From: Serripes groenlandicus
Taxonomy: Eukaryota > Mollusca > Bivalvia > Cardiida > Cardiidae
NCBI GenBank assembly: GCA_031761405.1
Contig: JASEVX010000003.1
Location: 116,278,247 to 116,342,246, forward strand
DNA length: 64,000 nt
Direction of reading: 5' to 3'
A program made the position numbers and the translations under genes. Below are positions 1 to 64,000 of the stretch, piece by piece (positions within the stretch are counted from its first letter, which is position 1; each line of letters begins with the position of its first letter). The notes below the pieces were generated by a model, which did not search any database, was not told where the DNA came from, and worked only from the letters and a program-made list of their open reading frames with translations.

Positions 1-12
1 TCTGTCTCTGTC

Positions 13-95
<83 letters not shown>

Positions 96-102
<7 letters not shown>

Positions 103-1170
103 TTCATCCTACAAATGTAGCACATGCACTTGAATATCACTCACGCATGTAGCACGGACATGCTTGTGTAGCACCCGCAGTGAGTGCTACATATGTTCTC
201 ACCATTTATTCAACACATCTGCAGAGATTCAAAGAGCTTACAACCCCATGTGTCTTCTGTTTTGTTAGAGTGGCCTTTGGCACACCAATACGTTTTTGTA
301 ACTCAAAAGCCAAAACAAATACCTACGCTGTTCAACAGTGCTACATAGAAGTGTGTGTTTGAACACACATGCATGCAGATCGCCTGTTATGTATCACATT
401 GTAAACATCGTTTTATCAACATTTCAATGTATGCAGAATGAAGGTACAAGTACATACGTATCATTAATTTGTGTCAGTGTTTACCTGTTTGTCAAACTGT
501 TATGTTACGACCATTTTTGTAATACACACTGTGCTACATTGTAATGTAGAATACAACAAAAGAGTGCTCCAAATTGAGGTTGATTTGAAGCACAAAGAGC
601 TACATTGTTCAGTGATAAACGACTCACTGTGTGTTTCTAAATATCGAGTGTATCGGAGTGTATTAATTGCAGTCAATATATAAAGGGTGGTTACTGTCGC
701 TACACTTTCACGAAAGTCATTAAAGCGCCTTATTTATAGCCGTTCTACATAGACTGTCTTAAAACAAGGTGCTACTTTTTACGGTCAAACACGTATGTGT
801 GCGTTTGTTTGTGTGTGATTACAATTTTTTTTCATATGTACAGCTATATGTATATGTAAAGTTTATATGAAGATTTGCAATGCGATTTAATTGACGCTTA
901 AGTTAATTAGTACTAGTGTGAGACCGGTATGTGAAAATATTCGAATGGGCCTTGGGCTATTTTTTTAATATAGTGATCTAAGCCGAACCGATGGTATGGC
1001 TGTATAGAGAAGAGTTTCTTTTACCACCAAATGCCAAAACAACCTAGGATCGGGCTACTTTTAAACGTTTGCGAGGCGGAACAAAAGTGGAATACGTACA
1101 TGTGCGATCCGTTTGGGTATCACACTCGTGTACTTTCTCCTAATTGAGTGTTTGTATACATATATGCTAC
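96..1170. repeat. non-simple half of the macrosatellite unit (first copy), GCTAC-rich
   Basis: This is the part of the unit that is not simple sequence. It carries eleven GCTAC/GTAGC pentamers between 117 and 1170, at 117, 149, 168 (as GTAGC) and 186, 340, 533, 599, 699, 771, 1054, 1166 (as GCTAC). About two would be expected by chance in this length. Many fit TGCTACWTW. The first four form opposed pairs around 149-190. I recognise no RNA gene, and the short ORFs (60-70 codons) carry no domain. It recurs in every unit at +2,528-bp steps. Confidence 0.8.
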
Positions 1171-1488
1171 TTTCCAAAATACTACAGGTTGGCGTGTTTC
1201 TTCTGCTCAAGGGTGTTTCGTGTCTGCATTTATTTATGTGTCTTTGAATTTATGCCTATCTGAATGTCTTTATGTTTATGTATATATGTATGTCCGTCTA
1301 TCGGTTGGTGTAAATGTGTTTGTATGTCTTTCTGTCTATGTATCTGTATGTCTATGCGTCTATGTATGTCTATCATCATATATGTCTATCATCGTGTGCC
1401 TATCAGTGTGTATGCCTATCAGCATTTATGCATGTGTCCCTGAATGTATGTCTATCTGAGTATATGTCTATCTGTATTTATGTCTTTG

Positions 1489-1572
1489 TATGTATGTATG
1501 TATGTATGTATGTATGTATGTATGTATGTATGTATGTATGTATGTATGTATGTATGTATGTATGTATGTATG
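1489..1572. repeat. (TATG)n microsatellite inside the unit
   Basis: An uninterrupted tetranucleotide TATG run of about 20 repeats, repeated in every macrosatellite copy (for example 4017-4100 and 6545-6628). A second TATG run lies at about 2268-2345. Both give meaningless Met-Tyr-Val-Cys open frames. Confidence 0.95.
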
Positions 1573-2430
1573 TATATCTGCATTTATTAATGTGTCTTTG
1601 AATGTATGCCTATCTGAAGTTATGTCTATCTGTATTTATGTCTTTATGTTTAGGTATATATGTATGCCCGTCTTTTTCTCCGTCTATCCGTTGGGGTAAC
1701 TGTTCATCTGCCTGTATGCCTGTATGCGTGTTTATACGTGTGTATGTTAATCTGTCTATGCGTGTGTATGTCTATCTGTCTATGTATGAGTATGTCTATA
1801 TGTCCATAATCTTGTGTCTATCATTAGGTATGTCTATCACTATGTATTTATATGCATTTAGCATGTGTCTTTGAATGTATGCCTATCTGAATTTACGTCC
1901 ATCTGAGTGTATGTCTATCTGTATTTTTGTCTTTATGTTTATGTGTATACGTATGTCCGTCTATCTCTCTGTCTATCTGTTGGTGTAGCTGTCAATCTGC
2001 CTGTATGTCTGTATGCATGAATATACGTGCGTATGTCAGTCTGTATGTTTATCTGTCTATGCTATGCGTCTGTATGTCTATATGTCTGTGTACGTGTATG
2101 TGTCCGTCTATCTCTCCGTCTATCTGTTGGTGTAGCTGGCAATCTGCCTGTATGTCTATATGCATGTCAATAAGTATGTTTATGTGTCTATGCGTTTGTA
2201 TGTCTATCTGTCTCTCTATATATATCATCATGTATGTCTATCATTATGTATGTATGTATATCACGATGTATGTATGTATGTATGTATGTATGTATGTATG
2301 TATGTATGTATGTATGTATGTATGTATGTATGTATGTATGTATGTGTGTGTGTATATCTGCATGTAATCATGTGCATTTAAATGTATGCCTATCTGGATT
2401 TATGTCTATCTGTATTTTTGTTTATGTCTG

Positions 2431-2432
2431 TA

Positions 2433-2485
<53 letters not shown>
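2431..2485. repeat. (TCTG)n microsatellite inside the unit
   Basis: A tetranucleotide TCTG/TGTC run followed by TCTATCTATC, present at the same place in each macrosatellite copy. Just downstream, a short duplicated phrase (gggtgcctgtctgtatat) appears two to three times before the GT run. Confidence 0.93.
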
Positions 2486-2493
<8 letters not shown>

Positions 2494-2574
2494 GTATGTA
2501 TATGTGTGCATGGGTGCCTGTCTGTATATGGGTGCCTGTCTGTATATGTGTGCATGGGTGCCTGTCTGTGTATG

Positions 2575-2577
<3 letters not shown>

Positions 2578-2623
<46 letters not shown>
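2578..2623. repeat. (GT)n microsatellite closing each unit
   Basis: A dinucleotide GT run of about 23 repeats ending in GAGAGAGTTCATCC, the point where the non-simple half of the next unit starts. The equivalent run at the window start (18-94) is longer and is preceded by TCTGTCTCTGTCTGTCTG rather than the usual TGTATGTCC, so the first copy differs on its left side. Confidence 0.94.
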
Positions 2624-2630
<7 letters not shown>

Positions 2631-4960
2631 TTCATCCTACAAATGTAGCACATGCACTTGAATATCACTCACGCATGTAGCACGGACATGCTTGTGTAGC
2701 ACCCGCAGTGAGTGCTACATATGTTCTCACCATTTATTCAACACATCTGCAGAGATTCAAAGAGCTTACAACCCCATGTGTCTTCTGTTTTGTTAGAGTG
2801 GCCTTTGGCACACCAATACGTTTTTGTAACTCAAAAGCCAAAACAAATACCTACGCTGTTCAACAGTGCTACATAGAAGTGTGTGTTTGAACACACATGC
2901 ATGCAGATCGCCTGTTATGTATCACATTGTAAACATCGTTTTATCAACATTTCAATGTATGCAGAATGAAGGTACAAGTACATACGTATCATTAATTTGT
3001 GTCAGTGTTTACCTGTTTGTCAAACTGTTATGTTACGACCATTTTTGTAATACACACTGTGCTACATTGTAATGTAGAATACAACAAAAGAGTGCTCCAA
3101 ATTGAGGTTGATTTGAAGCACAAAGAGCTACATTGTTCAGTGATAAACGACTCACTGTGTGTTTCTAAATATCGAGTGTATCGGAGTGTATTAATTGCAG
3201 TCAATATATAAAGGGTGGTTACTGTCGCTACACTTTCACGAAAGTCATTAAAGCGCCTTATTTATAGCCGTTCTACATAGACTGTCTTAAAACAAGGTGC
3301 TACTTTTTACGGTCAAACACGTATGTGTGCGTTTGTTTGTGTGTGATTACAATTTTTTTTCATATGTACAGCTATATGTATATGTAAAGTTTATATGAAG
3401 ATTTGCAATGCGATTTAATTGACGCTTAAGTTAATTAGTACTAGTGTGAGACCGGTATGTGAAAATATTCGAATGGGCCTTGGGCTATTTTTTTAATATA
3501 GTGATCTAAGCCGAACCGATGGTATGGCTGTATAGAGAAGAGTTTCTTTTACCACCAAATGCCAAAACAACCTAGGATCGGGCTACTTTTAAACGTTTGC
3601 GAGGCGGAACAAAAGTGGAATACGTACATGTGCGATCCGTTTGGGTATCACACTCGTGTACTTTCTCCTAATTGAGTGTTTGTATACATATATGCTACTT
3701 TCCAAAATACTACAGGTTGGCGTGTTTCTTCTGCTCAAGGGTGTTTCGTGTCTGCATTTATTTATGTGTCTTTGAATTTATGCCTATCTGAATGTCTTTA
3801 TGTTTATGTATATATGTATGTCCGTCTATCGGTTGGTGTAAATGTGTTTGTATGTCTTTCTGTCTATGTATCTGTATGTCTATGCGTCTATGTATGTCTA
3901 TCATCATATATGTCTATCATCGTGTGCCTATCAGTGTGTATGCCTATCAGCATTTATGCATGTGTCCCTGAATGTATGTCTATCTGAGTATATGTCTATC
4001 TGTATTTATGTCTTTGTATGTATGTATGTATGTATGTATGTATGTATGTATGTATGTATGTATGTATGTATGTATGTATGTATGTATGTATGTATGTATG
4101 TATATCTGCATTTATTAATGTGTCTTTGAATGTATGCCTATCTGAAGTTATGTCTATCTGTATTTATGTCTTTATGTTTAGGTATATATGTATGCCCGTC
4201 TTTTTCTCCGTCTATCCGTTGGGGTAACTGTTCATCTGCCTGTATGCCTGTATGCGTGTTTATACGTGTGTATGTTAATCTGTCTATGCGTGTGTATGTC
4301 TATCTGTCTATGTATGAGTATGTCTATATGTCCATAATCTTGTGTCTATCATTAGGTATGTCTATCACTATGTATTTATATGCATTTAGCATGTGTCTTT
4401 GAATGTATGCCTATCTGAATTTACGTCCATCTGAGTGTATGTCTATCTGTATTTTTGTCTTTATGTTTATGTGTATACGTATGTCCGTCTATCTCTCTGT
4501 CTATCTGTTGGTGTAGCTGTCAATCTGCCTGTATGTCTGTATGCATGAATATACGTGCGTATGTCAGTCTGTATGTTTATCTGTCTATGCTATGCGTCTG
4601 TATGTCTATATGTCTGTGTACGTGTATGTGTCCGTCTATCTCTCCGTCTATCTGTTGGTGTAGCTGGCAATCTGCCTGTATGTCTATATGCATGTCAATA
4701 AGTATGTTTATGTGTCTATGCGTTTGTATGTCTATCTGTCTCTCTATATATATCATCATGTATGTCTATCATTATGTATGTATGTATATCACGATGTATG
4801 TATGTATGTATGTATGTATGTATGTATGTATGTATGTATGTATGTATGTATGTATGTATGTATGTATGTATGTGTGTGTGTATATCTGCATGTAATCATG
4901 TGCATTTAAATGTATGCCTATCTGGATTTATGTCTATCTGTATTTTTGTTTATGTCTGTA

Positions 4961-5021
<61 letters not shown>

Positions 5022-5102
5022 GTATGTATATGTGTGCATGGGTGCCTGTCTGTATATGGGTGCCTGTCTGTATATGTGTGCATGGGTGCCTGTCTGTGTA
5101 TG

Positions 5103-5158
<56 letters not shown>

Positions 5159-7488
5159 TTCATCCTACAAATGTAGCACATGCACTTGAATATCACTCAC
5201 GCATGTAGCACGGACATGCTTGTGTAGCACCCGCAGTGAGTGCTACATATGTTCTCACCATTTATTCAACACATCTGCAGAGATTCAAAGAGCTTACAAC
5301 CCCATGTGTCTTCTGTTTTGTTAGAGTGGCCTTTGGCACACCAATACGTTTTTGTAACTCAAAAGCCAAAACAAATACCTACGCTGTTCAACAGTGCTAC
5401 ATAGAAGTGTGTGTTTGAACACACATGCATGCAGATCGCCTGTTATGTATCACATTGTAAACATCGTTTTATCAACATTTCAATGTATGCAGAATGAAGG
5501 TACAAGTACATACGTATCATTAATTTGTGTCAGTGTTTACCTGTTTGTCAAACTGTTATGTTACGACCATTTTTGTAATACACACTGTGCTACATTGTAA
5601 TGTAGAATACAACAAAAGAGTGCTCCAAATTGAGGTTGATTTGAAGCACAAAGAGCTACATTGTTCAGTGATAAACGACTCACTGTGTGTTTCTAAATAT
5701 CGAGTGTATCGGAGTGTATTAATTGCAGTCAATATATAAAGGGTGGTTACTGTCGCTACACTTTCACGAAAGTCATTAAAGCGCCTTATTTATAGCCGTT
5801 CTACATAGACTGTCTTAAAACAAGGTGCTACTTTTTACGGTCAAACACGTATGTGTGCGTTTGTTTGTGTGTGATTACAATTTTTTTTCATATGTACAGC
5901 TATATGTATATGTAAAGTTTATATGAAGATTTGCAATGCGATTTAATTGACGCTTAAGTTAATTAGTACTAGTGTGAGACCGGTATGTGAAAATATTCGA
6001 ATGGGCCTTGGGCTATTTTTTTAATATAGTGATCTAAGCCGAACCGATGGTATGGCTGTATAGAGAAGAGTTTCTTTTACCACCAAATGCCAAAACAACC
6101 TAGGATCGGGCTACTTTTAAACGTTTGCGAGGCGGAACAAAAGTGGAATACGTACATGTGCGATCCGTTTGGGTATCACACTCGTGTACTTTCTCCTAAT
6201 TGAGTGTTTGTATACATATATGCTACTTTCCAAAATACTACAGGTTGGCGTGTTTCTTCTGCTCAAGGGTGTTTCGTGTCTGCATTTATTTATGTGTCTT
6301 TGAATTTATGCCTATCTGAATGTCTTTATGTTTATGTATATATGTATGTCCGTCTATCGGTTGGTGTAAATGTGTTTGTATGTCTTTCTGTCTATGTATC
6401 TGTATGTCTATGCGTCTATGTATGTCTATCATCATATATGTCTATCATCGTGTGCCTATCAGTGTGTATGCCTATCAGCATTTATGCATGTGTCCCTGAA
6501 TGTATGTCTATCTGAGTATATGTCTATCTGTATTTATGTCTTTGTATGTATGTATGTATGTATGTATGTATGTATGTATGTATGTATGTATGTATGTATG
6601 TATGTATGTATGTATGTATGTATGTATGTATATCTGCATTTATTAATGTGTCTTTGAATGTATGCCTATCTGAAGTTATGTCTATCTGTATTTATGTCTT
6701 TATGTTTAGGTATATATGTATGCCCGTCTTTTTCTCCGTCTATCCGTTGGGGTAACTGTTCATCTGCCTGTATGCCTGTATGCGTGTTTATACGTGTGTA
6801 TGTTAATCTGTCTATGCGTGTGTATGTCTATCTGTCTATGTATGAGTATGTCTATATGTCCATAATCTTGTGTCTATCATTAGGTATGTCTATCACTATG
6901 TATTTATATGCATTTAGCATGTGTCTTTGAATGTATGCCTATCTGAATTTACGTCCATCTGAGTGTATGTCTATCTGTATTTTTGTCTTTATGTTTATGT
7001 GTATACGTATGTCCGTCTATCTCTCTGTCTATCTGTTGGTGTAGCTGTCAATCTGCCTGTATGTCTGTATGCATGAATATACGTGCGTATGTCAGTCTGT
7101 ATGTTTATCTGTCTATGCTATGCGTCTGTATGTCTATATGTCTGTGTACGTGTATGTGTCCGTCTATCTCTCCGTCTATCTGTTGGTGTAGCTGGCAATC
7201 TGCCTGTATGTCTATATGCATGTCAATAAGTATGTTTATGTGTCTATGCGTTTGTATGTCTATCTGTCTCTCTATATATATCATCATGTATGTCTATCAT
7301 TATGTATGTATGTATATCACGATGTATGTATGTATGTATGTATGTATGTATGTATGTATGTATGTATGTATGTATGTATGTATGTATGTATGTATGTATG
7401 TGTGTGTGTATATCTGCATGTAATCATGTGCATTTAAATGTATGCCTATCTGGATTTATGTCTATCTGTATTTTTGTTTATGTCTGTA

Positions 7489-7549
<61 letters not shown>

Positions 7550-7630
7550 GTATGTATATGTGTGCATGGGTGCCTGTCTGTATATGGGTGCCTGTCTGTA
7601 TATGTGTGCATGGGTGCCTGTCTGTGTATG

Positions 7631-7686
<56 letters not shown>

Positions 7687-9633
7687 TTCATCCTACAAAT
7701 GTAGCACATGCACTTGAATATCACTCACGCATGTAGCACGGACATGCTTGTGTAGCACCCGCAGTGAGTGCTACATATGTTCTCACCATTTATTCAACAC
7801 ATCTGCAGAGATTCAAAGAGCTTACAACCCCATGTGTCTTCTGTTTTGTTAGAGTGGCCTTTGGCACACCAATACGTTTTTGTAACTCAAAAGCCAAAAC
7901 AAATACCTACGCTGTTCAACAGTGCTACATAGAAGTGTGTGTTTGAACACACATGCATGCAGATCGCCTGTTATGTATCACATTGTAAACATCGTTTTAT
8001 CAACATTTCAATGTATGCAGAATGAAGGTACAAGTACATACGTATCATTAATTTGTGTCAGTGTTTACCTGTTTGTCAAACTGTTATGTTACGACCATTT
8101 TTGTAATACACACTGTGCTACATTGTAATGTAGAATACAACAAAAGAGTGCTCCAAATTGAGGTTGATTTGAAGCACAAAGAGCTACATTGTTCAGTGAT
8201 AAACGACTCACTGTGTGTTTCTAAATATCGAGTGTATCGGAGTGTATTAATTGCAGTCAATATATAAAGGGTGGTTACTGTCGCTACACTTTCACGAAAG
8301 TCATTAAAGCGCCTTATTTATAGCCGTTCTACATAGACTGTCTTAAAACAAGGTGCTACTTTTTACGGTCAAACACGTATGTGTGCGTTTGTTTGTGTGT
8401 GATTACAATTTTTTTTCATATGTACAGCTATATGTATATGTAAAGTTTATATGAAGATTTGCAATGCGATTTAATTGACGCTTAAGTTAATTAGTACTAG
8501 TGTGAGACCGGTATGTGAAAATATTCGAATGGGCCTTGGGCTATTTTTTTAATATAGTGATCTAAGCCGAACCGATGGTATGGCTGTATAGAGAAGAGTT
8601 TCTTTTACCACCAAATGCCAAAACAACCTAGGATCGGGCTACTTTTAAACGTTTGCGAGGCGGAACAAAAGTGGAATACGTACATGTGCGATCCGTTTGG
8701 GTATCACACTCGTGTACTTTCTCCTAATTGAGTGTTTGTATACATATATGCTACTTTCCAAAATACTACAGGTTGGCGTGTTTCTTCTGCTCAAGGGTGT
8801 TTCGTGTCTGCATTTATTTATGTGTCTTTGAATTTATGCCTATCTGAATGTCTTTATGTTTATGTATATATGTATGTCCGTCTATCGGTTGGTGTAAATG
8901 TGTTTGTATGTCTTTCTGTCTATGTATCTGTATGTCTATGCGTCTATGTATGTCTATCATCATATATGTCTATCATCGTGTGCCTATCAGTGTGTATGCC
9001 TATCAGCATTTATGCATGTGTCCCTGAATGTATGTCTATCTGAGTATATGTCTATCTGTATTTATGTCTTTGTATGTATGTATGTATGTATGTATGTATG
9101 TATGTATGTATGTATGTATGTATGTATGTATGTATGTATGTATGTATGTATGTATGTATATCTGCATTTATTAATGTGTCTTTGAATGTATGCCTATCTG
9201 AAGTTATGTCTATCTGTATTTATGTCTTTATGTTTAGGTATATATGTATGCCCGTCTTTTTCTCCGTCTATCCGTTGGGGTAACTGTTCATCTGCCTGTA
9301 TGCCTGTATGCGTGTTTATACGTGTGTATGTTAATCTGTCTATGCGTGTGTATGTCTATCTGTCTATGTATGAGTATGTCTATATGTCCATAATCTTGTG
9401 TCTATCATTAGGTATGTCTATCACTATGTATTTATATGCATTTAGCATGTGTCTTTGAATGTATGCCTATCTGAATTTACGTCCATCTGAGTGTATGTCT
9501 ATCTGTATTTTTGTCTTTATGTTTATGTGTATACGTATGTCCGTCTATCTCTCTGTCTATCTGTTGGTGTAGCTGTCAATCTGCCTGTATGTCTGTATGC
9601 ATGAATATACGTGCGTATGTCAGTCTGTATGTT

Positions 9634-9833
9634 NNNNNNNNNNNNNNNNNNNNNNNNNNNNNNNNNNNNNNNNNNNNNNNNNNNNNNNNNNNNNNNNNNN
9701 NNNNNNNNNNNNNNNNNNNNNNNNNNNNNNNNNNNNNNNNNNNNNNNNNNNNNNNNNNNNNNNNNNNNNNNNNNNNNNNNNNNNNNNNNNNNNNNNNNNN
9801 NNNNNNNNNNNNNNNNNNNNNNNNNNNNNNNNN
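9634..9833. other. assembly gap (200 N) inside the macrosatellite
   Basis: Exactly 200 N. Sequence before the gap stops at the equivalent of unit position 2049, and sequence after it resumes at the equivalent of position 1381. The flanks are therefore out of register with a 200-bp gap. The true missing length must be 1,859 bp or that plus whole 2,528-bp units. Confidence 0.98.
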
Positions 9834-10885
9834 TATGTCTATCATCGTGTGCCTATCAGTGTGTATGCCTATCAGCATTTATGCATGTGTCCCTGAATGT
9901 ATGTCTATCTGAGTATATGTCTATCTGTATTTATGTCTTTGTATGTATGTATGTATGTATGTATGTATGTATGTATGTATGTATGTATGTATGTATGTAT
10001 GTATGTATGTATGTATGTATGTATGTATATCTGCATTTATTAATGTGTCTTTGAATGTATGCCTATCTGAAGTTATGTCTATCTGTATTTATGTCTTTAT
10101 GTTTAGGTATATATGTATGCCCGTCTTTTTCTCCGTCTATCCGTTGGGGTAACTGTTCATCTGCCTGTATGCCTGTATGCGTGTTTATACGTGTGTATGT
10201 TAATCTGTCTATGCGTGTGTATGTCTATCTGTCTATGTATGAGTATGTCTATATGTCCATAATCTTGTGTCTATCATTAGGTATGTCTATCACTATGTAT
10301 TTATATGCATTTAGCATGTGTCTTTGAATGTATGCCTATCTGAATTTACGTCCATCTGAGTGTATGTCTATCTGTATTTTTGTCTTTATGTTTATGTGTA
10401 TACGTATGTCCGTCTATCTCTCTGTCTATCTGTTGGTGTAGCTGTCAATCTGCCTGTATGTCTGTATGCATGAATATACGTGCGTATGTCAGTCTGTATG
10501 TTTATCTGTCTATGCTATGCGTCTGTATGTCTATATGTCTGTGTACGTGTATGTGTCCGTCTATCTCTCCGTCTATCTGTTGGTGTAGCTGGCAATCTGC
10601 CTGTATGTCTATATGCATGTCAATAAGTATGTTTATGTGTCTATGCGTTTGTATGTCTATCTGTCTCTCTATATATATCATCATGTATGTCTATCATTAT
10701 GTATGTATGTATATCACGATGTATGTATGTATGTATGTATGTATGTATGTATGTATGTATGTATGTATGTATGTATGTATGTATGTATGTATGTATGTGT
10801 GTGTGTATATCTGCATGTAATCATGTGCATTTAAATGTATGCCTATCTGGATTTATGTCTATCTGTATTTTTGTTTATGTCTGTA

Positions 10886-10946
<61 letters not shown>

Positions 10947-11027
10947 GTATGTATATGTGTGCATGGGTGCCTGTCTGTATATGGGTGCCTGTCTGTATAT
11001 GTGTGCATGGGTGCCTGTCTGTGTATG

Positions 11028-11083
<56 letters not shown>

Positions 11084-13413
11084 TTCATCCTACAAATGTA
11101 GCACATGCACTTGAATATCACTCACGCATGTAGCACGGACATGCTTGTGTAGCACCCGCAGTGAGTGCTACATATGTTCTCACCATTTATTCAACACATC
11201 TGCAGAGATTCAAAGAGCTTACAACCCCATGTGTCTTCTGTTTTGTTAGAGTGGCCTTTGGCACACCAATACGTTTTTGTAACTCAAAAGCCAAAACAAA
11301 TACCTACGCTGTTCAACAGTGCTACATAGAAGTGTGTGTTTGAACACACATGCATGCAGATCGCCTGTTATGTATCACATTGTAAACATCGTTTTATCAA
11401 CATTTCAATGTATGCAGAATGAAGGTACAAGTACATACGTATCATTAATTTGTGTCAGTGTTTACCTGTTTGTCAAACTGTTATGTTACGACCATTTTTG
11501 TAATACACACTGTGCTACATTGTAATGTAGAATACAACAAAAGAGTGCTCCAAATTGAGGTTGATTTGAAGCACAAAGAGCTACATTGTTCAGTGATAAA
11601 CGACTCACTGTGTGTTTCTAAATATCGAGTGTATCGGAGTGTATTAATTGCAGTCAATATATAAAGGGTGGTTACTGTCGCTACACTTTCACGAAAGTCA
11701 TTAAAGCGCCTTATTTATAGCCGTTCTACATAGACTGTCTTAAAACAAGGTGCTACTTTTTACGGTCAAACACGTATGTGTGCGTTTGTTTGTGTGTGAT
11801 TACAATTTTTTTTCATATGTACAGCTATATGTATATGTAAAGTTTATATGAAGATTTGCAATGCGATTTAATTGACGCTTAAGTTAATTAGTACTAGTGT
11901 GAGACCGGTATGTGAAAATATTCGAATGGGCCTTGGGCTATTTTTTTAATATAGTGATCTAAGCCGAACCGATGGTATGGCTGTATAGAGAAGAGTTTCT
12001 TTTACCACCAAATGCCAAAACAACCTAGGATCGGGCTACTTTTAAACGTTTGCGAGGCGGAACAAAAGTGGAATACGTACATGTGCGATCCGTTTGGGTA
12101 TCACACTCGTGTACTTTCTCCTAATTGAGTGTTTGTATACATATATGCTACTTTCCAAAATACTACAGGTTGGCGTGTTTCTTCTGCTCAAGGGTGTTTC
12201 GTGTCTGCATTTATTTATGTGTCTTTGAATTTATGCCTATCTGAATGTCTTTATGTTTATGTATATATGTATGTCCGTCTATCGGTTGGTGTAAATGTGT
12301 TTGTATGTCTTTCTGTCTATGTATCTGTATGTCTATGCGTCTATGTATGTCTATCATCATATATGTCTATCATCGTGTGCCTATCAGTGTGTATGCCTAT
12401 CAGCATTTATGCATGTGTCCCTGAATGTATGTCTATCTGAGTATATGTCTATCTGTATTTATGTCTTTGTATGTATGTATGTATGTATGTATGTATGTAT
12501 GTATGTATGTATGTATGTATGTATGTATGTATGTATGTATGTATGTATGTATGTATATCTGCATTTATTAATGTGTCTTTGAATGTATGCCTATCTGAAG
12601 TTATGTCTATCTGTATTTATGTCTTTATGTTTAGGTATATATGTATGCCCGTCTTTTTCTCCGTCTATCCGTTGGGGTAACTGTTCATCTGCCTGTATGC
12701 CTGTATGCGTGTTTATACGTGTGTATGTTAATCTGTCTATGCGTGTGTATGTCTATCTGTCTATGTATGAGTATGTCTATATGTCCATAATCTTGTGTCT
12801 ATCATTAGGTATGTCTATCACTATGTATTTATATGCATTTAGCATGTGTCTTTGAATGTATGCCTATCTGAATTTACGTCCATCTGAGTGTATGTCTATC
12901 TGTATTTTTGTCTTTATGTTTATGTGTATACGTATGTCCGTCTATCTCTCTGTCTATCTGTTGGTGTAGCTGTCAATCTGCCTGTATGTCTGTATGCATG
13001 AATATACGTGCGTATGTCAGTCTGTATGTTTATCTGTCTATGCTATGCGTCTGTATGTCTATATGTCTGTGTACGTGTATGTGTCCGTCTATCTCTCCGT
13101 CTATCTGTTGGTGTAGCTGGCAATCTGCCTGTATGTCTATATGCATGTCAATAAGTATGTTTATGTGTCTATGCGTTTGTATGTCTATCTGTCTCTCTAT
13201 ATATATCATCATGTATGTCTATCATTATGTATGTATGTATATCACGATGTATGTATGTATGTATGTATGTATGTATGTATGTATGTATGTATGTATGTAT
13301 GTATGTATGTATGTATGTATGTATGTGTGTGTGTATATCTGCATGTAATCATGTGCATTTAAATGTATGCCTATCTGGATTTATGTCTATCTGTATTTTT
13401 GTTTATGTCTGTA

Positions 13414-13474
<61 letters not shown>

Positions 13475-13555
13475 GTATGTATATGTGTGCATGGGTGCCT
13501 GTCTGTATATGGGTGCCTGTCTGTATATGTGTGCATGGGTGCCTGTCTGTGTATG

Positions 13556-13611
<56 letters not shown>

Positions 13612-15941
13612 TTCATCCTACAAATGTAGCACATGCACTTGAATATCACTCACGCATGTAGCACGGACATGCTTGTGTAGCACCCGCAGTGAGTGCTACA
13701 TATGTTCTCACCATTTATTCAACACATCTGCAGAGATTCAAAGAGCTTACAACCCCATGTGTCTTCTGTTTTGTTAGAGTGGCCTTTGGCACACCAATAC
13801 GTTTTTGTAACTCAAAAGCCAAAACAAATACCTACGCTGTTCAACAGTGCTACATAGAAGTGTGTGTTTGAACACACATGCATGCAGATCGCCTGTTATG
13901 TATCACATTGTAAACATCGTTTTATCAACATTTCAATGTATGCAGAATGAAGGTACAAGTACATACGTATCATTAATTTGTGTCAGTGTTTACCTGTTTG
14001 TCAAACTGTTATGTTACGACCATTTTTGTAATACACACTGTGCTACATTGTAATGTAGAATACAACAAAAGAGTGCTCCAAATTGAGGTTGATTTGAAGC
14101 ACAAAGAGCTACATTGTTCAGTGATAAACGACTCACTGTGTGTTTCTAAATATCGAGTGTATCGGAGTGTATTAATTGCAGTCAATATATAAAGGGTGGT
14201 TACTGTCGCTACACTTTCACGAAAGTCATTAAAGCGCCTTATTTATAGCCGTTCTACATAGACTGTCTTAAAACAAGGTGCTACTTTTTACGGTCAAACA
14301 CGTATGTGTGCGTTTGTTTGTGTGTGATTACAATTTTTTTTCATATGTACAGCTATATGTATATGTAAAGTTTATATGAAGATTTGCAATGCGATTTAAT
14401 TGACGCTTAAGTTAATTAGTACTAGTGTGAGACCGGTATGTGAAAATATTCGAATGGGCCTTGGGCTATTTTTTTAATATAGTGATCTAAGCCGAACCGA
14501 TGGTATGGCTGTATAGAGAAGAGTTTCTTTTACCACCAAATGCCAAAACAACCTAGGATCGGGCTACTTTTAAACGTTTGCGAGGCGGAACAAAAGTGGA
14601 ATACGTACATGTGCGATCCGTTTGGGTATCACACTCGTGTACTTTCTCCTAATTGAGTGTTTGTATACATATATGCTACTTTCCAAAATACTACAGGTTG
14701 GCGTGTTTCTTCTGCTCAAGGGTGTTTCGTGTCTGCATTTATTTATGTGTCTTTGAATTTATGCCTATCTGAATGTCTTTATGTTTATGTATATATGTAT
14801 GTCCGTCTATCGGTTGGTGTAAATGTGTTTGTATGTCTTTCTGTCTATGTATCTGTATGTCTATGCGTCTATGTATGTCTATCATCATATATGTCTATCA
14901 TCGTGTGCCTATCAGTGTGTATGCCTATCAGCATTTATGCATGTGTCCCTGAATGTATGTCTATCTGAGTATATGTCTATCTGTATTTATGTCTTTGTAT
15001 GTATGTATGTATGTATGTATGTATGTATGTATGTATGTATGTATGTATGTATGTATGTATGTATGTATGTATGTATGTATGTATATCTGCATTTATTAAT
15101 GTGTCTTTGAATGTATGCCTATCTGAAGTTATGTCTATCTGTATTTATGTCTTTATGTTTAGGTATATATGTATGCCCGTCTTTTTCTCCGTCTATCCGT
15201 TGGGGTAACTGTTCATCTGCCTGTATGCCTGTATGCGTGTTTATACGTGTGTATGTTAATCTGTCTATGCGTGTGTATGTCTATCTGTCTATGTATGAGT
15301 ATGTCTATATGTCCATAATCTTGTGTCTATCATTAGGTATGTCTATCACTATGTATTTATATGCATTTAGCATGTGTCTTTGAATGTATGCCTATCTGAA
15401 TTTACGTCCATCTGAGTGTATGTCTATCTGTATTTTTGTCTTTATGTTTATGTGTATACGTATGTCCGTCTATCTCTCTGTCTATCTGTTGGTGTAGCTG
15501 TCAATCTGCCTGTATGTCTGTATGCATGAATATACGTGCGTATGTCAGTCTGTATGTTTATCTGTCTATGCTATGCGTCTGTATGTCTATATGTCTGTGT
15601 ACGTGTATGTGTCCGTCTATCTCTCCGTCTATCTGTTGGTGTAGCTGGCAATCTGCCTGTATGTCTATATGCATGTCAATAAGTATGTTTATGTGTCTAT
15701 GCGTTTGTATGTCTATCTGTCTCTCTATATATATCATCATGTATGTCTATCATTATGTATGTATGTATATCACGATGTATGTATGTATGTATGTATGTAT
15801 GTATGTATGTATGTATGTATGTATGTATGTATGTATGTATGTATGTATGTATGTGTGTGTGTATATCTGCATGTAATCATGTGCATTTAAATGTATGCCT
15901 ATCTGGATTTATGTCTATCTGTATTTTTGTTTATGTCTGTA

Positions 15942-16002
<61 letters not shown>

Positions 16003-16083
16003 GTATGTATATGTGTGCATGGGTGCCTGTCTGTATATGGGTGCCTGTCTGTATATGTGTGCATGGGTGCCTGTCTGTGTATG

Positions 16084-16139
<56 letters not shown>

Positions 16140-18469
16140 TTCATCCTACAAATGTAGCACATGCACTTGAATATCACTCACGCATGTAGCACGGACATGC
16201 TTGTGTAGCACCCGCAGTGAGTGCTACATATGTTCTCACCATTTATTCAACACATCTGCAGAGATTCAAAGAGCTTACAACCCCATGTGTCTTCTGTTTT
16301 GTTAGAGTGGCCTTTGGCACACCAATACGTTTTTGTAACTCAAAAGCCAAAACAAATACCTACGCTGTTCAACAGTGCTACATAGAAGTGTGTGTTTGAA
16401 CACACATGCATGCAGATCGCCTGTTATGTATCACATTGTAAACATCGTTTTATCAACATTTCAATGTATGCAGAATGAAGGTACAAGTACATACGTATCA
16501 TTAATTTGTGTCAGTGTTTACCTGTTTGTCAAACTGTTATGTTACGACCATTTTTGTAATACACACTGTGCTACATTGTAATGTAGAATACAACAAAAGA
16601 GTGCTCCAAATTGAGGTTGATTTGAAGCACAAAGAGCTACATTGTTCAGTGATAAACGACTCACTGTGTGTTTCTAAATATCGAGTGTATCGGAGTGTAT
16701 TAATTGCAGTCAATATATAAAGGGTGGTTACTGTCGCTACACTTTCACGAAAGTCATTAAAGCGCCTTATTTATAGCCGTTCTACATAGACTGTCTTAAA
16801 ACAAGGTGCTACTTTTTACGGTCAAACACGTATGTGTGCGTTTGTTTGTGTGTGATTACAATTTTTTTTCATATGTACAGCTATATGTATATGTAAAGTT
16901 TATATGAAGATTTGCAATGCGATTTAATTGACGCTTAAGTTAATTAGTACTAGTGTGAGACCGGTATGTGAAAATATTCGAATGGGCCTTGGGCTATTTT
17001 TTTAATATAGTGATCTAAGCCGAACCGATGGTATGGCTGTATAGAGAAGAGTTTCTTTTACCACCAAATGCCAAAACAACCTAGGATCGGGCTACTTTTA
17101 AACGTTTGCGAGGCGGAACAAAAGTGGAATACGTACATGTGCGATCCGTTTGGGTATCACACTCGTGTACTTTCTCCTAATTGAGTGTTTGTATACATAT
17201 ATGCTACTTTCCAAAATACTACAGGTTGGCGTGTTTCTTCTGCTCAAGGGTGTTTCGTGTCTGCATTTATTTATGTGTCTTTGAATTTATGCCTATCTGA
17301 ATGTCTTTATGTTTATGTATATATGTATGTCCGTCTATCGGTTGGTGTAAATGTGTTTGTATGTCTTTCTGTCTATGTATCTGTATGTCTATGCGTCTAT
17401 GTATGTCTATCATCATATATGTCTATCATCGTGTGCCTATCAGTGTGTATGCCTATCAGCATTTATGCATGTGTCCCTGAATGTATGTCTATCTGAGTAT
17501 ATGTCTATCTGTATTTATGTCTTTGTATGTATGTATGTATGTATGTATGTATGTATGTATGTATGTATGTATGTATGTATGTATGTATGTATGTATGTAT
17601 GTATGTATGTATATCTGCATTTATTAATGTGTCTTTGAATGTATGCCTATCTGAAGTTATGTCTATCTGTATTTATGTCTTTATGTTTAGGTATATATGT
17701 ATGCCCGTCTTTTTCTCCGTCTATCCGTTGGGGTAACTGTTCATCTGCCTGTATGCCTGTATGCGTGTTTATACGTGTGTATGTTAATCTGTCTATGCGT
17801 GTGTATGTCTATCTGTCTATGTATGAGTATGTCTATATGTCCATAATCTTGTGTCTATCATTAGGTATGTCTATCACTATGTATTTATATGCATTTAGCA
17901 TGTGTCTTTGAATGTATGCCTATCTGAATTTACGTCCATCTGAGTGTATGTCTATCTGTATTTTTGTCTTTATGTTTATGTGTATACGTATGTCCGTCTA
18001 TCTCTCTGTCTATCTGTTGGTGTAGCTGTCAATCTGCCTGTATGTCTGTATGCATGAATATACGTGCGTATGTCAGTCTGTATGTTTATCTGTCTATGCT
18101 ATGCGTCTGTATGTCTATATGTCTGTGTACGTGTATGTGTCCGTCTATCTCTCCGTCTATCTGTTGGTGTAGCTGGCAATCTGCCTGTATGTCTATATGC
18201 ATGTCAATAAGTATGTTTATGTGTCTATGCGTTTGTATGTCTATCTGTCTCTCTATATATATCATCATGTATGTCTATCATTATGTATGTATGTATATCA
18301 CGATGTATGTATGTATGTATGTATGTATGTATGTATGTATGTATGTATGTATGTATGTATGTATGTATGTATGTATGTATGTGTGTGTGTATATCTGCAT
18401 GTAATCATGTGCATTTAAATGTATGCCTATCTGGATTTATGTCTATCTGTATTTTTGTTTATGTCTGTA

Positions 18470-18530
<61 letters not shown>

Positions 18531-18611
18531 GTATGTATATGTGTGCATGGGTGCCTGTCTGTATATGGGTGCCTGTCTGTATATGTGTGCATGGGTGCCT
18601 GTCTGTGTATG

Positions 18612-18667
<56 letters not shown>

Positions 18668-20997
18668 TTCATCCTACAAATGTAGCACATGCACTTGAAT
18701 ATCACTCACGCATGTAGCACGGACATGCTTGTGTAGCACCCGCAGTGAGTGCTACATATGTTCTCACCATTTATTCAACACATCTGCAGAGATTCAAAGA
18801 GCTTACAACCCCATGTGTCTTCTGTTTTGTTAGAGTGGCCTTTGGCACACCAATACGTTTTTGTAACTCAAAAGCCAAAACAAATACCTACGCTGTTCAA
18901 CAGTGCTACATAGAAGTGTGTGTTTGAACACACATGCATGCAGATCGCCTGTTATGTATCACATTGTAAACATCGTTTTATCAACATTTCAATGTATGCA
19001 GAATGAAGGTACAAGTACATACGTATCATTAATTTGTGTCAGTGTTTACCTGTTTGTCAAACTGTTATGTTACGACCATTTTTGTAATACACACTGTGCT
19101 ACATTGTAATGTAGAATACAACAAAAGAGTGCTCCAAATTGAGGTTGATTTGAAGCACAAAGAGCTACATTGTTCAGTGATAAACGACTCACTGTGTGTT
19201 TCTAAATATCGAGTGTATCGGAGTGTATTAATTGCAGTCAATATATAAAGGGTGGTTACTGTCGCTACACTTTCACGAAAGTCATTAAAGCGCCTTATTT
19301 ATAGCCGTTCTACATAGACTGTCTTAAAACAAGGTGCTACTTTTTACGGTCAAACACGTATGTGTGCGTTTGTTTGTGTGTGATTACAATTTTTTTTCAT
19401 ATGTACAGCTATATGTATATGTAAAGTTTATATGAAGATTTGCAATGCGATTTAATTGACGCTTAAGTTAATTAGTACTAGTGTGAGACCGGTATGTGAA
19501 AATATTCGAATGGGCCTTGGGCTATTTTTTTAATATAGTGATCTAAGCCGAACCGATGGTATGGCTGTATAGAGAAGAGTTTCTTTTACCACCAAATGCC
19601 AAAACAACCTAGGATCGGGCTACTTTTAAACGTTTGCGAGGCGGAACAAAAGTGGAATACGTACATGTGCGATCCGTTTGGGTATCACACTCGTGTACTT
19701 TCTCCTAATTGAGTGTTTGTATACATATATGCTACTTTCCAAAATACTACAGGTTGGCGTGTTTCTTCTGCTCAAGGGTGTTTCGTGTCTGCATTTATTT
19801 ATGTGTCTTTGAATTTATGCCTATCTGAATGTCTTTATGTTTATGTATATATGTATGTCCGTCTATCGGTTGGTGTAAATGTGTTTGTATGTCTTTCTGT
19901 CTATGTATCTGTATGTCTATGCGTCTATGTATGTCTATCATCATATATGTCTATCATCGTGTGCCTATCAGTGTGTATGCCTATCAGCATTTATGCATGT
20001 GTCCCTGAATGTATGTCTATCTGAGTATATGTCTATCTGTATTTATGTCTTTGTATGTATGTATGTATGTATGTATGTATGTATGTATGTATGTATGTAT
20101 GTATGTATGTATGTATGTATGTATGTATGTATGTATGTATATCTGCATTTATTAATGTGTCTTTGAATGTATGCCTATCTGAAGTTATGTCTATCTGTAT
20201 TTATGTCTTTATGTTTAGGTATATATGTATGCCCGTCTTTTTCTCCGTCTATCCGTTGGGGTAACTGTTCATCTGCCTGTATGCCTGTATGCGTGTTTAT
20301 ACGTGTGTATGTTAATCTGTCTATGCGTGTGTATGTCTATCTGTCTATGTATGAGTATGTCTATATGTCCATAATCTTGTGTCTATCATTAGGTATGTCT
20401 ATCACTATGTATTTATATGCATTTAGCATGTGTCTTTGAATGTATGCCTATCTGAATTTACGTCCATCTGAGTGTATGTCTATCTGTATTTTTGTCTTTA
20501 TGTTTATGTGTATACGTATGTCCGTCTATCTCTCTGTCTATCTGTTGGTGTAGCTGTCAATCTGCCTGTATGTCTGTATGCATGAATATACGTGCGTATG
20601 TCAGTCTGTATGTTTATCTGTCTATGCTATGCGTCTGTATGTCTATATGTCTGTGTACGTGTATGTGTCCGTCTATCTCTCCGTCTATCTGTTGGTGTAG
20701 CTGGCAATCTGCCTGTATGTCTATATGCATGTCAATAAGTATGTTTATGTGTCTATGCGTTTGTATGTCTATCTGTCTCTCTATATATATCATCATGTAT
20801 GTCTATCATTATGTATGTATGTATATCACGATGTATGTATGTATGTATGTATGTATGTATGTATGTATGTATGTATGTATGTATGTATGTATGTATGTAT
20901 GTATGTATGTGTGTGTGTATATCTGCATGTAATCATGTGCATTTAAATGTATGCCTATCTGGATTTATGTCTATCTGTATTTTTGTTTATGTCTGTA

Positions 20998-21058
<61 letters not shown>

Positions 21059-21139
21059 GTATGTATATGTGTGCATGGGTGCCTGTCTGTATATGGGTGC
21101 CTGTCTGTATATGTGTGCATGGGTGCCTGTCTGTGTATG

Positions 21140-21195
<56 letters not shown>

Positions 21196-23525
21196 TTCAT
21201 CCTACAAATGTAGCACATGCACTTGAATATCACTCACGCATGTAGCACGGACATGCTTGTGTAGCACCCGCAGTGAGTGCTACATATGTTCTCACCATTT
21301 ATTCAACACATCTGCAGAGATTCAAAGAGCTTACAACCCCATGTGTCTTCTGTTTTGTTAGAGTGGCCTTTGGCACACCAATACGTTTTTGTAACTCAAA
21401 AGCCAAAACAAATACCTACGCTGTTCAACAGTGCTACATAGAAGTGTGTGTTTGAACACACATGCATGCAGATCGCCTGTTATGTATCACATTGTAAACA
21501 TCGTTTTATCAACATTTCAATGTATGCAGAATGAAGGTACAAGTACATACGTATCATTAATTTGTGTCAGTGTTTACCTGTTTGTCAAACTGTTATGTTA
21601 CGACCATTTTTGTAATACACACTGTGCTACATTGTAATGTAGAATACAACAAAAGAGTGCTCCAAATTGAGGTTGATTTGAAGCACAAAGAGCTACATTG
21701 TTCAGTGATAAACGACTCACTGTGTGTTTCTAAATATCGAGTGTATCGGAGTGTATTAATTGCAGTCAATATATAAAGGGTGGTTACTGTCGCTACACTT
21801 TCACGAAAGTCATTAAAGCGCCTTATTTATAGCCGTTCTACATAGACTGTCTTAAAACAAGGTGCTACTTTTTACGGTCAAACACGTATGTGTGCGTTTG
21901 TTTGTGTGTGATTACAATTTTTTTTCATATGTACAGCTATATGTATATGTAAAGTTTATATGAAGATTTGCAATGCGATTTAATTGACGCTTAAGTTAAT
22001 TAGTACTAGTGTGAGACCGGTATGTGAAAATATTCGAATGGGCCTTGGGCTATTTTTTTAATATAGTGATCTAAGCCGAACCGATGGTATGGCTGTATAG
22101 AGAAGAGTTTCTTTTACCACCAAATGCCAAAACAACCTAGGATCGGGCTACTTTTAAACGTTTGCGAGGCGGAACAAAAGTGGAATACGTACATGTGCGA
22201 TCCGTTTGGGTATCACACTCGTGTACTTTCTCCTAATTGAGTGTTTGTATACATATATGCTACTTTCCAAAATACTACAGGTTGGCGTGTTTCTTCTGCT
22301 CAAGGGTGTTTCGTGTCTGCATTTATTTATGTGTCTTTGAATTTATGCCTATCTGAATGTCTTTATGTTTATGTATATATGTATGTCCGTCTATCGGTTG
22401 GTGTAAATGTGTTTGTATGTCTTTCTGTCTATGTATCTGTATGTCTATGCGTCTATGTATGTCTATCATCATATATGTCTATCATCGTGTGCCTATCAGT
22501 GTGTATGCCTATCAGCATTTATGCATGTGTCCCTGAATGTATGTCTATCTGAGTATATGTCTATCTGTATTTATGTCTTTGTATGTATGTATGTATGTAT
22601 GTATGTATGTATGTATGTATGTATGTATGTATGTATGTATGTATGTATGTATGTATGTATGTATGTATATCTGCATTTATTAATGTGTCTTTGAATGTAT
22701 GCCTATCTGAAGTTATGTCTATCTGTATTTATGTCTTTATGTTTAGGTATATATGTATGCCCGTCTTTTTCTCCGTCTATCCGTTGGGGTAACTGTTCAT
22801 CTGCCTGTATGCCTGTATGCGTGTTTATACGTGTGTATGTTAATCTGTCTATGCGTGTGTATGTCTATCTGTCTATGTATGAGTATGTCTATATGTCCAT
22901 AATCTTGTGTCTATCATTAGGTATGTCTATCACTATGTATTTATATGCATTTAGCATGTGTCTTTGAATGTATGCCTATCTGAATTTACGTCCATCTGAG
23001 TGTATGTCTATCTGTATTTTTGTCTTTATGTTTATGTGTATACGTATGTCCGTCTATCTCTCTGTCTATCTGTTGGTGTAGCTGTCAATCTGCCTGTATG
23101 TCTGTATGCATGAATATACGTGCGTATGTCAGTCTGTATGTTTATCTGTCTATGCTATGCGTCTGTATGTCTATATGTCTGTGTACGTGTATGTGTCCGT
23201 CTATCTCTCCGTCTATCTGTTGGTGTAGCTGGCAATCTGCCTGTATGTCTATATGCATGTCAATAAGTATGTTTATGTGTCTATGCGTTTGTATGTCTAT
23301 CTGTCTCTCTATATATATCATCATGTATGTCTATCATTATGTATGTATGTATATCACGATGTATGTATGTATGTATGTATGTATGTATGTATGTATGTAT
23401 GTATGTATGTATGTATGTATGTATGTATGTATGTATGTGTGTGTGTATATCTGCATGTAATCATGTGCATTTAAATGTATGCCTATCTGGATTTATGTCT
23501 ATCTGTATTTTTGTTTATGTCTGTA

Positions 23526-23586
<61 letters not shown>

Positions 23587-23665
23587 GTATGTATATGTGT
23601 GCATGGGTGCCTGTGTATATGGGTGCCTGTCTGTATATGTGTGCATGGGTGCCTGTCTGTGTATG

Positions 23666-23721
<56 letters not shown>

Positions 23722-24415
23722 TTCATCCTACAAATGTAGCACATGCACTTGAATATCACTCACGCATGTAGCACGGACATGCTTGTGTAGCACCCGCAGT
23801 GAGTGCTACATATGTTCTCACCATTTATTCAACACATCTGCAGAGATTCAAAGAGCTTACAACCCCATGTGTCTTCTGTTTTGTTAGAGTGGCCTTTGGC
23901 ACACCAATACGTTTTTGTAACTCAAAAGCCAAAACAAATACCTACGCTGTTCAACAGTGCTACATAGAAGTGTGTGTTTGAACACACATGCATGCAGATC
24001 GCCTGTTATGTATCACATTGTAAACATCGTTTTATCAACATTTCAATGTATGCAGAATGAAGGTACAAGTACATACGTATCATTAATTTGTGTCAGTGTT
24101 TACCTGTTTGTCAAACTGTTATGTTACGACCATATTTTTGTAATACACACTGTGCTACATTGTAATGTAGAATACAACAAAAGAGTGCTCCAAATTGAGG
24201 TTGATTTGAAGCACAAAGAGCTACATTGTTCAGTGATAAACGACTCACTGTGTGTTTCTAAATATCGAGTGTATCGGAGTGTATTAATTGCAGTCAATAT
24301 ATAAAGGGTGGTTACTGTCGCTACACTTTCACGAAAGTCATTAAAGCGCCTTATTTATAGCCGTTCTACATAGACTGTCTTAAAACAAGGTGCTACTTTT
24401 TACGGTCAAACACGT

Positions 24416-24437
24416 ATGTGTGTGTGTGTGTGGGTGT

Positions 24438-24472
<35 letters not shown>

Positions 24473-24600
24473 TCTCTCTCTCTCTCTCTATCGCTCTCTC
24501 TCTCTCGCTATCTCTGTCTCTGTCTCTGTCTGTCTCTGTCTGTCTCTGTCTCTCTCTGTCTCTCTCTGTCTCTCTCTGTCTCTCTGTCTCTTTCTTTCCT
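24416..24600. repeat. compound (TG)n / (TC)n / (TCTG) microsatellite at array edge
   Basis: The last macrosatellite copy breaks into a GT run with GGGTGTGGG interruptions, then CT-rich sequence with TCTGTCTCTGTC phrases. The same TCTGTCTCTGTCTGTC phrase opens the window at position 1, so both visible array edges lie in similar pyrimidine-rich simple sequence. Confidence 0.9.
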
Positions 24601-24843
24601 GACTCTCGCAGTCAAACTAAAAACTTTCCTTTTCTAAGAACTTTTGTCTCAGGGAATGTGCCAGTAGTTAGATACGAGTGCACATACAATGTATGCAGTT
24701 AAACAATATGTTTGCAATTAATTGAAAGTATCGGAAATAAAACATTTTTGTCGAGTACATTGAATTGCTTTAAACCAATTTAGACGACTTAGTGAAAATC
24801 TTGTTAGTGAGACAATGCGTAGGCATTTTACAGTCTTATATTT
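24601..24843. other. no recognisable feature
   Basis: AT-rich unique-looking sequence between the microsatellite and the 167-bp tandem array. I see no gene, RNA or repeat in it. Confidence 0.6.
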
Positions 24844-25655
24844 TTTTCGTCAATTTCGTCAACTTTTTTGAAAAGTTGACGAATTGACGAACTTGAAGAG
24901 CTGTTCTGATTGACTGATCGCCATGAAACATGAAATAGGGGCCTATTTTGTATTCAATACGTCCAGATACTTATCCAACTGAAAGAAATAAAGTTTTTAG
25001 AAAAATATTTTTTTCGTCAATTTCGTCAACTTTTTTGAAATGTTGACGAATTGACGAACTTGAAGAAGCTCTTCTGATTGATTGATCGCCATGAAACATT
25101 AAATAGGGCCTGATTTGCATTCAATACGTCCAGATACTTATCTAAAGGAAAGAAATAAAGTTTTTAGAAAAATATTTTTTTCGTCAATTTCGTCAACTTT
25201 TTTGAAAAGTTGACGAATTGACGAACCTGAAGAAGCTCTTCCGATTGACTGATCGCCATGAAACATTAAATAGGGCCTGATTTGCATTCAATACGTCCAG
25301 ATACTTATCTAAAGGAAAGAAATAAAGTTTTTAGAAAAATATTTTTTTCGTCAATTTCGTCAACTTTTTTGAAAAGTTGACGAATTGACGAACTTGAAGA
25401 AGCTCTTCTGATTGTCTGACCGCCATGAAACATGAAATAGGGCCTAATTTGCATTCAATACGTCCATATACTTATCTAAAGGAAAGAAATAAAGTTGTTT
25501 TTTTTTCGTTAATTTCGTCAACAAAATTGACGAGTTGACGAATTGTCGAAGCTCTTCTGATTGACTGATGGCCATGAAACATGAAATAGGGCCCAATTTG
25601 CATTTATTCGTCTAGAAACATTATCTTAAAGAAAGAAATCAAGTTTTTAGAAAAA
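24844..25655. repeat. 167-bp tandem repeat, five copies, each with a hairpin
   Basis: The phrase CGTCAATTTCGTCAAC recurs at 24848, 25015, 25182 and 25349 (exact 167-bp steps), with a diverged fifth copy at 25507. Each copy opens with an inverted repeat: CGTCAATTTCGTCAACTTTT pairs with AAAAGTTGACGAATTGACG a few bases downstream. The rest of the unit carries conserved phrases such as GATCGCCATGAAACAT and CAATACGTCCAGATACTTATC. It is non-coding. Confidence 0.93.
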
Positions 25656-25775
25656 ATGTCACAGTTCGTCACTCGTCAATTCGTCACTCGTCAACCTAAC
25701 TTCACGGACCTATAAAAATGTCACAGTTCGTCACTCGTCAATTCGTCACTCGTCAACCTAACTTCACGGACCTTT
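25656..25775. repeat. two direct copies of a 59-bp CGTCA-rich unit
   Basis: The segment starting aaaatgtcacagttcgtcac occurs twice head to tail, each copy ending aacttcacggacc. It contains short CGTCACTCGTCAAT sub-repeats and uses the same GTCAA/CGTCA vocabulary as the adjacent 167-bp array. Confidence 0.85.
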
Positions 25776-25878
25776 TCGCACATACAACACATCAGCAGCA
25801 GACGACTTTGAAAACATCTATGCAAAATAATAGAATATCTCATTAAGGGAAAATTTAATTGTTGAAAAAATATTGATA

Positions 25879-26138
25879 TGAGCCTTCCCGCGAGAAAACC
25901 AACATTATGGCATCTGCGTTATGTATCGACTAGATCAGCCTGCGCTGTCCGCGCAGACTGATCCGGGCCGACACATTCCGTCTCAGGAGTATAGAGGTAT
26001 AGAGTTATGATTCCTGAAAACAGAAAATCCACAGGAGGCGAAAAGTGTCCATCCGGGTAAGCCTACGCGGCATGCTTAGGCTGATCAGGGTCGACACTTT
26101 TACACAGAGTCCATAATGTTGATTTTCTCGCGAGACCT
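25879..26138 (+). mobile_element. TGAGCC-ended MITE, copy 1 (about 260 bp)
   Basis: Member of a family with inverted ends: left TGAGCC..GCGAGAAAACCAACATTATGG, right CCATAATGTTGATTTTCTCGCG. Conserved internal phrases are ATCAGCCTGCGC, CCGACACATTCCGTCTCAGG and CAGAAAATCCACAGGAGGCG. No coding capacity. Several copies are flanked by TA on both sides, compatible with a Tc1/mariner-type non-autonomous element (inference). The family recurs at least nine more times in the window. Confidence 0.88.
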
Positions 26139-26509
26139 TGTTCTGTTAAATTCCCACTTCCTCCTTGACGTGGTTTTACATATAAAGGGCCTAAGTTTTG
26201 CTAAATACTGATACATGTCGAGTGGCGAACATGTAGACCCATATTAAAGCTCGGGAATGTAATATGCATGTTGATTTCGGTCAATAGTGATCCAAGTTGT
26301 GTGTTTATTAGGGTCGTCCATTCTGTTAAAGCCACTTACAACGGCATACGGTTTGGTTTAAAGAATGTTTTATTTGTGTTTGTAATTACATACACATAGT
26401 TATACAATTCATATTACATATAAAACGGATTAAGCAGAAAGCAATGCGTATTCAACTAGCTCTCACCTAAATGAACGCAGCTGGATATCTATTGAATACC
26501 AGATTGTGA
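26139..26509. other. no gene recognised
   Basis: AT-rich sequence upstream of the ORF at 26510. I see no promoter I would defend. An ATG-led stretch at 26471 reaches a TGA at 26507-26509 in the same frame as the downstream ORF. Confidence 0.5.
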
Positions 26510-27016
26510 TGCTGCTCGTGGCCATCATTCACACGAAAGCATTATACAAAAGACGACGCCAACAAGAATAATGAAGCAACATTTAATGGTAACTCAAAAC
26601 AATTCGAAAGACAGAGCGGAAACAAATCCATTGCTGACCTAATTTCATCGACAGCCGGTATTTTGTCACAGACGAGAAACCCGGATGTCCCACCGGATAT
26701 GAGAAATCTGATGGATCAAAGTCTCGCTGGTAGAATGTTTGGGAACAACGGTATGCATGGAAACGGACAAGGTTTTAATATACCATTTATGGTCAACAAT
26801 GGCCGGACAGTGAACGCTCTAAAGCAATTGATGCAGAATTACCAAATACAAGGCAGGTTTAACTCCCCAAATGACATGTTAAATCCTTTAAACGTTTTCA
26901 CCGCGGCCTTCATGAATCCATTCACGAGAGGCACGCGCGGGGATAACCAATTTGAAGACATTAGCAATGGCATAATACAGCAGAGGCATATGCAACAGAT
27001 GCCGTATCTTAAATGA
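26510..27016 (+). CDS. hypothetical N/G/Q/M-rich protein, probable terminal exon or broken gene
   Basis: A frame open for 168 codons from just after a TGA (26507-26509) to the TGA at 27014. Its composition is not low complexity: it is rich in Asn, Gly, Gln, Met, Phe and Arg, with segments such as IADLISSTAGILSQTRNPDV and MRNLMDQSLAGRMFGNNG. It has no in-frame ATG before 26699, so the true 5' end is probably an upstream exon or was lost. A second ATG at 26509 in another frame starts a hydrophobic MLLVAIIHTKA segment that looks like a short signal peptide but stops at 26569. That arrangement would fit a frameshifted secreted-protein gene, or coincidence. I recognise no family. Non-repetitive composition is the main argument that it is coding. 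Confidence 0.4.
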   Translation, partial: CCSWPSFTRKHYTKDDANKNNEATFNGNSKQFERQSGNKSIADLISSTAGILSQTRNPDVPPDMRNLMDQSLAGRMFGNNGMHGNGQGFNIPFMVNNGRTVNALKQLMQNYQIQGRFNSPNDMLNPLNVFTAAFMNPFTRGTRGDNQFEDISNGIIQQRHMQQMPYLK

Positions 27017-27362
27017 ATAAGTATTGTACCATTCGTAGCGTGGGAAAATCTATATTGTACTCGACCTTCGAACTCGTAGGATATCGAATTTTCCACGCTA
27101 CTTGTCGTACAATACGACCCATGTATAGCTACCGCAATATAATAATCCCCCTCTTATGATATATCTGCATATTTTTCGGCGCAAAAACAAGCAAATGGTC
27201 ATGCACAGATCAAACACGACGGATTAAAATTCCGTATTTGACTTTGACAAATACGATACAAAATATGGTAAGGGTGCGTCAGTGAAATAGGATGTGACGT
27301 CATTGAAACATGAAACACGTCATTCTAAATAAAGAAGTGGGCGTGGCTCACATGCCAATCAT
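27017..27362. other. no gene; imperfect inverted repeat near 27040-27105
   Basis: Immediately after the ORF, GTAGCGTGGGAAAAT (27038 on) is mirrored by ATTTTCCACGCTAC about 40 bp further on. The rest is AT-rich with no recognisable gene. Confidence 0.5.
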
Positions 27363-27363
27363 A

Positions 27364-27559
27364 TCGAGGGATTGGCGTGAATCACCTCGCCATAAAGTCT
27401 TTATAAGCGTTGATTAAGTGTTCTTAGTAAACAATGGAAAATTAGGTGCCATTGCTCGTCACCTAAATTTGCATTGTTTACAAAGGGGTCAAAATTGCCC
27501 CTAAACCAGGGTTTTCAAAATAGGTCTTTATTTACAACCGTTTCAAGCCAAGCCCTCGA
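27364..27559 (-). mobile_element. TCGAGGGCTTGGCGTGAAACGG inverted-repeat element, copy A
   Basis: Ends are inverted: TCGAGGGATTGGCGTGAA at the left and CCGTTTCAAGCCAAGCCCTCGA at the right. Internal phrases (CCATAAAGTCTTTATAA, GTTTACAAAGGGGTCAAAATTG) are the reverse complement of copies B and C, so this copy is flipped. It also contains a shortened AGGTGCCATTGCT stem. Non-coding, MITE-like. Confidence 0.85.
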
Positions 27560-27605
27560 TATATTCTATTTTATGTGTAAATTGTGTTATTTCATATTTT
27601 CTATA

Positions 27606-27852
27606 TCGAGGGCTTAGCGTGAAACGGTTGTAACTAAAAACCTCTTTTGAAAACCCTGATTTAGTGGCAATTTTGACCCCTTTGTAAACAATGCAAACTT
27701 AGGTGCCATTGCTCAAAACAAGCAATGGCACCTAAATTTCCATTGTTTACCAAGAAAAATGATTTAATGTTTATAAAGACTTTATGGCTAGGTGATTAAC
27801 CTTGGTAAAAAATACCAATTTTATTTACAACCGTTTCAAGCCAAGCCCTCGA
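27606..27852 (+). mobile_element. TCGAGGGCTTGGCGTGAAACGG inverted-repeat element, copy B
   Basis: A 247-bp element with inverted ends of roughly 28 bp and a central hairpin (TTAGGTGCCATTGCT pairing with AGCAATGGCACCTAA at 27699-27735). It is flanked on each side by a 46-bp spacer that is the same except for one base (27560-27605 and 27853-27898). Confidence 0.9.
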
Positions 27853-27898
27853 TATATTCTATTTTATGTGTAAATTGTGTTATTTCATATTTTGTATA

Positions 27899-28132
27899 TC
27901 GAGGGCTTGGCGTGAAACGGTTGTAACTAAAAACCTCTTTTGAAAACCCTGATTTAGTGGCAATTTTGACCCCTTTGTAAACAATGCAAATTTAGGTGCC
28001 ATTGCCCAGAACGAGCAATGGCACCTAATTTCCATTGTTTACCAATAATGATTTAATGTTTATAAAGACTTTATGGCGAGGTAACAAACCAAAACCATTT
28101 TTAGTTACAACTGTTTCACGCCAAGCCCTCGA
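27899..28132 (+). mobile_element. TCGAGGGCTTGGCGTGAAACGG inverted-repeat element, copy C
   Basis: Same ends and central AGGTGCCATTGC/GCAATGGCACCT hairpin as copy B. With the preceding spacer it forms a direct tandem unit of about 293 bp, so the cluster probably grew by tandem duplication rather than by three insertions. Confidence 0.9.
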
Positions 28133-28905
28133 TATCTTTTCTTCATTTTGTACAACGTATATACTAAAAGGACAACTATGTTGCTGTAGTGATACCTGTC
28201 TGTGTATTCTCTACTCGGCGCGTGGAAAATTATGTAAAATCTATATCTAGATCTTTATCATATCAGTAATTGTTATCATGTGTTGCACTATACGTGTTCT
28301 ACTTCGGCGGATGGCCAAATATATCATATAAATGTTGAAAAATAGCACTTAGTCTAATCGTTATATTCTCGGGATTGCATTGTTTTGTTTTAAATGTGTT
28401 TTGACATATTTCATATTTCAAAGATGGTTTTGGATTCGATTTTGCTAATTTTGAAATGCGTACACCTGTTTTGGTGAATTGTTTTTAACATTTGCGTTTT
28501 ATATTAATAAATAGCCTCTTTTTTCACCGAAAATGTTTTATTGTTCTATACTTTTGTTTCTTATGTACGCATTTCTCACTTTATTAAATTATTTATGGGA
28601 GGAGTAGCAGTTTTAATTATTTACCTGCCAAACACGCAAACTGCATTGTCGTGCATATGTGATGTGAACGGTCGTGCTGTTTCATCATTTAAATTTGTAT
28701 GTAGATTAATGACAATGCTTTGAATAAGATTATGATTTTCAATAAGATGACTCCGAAATGTAGTAATTAGGCGTTCATGATTCGGTGTGCACTAGCTCTA
28801 TCACATGATATGTTTCGCGGCAGTTTACAATGAATGCATATATGCAGTGCGCAGTGATCTGAACATTGGTTAATTAATAATATAATAAATTAATAATAAT
28901 TGGTC
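28133..28905. other. no gene recognised
   Basis: AT-rich sequence with short ORFs that carry no domain. I see no repeat, RNA gene or regulatory site that I can support. Confidence 0.5.
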
Positions 28906-29514
28906 ATTATCACGTCTACGGCTTTCTTCTCATCAGTTGAATATTGAGGTTGGTCGCCACGGTAGCAACAGAGTTGATAGGCACCGACGATTATGTTTAC
29001 TATGTAACACAACTGATATTGAAGATGAGTTTCATCTTGTTCTAATTTGTCCAATTTACTTACATTTTAGAAAGCGTCACATTAAGCCATATTTCTACAA
29101 ACGACCAAGTGTGCATAAATTTATAGAACTGATGCAATCTTCAAACAAATGTATTATCAAAAACCTAGGAAAATATGTTTATGAAGCACTTGCTTTGCGT
29201 AGTTCACTTAATGATTAGTAAAGTGTACCTTGTTAAACTGTCATAAAACACCGTTCGAATTTTTTAAGTAATAGCAATTGTTATAGTTAGATGTATTGAA
29301 TAAATGTACTGCATGTACGTTCAACTTCCATTTTAAGATCTTAGGGAGGATAATTCGAGAGATTATTATTTACTTTTGTGTTCTGTAATTTTGTATTTTT
29401 TTTTTTTACACATTCACGTATGATATGTTATGTTAATATGTTTGTACGATGATGATCTGGATTTAAGATCAAATCAATAAACTTATGTTCTGTTCTGTTC
29501 TGTTCTGTTCTGTT
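28906..29514 (+). mobile_element. 5'-truncated non-LTR retrotransposon (LINE) 3' end
   Basis: It contains the C-terminal piece of a reverse-transcriptase ORF (28937-29218), an AT-rich 3' region, an AATAAA at 29476-29481 and a terminal (TGTTC)n run at 29485-29514. A short tandem-repeat tail instead of poly(A) is typical of CR1/L2-like elements. The 5' boundary is approximate. All upstream RT and endonuclease domains are absent, as usual for dead-on-arrival LINE copies. Confidence 0.75.
28937..29218 (+). pseudogene. LINE reverse-transcriptase C-terminal fragment (zinc-binding tail)
   Basis: About 92 codons, beginning without an ATG (TTG at 28937) and ending at TAG 29216-29218. It shows the pattern RxCxxC followed by EDEFHLVLICPIY and an R-rich segment, i.e. 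a C-x2-C-x(n)-H-x4-C zinc-knuckle-like motif. This is the arrangement at the C-terminus of many non-LTR retrotransposon polymerases (the zf-RVT type). The fragment has no catalytic RT domain and sits in a truncated element, so it is not a host gene. Residue-level identification rests on the motif alone. Confidence 0.72.
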
Positions 29515-29706
29515 AATGTGTGTACCGGCGCCCTTTGGACAGCTTGGAGCAAGCAAAACGTAATAGCGACCTTTTCCTCGGGACCGAACTGTATAAACTC
29601 CCTACGAAGTATGCTTCATTATGTATGCATTGATTAATTATCAAGGCGCTTCCAGGGTAAGCTATCAGTACTACTGGAATCGTACATTAATATTAGTACA
29701 TATATA

Positions 29707-29975
29707 TGAGCCCTCCCACGATAAAACCAGCAATATGGACTTTGCGTAATGTATCGAACTAGATTAGCCTGCGCAGTCCTCGCAGGCTAACCCGGACAGA
29801 CACTTTTCGCCTCCTATGGATTTTCTGTTTCAGAAATCATTACTCTATATCTCTATCCCCCTGAGACTGAGACAGAATGTGTCGGCCCGGATTAGCATGC
29901 GAGAACTGCGCAGGCTGATCAGGGTAGAAATAGTTTGCAGATACCAGAATGTTGGTTTTCTCGTTGAACGGCTCA
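29707..29975 (-). mobile_element. TGAGCC-ended MITE, copy 2 (inverted)
   Basis: Starts TGAGCC after TA and ends GGCTCA before TA. Internal phrases run in the opposite orientation to copy 1 (CACTTTTCGCCTCC, GGATTTTCTGTTTCAG). It has an internal GAGACTGAGACAGAATGTGTCGG segment with a small duplication. Confidence 0.87.
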
Positions 29976-30020
29976 TATGCGCTCCTATTTTGTATGAAAA
30001 CACAAAAGACTTAAATCCTA

Positions 30021-30142
30021 TCCGTAAGTTACCAGTATCCTGACACCAGCGAGTCAGTCGTAATGCTAAGCCCACCCATCTGAACGATCCAGCGACCTCC
30101 CGCAGCTCGGATGGACGTTCTATGACCACACCACCGGGATGA
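30021..30142 (-). mobile_element. SINE fragment, inverted
   Basis: AAGTTACCAGTATCCTGACACCAGCGAGTCAGTCG is the reverse complement of the middle of the SINE at 30205-30455 (ACTGACTGGTGTCAGG.. GTACTGGCAACTTACC). It lies head-to-head with that copy. Confidence 0.75.
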
Positions 30143-30204
30143 TTCTGGCGTAGTAAAAGGGTAGTACCGTGTTGAAAACGACAACCAATTAATTGACAAC
30201 TGAA

Positions 30205-30455
30205 GCCTCATGTAGACCGTCTGTCTCAGTGCGGGAGGTCGCGGGTTCAATCCCCGACCGCGTCATACCAAACATTGTAAAGATGGTTGTAATAGCTACC
30301 CTCGTTGGCGCTCAGGGTTGCGGGGTTAGCATAACGACTGACTGACTGGTGTCAGGTTAAATGGGCCAGTAGTACTGGCAACTTACCCAGGAAACGCCGG
30401 GATATAACTGAAAAATTGTTGTGAATGGCGTTAAACACCAAACAATTAATCAATC
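30205..30455 (+). mobile_element. tRNA-derived SINE
   Basis: The head shows a pol III B-box-like sequence GGTTCAATCCCC (about 30242-30253) with an A-box-like stretch upstream. The body has CTGACTGGTGTCAGG and GTACTGGCAACTTACCCAGG. The tail is GATATAACTGAAAAATTGTTG..GGCGTTAAACACCAAACAATTAATC. Body and tail recur at 48446-48595 and in reverse at 57021-57272. This tail type is common in mollusc SINEs. Confidence 0.82.
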
Positions 30456-30766
30456 GCATTACAGTTTGTTTTTTGTGTTTTCATGCAAAAGAGAGCGCAT
30501 AACATGTACTAATATTGATAAATTATTCTATAGATTTTTTAGAATACTGATTATCAAAATGCGAATGCGTGTGTGCACCTTCGCCGTGAAATGAAAGGCA
30601 TGACATTGAAATGAGCCCATTCTAAGGGGAAATGCACAAGTTGGCTTTTGTGAGCAGTCTGATCAGGATATTCACTATACAAAAAGTACCTACATGTTAG
30701 AAGCTTCTATCAAACTGTGAATATTCTTATATAAGACGGAACAGAAGCGTAGCGTGTTCGGATCAT

Positions 30767-31015
30767 ACCGAGGCCTTGGCGTGAAACGGTTGTAACTCAA
30801 AACCTAATTTGAAAACCTTGGTTTAGGGGCAATTTTGACCCTTTTGTAAACAATGCAAATGTAGGTGCCATTGCGCAGAACGAGCAATGGCACCTAAATT
30901 TCCATTGTTTACCAAGAAAAATGAGTTAACGCTTATAAAGACTTTATGGTGAGGTAATTCACCTTGGTAAAGAAATACCAATTTTAGTTACAACCGTTTC
31001 ACGCCAAGCCCTCGA
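30767..31015 (+). mobile_element. TCGAGGGCTTGGCGTGAAACGG inverted-repeat element, copy D
   Basis: Isolated member of the family at 27.4-28.1 kb: GGCCTTGGCGTGAAACGGTTGTAACT at the left, AGTTACAACCGTTTCACGCCAAGCCCTCGA mirrored at the right, with the same AGGTGCCATTGC central hairpin. Confidence 0.88.
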
Positions 31016-31227
31016 TACACTGTTTAGAAATGCCAACGTGTACCCTTTCCAAATGACTGACTCAAATAGAAAATAATAAATAGGCAAAAAGGACTGAAAA
31101 CGGTTAACAACATACCCCCGCTTGCTCCAAATTCGATTGGTTATAATAGATGTTGTACAATGAACCTCCGAAGGGCTCCCATCCTTTATATAGGTCTCGA
31201 GCTTCTTGGATATGTGTCATATCATCA

Positions 31228-31518
31228 GCAGTATCAGCAGCATCTTCATTACCATCATAAAAATTATAATTATTACCATCATCATCATCATCATCATTAT
31301 AATCATCATCATCAGCATCGTCGTAATCGCCATCATCCTCATCATCGTTATCATCATCAGCATCGTCGTTGTCGACATCATCATCAGCATTATCATCATT
31401 ATGATCATCATCAATATCGAAGTAGTGGTCATCATCATGATCATCATTATCATCGTCATCATCATCAACATTACCATCATCATCGGTCGCATCCTCATCG
31501 GCATCGTCGTTTTCATAG
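31228..31518. repeat. (ATC)n / (GAT)n trinucleotide microsatellite
   Basis: An impure ATC run of nearly 300 bp with GTC and ATT interruptions. Because the unit is three bases, several frames stay open at once: poly-Asp and poly-Met on the minus strand, poly-His and poly-Ile on the plus strand. The ORFs are a by-product of the repeat. Confidence 0.92.
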
Positions 31519-31544
31519 TACATGTATTATAAAACCTGAACCAC

Positions 31545-31797
31545 GGTATCTCTGTCGGAAGCGACGCTAGCTGTCATGCTAGGGGGTTGTTAGTTCGAAC
31601 CCAAACTTGGCCAACATTCTTTCCGACGATTAACAAAACTCGATTACAAGCGTCATTCGTCTTCCACCAATTGACATACAGTATATATGGAAAAGCACTC
31701 AGTTGCTTGGAAAGACTGTTGTGTGGAGTTCTGGTGAGTAATAAAACCATGATATAACTGAAAAAGTGTTGAAAAAGGTGTTAAGCCTCAATAAAAA
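31545..31797 (+). mobile_element. tRNA-derived SINE, second family
   Basis: A B-box-like GTTCGAACCC at about 31592-31601 follows a tRNA-like head. The body has GTCATTCGTCTTCCACCA and TTGTGTGGAGTTCTGG. The tail is GATATAACTGAAAAAGTGTTGAAAAAGGTGTTAAGCC. A related copy is at about 62475-62645. Confidence 0.72.
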
Positions 31798-31822
31798 GAA
31801 TTATAAAAGCAAAAACACTTAC

Positions 31823-32141
31823 TATAGAAGTTAATCGCGTCTGACGACTGTGCCTGGTCCATCGTTTGCGCGGCGGTGTAACGTAATCTACATCCAATGC
31901 ATAACTGGGTACTTGGTGTGTAAAAGATGCCTTTACATGTCGACTCGCTGAAACAAATAGCCAAACATGTGATAAAACTGACGTCATTGTACGTGAGTAC
32001 GATATCACCATCGGAGCAGGTCTTACCGTCGAATTCCGAAATGGGCTCGAAACGAATCTCCCGTCCAGCGATTACGCGTGCAAACATTAACGAGACAATC
32101 AGAAACATAATTGCGACTACTCTGTAAAAACGTCCCATCAT
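31823..32141 (-). CDS. signal peptide plus PAN/Apple-like domain, first coding exon only
   Basis: On the minus strand, ATG at 32141 opens 106 codons ending at a consensus donor (GTAAGT reads in from 31822). Residues 1-26 form a classic signal peptide: a short basic start, hydrophobic VVAIMFLIVSLMFA, then RVIAG. The mature part has six cysteines (42, 59, 63, 69, 81, 84), with a CLAICFSESTCKGIFYTPST segment. That is the C-x3-C-x5-C core and aromatic pattern of PAN/Apple folds in secreted invertebrate proteins. An earlier ATG (32162) only adds seven residues overlapping a CAAAGGGAAGCAATT phrase also found in a dispersed repeat, so 32141 is preferred. I find no downstream exon on this strand before the macrosatellite. 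It is either the start of a gene with distant exons or an orphan exon. Confidence 0.6.
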
Positions 32142-32356
32142 GGTCAAAGGGAAGCAATTCATTTTACATAGGCGACAATTGTAGCGTTATGGATTATGGT
32201 TCTTTCCCAACACCTCAAGGAAGCCACAAACCTGTATTAAATCAAAGTCCATTCTTATATCTACCATTACAGCACCAGAAACTCAGGGCTCATCCTACCA
32301 TTTTTTAGCTATGACGTCAAATGATAGGTCACCCTTATCCCGCACTGAATTTCACT

Positions 32357-32605
32357 TTAAATTTCAGGAAATACAGGATGTTCTAAAAAATACTCTGAAG
32401 GTGTCAATACAGTCAAAAGCAAACCAGGGTTTGGTTACAAATCACTCACAGGATAATATAGTTTTCAAAAAAAGCATTCAACTTTCAGCAAAATCATTAT
32501 TGTCCAATGGGTGACAATTTCAGTCTTACATATTCATCTGAAATCCCCCTGGACAAAATTGTCTTCCCGGCAAGCCGATCCGATTTACTTCCCTTTGACC
32601 TCATG
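32357..32605 (+). repeat. dispersed repeat, plus-strand copy
   Basis: Shares ordered blocks (AAATTTCAG.AAATACAG, AAGGTGTCAATA, AAGCAAAC, TTGTCCAATGGG, CAGTCTTA.ATATTCATCTGAA, CTTCCCTTTGACCT) with the reverse complement of 41276-41482. Non-coding, probably a degraded transposable element. Confidence 0.75.
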
Positions 32606-33372
32606 CTCAATCCAGTGTATATATGTTAATGACCTGATGGAGAATTGTACAGCGGGCCTGTTGTTTATAACAATGTCCATTTCGTTAATAAAACATGAGT
32701 TTCTGACAGCTTGATTCATTACCATAAAACAATTTTATTTTGTTCATGTATTCAGATATTTAAATTGTATCTGATACCGACGTCATATGAATCCTTTTCA
32801 ACTTTGAATTAAACTTTGAATTGTATTTTGCTGGTATAACAATTTTCCTTTAAATGGAAAAAATGTCATTCACGTTAAACGTCATCCATTGTGTGGTTTT
32901 GTTTGTTTGTATGGTGTTTCGCGCCGCTTTCCACAACTTTCAGTTATATCACGGCGTTTATTGTGTCAGTTCAGAACAATAGAACTCTTGATTGAGTAAT
33001 ACCCCATGACTGAATGGTATGCATTTGGGTATTTGGAACGGGCGTTCAGGGTTCGAACCACGCTCCCATTGGTTTTGGTGATGAGACATTGTTCAGAAAT
33101 GTTAACGTTTGTACTTTTGCCCGAGAACGGGTTCACATTAGTGGTTGAGTGTGTGACTAATTTTTATAGTTTGAACAACTTCATTTACTCAAGGTCCAGG
33201 GTGCATTCAATAAGCTCTTAACTTTACGATTAAACGGCGTCTATTTTCACGAACAATTGCTGAAAAATACTTGGTTTTGCCGAGCTTACTTCTACTTCAT
33301 CGAACGCAACGCTGCTAATACAGAGATATTAACACTTTAAAACTGCCGCGAATGTTCCCTCTTTTAGTTAAT
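32606..33372. other. no gene; small inverted SINE-tail fragment near 32910-32960
   Basis: Mostly unique-looking AT-rich sequence. GCGCCGCTTTCCACAACTTTCAGTTATATCACGGCG at about 32921-32956 resembles the reverse complement of the SINE tail. Nothing else is recognisable. Confidence 0.5.
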
Positions 33373-34461
33373 TAGCTTACCTGAGCTTTTGTGATCACGC
33401 ATTGTCCGCCGTCCGTCCGCCGTCCGTCCGCCGTCCGTCCAGCGTCCGTCCAGCGTCCATCGTCCGTTCAAATATTCTTCTCTAAAACTACTGGTCTGAT
33501 TTCAAAATAGTTTCACAGGAAGGTTCCCTAGGTGGCACTTATCAAAAAGTGTTCAAAGAATTTAATACCAAACAAAACTTTGGTTGCTGCGGCATCAGAA
33601 AAAGGGGGAAAATGCAAAATCTTTAAAAAATCTTCTTGTTTAAAAGTACAGGCATGAATTGAAAATATTTTGCACAAAGTTCCTTGGGTGACCATCTACC
33701 ACGTGTTCAAATTATTCCAATCCTTTGAAAACATGGCCGACAGGAGCGGAGCTTGTTTTCTTTAAATATGTTTAGTGAAAACTTAAAAATCTTCTTGTCC
33801 AAAAGTACATGTCCGACTTGGAAATAATTTGGCACACATGTTTCTTGGGTGACCCCCTACCGAGATTGTTCAATTTATTCCTATCCGTTGAAAAACATCG
33901 CCGCCAGTGGGCAAAGCTATATATAGAGAAAACTCTAAAAAAAACTTCTTGTCCAAAAACTAGAGCTATCACCGAATGCGATTAATGTCGACCTGATCGG
34001 AAATTCCATCCAGTAGTTTTAAAGATATTTCCGAACAAGAAAACAGTAACGAAGGGCAAAGACTAGTTGATGTAGTTAGCAAATAGATTCATGGTTCTTG
34101 CACACTGCACTTTATTGTATGAATTTTATTACATTCGATCATGTAGTTTTAAAGTAACTCTCCGGACAAGAAAAAGAAAGGGCAATAACTCAGTAGTCGT
34201 TTTCCTTATATGTATATATAGTAAAACTTTAAAAAATCTTCTTGTACAAACATATAGGCCTGATTTTGAAATAATTTAGCACAATAATTCCTTGGGAAAC
34301 CCTCTACCAAGATAGTTGAAATTATTATAATACATTGATAAAAGAAATGACCACAAGGGAACGTTGCTTGTTTCCCTTGTATGCGTAGTATAAGAGGTTT
34401 GAAAACTGTGATTAATATTCAATCAGGTGAGCGATTTAGGAAAACCATGGTCCTCGTGTTT
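33373..34461. mobile_element. about 1.1-kb non-autonomous element with AGCTTACCTGAGC / TCAGGTGAGC ends
   Basis: Begins AGCTTACCTGAGC and ends AATCAGGTGAGCGATTTAGG, so the tips are inverted. Near the left end is a run of CCGTCCGTC/CAGCGTCCGTC repeats (33405-33470). The body contains two to three degenerate copies of a block with AATCTTCTTGTCCAAAAGTAC and CTTGGGTGACC.TCTACC (about 33630, 33790, 34235). No ORF. Elements of this pattern are familiar from bivalve genomes, but I cannot name the superfamily. Confidence 0.6.
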
Positions 34462-34634
34462 CGTTTAATTTATAACTAATGTATTCCAATTTTTAATGCA
34501 TTTAATGGTTAACAAATAATGTATGAGTTTTTGTCATATTTTCACAGAAAAATCTAAATGTTTATCTAAAGCCATTCATAAATTTGTTTTGTCGTCCTAT
34601 AAAATATGTATTGTTTCTGTTAGCAACATTATTA

Positions 34635-34815
34635 ACCTGTTCCGATATATAGACGCTTGAAGCAGACTACTTTTGAAAACATTGTGACAAAATGAGAAAT
34701 TACACAATGTCTTCATTTTTAGCAATTATACCTTCATGTTTAGTGATTTTCCGTGTTTTTGCCTTGATCATGTGAAATTCGTCTGTTGCAGAATTATAAG
34801 TGGAAAAGGTTAAAA
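34635..34815. mobile_element. CTGCAGCAGACGAC palindromic element, degenerate copy
   Basis: GACGCTTGAAGCAGACTACTTTTGAAAACATTGTGACAAAATGAGAAATT at the left and TCGTCTGTTGCAG..GGAAAAGGTTAA at the right match the better copies at 35.0, 35.7 and 37.0 kb in reduced form. Confidence 0.6.
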
Positions 34816-35052
34816 ATCATTTGTCTTTGTTCAAAAGGCATTGTTGTGAAAACTTCATTTACTCTTTGAACACGTTCTCATAATTAACAGACCTGCTGAT
34901 GACGACATAGAAATCATTAAGGCAAACCATATGGAAAACATTGTGACAAAAGGAGAAATTGTCAATTAAGAGCGTTTTTCTTTGTCACAATGTATTCAAG
35001 CTCGTTTGCTAATTCGTTTGCAACTGAGAAACGGCAAATATTTAAAAATTTA

Positions 35053-35290
35053 CAAAGTGGGGTTTTTCCCCTCATATAGACGCTTTCTGATGCCTCTGCA
35101 GCAGACGGCGTTTTAAAAAGATAGTGACAAAAGAAGAAATTGCTCAAAACGAGCAATTTCTCTTTTTGCCACAATGTTTTCCACTTTTAGTCATAGGTTA
35201 TCCATTCAATAATATAGATTTTCTAATCTTTGACAAAATATGTTCCAAGTCGTCTGCTGCAGATTTGTTGTATGAGGGAAAGGGTTAACG
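35053..35290. mobile_element. CTGCAGCAGACGAC palindromic element, good copy
   Basis: Ends are inverted: CCCTCATATAGACGCTTTCTGATGC..CTGCAGCAGACGGC at the left and GTCGTCTGCTGCAG..GAGGGAAAGGGTTAAC at the right. The centre is a second palindrome, GAAATTGCTCAAAACGAGCAATTTCTC, flanked by TTGTGACAAAAG and TTTTGCCACAATG. Non-coding. Confidence 0.88.
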
Positions 35291-35685
35291 ATTCGGGCTG
35301 TTAATGATACTCCGCTTTTTTATTGGAATTTCAAATGATTCCCCTTTTCAATTGAAATCGGTCATACATTGAATGCTCTAATCTCCATGAATAAATAAAA
35401 AATGTTTTATGATAATCCATTTATCAGTTGTTCATCACATGCAATCCTATTTACTATTCATTGTTTCTATTAGCAACATTACAAACATTTGTCTTTGTTC
35501 GAAAGGCATTGTTGTTTATAACAAATAACTCTTCAAATATGTTCCCATAAATAACAGAACTACAGAGAACGATTTTGAAAATATTAAGGCAAACATATGG
35601 AAAATATCTATCAAATGATAGCATTATGCAAAAGTGGAGTTGTAAACATTGCTGCAAAAGGATACATTGCCCATTATGAGCATAT

Positions 35686-35915
35686 TTAACCCTTTACCTC
35701 ATCAAGACGCTTTCTGACGCCTCTGAAGCAGACGGCTTTTTGAAAACTTAGTGACAAAAGAAGAAATTGCTCAAACGAGCAATTTCTCCATTTGCCACAA
35801 TCTTTTCCACTTTTGGTCATAGGTTAGCTATTCAATTATAGAGATTTTCTAATTGTTGACAAAATATGTTCAAAGTCGTTTGCTGCAGAATTGTCGTATA
35901 AGGGAATGGGTTAAC
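35686..35915. mobile_element. CTGCAGCAGACGAC palindromic element, good copy
   Basis: Starts TTAACCCTTTACCTC and ends GGGAATGGGTTAAC. Same nested AAATTGCTCAAACGAGCAATTT centre. Roughly 230 bp, as for the copies at 35053 and 37035. Confidence 0.88.
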
Positions 35916-36159
35916 TTGCCACAATATGCGAAAATTTATCAAAATGTAACTAGGACAGTGTTAATATTTGAAAACATACAGGGTTCCCTTTGTTTGGAAT
36001 TTAGCTACCTCTAGCGATTTGAGGTCTTTACTCTGTCACTGACGAATTTCACAAAGTCGACTCTACCATGTTGAAAATTGGACCACTCCATTTTTCGTCC
36101 AACAGGAAATATGGTAAAATCCAATAAGTGGCAATTACTGCTCGCTGCGAGCTGTCTCA

Positions 36160-36674
36160 CCTGAATCTGCACTGTCTGTAAAAGTCTTTGATTGCCATTT
36201 TCAGCAAAGGAGTTAATGACAATCCACGTTGGTATATTCTAAAGTTATATAGTCATATTTCTAGAGGAGCTACTCCTTAAGTTTGTTTTTCCTGAATCTG
36301 CACTGTCTGTAAAAGTCTTTGATTGCCTTTTTCAGCAAAGGAGTTAATGACACGTTGGTATATTCTAAAATTATATAGTCATACTTCTAGAGGAGCTACT
36401 CCTTAAGTTTGTTTTTCCTGAATCTGCACTGTCTGTAAAAGTCTTTGATTGCCTTTTTCAGCAAAGGAGTTAATGACAATCCACGTTGGTATATTCTAAA
36501 ATTATATAGTCATATTTCTAGAGGAGCTACTCCTTAAATTTGTTTTTCCTGAATCTGCACCGTCTGTAAAAGTCTTTGATTGCCTTTTTCAGCAAAGGAG
36601 TTAATGACACGTTGGTATATTCTAAAGTTATATAGTCATATTTCTAGAGGAGCTACTCCTTAAGTTTGTTTTTC
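36160..36674. repeat. tandem repeat in A-B-A-B order (131 + 126 bp units)
   Basis: CCTGAATCTGCAC starts units at 36160, 36291, 36417 and 36548, ending at about 36674. Unit lengths alternate 131, 126, 131, 126. The long ones read GACAATCCACGTTGG and the short ones GACACGTTGG. The array therefore arose by duplication of a 257-bp dimer rather than of single units. Confidence 0.92.
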
Positions 36675-37034
36675 CTGAAGATGCATTTAGGTATATTTAG
36701 GTCATAATACACCACATACATGTACATTCCTTCTTTGTTTCCATGTAAATCAACTAGTTTCAACCCTTATCAAGATATTAAAATGTTTAACTTCAATTAC
36801 CAGTATACCCTTTCCCCATTGCAGACACATTTTGATAATCTTCAACAGACGAATGATAATAAACATAAGGAAATCAATAAAATAAAAAAAGATATAGTTA
36901 TTGAATAGATTTGAAAACATTTCGGTAAAATGAGTAATTGGTCACGATAAGCAACTTCTGCTTTAGCCGCGATGTTTACCTTCCTCTGCTTCACATGCGT
37001 CAACATGGAGATGGGATAGGGTTAACTACGTTGA

Positions 37035-37265
37035 TTAACCCTTTCCCTTATATAGACGCTTTCTGACGCCTCTGCAGCAGACGGCTTTTTAAAAACATAG
37101 TAACAAAAGAAGAAATTGCTCAGAACGAGCAATTTCTCCTATTGCCACAATGTTTTCCACTTTTAGTCATAGGTTATCCATTCAATTATAGAGATTTTCC
37201 AATGTTTGACATTATATTTTCTAAGTCCTCTGCTGCAGAATTGTCGTATGAGTTAAAGGGTTAAC
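37035..37265. mobile_element. CTGCAGCAGACGAC palindromic element, good copy
   Basis: Starts TTAACCCTTTCCC and ends AAAGGGTTAAC, with CTGCAGCAGACGGC inside the left end and CCTCTGCTGCAG inside the right end. The centre is AAATTGCTCAGAACGAGCAATTT. Confidence 0.88.
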
Positions 37266-38406
37266 CTTTTCCCACATAAATCAAGTCTACAATAAACGAT
37301 CTTCAACACATGAATGTAAAATATAGAAAGTTGATCGTTATGCCCTTTCACTACATACAACAAACCTGCAATCTTAAGTTCGTTTTGCCCAGAGATGCAT
37401 TAAAGGTATACTTAGGTCACAATAAATCACAAACATGTGCATTCCCTTTTTGTTTCCATGTAAATCAACCAGTTTCAACCCTCAATTGTCACACGTTCTA
37501 AGCGTTTCTCAGATGGAACACCGTATATCATTGAAAAGAGTTACCTCTAAGCTTTAGAATAATCCAAAGAAAATGGAGATGTAGTTGGGGTCATGCGTTT
37601 ATGCAAGAAAGAATTCACCACGCGAAAAATGGTTACCATTTTGGACGAAATCTGGCTGGGAGGAAACTGAGGTTTTTCACATAATCCACTTTCACTATCA
37701 AACAAGGTCAACATACTAGAAATTATCAAATCAATCGCTTGCAGTGCATCCTATACACATTTACAATGAATTTTAAACTCAATGTCATTTGTTCAATGCA
37801 TTCTGGTGAAGGAATACACTCAGTTCCTACGCCAACAAATGTTGTTTAGGAACTATTTGGCGCAGCATGACCGCGGACGTATTTGGCGTAATATGACCTA
37901 TCCCATATGTGCGGGCGGTGAAGACTCTGGTGAGACTGTGTGGATGGACAGGCTCGCGTGAGTCATCGCTATACGCTATTGCACACATAGGACAAAAGAC
38001 ACAATATTAGCTGATCTAAATATATGTGATATCATTAACAATCGTCTGGAAGTAATGAGGGGACACAGACAAGTGACAGTGAAGACTCAATGGGGGCTTT
38101 AATTTAAAAAGATGACTCGAATTCATAGGTTCCATCCAGATTATGAAAAAGAAAATGCCCTAAAAGAAGTCTGAAAATAGATGCAAATAGTAAGACAGAG
38201 AGAGCAGTTTTACCCTGACCTCCAAAAACCACCCAACAAAAGCACATGGAAGGGAGCTTGTCTTAAATTGAAGAGCTGCTAGATATGCAACTGTTAAGAG
38301 ACAGAGACAGAAACATTTTTTGTGATTTCATGTGAGTTTCACCGTGTATTAAGGTCCGACATTTGTATGCAATATAATCAATAAAGATAATATCAAATAA
38401 TTATCA
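37266..38406. other. no gene recognised
   Basis: Unique-looking sequence. Around 38040-38290 the frames read like short, stop-broken coding fragments, but no frame is sustained and no domain is visible. I do not annotate a pseudogene. Confidence 0.4.
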
Positions 38407-39200
38407 GGTATGTGAAATTGGCACGAAGTTTGATATTCGGTAATCGATATTCAAAACGGATATGAATTTCAAGCTGAAACGAATATAGAGCAAGTACCAG
38501 ATTCGTGAAATACGTTACGATATGAATGTAGATCTAAATGTCGAGCTAGATCGATATTCGTGAAAATGCTGATTGCGTCTTTCTGATCAAGTAGAAACGC
38601 GAATACCGATTTGCATATATATCTGAATATCGAGCCAGGTCTATTCGAGAATAGGTGATTTCATCTTTCTGATCACTTATCATGAATACCGATTTGAATA
38701 TAGATTTGAATATCGAGCCAGGTCGATATTGGGGGAAATGGTGAGTTATTCTATCTGATCATGTAAAAAGACGAATACCGACTTGAATATCGAGCCAGGT
38801 CGATATTGGGGGAAATGGTGAGTTATTCTATCTGATCATGTAAAAAGACGAATACCGACTTGAATATCGATCCAGGTCGATATTGGGGGAAATGGTGAGT
38901 TATTCTATCTGCTCATGTAAAAAGACGAATACCGACTTGAATATCGATCCAGGTCGATATTCGAGAAAATGGTGATTTCGTCTTTCTGATCATGTTTTAG
39001 AGCGAATATAGATCTGAATATCGAGCCAGGTCGATATTCGGGAAAATGGTGATTTCGTCTTTCTGATCAGGTAGGAGCGCGAATAGCACTTTTTAAATAC
39101 AGATCTGAATGTTATCGAGTCAGGTCGAATTTCGGGCAAATGGTGATTTCGTCTTTCTGATCATGTATTATAGCGAATATAAATCTGAATATCGAGCCAT
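38407..39200 (+). repeat. half of the foldback element with 77-bp tandem sub-repeats
   Basis: The left tip (AGGTATGTGAAATTGGCACGAAG) matches the tip of the complete element at 40046. Then GAATATCG-AGCCAGGTCGATATT units recur at 38708, 38785, 38862, 38939 and 39016, exactly 77 bp apart, with more diverged copies on either side. Units carry TTTCTGATCATGTA. No mirrored right end was found here, so it is a half copy. Confidence 0.85.
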
Positions 39201-40045
39201 GTTCATTCGTTCAAGTTCATTAATTCATCCATACATGTTTTCACTCTCTCACGCATTCAATCGCTCACCAACTCACCCGCTAACTGACTCACTCATTCAT
39301 TTATTCACTCGTTTATTATTGTTTTGTGTAGTTACTTCAGTGTTTATTTCAGATAGTTTATGAGGTAACTAGGACTTTAGTCATAGAGCCGATGAATCAG
39401 AATTAATTGTAAGATAACTAACTTTTCATTACTATTATTTTGTTTTGTTTTGCGATTGTATTACTGCTCTTTTACAGAATGGGCGTTTGTCACTGTTGCG
39501 AAACTTTATATTAAAAACGCATTCCTTTATTTTTAGAAATATGTTTTGTTCCATTAAAATCCATTAAAATCCGGTTAATCCGCCACTGTATATTTCACGT
39601 GACTTCTTTCGTGGGGTGGGGGAGTCGGGCATTGGTATATTTCACGTGACTTCTTTCTTTATTTCCGTTCCTCTTCGCGAATGTTAATAATGTTAACAAG
39701 CGTCCATATTTGACCTCTCGGCGCATTAATTTCTAAAGCATTTCTTAAACTTCTATTGTAGTACTCACGCCTTAAGTTTTTCACTGATGTTCCAATAACA
39801 TTAAAATGATATTTATGGGGGAGATCCTAACCTTTTAAATGCAGTTTTGTTGGATCCATGATGAACTATTTTCTCGCGCAGTTTCTCATGCGTTGTTTGG
39901 TGCTAACAGCAATTGGCAGGCTGCCAACTCCGAAGAAAATGGTATTACTACTATGACCAGGGGCTCAAGCCCCAGGCCAACAAGGTCATGTGGTTGAATT
40001 CGAGCACGATAGTGGTATGTCTCTATCTCTTTATGTACTCTGAAA
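39201..40045. other. no gene; short simple-sequence tract and a 23-bp direct repeat
   Basis: 39205-39310 is a CACTC/ATTC-rich low-complexity tract. GTATATTTCACGTGACTTCTTTC occurs twice (about 39588 and 39631). Nothing else is recognisable. Confidence 0.5.
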
Positions 40046-41005
40046 CAGGTTTGTGAAGTTGGCACGAAGTTCGATATTCGGTAATCGATATTCGATACCG
40101 ATATGAATGTAGAGCTGAAACGAATATAGAGCCAGCACCAGATTCGTAAACTCTGTTACGCATTGAAATATACGTTACCGTCATTGTTTAGTATCGATAT
40201 GAATATAGATCTGAATGTCACGCCAGGTCGATATTCGAGAAAATGGTGCTATCTTTTTTCTGACCATGCAGTAGAGCATCTCGATAATTTGACTATCTCG
40301 ATAACTCGAATACTCGATAACTCGAATATCTCGATTACACGAATATCTCGATAACTCGAATATCTCGATAACTTGAATATCTCGATCACTCTATATTCAA
40401 ATCGATATTCAAATCGGTATTCGCTCTACTGCATGGTCAGAAAGACAATATCACCATGTTACCGAATATCGACCTGACAATAAATTCAAATCGATATTCA
40501 AATCGGGGTACGCCCTTCTACATGATCAGGAAGACGATGGCACCATTTTCTCGAATATCGATCTGGCTCCATATTCAAATCGATATTCAAATCAGTATTC
40601 GCTCTACTGCATGGTCAGAAAGACAATATCACCATGTTACCGAATATCGACCTGACACTAAATTCAAATCGATATTCATATCGGGGTTCGCCCTTCTACA
40701 TGATCAGGAAGACTATAGCACCATTTACCGAATATCGACCTGGCTCTATATTCACATCGATATTCAAATCGGTATTCGCTCTACTGCATGGTCAGAAACA
40801 TGATAGCACCATTTTCTTGAATATCGAACTGGCGCGACATTCAGATCTATATTCATATCGATATTCGTCATTCTAAACAATGACGGTAACGTATATTTCA
40901 ATGCGTAACAGAGTTCACGAATCTGGTGCTGGCTCTATATTCGTTTCAGCTCTACATTCATATCGGCATTGAATATAGAACATCGTGCCAACTTCACATA
41001 CCTCT
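40046..41005. mobile_element. about 960-bp foldback element with terminal inverted repeats near 140 bp
   Basis: The left end AGGTTTGTGAAGTTGGCACGAAGTTCG..ATATACGTTACCGTCATTGTTTA (40046-40192) is mirrored at 40865-41003 by TAAACAATGACGGTAACGTATAT..CGTGCCAACTTCACATACCT. Between them are CTCGATAACTCGAATAT sub-repeats (40275-40390) and units of about 89 bp with ATTCGCTCTACTGCATGGTCAGAAAGAC. The ORFs over 40456-40876 are translations of these sub-repeats. Confidence 0.88.
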
Positions 41006-41275
41006 CAGAAAGTATCCACGCCGTGTTTAAGCAGTCTTTGACGCGAAAGCATGTAATCAAATTTCCCTCTTAATTCACGCCTAGCTCCGCAATCAGTGTT
41101 TTCTCAAATATGTGGACCAGATGTTGAAATGATTTCAACCACAAAAGTCAGTCCCGTTCTGAGAGCTTATTTTTCACATTTGAAATGATTATGTTTTACC
41201 ATTTAACCAAAAATGTAACCAAAACTTATTTTGTATCATAATCCGAACATTCCCACACAAGTGGATTATAGGCAA

Positions 41276-41482
41276 CCTTCAGGTCAAAGGGAAGCAATTT
41301 GGATCGGCTTCAGATGAATATATAAGACTGAATTTGTCTCCCATTGGACAATTATGCTTTTTTTATAAAGTCGAATGACTCCGACTGTTTTATAACCAAA
41401 ATAGTGTTTGCTTTAAACTATATTGACACCTTAAGAGCCATTTACAGAACATACTGTATTTTCTGAAATTTAAGGTTTCTGT
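41276..41482 (-). repeat. dispersed repeat, minus-strand copy
   Basis: Its reverse complement follows the blocks of 32357-32605 in order, including the CAAAGGGAAGCAATTTGGATCGG end. Degraded, non-coding. Confidence 0.73.
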
Positions 41483-41493
41483 GTTGGGACTAA

Positions 41494-41839
41494 CAGGGGC
41501 GTAGCTCCCTTTAGGCACTGTAGGCACGTGCCTACACATTCTTTCTCAAAATGCCCCCCAAAATGCAGCTGCGGCGATAGACATCTGCGTAATGTATCGA
41601 CCAGATCAGCCTGCGCTGTCCGCGCAGTCTGATCAGGCCGACATATTCCGTCTTAGGGATATAGATGTATAGAGTAGTTATTTTGAAACAGAAAATCCAC
41701 AGGAGGCGAAAAGTGTATATCCGGGTAGGCCTGTGTGGCATGCTTAGGCTGATCCGGGTCGATACTTTACGCAGAGTCCACAATGTTGATTTTCTCACGA
41801 GACGGCCTACACATTGATTATTGCAAAGCTACGCCCTTG
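41494..41839 (+). mobile_element. composite CAGGGGCGTAGC element, copy 1, with 5-bp target duplication
   Basis: Termini CAGGGGCGTAGCT and AGCTACGCCCTTG are inverted. ACTAA flanks it on both sides (41489-41493 and 41840-41844), a perfect 5-bp target-site duplication. The interior from about 41570 to 41805 is a TGAGCC-family MITE that has lost its left tip and keeps its right tip (CCACAATGTTGATTTTCTCACGAGACGG). Two further copies with the same joints lie at 49278 and 50052. A hAT-like origin is possible from the tips, but the superfamily is uncertain. Confidence 0.88.
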
Positions 41840-41844
41840 ACTAA

Positions 41845-42415
41845 AATAGGACATTTTATTTTACTGTTGGCCTCAAAATCTAAAATTAGAACAAAACGTC
41901 ACGGATATTTATTCTCTTTACCAATACATGCGTTCTCCTTTTATTTACATTCTAGGTCATAATACGGTACAAAACACATACTCTAGACTGGACACAGTAC
42001 ATTAATTATAAATAGATATATGTATCAACATCTTTTTAAATCTGCAACGATCAAGAAATCCCTTTTCAACCTGAAAATAATGAAAGTGTTCAGTGATTGG
42101 AACTACTACAAAGAGGGAAGATTTAAATTATTTAATGCTTATATTGTATTAAAACGCGAACGCCAGGGACTGACTCCAGTCTACATACACTCATGTATAT
42201 AACGTTCTATTTACATTACATATTCTCTTTAATATGTTTTTAAATCGTGGTCGGAGTAACTATGAGTTATATAACGAGTGTTTATTAATATGTAGGACAT
42301 GAATAGGTATATATATATATATGGGACTTGATTTGTTATTTATTGATGTGTTTGTTCAACACGGTTTCGTGTGTGTATGTTAGCTTGGATATTATTGTTT
42401 CAATTTAGCCTATAA
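41845..42415. other. no gene recognised
   Basis: AT-rich. An ORF of 60 codons at 42020-42202 has non-repetitive composition but no recognisable domain, and I do not call it a gene. Confidence 0.45.
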
Positions 42416-42418
42416 ATA

Positions 42419-42576
42419 AAAGTGTTATTATTGAATAAAGTTGAGAACACTGTGACTGACAAATTAAGAAGTTGCTCTGAATGGGTAATTTCTCCTTTTT
42501 CCACAATTTATTCAAAACGTCGTCTGCTGCAGACTAATATCAGACTACGCCTGTAGGTGGGAGAGGGTAAATTAAC
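42419..42576. mobile_element. CTGCAGCAGACGAC palindromic element, partial
   Basis: It keeps AAGTTGCTCTGAATGGGTAATTTCTCCTTTTTCCACAAT and GTCGTCTGCTGCAG. The left arm is reduced. A four-fold TTTTAGTGCA direct repeat follows at about 42619-42655. Confidence 0.65.
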
Positions 42577-43319
42577 AAATATATTTCTTATACCTGTACA
42601 TTGATATTTCTTCCAAAATGCATATGCATTTTAGTGCATTTTAGTGCATTTTAGTGCATTTGCAGCAGACAATTTATGAAAAAAATATAAATGCATATGT
42701 TTGTAATGGCGAGCAAGTGCATCCATCCACACAGTCTCACACAAGTGGTCACAGGCCGCATGTATGGCAAAAACACTTGAAGTGTAGCCCCCACTATGTT
42801 ATGCCAATATATCTTAAAACGATGTCGAAGTGGAGTAGTGCCCTTAACATCCTAAATCGATACACGCAGCTCATGTACATGTATAATCGTTGCATCTAAC
42901 GATTTGTCTGATTGCATCTTCATAACGGGTTAATATATGGGCAAGAATTCACTATTGGAATTCTTGGTGTCAACACTCTTATTCTGTATGTAGTATCAAT
43001 TAAGTACAGATTTAGAAAAAAAATTAAGACATTTATTTACACATTTATACCTTACACATCCTTTTGTAAAAAAAGAATGAACTTAAAATGTATTGGCACC
43101 GAGAAAAAAAGCCTTAAAACACCATATTTAAGGTTTTAGTGTGACAAAAAGTGTGACATTTTGTACATGCCCTTTAATGTGTGTGTATAACAGCTTTATT
43201 TTACCTCATTTTAGTGTGTAGTTGATTCAAAACTTATATCTAATAATCAAATTTTCCTAAAAAATCAATCCAGTGTATTTGTCTGCAACAATCTTTTTAC
43301 AAAAAAAGAATGAAAATTG

Positions 43320-44935
43320 ACATGTGCGTGTAACATTTGGTGTCAAACATTGTTACACGCGTACATTTATCAAACAAACATAAATTGCAGCACCCAAGGA
43401 CTTACATTTTTGCCTTATAGTATGCTTTCTTTACCCAGTTGATGAAAAAAAAAACACTTTCTTTAAATCTGTGTGTGACTTATGATAGGAAGGCCCAGCA
43501 AAATGTCTTAAATTTTGGTGTCAAATAAATCTTACAAATTTTGATCAAATAATTCAATAATGGAATGCTTCCAGTTGTTTTAATTTAATAACATTTACAA
43601 ATTATTGGATGATTTAAAAATCTGTAATAATATGAATTCATATTATAATGTATGGCAAAAAATAAACTGACTTCAAAATGTGCATGTAACGTTGACAAGG
43701 TGTTACATACACCATACTTTTTTAAAATTTCAATTATTTGCTTCTCTTTAGACAAGCATCTCCAATCACTGGCTATGCTTTTTGGTAGAACATTTATAAA
43801 TAAAAAAAATTAAAAAACAATTTATTTCAATCAGAAACAACAACCTTTGATGTGTGTGTGTAACTGTTTAATTTGACACAAACGTGTCCATGTTACATGC
43901 ATCAAGCATAGACGTATCTTCTATACAGCAGCTGACAGGCTAAACTATTTAATTTAGGAATATTCTACTCCTGACAATTAATCTCCGAACCACAAAACAA
44001 CATATTAAATTTCAAATCTAAATGAATAAAATTACTTTTCAAATTTGTATGTAACATTGACAACAATTCTGTCAATGTTACATGCAACAATAAATATAAC
44101 AGTATAATATTAATAAATTCATAATTTACAGATGTTTGAAGTTATTTGATATATTGCATCACATGCTTTTGCTACAAGTAAAAAAAAATAACAAATAATA
44201 TTGTATATAACAGAAATAAATGAGATTTCTAAATGTATGTAACTATTTCAGTTGACACGAAAGTGTCAATGTTACATACTTCAAATATCTGGTAATCAAA
44301 CATACAAAGTAGTAAATACAACCTGAATCAGAAGACCTGGTCACAACTTCTAACATATAATCCACAAACCAAAGAAGATTTTATATGTTTAATGGATATA
44401 AATGACATTTTAATATATGGCTTTCAACGTGTCAATGTTACATGCATCAAATGGAGCTTTATTTTTATTTTTTAGGATGTTTACTTATAAAATTCATTCA
44501 CAAAAAACACACTGACCCCAACAGCCATGAAATAGGCTAAGACAGAAGCAAGATATATTATTTGAAACAAACATAAGTTTGCACAAACTTTACAAGTGTA
44601 ACATTGACACCAACCATATCTTTTTGCTATTTTTTCTGTTAAACGACAAGACAGTATTTCTTATTCAAACGGTAAATGTTGGAACAAACTCCAACATCAT
44701 TTCACACCATAGCAAAAATTAGATCCTCTTTTAATTATATGAGATATGAACAATTGAAATAATATTGGTGTCAATGTTACATACTTCATATATCAATAAA
44801 TATGACATTTAAAGAAGACAAGATGACATATTTTTAAAAAAGACTCTTGGTTTTAGATGTCTTGCTAGAAGAACTTAGTAGTAAAGCATTTTATAAAATA
44901 AATAAAGGTGATCTATTTTTTGGTTTCAATGTCAC
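43320..44935. repeat. degenerate array of GTAACATTGACA / TGTCAATGTTAC boxes every ~180 bp
   Basis: Paired or single boxes occur at about 43325, 43681, 43855, 44046, 44234, 44420, 44597 and 44765, i.e. steps of roughly 170-190 bp with one double step. Several are palindromic: GTAACATTGACAACAATTCTGTCAATGTTAC (44050-44080) and TTGACACGAAAGTGTCAATGTTAC (44250-44274). The sequence between boxes is AT-rich and poorly conserved. No ORF or known satellite is recognised. Confidence 0.65.
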
Positions 44936-44970
44936 ACTTTGTGTTGCATTAGTGAATTCTTGCCCATATA

Positions 44971-45233
44971 TGAGCCGTTCCACGAGAAAACCAACATTAT
45001 TGACTCTGCGTAATGTATCGACCCAGATCAGCCTGCGCAGTCCGCGCAGGCTAATCCGGGCCGACACATTCCGTCTCAGGGGGATGGAGGTATAGAGTAA
45101 TGATTCCTGAAACAGAAAATCCGCAGGAGGCGAAAAATGTCTGTCCGCAGTAGCCTGCGCGGCATGCTTATGCTGATCCGGGTTGATACTTTACGCGGAG
45201 TCAATAATGTTGGTTTTCTTATGGAACGGCTCA
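44971..45233 (+). mobile_element. TGAGCC-ended MITE, full-length copy 3
   Basis: One of the cleanest copies: TGAGCCGTTCCACGAGAAAACC at the left, GGTTTTCTTATGGAACGGCTCA at the right, TA on both flanks. It contains a GATCAGCCTGCGCAGTCCGCGCAGGCTAATC internal palindrome. Confidence 0.92.
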
Positions 45234-45310
45234 TATATATATTATATATGTATAGCCTATGGCAGGGGTGTGGTAGTAATAAACCGAGGGTCGGATTTCA
45301 ATTCTATAGT

Positions 45311-45573
45311 TGAGCCGTTCCACGAGAAAACCAGCATTATGGACTCTGCGTAATGTATCGATCCAGATCAACCTGCGCAATCCGCGCAGGCTAATCCGGG
45401 CCGACCAATTCGTCTCAAGCGGATAGAGGTATAGAGTAATGTTTCCTGATACAGAAAATCCACAGGAGGCGAAAAGTGTCTTCTGGGATTAGCCTGCGCT
45501 GCAATGCTTAGGCTGATCCGCGTCGATACTTTGCGCTATGTCCACAGTGTTGGTTCTGTCGCGGAGAGCTCAT
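45311..45573 (+). mobile_element. TGAGCC-ended MITE, copy 4
   Basis: Direct neighbour of copy 3 in the same orientation. Left end TGAGCCGTTCCACGAGAAAACC; the right end is degraded to GGAGAGCTCA. It lies about 240 bp upstream of the first visible pirin exon. Confidence 0.9.
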
Positions 45574-45660
45574 TTTATGTCATAAGTTATATCTAGATGA
45601 CAACTGCATGTACGTGGACAGCGACGACTCTGTGGGTCTCTGACTATGTTTATTCTCATT

Positions 45661-45735
45661 AAACCCTCTAGTTTGGATAATCATACGAATCGTCTCACTG
45701 CGGCTATTCTTTTGAGTACCCACAACATAGGCCTT
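45661..45735. repeat. GTGGGTACTC-AATCGTCTCA hairpin family, degenerate copy
   Basis: GAATCGTCTCACTGCGGCTATTCTTTTGAGTACCCACAACATAGG matches the right arm of the near-perfect hairpin at 53987. The left arm is eroded. Confidence 0.7.
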
Positions 45736-45813
45736 GGAGATCAAATAAATACTTTGTAACATAATATCCGTTCCTTATCTAGAACTCTTACTGTTTTTTT
45801 TATTTTCTTGCAG

Positions 45814-46132
45814 GTGTTTGACTTCTAGAACAACGTTTATTTTGCTAAGTGTTTCCTTACTTGAACTCACTTCACAGACAGTGAAAGCAACCGCCAAAGG
45901 ATACTGCAGTGCACCAGGAAAGGACAACTGTTTAGACATATCCTCTAACATCATGTCACGGAATATTCAGAAGGTCGTACCCAGTCGAGAACAAAGCGAG
46001 GGTCAGGGAGCAAAAGTGAGACGGAGCATCGGGGGTCAGATAAGGAACCTCGACCCGTTTTTATTACTCGACGAATTTAAAGTTAAGAAACCGGCTGGAT
46101 TTCCGGATCACCCTCATAGGGGCTTTGAAACG
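45814..46132 (+). CDS. PIR: pirin exon 1 as visible: possible 5' extension plus residues 1-60
   Basis: A polypyrimidine tract and TTGCAG end at 45813, so this exon has a consensus 3' splice site and at least one more exon must lie upstream. The exon is open from its first bases, giving about 46 in-frame codons before ATG 45953, including FILLSVSLLELTSQTVKA, a hydrophobic signal-like stretch. ATG 45953 (MSRNIQKVVPSREQSEG) matches the usual pirin start by position, so it is taken as the start. An upstream ATG in an unseen exon could instead give an N-terminally extended protein. The donor is ACG|GTAAGG at 46132/46133. Confidence 0.85.
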
Positions 46133-49100
46133 GTAAGGGTTTATCGTCAGTTATTGTCTGTGTTAATCATAGGGGCTTTGAAACGGTAAGGGGTTATCGT
46201 CAATTGTTGTCTGTGTTAATCATATGGGCTTTGAAACGGTAAGGGTTTATCGTCAGTTGTTGTCTGTGTTAATCATAGGGGCTTTGAAACGGTAAGGGTT
46301 TATCGTCAGTCGTTGTCTGTGTTAATCATAGGGGCTTTGAAACGGTAAGGGTTTATCGTCAGTTGTTGTCTGTGTTAATCATAGGGGCTTTGAAACGGTA
46401 AGGGTTAATCGTCAGTCGTTGTCTGTGTTAATCATAGGGGCTTTGACACGGTAAGGGGTTATCGTCAGTTGTTGTCTGTGTTAATCATAGGGGATTTGAA
46501 ACGGTAAGGGTTTATCGTCAGTCGTCGTCTGTGTTAATCATAGAGGGTTTGCAACGGTAAGGGTTTATCGTCAGTCGTTGTCTGTGTTAATCATAGGGGC
46601 TTTGAAACGGTAAGTGTTAATCGTCAGTCGTTGTCTGTGTTAATCATAGGGGCTTTGAAACGGTAAGAGTTTATCGTCAGGCGTTATCTGTGTTAATCTT
46701 AGGGGCTTTGAAACGGTAAGGGTTTATCGTCAGGCCTTGTCTGTGTTAATCTTAGGGGCTTTGAAACGGTAAGGGTTTATCGTCAGTCGTTGTCTGTGTT
46801 AATCTTAGGGGCTTTGAAACGGTAAAGGTGTATCGTCAGTCGTTGTTTTGGTTAATTATAGGGGCTTTAAAAACGGTAAGGGTTTATCGTCAGTCGTTGT
46901 CTGTGTTAATCATAGGGGCTTTGAAACGGTAAAGGTGTATCGTCAGCCGTTGTTTTGGTTAATTATATAGCGTCAGTTGTTGTCTGTGTTAATCATAGGG
47001 GCTTTGAAACGGTAAGGGATTATCGTCAGTCGTTGTCTGTGTTAATCGTAGGGGCTTTGAAACGGTAAGGGTTTATCGTCAGTTATTGTCTGTATTAATC
47101 ATAGGGGCTTTGAAACGGTAAGGGTTTATCGTCAGTTATTGTCTGTGTTAATCATCGAGGCTTTGAAACGGTAAAGGTGTTTCGTCAGTCGTTGTTTTGG
47201 TTAATTATAGGGGCTTTAAAAACGGTAAGGGGTTATCGTCAGTTGTTGTCTGTGTTAATCATAGGGGCTTTGAAACGGTAAAGGTGTATCGTCAGTCGTT
47301 GTTTTGGTTAATTATAGGGGCTTTAAAAACGGTAAGGGTTTATCGTCAGTTGTTGTCTGTGTTAATCATAGATGCTTTGAAACGGTAAAGGTTTATCGTC
47401 AGTTGTTGTCTGTGTTAATCATAGGGGCTTTGAAACGGTAAGGGGGTTATCGTCAGTCGTTGTCTGTGTTAATCGTAGGGGCTTTGAAACGGTAAGGGTT
47501 TATCGTCAGTTATTGTCTGTATTAATCATAGGGGCTTTGAAACGGTAAGGGTTTATCGTCAGTTATTGTCTGTGTTAATCATCGAGGCTTTGAAACGGTA
47601 AAGGTGTATCGTCAGTCGTTGTTTTGGTTAATTATAGGGGCTTTAAAAACGGTAAGGGGTTATCGTCAGTTGTTGTCTGTGTTAATCATAGGGGCTTTGA
47701 AACGGTAAGGGGTTATCGTCAGTTGTTGTCTGTGTTAACCATAGGGGCTTTGAAACGGTAAGGGTTTATCATCAGTTGTTGTCTGTGTTAATCATAGATG
47801 CTTTGAAACGGTAAGGGTTTATCGTCAGTTATTGTCTATATTAATCATAGGGGCTTTGAAACGGTAAGGGTTTATCGTCAGTCGTTGTCTGTGTTGATCA
47901 TAGGGGCTTTGAAACGGTAAGGGTTTATCGTCAGTTATTGTCTATATTAATAATAGGGGCTTTGAAACGGTAAGGGTTTCGTCAGTCGTTGTCTGTGTTA
48001 ATCATAGGGGCTTTGAAACGGTAAGGGTTTATCGTCAGTTATTGTCTGTGTTAATCATCGAGGCTTTGAAACGGTAAGGGTGTATCGTCAGTTATTGTCT
48101 ATATTAATAATAGAGGCTTTGAAACGGTAAGGGTTTCGTCAGTCGTTGTCTGTGTTAATCATAGGGGCTTTGAAACGGTAAGGGTTTATCGTCAGTTATT
48201 GTCTGTGTTAATCATCGAGGCTTTGAAACGGTAAGGGTTTGTCGTCAGTTATTGTCTGTATTAATCCTAGGGACTTTGAAACGGTAAAGGTTTATCGTCA
48301 GTCGTTGTCTGTGTTAATCATAGGGGCTTTGAAACGGTAAGGGTTTATAGTCAGTTATTGTCTGTATTAATCATAGGGGCTTTGAAACAGTAAGGGTTTA
48401 TCGTCAGTTATTGTCTGTATTAATTGAACTGTTGTTCGTCATAGTCTCTGTCTCCTAGGCGCTCAGTGTTGCGGAGTTAGCACTACGACTGACTGACTGC
48501 ACGTGTCAAGATAAACGGACCAGAAGTACTGGTAACTTTCCCAGGAAATGCTGAAAACATGTTGAAAGCGGCGTAAAACACCAAACAGTCAATGAATGGT
48601 TACAACAATGTTCACCTCCTCCGGTGGCCATTTTGAGAGGCACATATCTTATATTTAGTGAAAATGGAAGATCAAATATAATATCATTTAACAAGTGCAT
48701 AATACAAAAGCTTTAACATAATATAATATGCGCATTCCGCGAAGGTTAATTTCGGACCGACACATTTCGTCTCAGGGGGATAGAGGTATAAAGTAATGAT
48801 TCCTGAAACAGAAAATCTACAGGTGGCGAAAAGTGTCTGGTCGGGTTAGCCTGCGCAGCATACTTAGGCGATAGACATCTGCGTAATGTATCGACCAGAT
48901 CAGCCTGCGCTGTCCGCGCAGACTGATCCGGCCGACACATTCCGTCTTAGGGGGATAGATGTATACAGTAGTTATTCCTGAAACAGAAAATCCACAGGAG
49001 GCGAAAAGTGTCTGTCCGGGTTAGCCTGCGCGGCATGTTAAGGCTGATCCGGATCGATTCTTTACGCAGAGTCCACATTGGTTTGTTTTCTGGTGGAACG

Positions 49101-52100
49101 ACTCACATTGTAAAACTTCATAAATAAAAAGATTTCAAAAGAGCACCAGCTGGAGTAAAATCTTTCCGTTCTCGACAAGCAGTAAGGCTATCATCGTAGC
49201 CTATACATTGAATCAAAGCGTTTATGTTCCCGATTGTACGTAGTTGATTTCAGATGATTCCATTGATGTATTGTGTACAGGGGCGTAGCTCCCTTTAGGC
49301 AATGTAGGCACGTGCCTACACATTTTTTTCTAAAATGCCCCCAACATGCAGCTGCGGCGATACACATCTGCGTAATGTATCGACCAGATCAGCCTGCACT
49401 CTCCGCGCAGACTGATCCGGCCGACACATTCCGTCTAAGGGGGCATAGATAGAGTAGTGATTCCTGAAACAGAAAATCGACAGGAGGCGAAAAGTGTATA
49501 TCCGGGTACGCCGGTGTGGCATGCTTAGGCTGATCCGGGTCGATACTTTACGCAGAGTCCACAATGTTGATTTTTCTCACGAGACGCCCTACACATTGAT
49601 TATTGCAAAGCTACGCCCCTGGTGTATAACGCCGTTGTCAGCATTAGTTCAGTTATATCTCGGCTGCCAGTTCACTTTAACCGTGTTCTTGTCATTCTCG
49701 AACCAGTGTTCCAACGTTCTTCCCTGGCAACTGACTACCCTTCCTACACATACGTTTTAGTATACTGTTGCTAGTCACAGTGACTTTTATCAATTATTGG
49801 AAATAATGAATGGTCGAGTCGGGATTTGAACTGATGACCCCTTGATTAAAAGTGCTCTTTGTGACCGACTCGACACAGATGTATTTAATGCAGACTTCTT
49901 TGAAAATGTCATATCGTGTAAACTTTTAAAAACTGCTTTGTACTTTAGGTTACATACATGTTGGAAGGACAATTTCGACATGAAGATTTCTGTGGACATA
50001 AAGGTGTTATTAACCCCGGAGATTTACAGGTAAGAGAAAACGGACTACTGTCAGGGTCGTAGCTCCCTTTAGGCACTCTAGGCACGTGCTTACACATTTT
50101 TTCTAAAAATGCCCCCAAAATGCAGCTGCGGCGATACACATCTGCGTAATGTATCGACCAGATCAGCCTGCGCTGTCCGCGCAGACTGATCTGGCCGACA
50201 CATTCCGTCTAAAGGGGAGGGGGGGGGGTAGAAAGAGTAGTGATTCCTGAAACAGAAAATCCACAGAAGGCGAAAAGTGTATATCCGGGTACGCCTGTGT
50301 GGCATGCTTAGGCTTATCCGGGTCGATACTTTACGCAGAGTCCACACTGTTAATTTTCTCACGAGACGGCCTAAACATTGATTATTGCCAAGCTACGCCC
50401 CTGACTTTCCTACTTTGAGTCTTTGATGTGATTGATGCTAGTTCCCGTAAAGTTTCACCAGGAAGGAATTATAGTTCTCCCTACATCTATCTGTCAGTCT
50501 GTCTGTCTGTCTGTCTGTCAAAACAACGGAATTATGCGGTGACTACAAACGAATTATACCGAGGTCCGGGAAACCTATAGATAGTAATGTCCTAGTAGCA
50601 AAAGCCATAGTGTACCCTTCCTCACTGACAGACGCAATGTGGCACAATTGCAGCAGCCAATGTTTGAAGAATTATAGTTTTCACACATATCAAGATCGTC
50701 GGAATTTATAATGAACTCTCTTTTCGTGCTCATGTTATTATAATTTGTATGGTGTTTTTTAAGATCGTCCGAATTTATAATGAACTCTCTTTTCGTGCTC
50801 ATGTTATTATAATTTGTATTGTGTTTTTTAAGATCGTCCGAATTTATAATGAACTCTCTTTTCGTGCTCATGTTATTATAATTTGTATTGTGTTTTTTAA
50901 GATCGTCGGAATTTATAATGAACTCTCTTTTCGTGCTCATGTTATTATAATTTGTATTGTGTTTTTTAAGATCGTCCGAATTTATAATGAACTCTCTTTT
51001 CGTGCTCATGTTATTATAATTTGTATTGTGTTTTTTAAGATCGTCCGAATTTATAATGAACTCTCTTTTCGTGCTCATGTTATTATAATTTGTATGGTGT
51101 TTTTTAAGATCGTCCGAATTTATAATGAACTCTCTTTTCGTGCTCATGTTATTATAATTTGTATGGTGTTTTTTAAGATCGTCCGAATTTATAATGAACT
51201 CTCTTTTCGTGCTCATGTTATTATAATTTGTATTGTGTTTTTTAAGATCGTCCGAATTTATAATGAACTCTCTTTTCGTGCTCATGTTATTATAATTTGT
51301 ATTGTGTTTTTTAAGATCGTCCGAATTTATAATGAACTCTCTTTTCGTGCTCATGTTATTATAATTTGTATGGTGTTTTTTAAGATCGTCCGAATTTATA
51401 ATGAACTCTCTTTTCGTGCTCATGTTATTATAATTTGTATTGTGTTTTTTAAGATCGTCCGAATTTATAATGAACTCTCTTTTCGTGCTCATGTTATTAT
51501 AATTTGTATGGTGTTTTTTAAGATCGTCCGAATTTATAATGAACTCTCTTTTCGTGCTCATGTTATTATAATTTGTATTGTGTTTTTTAAGATCGTCCGA
51601 ATTTATAATGAACTCTCTTTTCGTGCTCATGTTATTATAATTTGTATTGTGTTTTTTAAGATCGTCCGAATTTATAATGAACTCTCTTTTCGTGCTCATG
51701 TTATTATAATTTGTATTGTGTTTTTTAAGATCGTCCGAATTTATAATGAACTCTCTTTTCGTGCTCATGTTATTATAATTTGTATGGTGTTTTTTAAGAT
51801 CGTCGGAATTTATAATGAACTCTCTTTTCGTGCTCATGTTATTATAATTTGTATGGTGTTTTTTAAGATCGTCCGAATTTATAATGAACTCTCTTTTCGT
51901 GCTCATGTTATTATAATTTGTATGGTGTTTTTTAAGATCGTCCGAATTTATAATGAACTCTCTTTTCGTGCTCATGTTATTATAATTTGTATTGTGTTTT
52001 TTAAGATCGTCCGAATTTATAATGAACTCTCTTTTCGTGCTCATGTTATTATAATTTGTATGGTGTTTTTTAAGATCGTCGGAATTTATAATGAACTCTC

Positions 52101-55100
52101 TTTTCGTGCTCATGTTATTATAATTTGTATTGTGTTTTTTAAGATCGTCGGAATTTATAATGAACTCTCTTTTCGTGCTCATGTTATTATAATTTGTATG
52201 GTGTTTTTAAAAAGAAATTTTCGTTAGCTACATATTTCTTTTACATTCGAAAGTGCTGAATTTTTGCTAATTGTATTACAAATCTAGGCAAATGAAAAGA
52301 ATGATGATGTCCTACATATGCCTTTTTATTACATTCAAAGTTTAAAGTCTAATCGCAAATAGTTTTACAGCTTTCCCTCAATCATTTTTTTTACATTTTC
52401 TTTACGAGACAAATCTGCAAGTCGTCTTTGAAAGCATCTACGCAAAATGTTGAAAAAGTTCAATAAATGACCCTTAAAGTATAGAATAGAGGTGAACACA
52501 TTATGGCAAAAGGAAAAGTTACTCAACAGGCGTTAACTCTCCTTTTGTCGTAATGTTTTCAAATGTAGTCTGCTGCAGATGAGTTTAAAATGCGTCAAAA
52601 TGCATCTGCATGTTTTGGACAGGGTTTTAACCCTTTCCCACCTGTTGAAGCTTTTTGACGCATCTGCAGCAGACGACTTTTGCAAACATTGTGACAAAAG
52701 CAGAAATTGCTCAAAACGATTAATTTCTACTTTTCTCACAAAGTTTTCAACTTTTTTCAATTATTATACCTAAAATAACAGAGATTTTCCATGTTATATT
52801 TGAGAAGACATTTTTAAAGTCGTCTGCTGCAGATGTGTTGTATATTGGAAAGGGTTTTAAATGGGTTTCATATTTTATTGAACCCAGTGGATGACCGCGG
52901 GAAAAGGGATCCTCCATTGTGAAATGCCAGAGGGAGAGGCGCTGGCACACGGTCTGCAACTCTGGGTCAACCTTGCCAAGAAGGACAAAATGGTGAAACC
53001 AGCCTACCAGGAGTTGTTGGACAAAGACATCCCAAAAGTCACGAAAGATGGCGTGACAGTGAAAGTGATAGCCGGGGAATCCTTGGGAACAAAGGTGAGT
53101 AGTATTTAAGCCGTCTCGCGAGGAAACCATCAGTGTGGACTCTGCGTAAAGTATCGACCCGGATCAGCCTGTGCACGCCGCGCAGGTATTTCCGGTTATA
53201 CACTTTTCGTCTCCTGTTGATTGTCTGTTTCAGGAATCATTACTCTATACTTCTATACCCTTGAGACGGAATGTGTCGGCCCGGATCAGTCTGCGCGGAC
53301 TGCGCAGGCTGATCTGGGTCGATACATTACGCAGAGGCCATACTGTTGGTTTTCTCGCGGGAAGGCTCATTTGTTATCTCTTTCCAACATACAACACAAA
53401 TTTGCAGTAGACTTCTTTCGAAAACATAAAGGGAAATGTATGTAAAACATCTTTAAATAAAATAAAAAAATGAATTAATTTAAAGCTGTTGTGGCAAAAT
53501 AAGAAATTTTCCATTAAGAGCAATTACACCTCTTGAGACAATGTTTAGAAAAGTCGTTTGCTACAGATGCGTCTCAATGCGTCTACAGATGGGAAATGAA
53601 TTATAAAAGGTTTATATCTGTACAGGTGCCTTTGGTTATTGTAGATAATAAACACATTGTTGCACATGCTGAAAGTGCTCATTACAGGCAATTTCTCCTT
53701 TTGCCACAATGTTTTCAAAAGTCATCCGGTACAGATGCATTAGAATGTGTCTGTATGTTGTTGTTGTTTTTTATTTTTCAATATATAACTTATTAGCCAC
53801 GTGCATTGGTATGGGTAGGTCTAGGCCATCCTCCCTCAAGTGTCTGTATGTTGAAGAGGAACACTCCCCCTCAATGTCTGCTTTCTGGAGAGATAACCAA
53901 GAGTGGAGAAGAACACCAAAGACTGACATTACATATCTCTAGATAGGGGGCGTTTGGCATGTTCTAAACTCCTTATTTGACCTTATAACCCTATGTTGTG
54001 GGTACTCGAAAGAATCGTCTCATTGAGACGATTCTTTTGAGTACCCACAACATAGGGTTTGGTTGAATTGTTCAAACCCATTACTTATGGATCAAGATGC
54101 TAGCGTACTACCTGAGAACCAATGTGTTGAAGATATGTTAAACATTTCTAATATAGCGTGTAGCTTGTACTATATTTCGTATTCCGTACTGTGGGTACTC
54201 AACATAATCGCCTCATTGTGACGATTTTGTTTAGTACCCACACACTAGGGTGTGATTGGGAAATAAGGAGATATTAAAGGATAGATTCAGCTGGCTCTAA
54301 AACTCTTTGCTCAGTATGTATGCTCAAGAATCTGATGGGTCAAAAGCAAATTAATTGAACAACCAGAAGAAGTCTTATTTGTATCATAGAGTTCATGTTT
54401 GACCACAGAGAACGTATTCAGAAATATATAGTTTGCAGGGCTTGTTATCCCTTTCCCACATACAACAAATCTGCAGCAGACGACTTTGAAAACATACCCG
54501 GAATAAATTGGAAACTCCCTTTAAATAAAAGTACAATAATTGAATCGAGTTGAAAACATGTTGATAAAAGGAGAAATTGCTCGTTTTGAGCAATTTCTTC
54601 TTTTGTCAACATGTTTTCAAAGAGCTGTCAGCTGCAGAGGCGTCAGAAAGCGTCTATATTAGGGAAAGGGTTAACTCTTCCTTTTCTATATTTTTGATTT
54701 ATGTATATCGTTATTGTTAAACGCCGCTGAAGAAGGCTGAAAGGCCGATAGTACTACAGCATAATAATTGAGCAGGCTCCGCGAGAAAACCAACATTATT
54801 GCCTCTGCGTAATGTATAAACCAAGATCAGCCTGCGAAGTCGGCGCAGACTGATCCGGGCCGACACATTCCGTCTCAGGGGGATAGAGATATAGAGTAAT
54901 GATTCCTGAAACAGAAAATCCACAGGAGGAGAAAAGTGTCTATCCGGTTAAGCCTGTGCGGCATGCTTAAGCTGATCCGAGTCTATACTTTACGCAGAGT
55001 CAACAATGTTGGTTTTCTCGCGGGGCGGCTCCTAAGATTAATCAGCGGTTTTTTTTATTATAACTGGCATTTAGAAACTTCATTATACATATTCATATTT

Positions 55101-58100
55101 TCAGTCGCCTGTGTACACAAGGACACCAACTATGTACCTAGATTTCAGAATGGACAAAGGGTCCACCTTGAACCAAGAGGTTCCAGATGGGTGGAATGGA
55201 TTTGCTTATGTCTTGTCAGGAACCGCTCTGTTTGGTATGTACAGTGAACTCTCGATATCTTGAACATGCGAAAAGCCGAATATATCATTCTACTCGAACC
55301 ATTTCTTGGAACAGATCTGTCTTTTAAAAACAGCGTAGCAGCTGTTCTCTTTATATGATTGTTTCACTGACTTGCTTTTCATAATAAACAATCAAAATTT
55401 ATTATGAATTTCGAAGATAACAATACATAGTTTTATTGTGCACAAATCGATGAATCACTCGAACACGTCGATAACTCGAAGTAATTTATTGATCAATTTC
55501 GACTTGTTGTTTTCTCGAGTTAACTGTATAATAATTGATATGAGCCGTCCAGCGAGACAACCAACATCGTGGACTCTGCGTAAAGTATCGACCCGGATCA
55601 GCCTAAGAATGCCGCACAGGCTTACCCAGATAGACACTTTTCGCCTCCTGTGGATTTTCTGTTTCAGGAATCATTACTCTATACCTCTATCCCCCTGAGA
55701 CGGAATGTGTCGGCCGGATCAGTCTGCGCGGATACATTACGCAGAGGCCATAATGTTGGTTTTCTCGCAGGACGGCTCATATATGAAATTACCACTTTAT
55801 CATATATTGCAGCAGATGACGTTTGGAAACATTCTTTTAAAAGTTGAAAATGCCCATGTTACAACCGTTTTACTCCTTTTTTCGTACTTGTCCAATTTAA
55901 AAAAAAAGCTAACAAATATGTTCCTCTTACCCAAAGCCATCTTCATTGATCAATAAGCATTGGCTCTTGGGAGCAGGCCTTAAGTGAAACTTTTACAGCT
56001 CACCCCGTTCGCAAATACCGGTCCTATGGGGTGGGGCTATTTCAATGAAGCCTTAAACCCGCAACTGATGCTTACAATTATTTTCCTTTGTTTTCAAAGT
56101 CACCTGCTGCAGGCTTCCTTCTATATGAGTGAGGTTTCCTATGCAGAGGACTATATAAGAGGGAGTCAACAGGTCTTTACCCCACACTATTTTTCTTATT
56201 ACCCAACTAAATCCTATGTTGTGGGTAATCAAAAGAATCGTCTCACTGAGACGATTTGTTTAAGTACCCACACAATAGTGTTTTAATGTCAAATAAGGAT
56301 TTCAGAACCTGAAAAAAATGCCACTTATCAAGAGAAGCGATCAGTTTGATACTAGTAAGTATAGAAATCGTTTCACTTTTACGAACTCCATTGTTGTGGT
56401 TGTAGGTCCAGATAACGACGCCACTCAGGGTCCGGCCCACAATACACTAGTTCTTGGACCGGGAAACTCATTGAAAGTTAAAAATAACGTAAGTTTTAAA
56501 TTCTTTATTCATTCCTGTTACTACTGAATTATATGAATACCAGATGTTGAGAACGGTGTTGGGAAGATTCTTATAGCCTGCAGAGATCCAAATAAGGGGC
56601 GTTTTGCAACTTCCGAAATCCTTATTAGTCCTCAGAAACCTATGTTGTGGTGCCAAAAACATAAGTTTGATTTAGTGCTAACATATATATCTTTGAAAAC
56701 ACGTTGGGAAAAAAGGAAGCACTCTATTTATTTAATACGGTAAAAGACATCCTGGCAAATGGAGAAAATGCTCATCATGATAAGTATTGCCAGTGTTTTC
56801 AAACATCTACTGTTGCAAGTTCATCAAAACACATCTGCATGTGGGAAAGGATTAAACAATATAATGAAAACAGAACGGAACAGACTTTATATTTTCGAAA
56901 AGCCTTTTATTTCGCTATCGGGGTAATTGTCAATAAATCTAAATCCTAAAAATACTTAAAATTCCGTCACTGATCTATTTCTATCACACATTTATATGGC
57001 ATGCATTGCCTATGCAACAGCTTGTTTGTTGTTTTAGGCCGCTTTTAACAATTGTTCAGTTATATCACTGTGTTTCCTGCCTAACTTACCAGTACTACTG
57101 GTCCATTTATCCTGACACCAGCCAGTCGGTCGTGATGCTAATCCCGCTACCCTGAGCACCAAGGAGGGTAGCCATTACTTCCATTTTTACAGTCTTTGGT
57201 AGGACCCGGACGGGGATCGAACCTGTGACCTCCTGCACCCGAGGCAGGCGCTCTACCACCACACCGGACCTTTGCAACAGAGCACATAAAAAAACATTAC
57301 TCAAAAAGGATTATTTCCCGTTGTCCGACAAAGTTTTAGAATTCTATCAAATTGTCCAGATATAACCATATTCCCCAAGAGGTTAACAAATCTGAATACT
57401 TTAAAAATACTATGTCTGGAGAACTAGTGTAACCAGATTTGGTAGTTAAGAGAATTCTGAGTTGTGGGTGTATTTCGATTGCACTAAAGTATCGAACATT
57501 CGAGCGAGTGCTACACGAATCTACCAATCATATTACAGCTTTTAATTAGCACTTGTGTGAGTGCTTAGTATGTAAGGATGATCTAAATATAGCCCTGGTG
57601 ATTGGTTAACATTATCCCCCATGTATACGCATGACCATAATATTGAAAGAATTGCTCATAATGGTTCGTTTCTCCTTTTGACTCAATGGTTTCAACTCTA
57701 TTCAATAATTATACTTTCATATATAGATATTTTCCATCTTTAAACGTTTAAACTGTTTTCAAAGTATATTGGTAAATGTTAAATCTACATTGAATCTGTT
57801 TTATTCCAGAGAGATGAAGTATGCCATTTTGTTCTCATAGCTGGTAAACCTATAAATGAACCAATAGTTCAATATGGTAAGTTCGTCATTTTGTTTAAAT
57901 AGCTGCTTAGCCTTTAGTTAGATATAGTAAGCATTGCGTACTGTTCAAATAGCTGGTCAGTTGAAAGTTTGGGATGGTTGTTTTTTTGGGGGTTTTTTCT
58001 AGTTGTCATTAGATTTGGTTAGTCTGTCATTTTGTTTAAGTAGCTGGTCAATCTTTAGTCCAATACTGTTATTCTACCAGTTTGTTCAAATAGCTTATAT

Positions 58101-61100
58101 CATTCCGTTCAAGAAGCTAGTCAGCGTACGGTTCAATATGGTAAGTGAAGTAGCTAGTCAGCGTACGGTTCAATATGGTAAGTGAAGTAGCTAGTCAGCG
58201 TACGGTTCAATATGGTAAGTGAAGTAGCTAGTCAGCGTACGGTTCAATATGGTTAGTAAAGTAGCTAGTCAGCCTATCGTTCAACATGGTTAGTAAAGTA
58301 GCTAGTCAGCCTATCGTTCAACATGGTAAGTGAAGTAGCTAGTCAGCCTATCGTTCAATATGGTTAGTGAAGTAACTAGTCAGCCTATCGTTCAATATGG
58401 TTAGTGAAGTAGCTAGTCAGCATATCGTTCAATATGGTTAGTGAAGTAGCTAGTCAGCCTATCGTTCAACATGGTAAGTGAAGTAGCTAGTCAGCCTATT
58501 GTTCAACATGATTAGTGAAGTAGCTAGTCAGCCTATCGTTCAACATGGTTAGTAAAGTAGCTAGTCAGCCTATCGTTCAATATGGTTAGTGAAGTAGCTA
58601 GTCAGCCTATCGTTCAATATGGTAAGTGAAGTAGCTAGTCAGCCTATCGTTCAACATGATTAGTGAAGTAGCTAGTCAGCCTATCGTTCAATATGGTTAG
58701 TGAAGTAGTTAGTCAGCCTATTGTCCAATATAGTTAGTGAAGAAGCTAGTCAGCCTATCGTTCAATATGGTTAGTGAAGTAGCTAGTCAGCCTCTCGTTC
58801 AACATGGTTAGTAAAGTAGCTAGTCAGCGTACGGTTCAATATTGTTAGTGAAGTAGCTAGTCAGCCTATCGATCAATATGGTTAGTGAAGTAGCTAGTCA
58901 GCCTATCGTTCAATATGGTAAGTGAAGTAGCTAGTCAGCCTATCGTTCAACATGATTAGTGAAGTAGCTAGTCAGCCTATCGTTCAACATGGTTAGTAAA
59001 GTAGCTAGTCAGCCTATCGTTCAATATGGTTAGTGAAGTAGCTAGCCAGCCTATCGTTCAACATGGTTAGTAAAGTAGCTAGTCAGCCTATCGTTCAACA
59101 TGGTTAGTGAAGTAGCTAGTCAGCCTATCGTTCAATATGGTTAGTAAAGTAGCTAGTCGGCCTATCGTTCAATATGGTTAGTGAAGTAGTTAGTCAGCCT
59201 ATTGTCCAATATGATTAGTGAAGTAGCTAGTCAGCCTATCGTTCAATATGTTTAGTGAAGTAGCTAGTCAGCCTCTCGTTCAACATGGTTAGTAAAGTAG
59301 CTAGTCAGCGTACGGTTCAATATTGTTAGTAAAGTAGCTAGTCAGCCTATCTTTCAATATGGTTAGTGAAGAAGCTAGTCAGCCTATCGTTCAATATGGT
59401 AAGTGAAGTTGCTAGTCAGCCTATCGTTCAACATGATTAGTGAAGTAGCTAGTCAGCCTATCGTTCAATATGGTTAGTGAAGTAGCTAGCCAGCTTATCG
59501 TTCAACATGGTTAGTAAAGTAGCTAGTCAGCCTATCGTTCAATATGGTTAGTGAAGTAGCTAGTCAGCCTATCGTTCAATATGGTTAGTGAAGTAGCTAG
59601 TCGGCCTATCGTTCAATATGGTTAGTGAAGTAGTTAGTCAGCCTATTGTCCAATATGGTTAGTGAAGTAGCTAGTCAGCCTATCGTTCAATATGGTTAGT
59701 GAAGTAGCTAGTCGGCCTCTCGTTCAACATGGTTAGTAAAGTAGCTAGTCAGCGTACGGTTCAATATTGTTATTGAAGTAGCTAGTCAGCCTATCATTCA
59801 ATATCGTTAGTGAAGTAGCTAGTCAGCCTGTCGTTCAATATGGTAAGTGAAGTAGCTAGTCAGCCTATCGTTCAACATGATTAGTGAAGTAGCTAGTCAT
59901 CCTATCGTTCAACATGGTTAGTAAAGTAGCTAGTCAGCCTATCGTTCAATATGGTTAGTGAAGTAGCTAGCCAGCCTATCGTTCAATATGGTAAGTGAAG
60001 TAGCTAGTCAGCCTATCGGTCAACATGATTAGTGAAGTAGCTAGTCAGCCTATCGTTCAACATGGTTAGTAAAGTAGCTAGTCAGCCTATCGTTCAATAT
60101 GGTTAGTGAAGTAGCTAGCCAGCCTATCGTTCAACATGGTTAGTAAAGTAGCTAGTCAGCCTATCGTTCAACATGGTTAGTGAAGTAGCTAGTCAGCCTA
60201 TCGTTCAATATGGTTAGTAAAGTAGCTAGTCGGCCTATCGTTCAATATGGTTAGTGAAGTAGTTAGTCAGCCTATTGTCCAATATGATTAGTGAAGTAGC
60301 TAGTCAGCCTATCGTTCAATATGTTTAGTGAAGTAGCTAGTCAGCCTCTCGTTCAACATGGTTAGTAAAGTAGCTAGTCAGCGTACGGTTCAATATTGTT
60401 AGTGAAGTAGCTAGTCAGCCTATCGTTCAATATGGTTAGTGAAGTAGCTAGTCAGCCTATCGTTCAATATGGTAAGTGAAGTAGCTAGTCAGCCTATCGT
60501 TCAACATGATTAGTGAAGTAGCTAGTCAGCCTATCGTTCAATATGGTTAGTGAAGTAGCTAGCCAGCTTATCGTTCAACATGGTTAGTAAAGTAGCTAGT
60601 CAGCCTTTCGTTCAACATGGTTAGTGAAGTAGCTAGTCAGCCTATCGTTCAATATGGTTAGTGAAGTAGCTAGTCGGCCTATCGTTCAATATGGTTAGTG
60701 AAGTAGTTAGTCAGCCTATTGTCCAATATGGTTAGTGAAGTAGCTAGTCAGCCTATCGTTCAATATGGTTAGTGAAGTAGCTAGTCGGCCTCTCGTTCAA
60801 CATGGTTAGTAAAGTAGCTAGTCAGCGTACGGTTCAATATTGTTATTGAAGTAGCTAGTCAGCCTATCATTCAATATCGTTAGTGAAGTAGCTAGTCAGC
60901 CTATCGTTCAATATGGTAAGTGAAGTAGCTAGTCAGCCTATCGTTCAACATGATTAGTGAAGTAGCTAGTCAGCCTATCGTTCAACATGGTTAGTAAAGT
61001 AGCTAGTCAGCCTATCGTTCAATATGGTTAGTGAAGTAGCTAGCCAGCCTATCGTTCAACATGGTTAGTAAAGTAGCTAGTCAGCCTATCGTTCAACATG

Positions 61101-63218
61101 GTTAGTGAAGTAGCTAGTCAGCCTATCGTTCAATATGTTTAGTGAAGTAGCTAGTCAGCCTATCGTTCAACATGGTTAGTGAAGTAGCTAGTCAGCCTAT
61201 CGTTCAATATGGTTAGTGAAGTAGTTAGTCAGCCTATTGTCCAATATGGTTAGTGAAGTAGCTAGTCAGCCTCTCGTTCAACATGGTTAGTAAAGTAGCT
61301 AGTCAGCGTGCAGTTCAATATTGTTAGTGAAGTAGCTAGTCAGCCTATCGTTCAATATGGTTAGTGAAGTAGCTAGTCAGCCTATCGTTCAATATGGTAA
61401 GTGAAGTAGCTAGTCAGCCTATCGTTCAACATGATAAGTGAAGTAGCTAGTCAGCCTATCGTTCAACATGGTTAGTAAAGTAGCTAGTCAGCATATCGTT
61501 CAATATGGTTAGTGAAGTAGCTAGCCAGCCTATAGTTCAATATGGTTAGTAAAGTAACTAGTCAGCCTATCGTTCAACATGGTTAGTGAAGTAGCTAGTC
61601 AGCGTATCGTTCAACATGGTTAGTGAAGTAGCTAGTCAGCCTATCGTTCAACATGGTTAGTGAAGTAGCTAGTCAGCCTATCGTTCAATATGGTTATTGA
61701 AGTAGCTAGGCTAGTCAGCCTATCGTTCAACATGGTTAGTGAAGTAGCTAGTCAAGCCTATCGTTCAATATGGTTAGTGAAGTAGCTAGTCAGCGTACGG
61801 TTCAATAGTGTTAGTGAAGTAGCTAGTCAGCCTATCGTTCAATATGGTTAGTGAAGTAGCTAGGCTAGTCAGCCTATCGTTCAACACAGTTAGTGAAGTA
61901 GCTATTCAAGCCTATCGTTCAATATGGTTAGTGAAGTAACTAGTCAATCTATCGTTCAATATGGTTAGTGTGTAATTGTGTTCAAGTAGCTTGTCAGCCT
62001 ATATTTCAATATTGTTAGTCCCTCATTTTGTTCAAATAGCTTTTCAGCTTTTATTTCAATATAGTTAGTCTGTCATTTTGTTCAAATAGCTTGTCAGCCT
62101 TAAGTTCAATATCGTAAGTCTGTCATTTTGTTCAAATAGCTTGTCAGCCTTAAGTTCAATATAGTTAGTCTGTCATTTTGTTCAAAAAGCTTGTCAGCCT
62201 TTAGTTCAATATCGTTAGTCTGTCATTTTGTTCAAATAGCTTGTCAGCCTAAAGTTCAATAACATTAGTTTGTCGTTTTGTTCAAATAGCTTGTCAGCCT
62301 AAAGTTCAATATGATATGTCTTGAACGTCCCATCTTAACATATAATAGTATACGGAAAGTCATAAATAAATGTCCAGTAGGTTAGGACAATACCTTTTAA
62401 TCCATGTATAATGAGTTTGAATCAGGTTCGACCATTAATTATTTCTGATGATTGACAAAAGGTCAGTCTGACTAGTGTCATTCATCTTCATCAAATGCGC
62501 TAAAAATTGTCCATGTGGGAAGGTAGCCACTCGCCTGGGAATAATGTTGTGTGGAGTACTGTTGAAAGAGAGCCGGAAAACACGTGGTATTTATAATTAG
62601 CAACCATTATATGACTGTTGGAAAAGGCGTTAACGTTCAATCAATTTATTAACAAATTGAATGTCAAAAGAGATGAATCTGCTAAATGCAGATGAAAGAA
62701 CCAGTACGTTTTATTTCCAATTTGAGTAAAATACCAGACTTAAACATCGACGCTATAGCAAATGCTCGTACATATCTGATTAATACCTATCACACGTCGT
62801 CTCATATTGACCTTTGAGTCATCAACTCAAATAATTGCCTAAAAATTGTTAGATATCAACAGGGGGAAATAACCCATATAAATAAACGAGAGAGATGAAC
62901 GATTGCCGAGTGTCCCGAAAGCATAAAGTAACTATTCTTATAACAGAAGCAAGCGCTTGTTGAATCGTGATTGTTTCATTGGACAGAAAAACAGGCACCT
63001 GCTCATAAATATTAGAGTCAAATCGAGACTACCTTCTATACGGTGTCGTCAGATCCACTATGTATAATATTTTGGTCTGATTTTAATGAGGTTGTGTTAT
63101 TTCAGGACCGTTTGTTATGAATGAAGATTCTGAAATTGAGCAAGCCATAAGTGATTATAAATCGAAGAAAAATGGATTTGAAAATGCTTCGAGTTGGAAA
63201 TCTAGTGCTTTGAAATAG
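45953..63218 (+). CDS. PIR: pirin, complete seven-exon coding sequence (286 codons)
   Basis: Exons 45953-46132, 49949-50029, 52888-53094, 55105-55234, 56406-56488, 57810-57876 and 63106-63218 join without frame break to 286 codons plus stop. Human pirin is about 290 residues. All introns are GT-AG. Pirin is an iron-binding bicupin protein, in vertebrates nuclear and acting as a redox-sensitive transcription co-regulator; bacterial and human pirins also show quercetinase activity. The four metal ligands of the N-terminal cupin are visible as His53, His55 (FPDHPHRGFET), His97 and Glu99 (GILHCEMP). The motifs NLDPFLL, DFCGH, NPGDLQWMTAG and AHGLQLWVNL are family hallmarks. The C-terminal cupin carries HFVLIAGKP and GPFVMN. 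Introns 1, 2 and 6 are swollen by minisatellites and all larger introns by MITEs and SINEs. The identification is firm; the extreme N-terminus is less so because the first visible exon is open upstream of this ATG. Confidence 0.95.
46116..48424 (+). repeat. 53-bp minisatellite, about 43 copies, built on the exon 1 donor site
   Basis: The first unit straddles the pirin exon 1/intron 1 junction: exon bases CATAGGGGCTTTGAAACG followed by GTAAGGGTTTATCGTCAG. That 53-bp unit then repeats to 48424 with modest divergence (TATCGTCAGTTGTTGTCTG, GTGTTAATCATAG variants, some units 2-3 bp shorter). Nearly every unit keeps GGCTTTGAAACGGTAAG, a good 5' splice site, and ends in AATCATAG, which resembles a weak 3' splice site. 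Since the exon bases encode the invariant HRGFET metal-site region, the exon is the source and the array the derivative. Confidence 0.95.
48446..48595 (+). mobile_element. SINE, 5'-truncated
   Basis: GTCTCCTAGGCGCTCAGTGTTGCGGAGTTAGCACTACGACTGACTGACTG..AGTACTGGTAACTTTCCCAGGAAATGCTG..GTTGAAAGCGGCGTAAAACACCAAACAG follows the body and tail of the SINE at 30205-30455. The pol III promoter head is missing. It lies in pirin intron 1. Confidence 0.8.
48730..49105 (+). mobile_element. two joined TGAGCC-family MITE copies
   Basis: A first copy lacking its left end runs 48730-48867 and is fused at GGCGATAGACATCTGCGTAATG to a second, which ends GGTTTGTTTTCTGGTGGAACGACTCA. The joint GCGATAGACATCTGCG is the same truncated left end seen inside the composite CAGGGGCGTAGC elements. 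Intron 1 of pirin. Confidence 0.82.
49278..49621 (+). mobile_element. composite CAGGGGCGTAGC element, copy 2, with GTGTA target duplication
   Basis: Termini CAGGGGCGTAGCTCC and GCAAAGCTACGCCCCTG. GTGTA occurs immediately on both sides (49273-49277 and 49622-49626). The interior is the same truncated TGAGCC-family MITE with identical joints to copy 1, so the composite moved as a unit. Intron 1 of pirin. Confidence 0.9.
49627..49885 (-). mobile_element. tRNA-derived SINE, inverted
   Basis: Read on the minus strand: GGTCACAAAGAGCAC..AGTTCAAATCCCGACTCGACC (tRNA-like head with B-box) at the right, then GGTAGTCAGTTGCCAGGGAAGAACGTTGGAACACTGG, and a tail with CCGAGATATAACTGAAC..GGCGTT at the left. 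It ends about 60 bp before pirin exon 2. Confidence 0.72.
49949..50029 (+). CDS. PIR: pirin exon 2 (residues 61-87)
   Basis: Acceptor TACTTTAG at 49948, donor CAG|GTAAGA at 50029/50030; 81 bp, phase 0 on both sides. It encodes the VTYMLEG strand, RHEDFCGHKG and NPGDLQ, all standard in the pirin N-terminal cupin. Confidence 0.95.
50052..50403 (+). mobile_element. composite CAGGGGCGTAGC element, copy 3
   Basis: Termini CAGGGTCGTAGCTCC and CCAAGCTACGCCCCTG. Flanks ACTGT and ACTTT agree at four of five bases, consistent with an aged 5-bp duplication. A G-run (GGGGAGGGGGGGGG near 50214) has expanded in the interior. It starts 22 bp after the pirin exon 2 donor. Confidence 0.87.
50694..52210. repeat. 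69-bp minisatellite, about 22 copies, open on both strands
   Basis: A unit of exactly 69 bp (AAGATCGTCCGAATTTATAATGAACTCTC...) repeats with only two commonly variable sites: GTATGGTG/GTATTGTG and GTCCG/GTCGG. Because 69 is 3 x 23, any frame without a stop in one unit stays open through all. The plus strand reads repeats of RIYNELSFRAHVIIIC and the minus strand repeats of MSTKREFIINSDDLKKH (535 codons, 52182 down to 50575). It lies wholly within pirin intron 2. I treat it as non-coding. Confidence 0.95.
52410..52626. mobile_element. CTGCAGCAGACGAC palindromic element, diverged copy
   Basis: ATCTGCAAGTCGTCTTTGAAAGCATCTACGC at the left, AGTCTGCTGCAGATG..GCGTCAAAATGCATCTGCATG at the right, and AGTTACTCAACAGGCGTTAACTCTCC in the centre. 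Confidence 0.7.
52627..52860. mobile_element. CTGCAGCAGACGAC palindromic element, good copy
   Basis: TAACCCTTTCCCACCTGTTGAAGC..CTGCAGCAGACGACTTTTG at the left, AAAGTCGTCTGCTGCAGATG..GGAAAGGGTTTTA at the right. It ends 27 bp before pirin exon 3, close to the branch-point region of intron 2. Confidence 0.87.
52888..53094 (+). CDS. PIR: pirin exon 3 (residues 88-156)
   Basis: Acceptor TTGAACCCAG at 52887, donor AAG|GTGAGT at 53094/53095; 207 bp, phase 0 on both sides. It encodes WMTAGKGILHCEMPEG with the third and fourth metal ligands (His97, Glu99), AHGLQLWVNL, and KDGVTVKVIAGESLGTK leading into the interdomain region. Confidence 0.96.
53107..53370 (-). mobile_element. TGAGCC-ended MITE, copy in intron 3 (inverted)
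   Basis: AAGCCGTCTCGCGAGGAAACC at the left, GGTTTTCTCGCGGGAAGGCTCA at the right; internal phrases reversed (CACTTTTCGTCTCC, CTGTTTCAGGAATCATTACTC). It begins only 12 bases after the exon 3 donor. Confidence 0.9.
53379..53760. mobile_element. CTGCAGCAGACGAC family, two degenerate copies
   Basis: CTCTTTCCAACATACAACACAAATTTGCAGTAGAC..GTCGTTTGCTACAGATGCGTC (53379-53580) is followed by GAAAGTGCTCATTACAGGCAATTTCTCCTTTTGCCACAATG (53670-53712), the half-palindrome of another copy. Confidence 0.65.
53987..54059. repeat. near-perfect 73-bp hairpin (36-bp arms)
   Basis: AACCCTATGTTGTGGGTACTCGAAAGAATCGTCTCA faces its reverse complement, TTGAGACGATTCTTTTGAGTACCCACAACATAGGGTT, with a single mismatch and virtually no loop. 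Family members are at 45661, 54181 and 56209, with a half copy at 56636. Intron 3 of pirin. Confidence 0.93.
54181..54256. repeat. GTGGGTACTC hairpin family, second copy in intron 3
   Basis: CTGTGGGTACTCAACATAATCGCCTCATTGTGACGATTTTGTTTAGTACCCACACACTAGG: arms still pair but with more mismatches than the copy at 53987. Confidence 0.82.
54447..54675. mobile_element. CTGCAGCAGACGAC palindromic element, good copy
   Basis: CCCTTTCCCACATACAACAAATCTGCAGCAGACGAC at the left, CAGCTGCAGAGGCGTCAGAAAGCG..GGGAAAGGGTTAAC at the right, and AAATTGCTCGTTTTGAGCAATTT in the centre. The central loop reads the complement of the other copies (CGTTTTG versus CAAAACG), as expected if the centre can flip. Confidence 0.87.
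54769..55032 (+). mobile_element. TGAGCC-family MITE, copy near the end of intron 3
   Basis: GAGCAGGCTCCGCGAGAAAACC at the left, GGTTTTCTCGCGGGGCGGCTCC at the right, with the standard interior. It ends about 70 bp before exon 4. Confidence 0.88.
55105..55234 (+). CDS. PIR: pirin exon 4 (residues 157-199 plus one base)
   Basis: Acceptor CATATTTTCAG at 55104, donor TTTG|GTATGT at 55234/55235; 130 bp, ending in phase 1. It encodes VYTRTPTMYLDFRMDKG and GWNGFAYVLSGTALF, the start of the C-terminal cupin. Confidence 0.95.
55541..55780 (-). mobile_element. TGAGCC-ended MITE, copy in intron 4 (inverted, internal deletion)
   Basis: TGAGCCGTCCAGCGAGACAACC at the left, GGTTTTCTCGCAGGACGGCTCA at the right, TA on both flanks. 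The stretch between GTCTGCGCGGA and TACATTACGCAG is shortened compared with other copies. Confidence 0.9.
56209..56284. repeat. GTGGGTACTC hairpin family, copy in intron 4
   Basis: AATCCTATGTTGTGGGTAATCAAAAGAATCGTCTCACTGAGACGATTTGTTTAAGTACCCACACAATAGTG: a well-paired hairpin like 53987-54059. A half copy (AAACCTATGTTGTGG) is at about 56637. Confidence 0.88.
56406..56488 (+). CDS. PIR: pirin exon 5 (residues 200-227)
   Basis: Acceptor TTGTGGTTGTAG at 56405, donor AAC|GTAAGT at 56488/56489; 83 bp. The first two bases complete a glycine codon split across intron 4 (TTTG + GT). It encodes PDNDATQGPAHNTLVLGPG and SLKVKNN. Confidence 0.94.
57021..57272 (-). mobile_element. full-length tRNA-derived SINE with target duplication
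   Basis: On the minus strand the head shows an A-box TGGTAGAGCGC (57249-57259) and B-box GGTTCGATCCC (57213-57223), correctly spaced. The body has CAGTAGTACTGG..AAGTTAGGCAGG, and the tail ATATAACTGAACAATTG..GCGGCC. TGCAACAG flanks it on both sides (57013-57020 and 57273-57280). The promoter boxes are intact, so it may be a young copy. It is in pirin intron 5. Confidence 0.88.
57810..57876 (+). CDS. PIR: pirin exon 6 (residues 228-249 plus one base)
   Basis: Acceptor TTTATTCCAG at 57809, donor TATG|GTAAGT at 57876/57877; 67 bp, ending in phase 1. It encodes RDEVCHFVLIAGKPINEPIV ending at Tyr249; the first base of Gly250 is split across intron 6. This matches the HFVLIAGEP..P..Q segment of animal pirins. 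Its last 16 bases also begin the intron 6 repeat family. Confidence 0.95.
57861..58080 (+). repeat. diverged ~50-bp repeats starting at the exon 6 donor
   Basis: The first unit is CCAATAGTTCAATATG|GTAAGTTCGTCATTTTGTTTAAATAGCTGCTTAGCC, half exon and half intron. Diverged units follow (TTAGATATAGTAAGC..GTTCAAATAGCTGGTCAG, then TTAGATTTGGTTAGTCTGTCATTTTGTTTAAGTAGCTGG). They link the exon end to the 37-bp array. Confidence 0.85.
58085..61975 (+). repeat. 37-bp minisatellite, roughly 105 copies, derived from the exon 6 donor site
   Basis: Consensus TAGCTAGTCAGCCTATCGTTCAATATGG(T/A)TAGTGAAG. The GTTCAATATGGTAAGT form, present in a minority of units, matches the end of exon 6 plus its donor. The unit is the ~50-bp repeat with its CTGTCATTTTGTTCAAA portion replaced by GAAG. 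Marker variants (GTACGGTTCAATATTG) lie at about 58825, 59306, 59750, 60379, 60823 and 61304. The pairs 59306/60379 and 59750/60823 are both 1,073 bp apart (29 units), showing higher-order duplication. Confidence 0.94.
61976..62325 (+). repeat. ~50-bp repeats flanking the 3' side of the 37-bp array
   Basis: Six or so units of GTTCAATATAGTTAGTCTGTCATTTTGTTCAAATAGCTTGTCAGCCTTAA, the same long form that spans the exon 6 donor. Long-form units bracket the 37-bp array on both sides. Confidence 0.9.
62475..62645 (+). mobile_element. SINE fragment, second family
   Basis: TCATTCATCTTCATCAAATGC, TTGTGTGGAGTACTG and GACTGTTGGAAAAGGCGTTAACG parallel the SINE at 31545-31797. No promoter boxes remain. Confidence 0.6.
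63106..63218 (+). CDS. PIR: pirin exon 7 (residues 250-286 and stop)
   Basis: Acceptor GTGTTATTTCAG at 63105. The first two bases complete a glycine codon with exon 6, giving GPFVMN, then an EIEQAISDYKSKKNGFENAS segment and the C-terminal SSALK before TAG at 63216-63218. Animal pirins end in the same AI.D(F/Y)..KNGFE.A..WKS pattern. Confidence 0.95.
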
Positions 63219-63340
63219 ACATTGGGTAAAGTACTTTGGCCATCTAAAGTGAACTACGAAACATTCATGGACTAGCGTTTATGGTTATTGATGAAGTGGT
63301 TTTTTTTTGTCAATATCTGCAACTGTTTGAGGACTTTGAA

Positions 63341-63346
63341 AATAAA
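63341..63346 (+). terminator. pirin poly(A) signal AATAAA
   Basis: Canonical AATAAA 123 bases after the stop codon, preceded by a T-run (63299-63308). It is the first such hexamer in the 3' region, so a short 3' UTR is likely. Confidence 0.75.
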
Positions 63347-63593
63347 ACTGTACTTACTAAAGTTGATTTTAGCTGACATATCATTATGCAAAATTTGTTT
63401 TGAAGTAAACCATTCCCTCGTGCAGACGTTTTTTTTACGCATTTTCAGCAGACGACTTCTGAAAACATTTCCCCGTGCTTCAGAAGTGCTTCACCTACGC
63501 TCTCAGCAGTGTATGATCCTGCGTATGAGTTATGTGTTGTAGTGTTTTATCTGGTATGACTTATCTCAGTATCTCACTAAAGACTAACACATA

Positions 63594-63852
63594 TGAGCCG
63601 TCCAGTGAGAAAACCAACATTATGGACTATGCGTAATGTATAGACCCAGATCAGCATGCGTAGTCCGCGCAGACTGATCCTACCCGACACATTCCGTCTC
63701 AGGGGGATAGAGGTATCATAATTCTTGAAACAGAAAAACCACAGGAGGCGAAAAGTGTCTATCCGGGTAAGCCTGCGCGGCGTGCTTAGGCTGATCCGGG
63801 TCGATACTTTACGCAGACTCCACAATGTTGTTTTTTCTCTTGGGCCGGCTAA
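63594..63852 (+). mobile_element. TGAGCC-ended MITE, copy downstream of pirin
   Basis: TGAGCCGTCCAGTGAGAAAACC at the left, TTTTTTCTCTTGGGCCGGCTAA at the right, standard interior. ORFs on both strands here are translations of the MITE. Confidence 0.9.
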
Positions 63853-63885
63853 TATCACTAAAGATAAACAAATAGTGTTTATCTT

Positions 63886-64000
63886 CAAGCTTATCCATTT
63901 CCCTCATACAGACGCCTATTGACGCATCTACAGCAGACGACTTTCGGACATTGTGACAAAAGTGGAAATAATTTCTCCTTTGGACACAAATCTTTCCACT
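63886..64000. mobile_element. CTGCAGCAGACGAC palindromic element, cut by window end
   Basis: TATCCATTTCCCTCATACAGACGCC..CATCTACAGCAGACGACTTTCGGACATTGTGACAAAAG is the left arm. The right arm lies beyond position 64000. Confidence 0.78.

Follow-up and report, generated by a model that had tools for sequence, protein, structure and literature searches.

Two intronic minisatellites derived from exon/5' splice-site junctions in a bivalve pirin gene

We analysed a 64,000-nt stretch of Serripes groenlandicus DNA (the window, to whose positions all coordinates refer) that falls within a single contig of 150.8 Mb in a 1.76-Gb assembly. The window contains a pirin gene (45953-63218, + strand) with an intact coding model of seven coding exons, GT-AG introns and a product of 286 aa; this model represents the coding part only, without untranslated exons or promoter. 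Exon 1 occupies positions 45953-46132, exon 2 49949-50029, exon 3 52888-53094, exon 4 55105-55234, exon 5 56406-56488, exon 6 57810-57876 and exon 7, with the stop codon, 63106-63218. The product scores for both the Pirin and Pirin_C domains, aligns over residues 3-283 with solved pirins, and has its nearest named proteins in the clams Mactra antiquata (82%) and Mercenaria mercenaria (79%). It also contains HPHRGFET, a motif with a role in metal binding. An Rfam search found nothing in 45001-64000, and a tRNA-Pro-like match obtained with bacterial settings on the - strand of intron 5 (57202-57270) may be the head of a SINE.

A minisatellite detected by Tandem Repeats Finder (TRF) starts inside exon 1 and extends into intron 1 (array 1, 46114-48424, + strand). 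Of its 43 units, each about 53 bp long and carrying a donor, the first is the real exon/intron junction. The 53-bp unit opens with TCATAGGGGCTTTGAAACG, the 19 nt at the end of exon 1 (46114-46132), and continues with the first 34 nt of intron 1. The real donor of exon 1, ACG/GTAAGG (GTAAGG at 46133-46138), and its 42 copies span 46133-48390, and the acceptor of exon 2 would be the partner for every one of them. GTAA is kept in all 43 units and CGGTAA in 42, while 34 units have a length of exactly 53 bp. Unit 1 is identical over 53 of 53 bases to units 19, 27, 36 and 39, which makes the true exon end look like part of a homogenising family; given five letter-for-letter identical 53-bp units among 43, chance is no serious account of the array. 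Overall, 37 of the 43 units are distinct, with diverged variants among them, and the exon-derived and intron-derived columns vary about alike (3.3 versus 2.9 variants per column).

The initial annotation had proposed that this array repeats the exon 1/5' splice-site junction serially and that it derives from the exon rather than the reverse. This proposal is supported: the first unit is contiguous with coding exon 1 in the assembly sequence, RGFET is common to 117 of the 120 homologues listed, which makes the exon the origin of the array, and at the sensitivity of the search the array has no match at any other place in the genome. Two details need adjustment. The figure of about 43 further units fits the number of donor-bearing units, of which only 42 lie beyond the real donor, and the exon part of the unit is exon-derived as described, with a length of 19 nt instead of 15. 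The idea that each unit could be read as a 13-nt micro-exon is not sustained, because the acceptor-like ATAG comes from the exon itself, and introns of a single unit would measure 40 nt. Pyrimidine content does not speak against the idea: in front of the AG, which 33 units retain, it is 0.56-0.69, similar to the 0.50-0.69 of the six real acceptors of the gene.

A second junction-derived array, missing from the initial annotation, occupies intron 6 (array 2, 57877-62320) with 113 donor-like copies in units of 37 and 50 bp. The source lies in the 3' part of exon 6, whose end and donor read CCAATAGTTCAATATG/GTAAGT. The real donor at 57877 and the first degenerate copies, with donor-like sites at 57927 and 58018, take up 57877-58110 (+ strand); they are followed by about 104 copies of the 37-bp unit found by TRF (58111-61970, + strand), many ending in GTTAGT and not GTAAGT, and then by about seven 50-bp units (61954-62312, + strand), which are closest to the exon-6 source. 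Apart from a 12-nt gap, the 50-bp unit aligns with exon 6, its donor and the beginning of the intron. Exon 6 plus donor scores 47 against the 50-bp units (62070-62320), where 500 shuffles reach at most 26 and 226 other windows from the gene region at most 28. In a site search allowing at most 4 mismatches, 114 donor-like sites were found, the real one included; GT is kept at 98 of them, GTTAGT is present at 79 and GTAAGT at 15. On this evidence, the intron-6 array consists of serial, by now decayed copies of the end of exon 6 together with its donor. Because it is more decayed than array 1, it is probably older, and the two arrays would go back to separate events.

Donor strength was scored with a 5' splice-site matrix. 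On this scale the real exon-1 donor scores 9.12 and 33 of the 42 array-1 copies score equal or higher, in line with the earlier description of good decoy donors when this is understood as sequence potential; seven copies read GTAAAG. Intron sequence outside the arrays (8,152 bases) contains 479 GTs, none of which attains the score of the real exon-1 donor. In array 2, 13 of the 113 copies score at least as high as the real exon-6 donor. The earlier arithmetic, according to which a downstream array-1 donor adds 53n bases and read-through meets a stop at 46187-46189, is correct on both counts. Translation from donor 2 yields 106 aa before a stop and from donors 3-43 78 aa, compared to the full product of 286 aa, and use of any of the 113 array-2 copies leads to a stop after 257 aa. 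Thus, an early stop would result from all 42 copied donors of array 1 and all 113 of array 2.

We favour, with a probability of about 0.7, an explanation in which the arrays originated by junction duplication, are tolerated within introns, leave the first donor in main use with a small leak, and are mostly silent. More specifically, two separate tandem duplications in one gene would have caught exon/5' splice-site junctions, at exon 1 and exon 6, and would have grown into minisatellites. A duplication wholly within an exon usually breaks the frame, whereas one that spans the donor leaves the upstream exon and its donor intact. Because the first exon copy and the first donor stay intact and the rest becomes intron, such junction duplications could survive and grow, at the cost of a splice choice among dozens of look-alike sites; the intact coding model and the scoring Pirin domains argue that the arrays are tolerated. 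The spliceosome would mainly use the first donor, as this donor would be reached first in transcription and have its use set by the intact exon; a minor fraction would leak to the next one or two copies. Leaked transcripts would enter nonsense-mediated decay, and the arrays would vary in length and be largely silent ballast, at the price of a slight reduction in pirin output. Our main doubt concerns the choice of donor: in classic duplicated-donor tests the donor nearest to the acceptor is reportedly often favoured, and on that pattern splicing should go to the last unit. If leakage is costly, copies close to the exon might be expected to be weaker; this was not seen in array 1 (Mann-Whitney p=0.39), and in array 2 strong donors lie nearer the exon (p=0.035). 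RNA folding as a means to hide donors was not decisive, with unpaired fractions of 0.17-0.44 for 15 of the 43 array-1 donors (the real one included) versus 0.18-0.59 for the other five real donors.

Donor-bearing minisatellites are already known. One of them, in the human gene IFI6 (also G1P3 or 6-16), was reportedly described by Turri in 1995; its unit is short and its additions are in frame. Three IFI6 mRNAs arise through the use of two downstream repeat units (PMC4526556); IFI6, like pirin, has a minisatellite with several splice donors. Pirin differs in its 53-bp unit and in that every copied donor would lead to an early stop. In human ABCA7, a VNTR in intron 18 is made of 25-bp units that begin with the donor of exon 18, and transcripts that keep one of the units have been found (PMC5954066). 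In the same paper, two frameshift isoforms account for 14 and 2%, the 2% being the unit-retaining one if the order is as listed; with longer arrays, expression is lower and exon 19 is skipped more often, and the level of the one-unit-retaining isoform is unchanged with VNTR length, so a longer array need not raise the leak. ABCA7 resembles the pirin arrays in that its units begin at a real exon donor and its unit-retaining transcript shifts the frame, and is unlike them in that the unit starts at the GT, so no exon bases are described, and in having one array, of about 12 to 427 units in people. In pirin, both arrays start at a real exon donor (46133 and 57877), and a donor-like site is present in 43 of the 43 array-1 units, with GT kept at 98 of the 114 array-2 sites. 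By analogy, these human genes suggest that the first copy would be mostly used in pirin as well; the expectation from both precedents is that most transcripts use donor 1 and a few use donors 2-3, that leaked RNA is decayed, and that array length has perhaps a mild effect.

A functional alternative is that the arrays regulate splice choice, the copied donors competing with the first so that copy number sets the productive share of pirin mRNA. The copies scoring at least as high as the real donor (33 of 42 and 13 of 113), the stops that follow from all of the copies, and the link between ABCA7 VNTR length and lower expression (PMC5954066) would be consistent with such a role, which we nevertheless consider unlikely: the donor 9-mer is not specially conserved, with 10 variants in the 43 array-1 units where 6 of the 53 circular windows have as few or fewer (minimum 3), and 79 of the 114 array-2 sites have drifted to the weaker GTTAGT. 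Selection on the donors was itself rejected, the variant count of the 9-mer being nothing special among the 53 circular windows. The lowest probability of all, a few percent at most in our judgement, goes to the possibility that the array arose through misassembly, or belongs to a dispersed satellite lying next to the exon by chance. In a coarse first look that skipped very common words and scored one candidate region for each array, no copies of array 1 or array 2 were found elsewhere in the 1.76-Gb assembly; the matches are confined to this locus, most array-1 units (37 of 43) are distinct, some being diverged variants, and the contig is long (150.8 Mb). At the level of sequence, we regard the unit contents, their exon source, the retention of donor motifs and the matching of both arrays to this locus alone as established.

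Two further accounts concern the way in which the arrays, or the introns, came about. With arrays at two of the six donors of the pirin gene, 5' splice junctions could be favoured places of minisatellite seeding in this genome, through breaks or slippage linked to transcription or splicing; decoy arrays would then recur and tune genes like pirin by copy number. Under random placement, the probability that at least two of the three arrays lie across a donor is about 0.001, a figure computed after the fact. We compared 36 exons of other genes, namely the 30 PF00118 matches with loci among 60 listed and 6 chosen DEAD matches among 53 listed. TRF arrays overlapped the exon frame in none of the 36, in a small test to which array 2 would likewise be invisible. 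When the open frame is aligned locally with its flanks, pirin exon 1 scores 141 and exon 6 35, and since two of the 36 controls score higher than exon 6 (56 and 40), its value is not outstanding. The score of 56 falls in intron sequence upstream of the match, that of 40 belongs to the acceptor side of a chaperonin locus (L037) where the exon portion taken by itself falls short of significance (27 of 1000 shuffles reach its score), and one further control scores 34. Tandem copies of the donors of exons 2-5 were not found, their best matches in the gene sequence (21-32) being located elsewhere. In that search, because of dispersed repeats, 25 of 60 random windows, chosen to leave out those overlapping the three arrays or exon ends, score at least 39, so a high score alone proves little. 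Such a general seeding tendency, and likewise the recurrent tuning it would imply, appears doubtful. Still less probable is that the introns themselves arose when coding sequence was tandemly duplicated (intron gain of the Rogers type), with the arrays as traces. This account would explain the exon sequence within an intron, and it finds an echo in a distant pirin paralogue 9 Mb away (L021-L023, G000:C963:125540479-125547210) that reads RGFETVTYM and the counterpart of exon 6 uninterrupted and is thus without intron 1 at that position. The paralogue, however, seems to share few or no introns with the gene, and absence there does not polarise the event. Furthermore, exons 2 and 7 use acceptors located past the arrays (49948 and 63105), and the sequence around these acceptors has best matches of only 25 and 24 in the gene versus 114 and 63 for the two donors. 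Known intron gains in potato RdRp and in a 24-bp case from fission yeast (PMC4974935) and in Drosophila (PMC2891723) likewise involve tandem-duplicated exon sequence with splice motifs; in pirin, by contrast, the copying affected a donor that was already present, and the acceptor in use is no copy.

Compared to the literature examined, the new elements are the coding exon sequence in the units (19 of 53 nt in array 1 and most of the array-2 unit), the presence of two independent arrays in one gene, and the invertebrate host; no closer precedent than IFI6 and ABCA7 was found in the literature searched, mostly outside subscription papers. Two human loci show that donor-bearing repeats can alter splicing. 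The pirin gene offers an extreme natural test, with 42 copied donors, the majority matching the real one in strength, and 113 decayed ones in the same intact gene, and would let the choice of the spliceosome among identical sites, and array growth at exon ends, be measured directly. The locus is also a warning to gene annotators.

Several other repeats were observed. Positions 1-21600 of the window consist of tandem units of 2,528 bp that are rich in TGTA-type microsatellites and, in most of the 500-bp windows compared, identical to one another; their register breaks once at about 9.5 kb. Intron 2 contains a 69-bp array of 22 copies with 98% matches (50692-52208) and a 519-codon open frame on the + strand; neither this array nor that at L056 resembles an exon by eye. 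A 77-bp array at 38700-39080 has a unit with the strong donor-like ATGGTGAGT, and no adjoining exon was identified; a TGTCAATGTTACATG-like motif recurs many times over 2 kb at 42970-44950. A dispersed element with a CGCGCAG..CTGATCCGG core is present in several introns and upstream (48850-49080, 49360-49560 and 54800-55030). At L037:1360-1520, weak tandem copies of an intron tail reach 12 nt into the chaperonin exon at its acceptor. Finally, the chaperonin exon matches at G000:C1:30278963-30293616 and C1185:49345117-49356784 have matching scores and similar spacing, and represent either a duplication or a haplotype copy.
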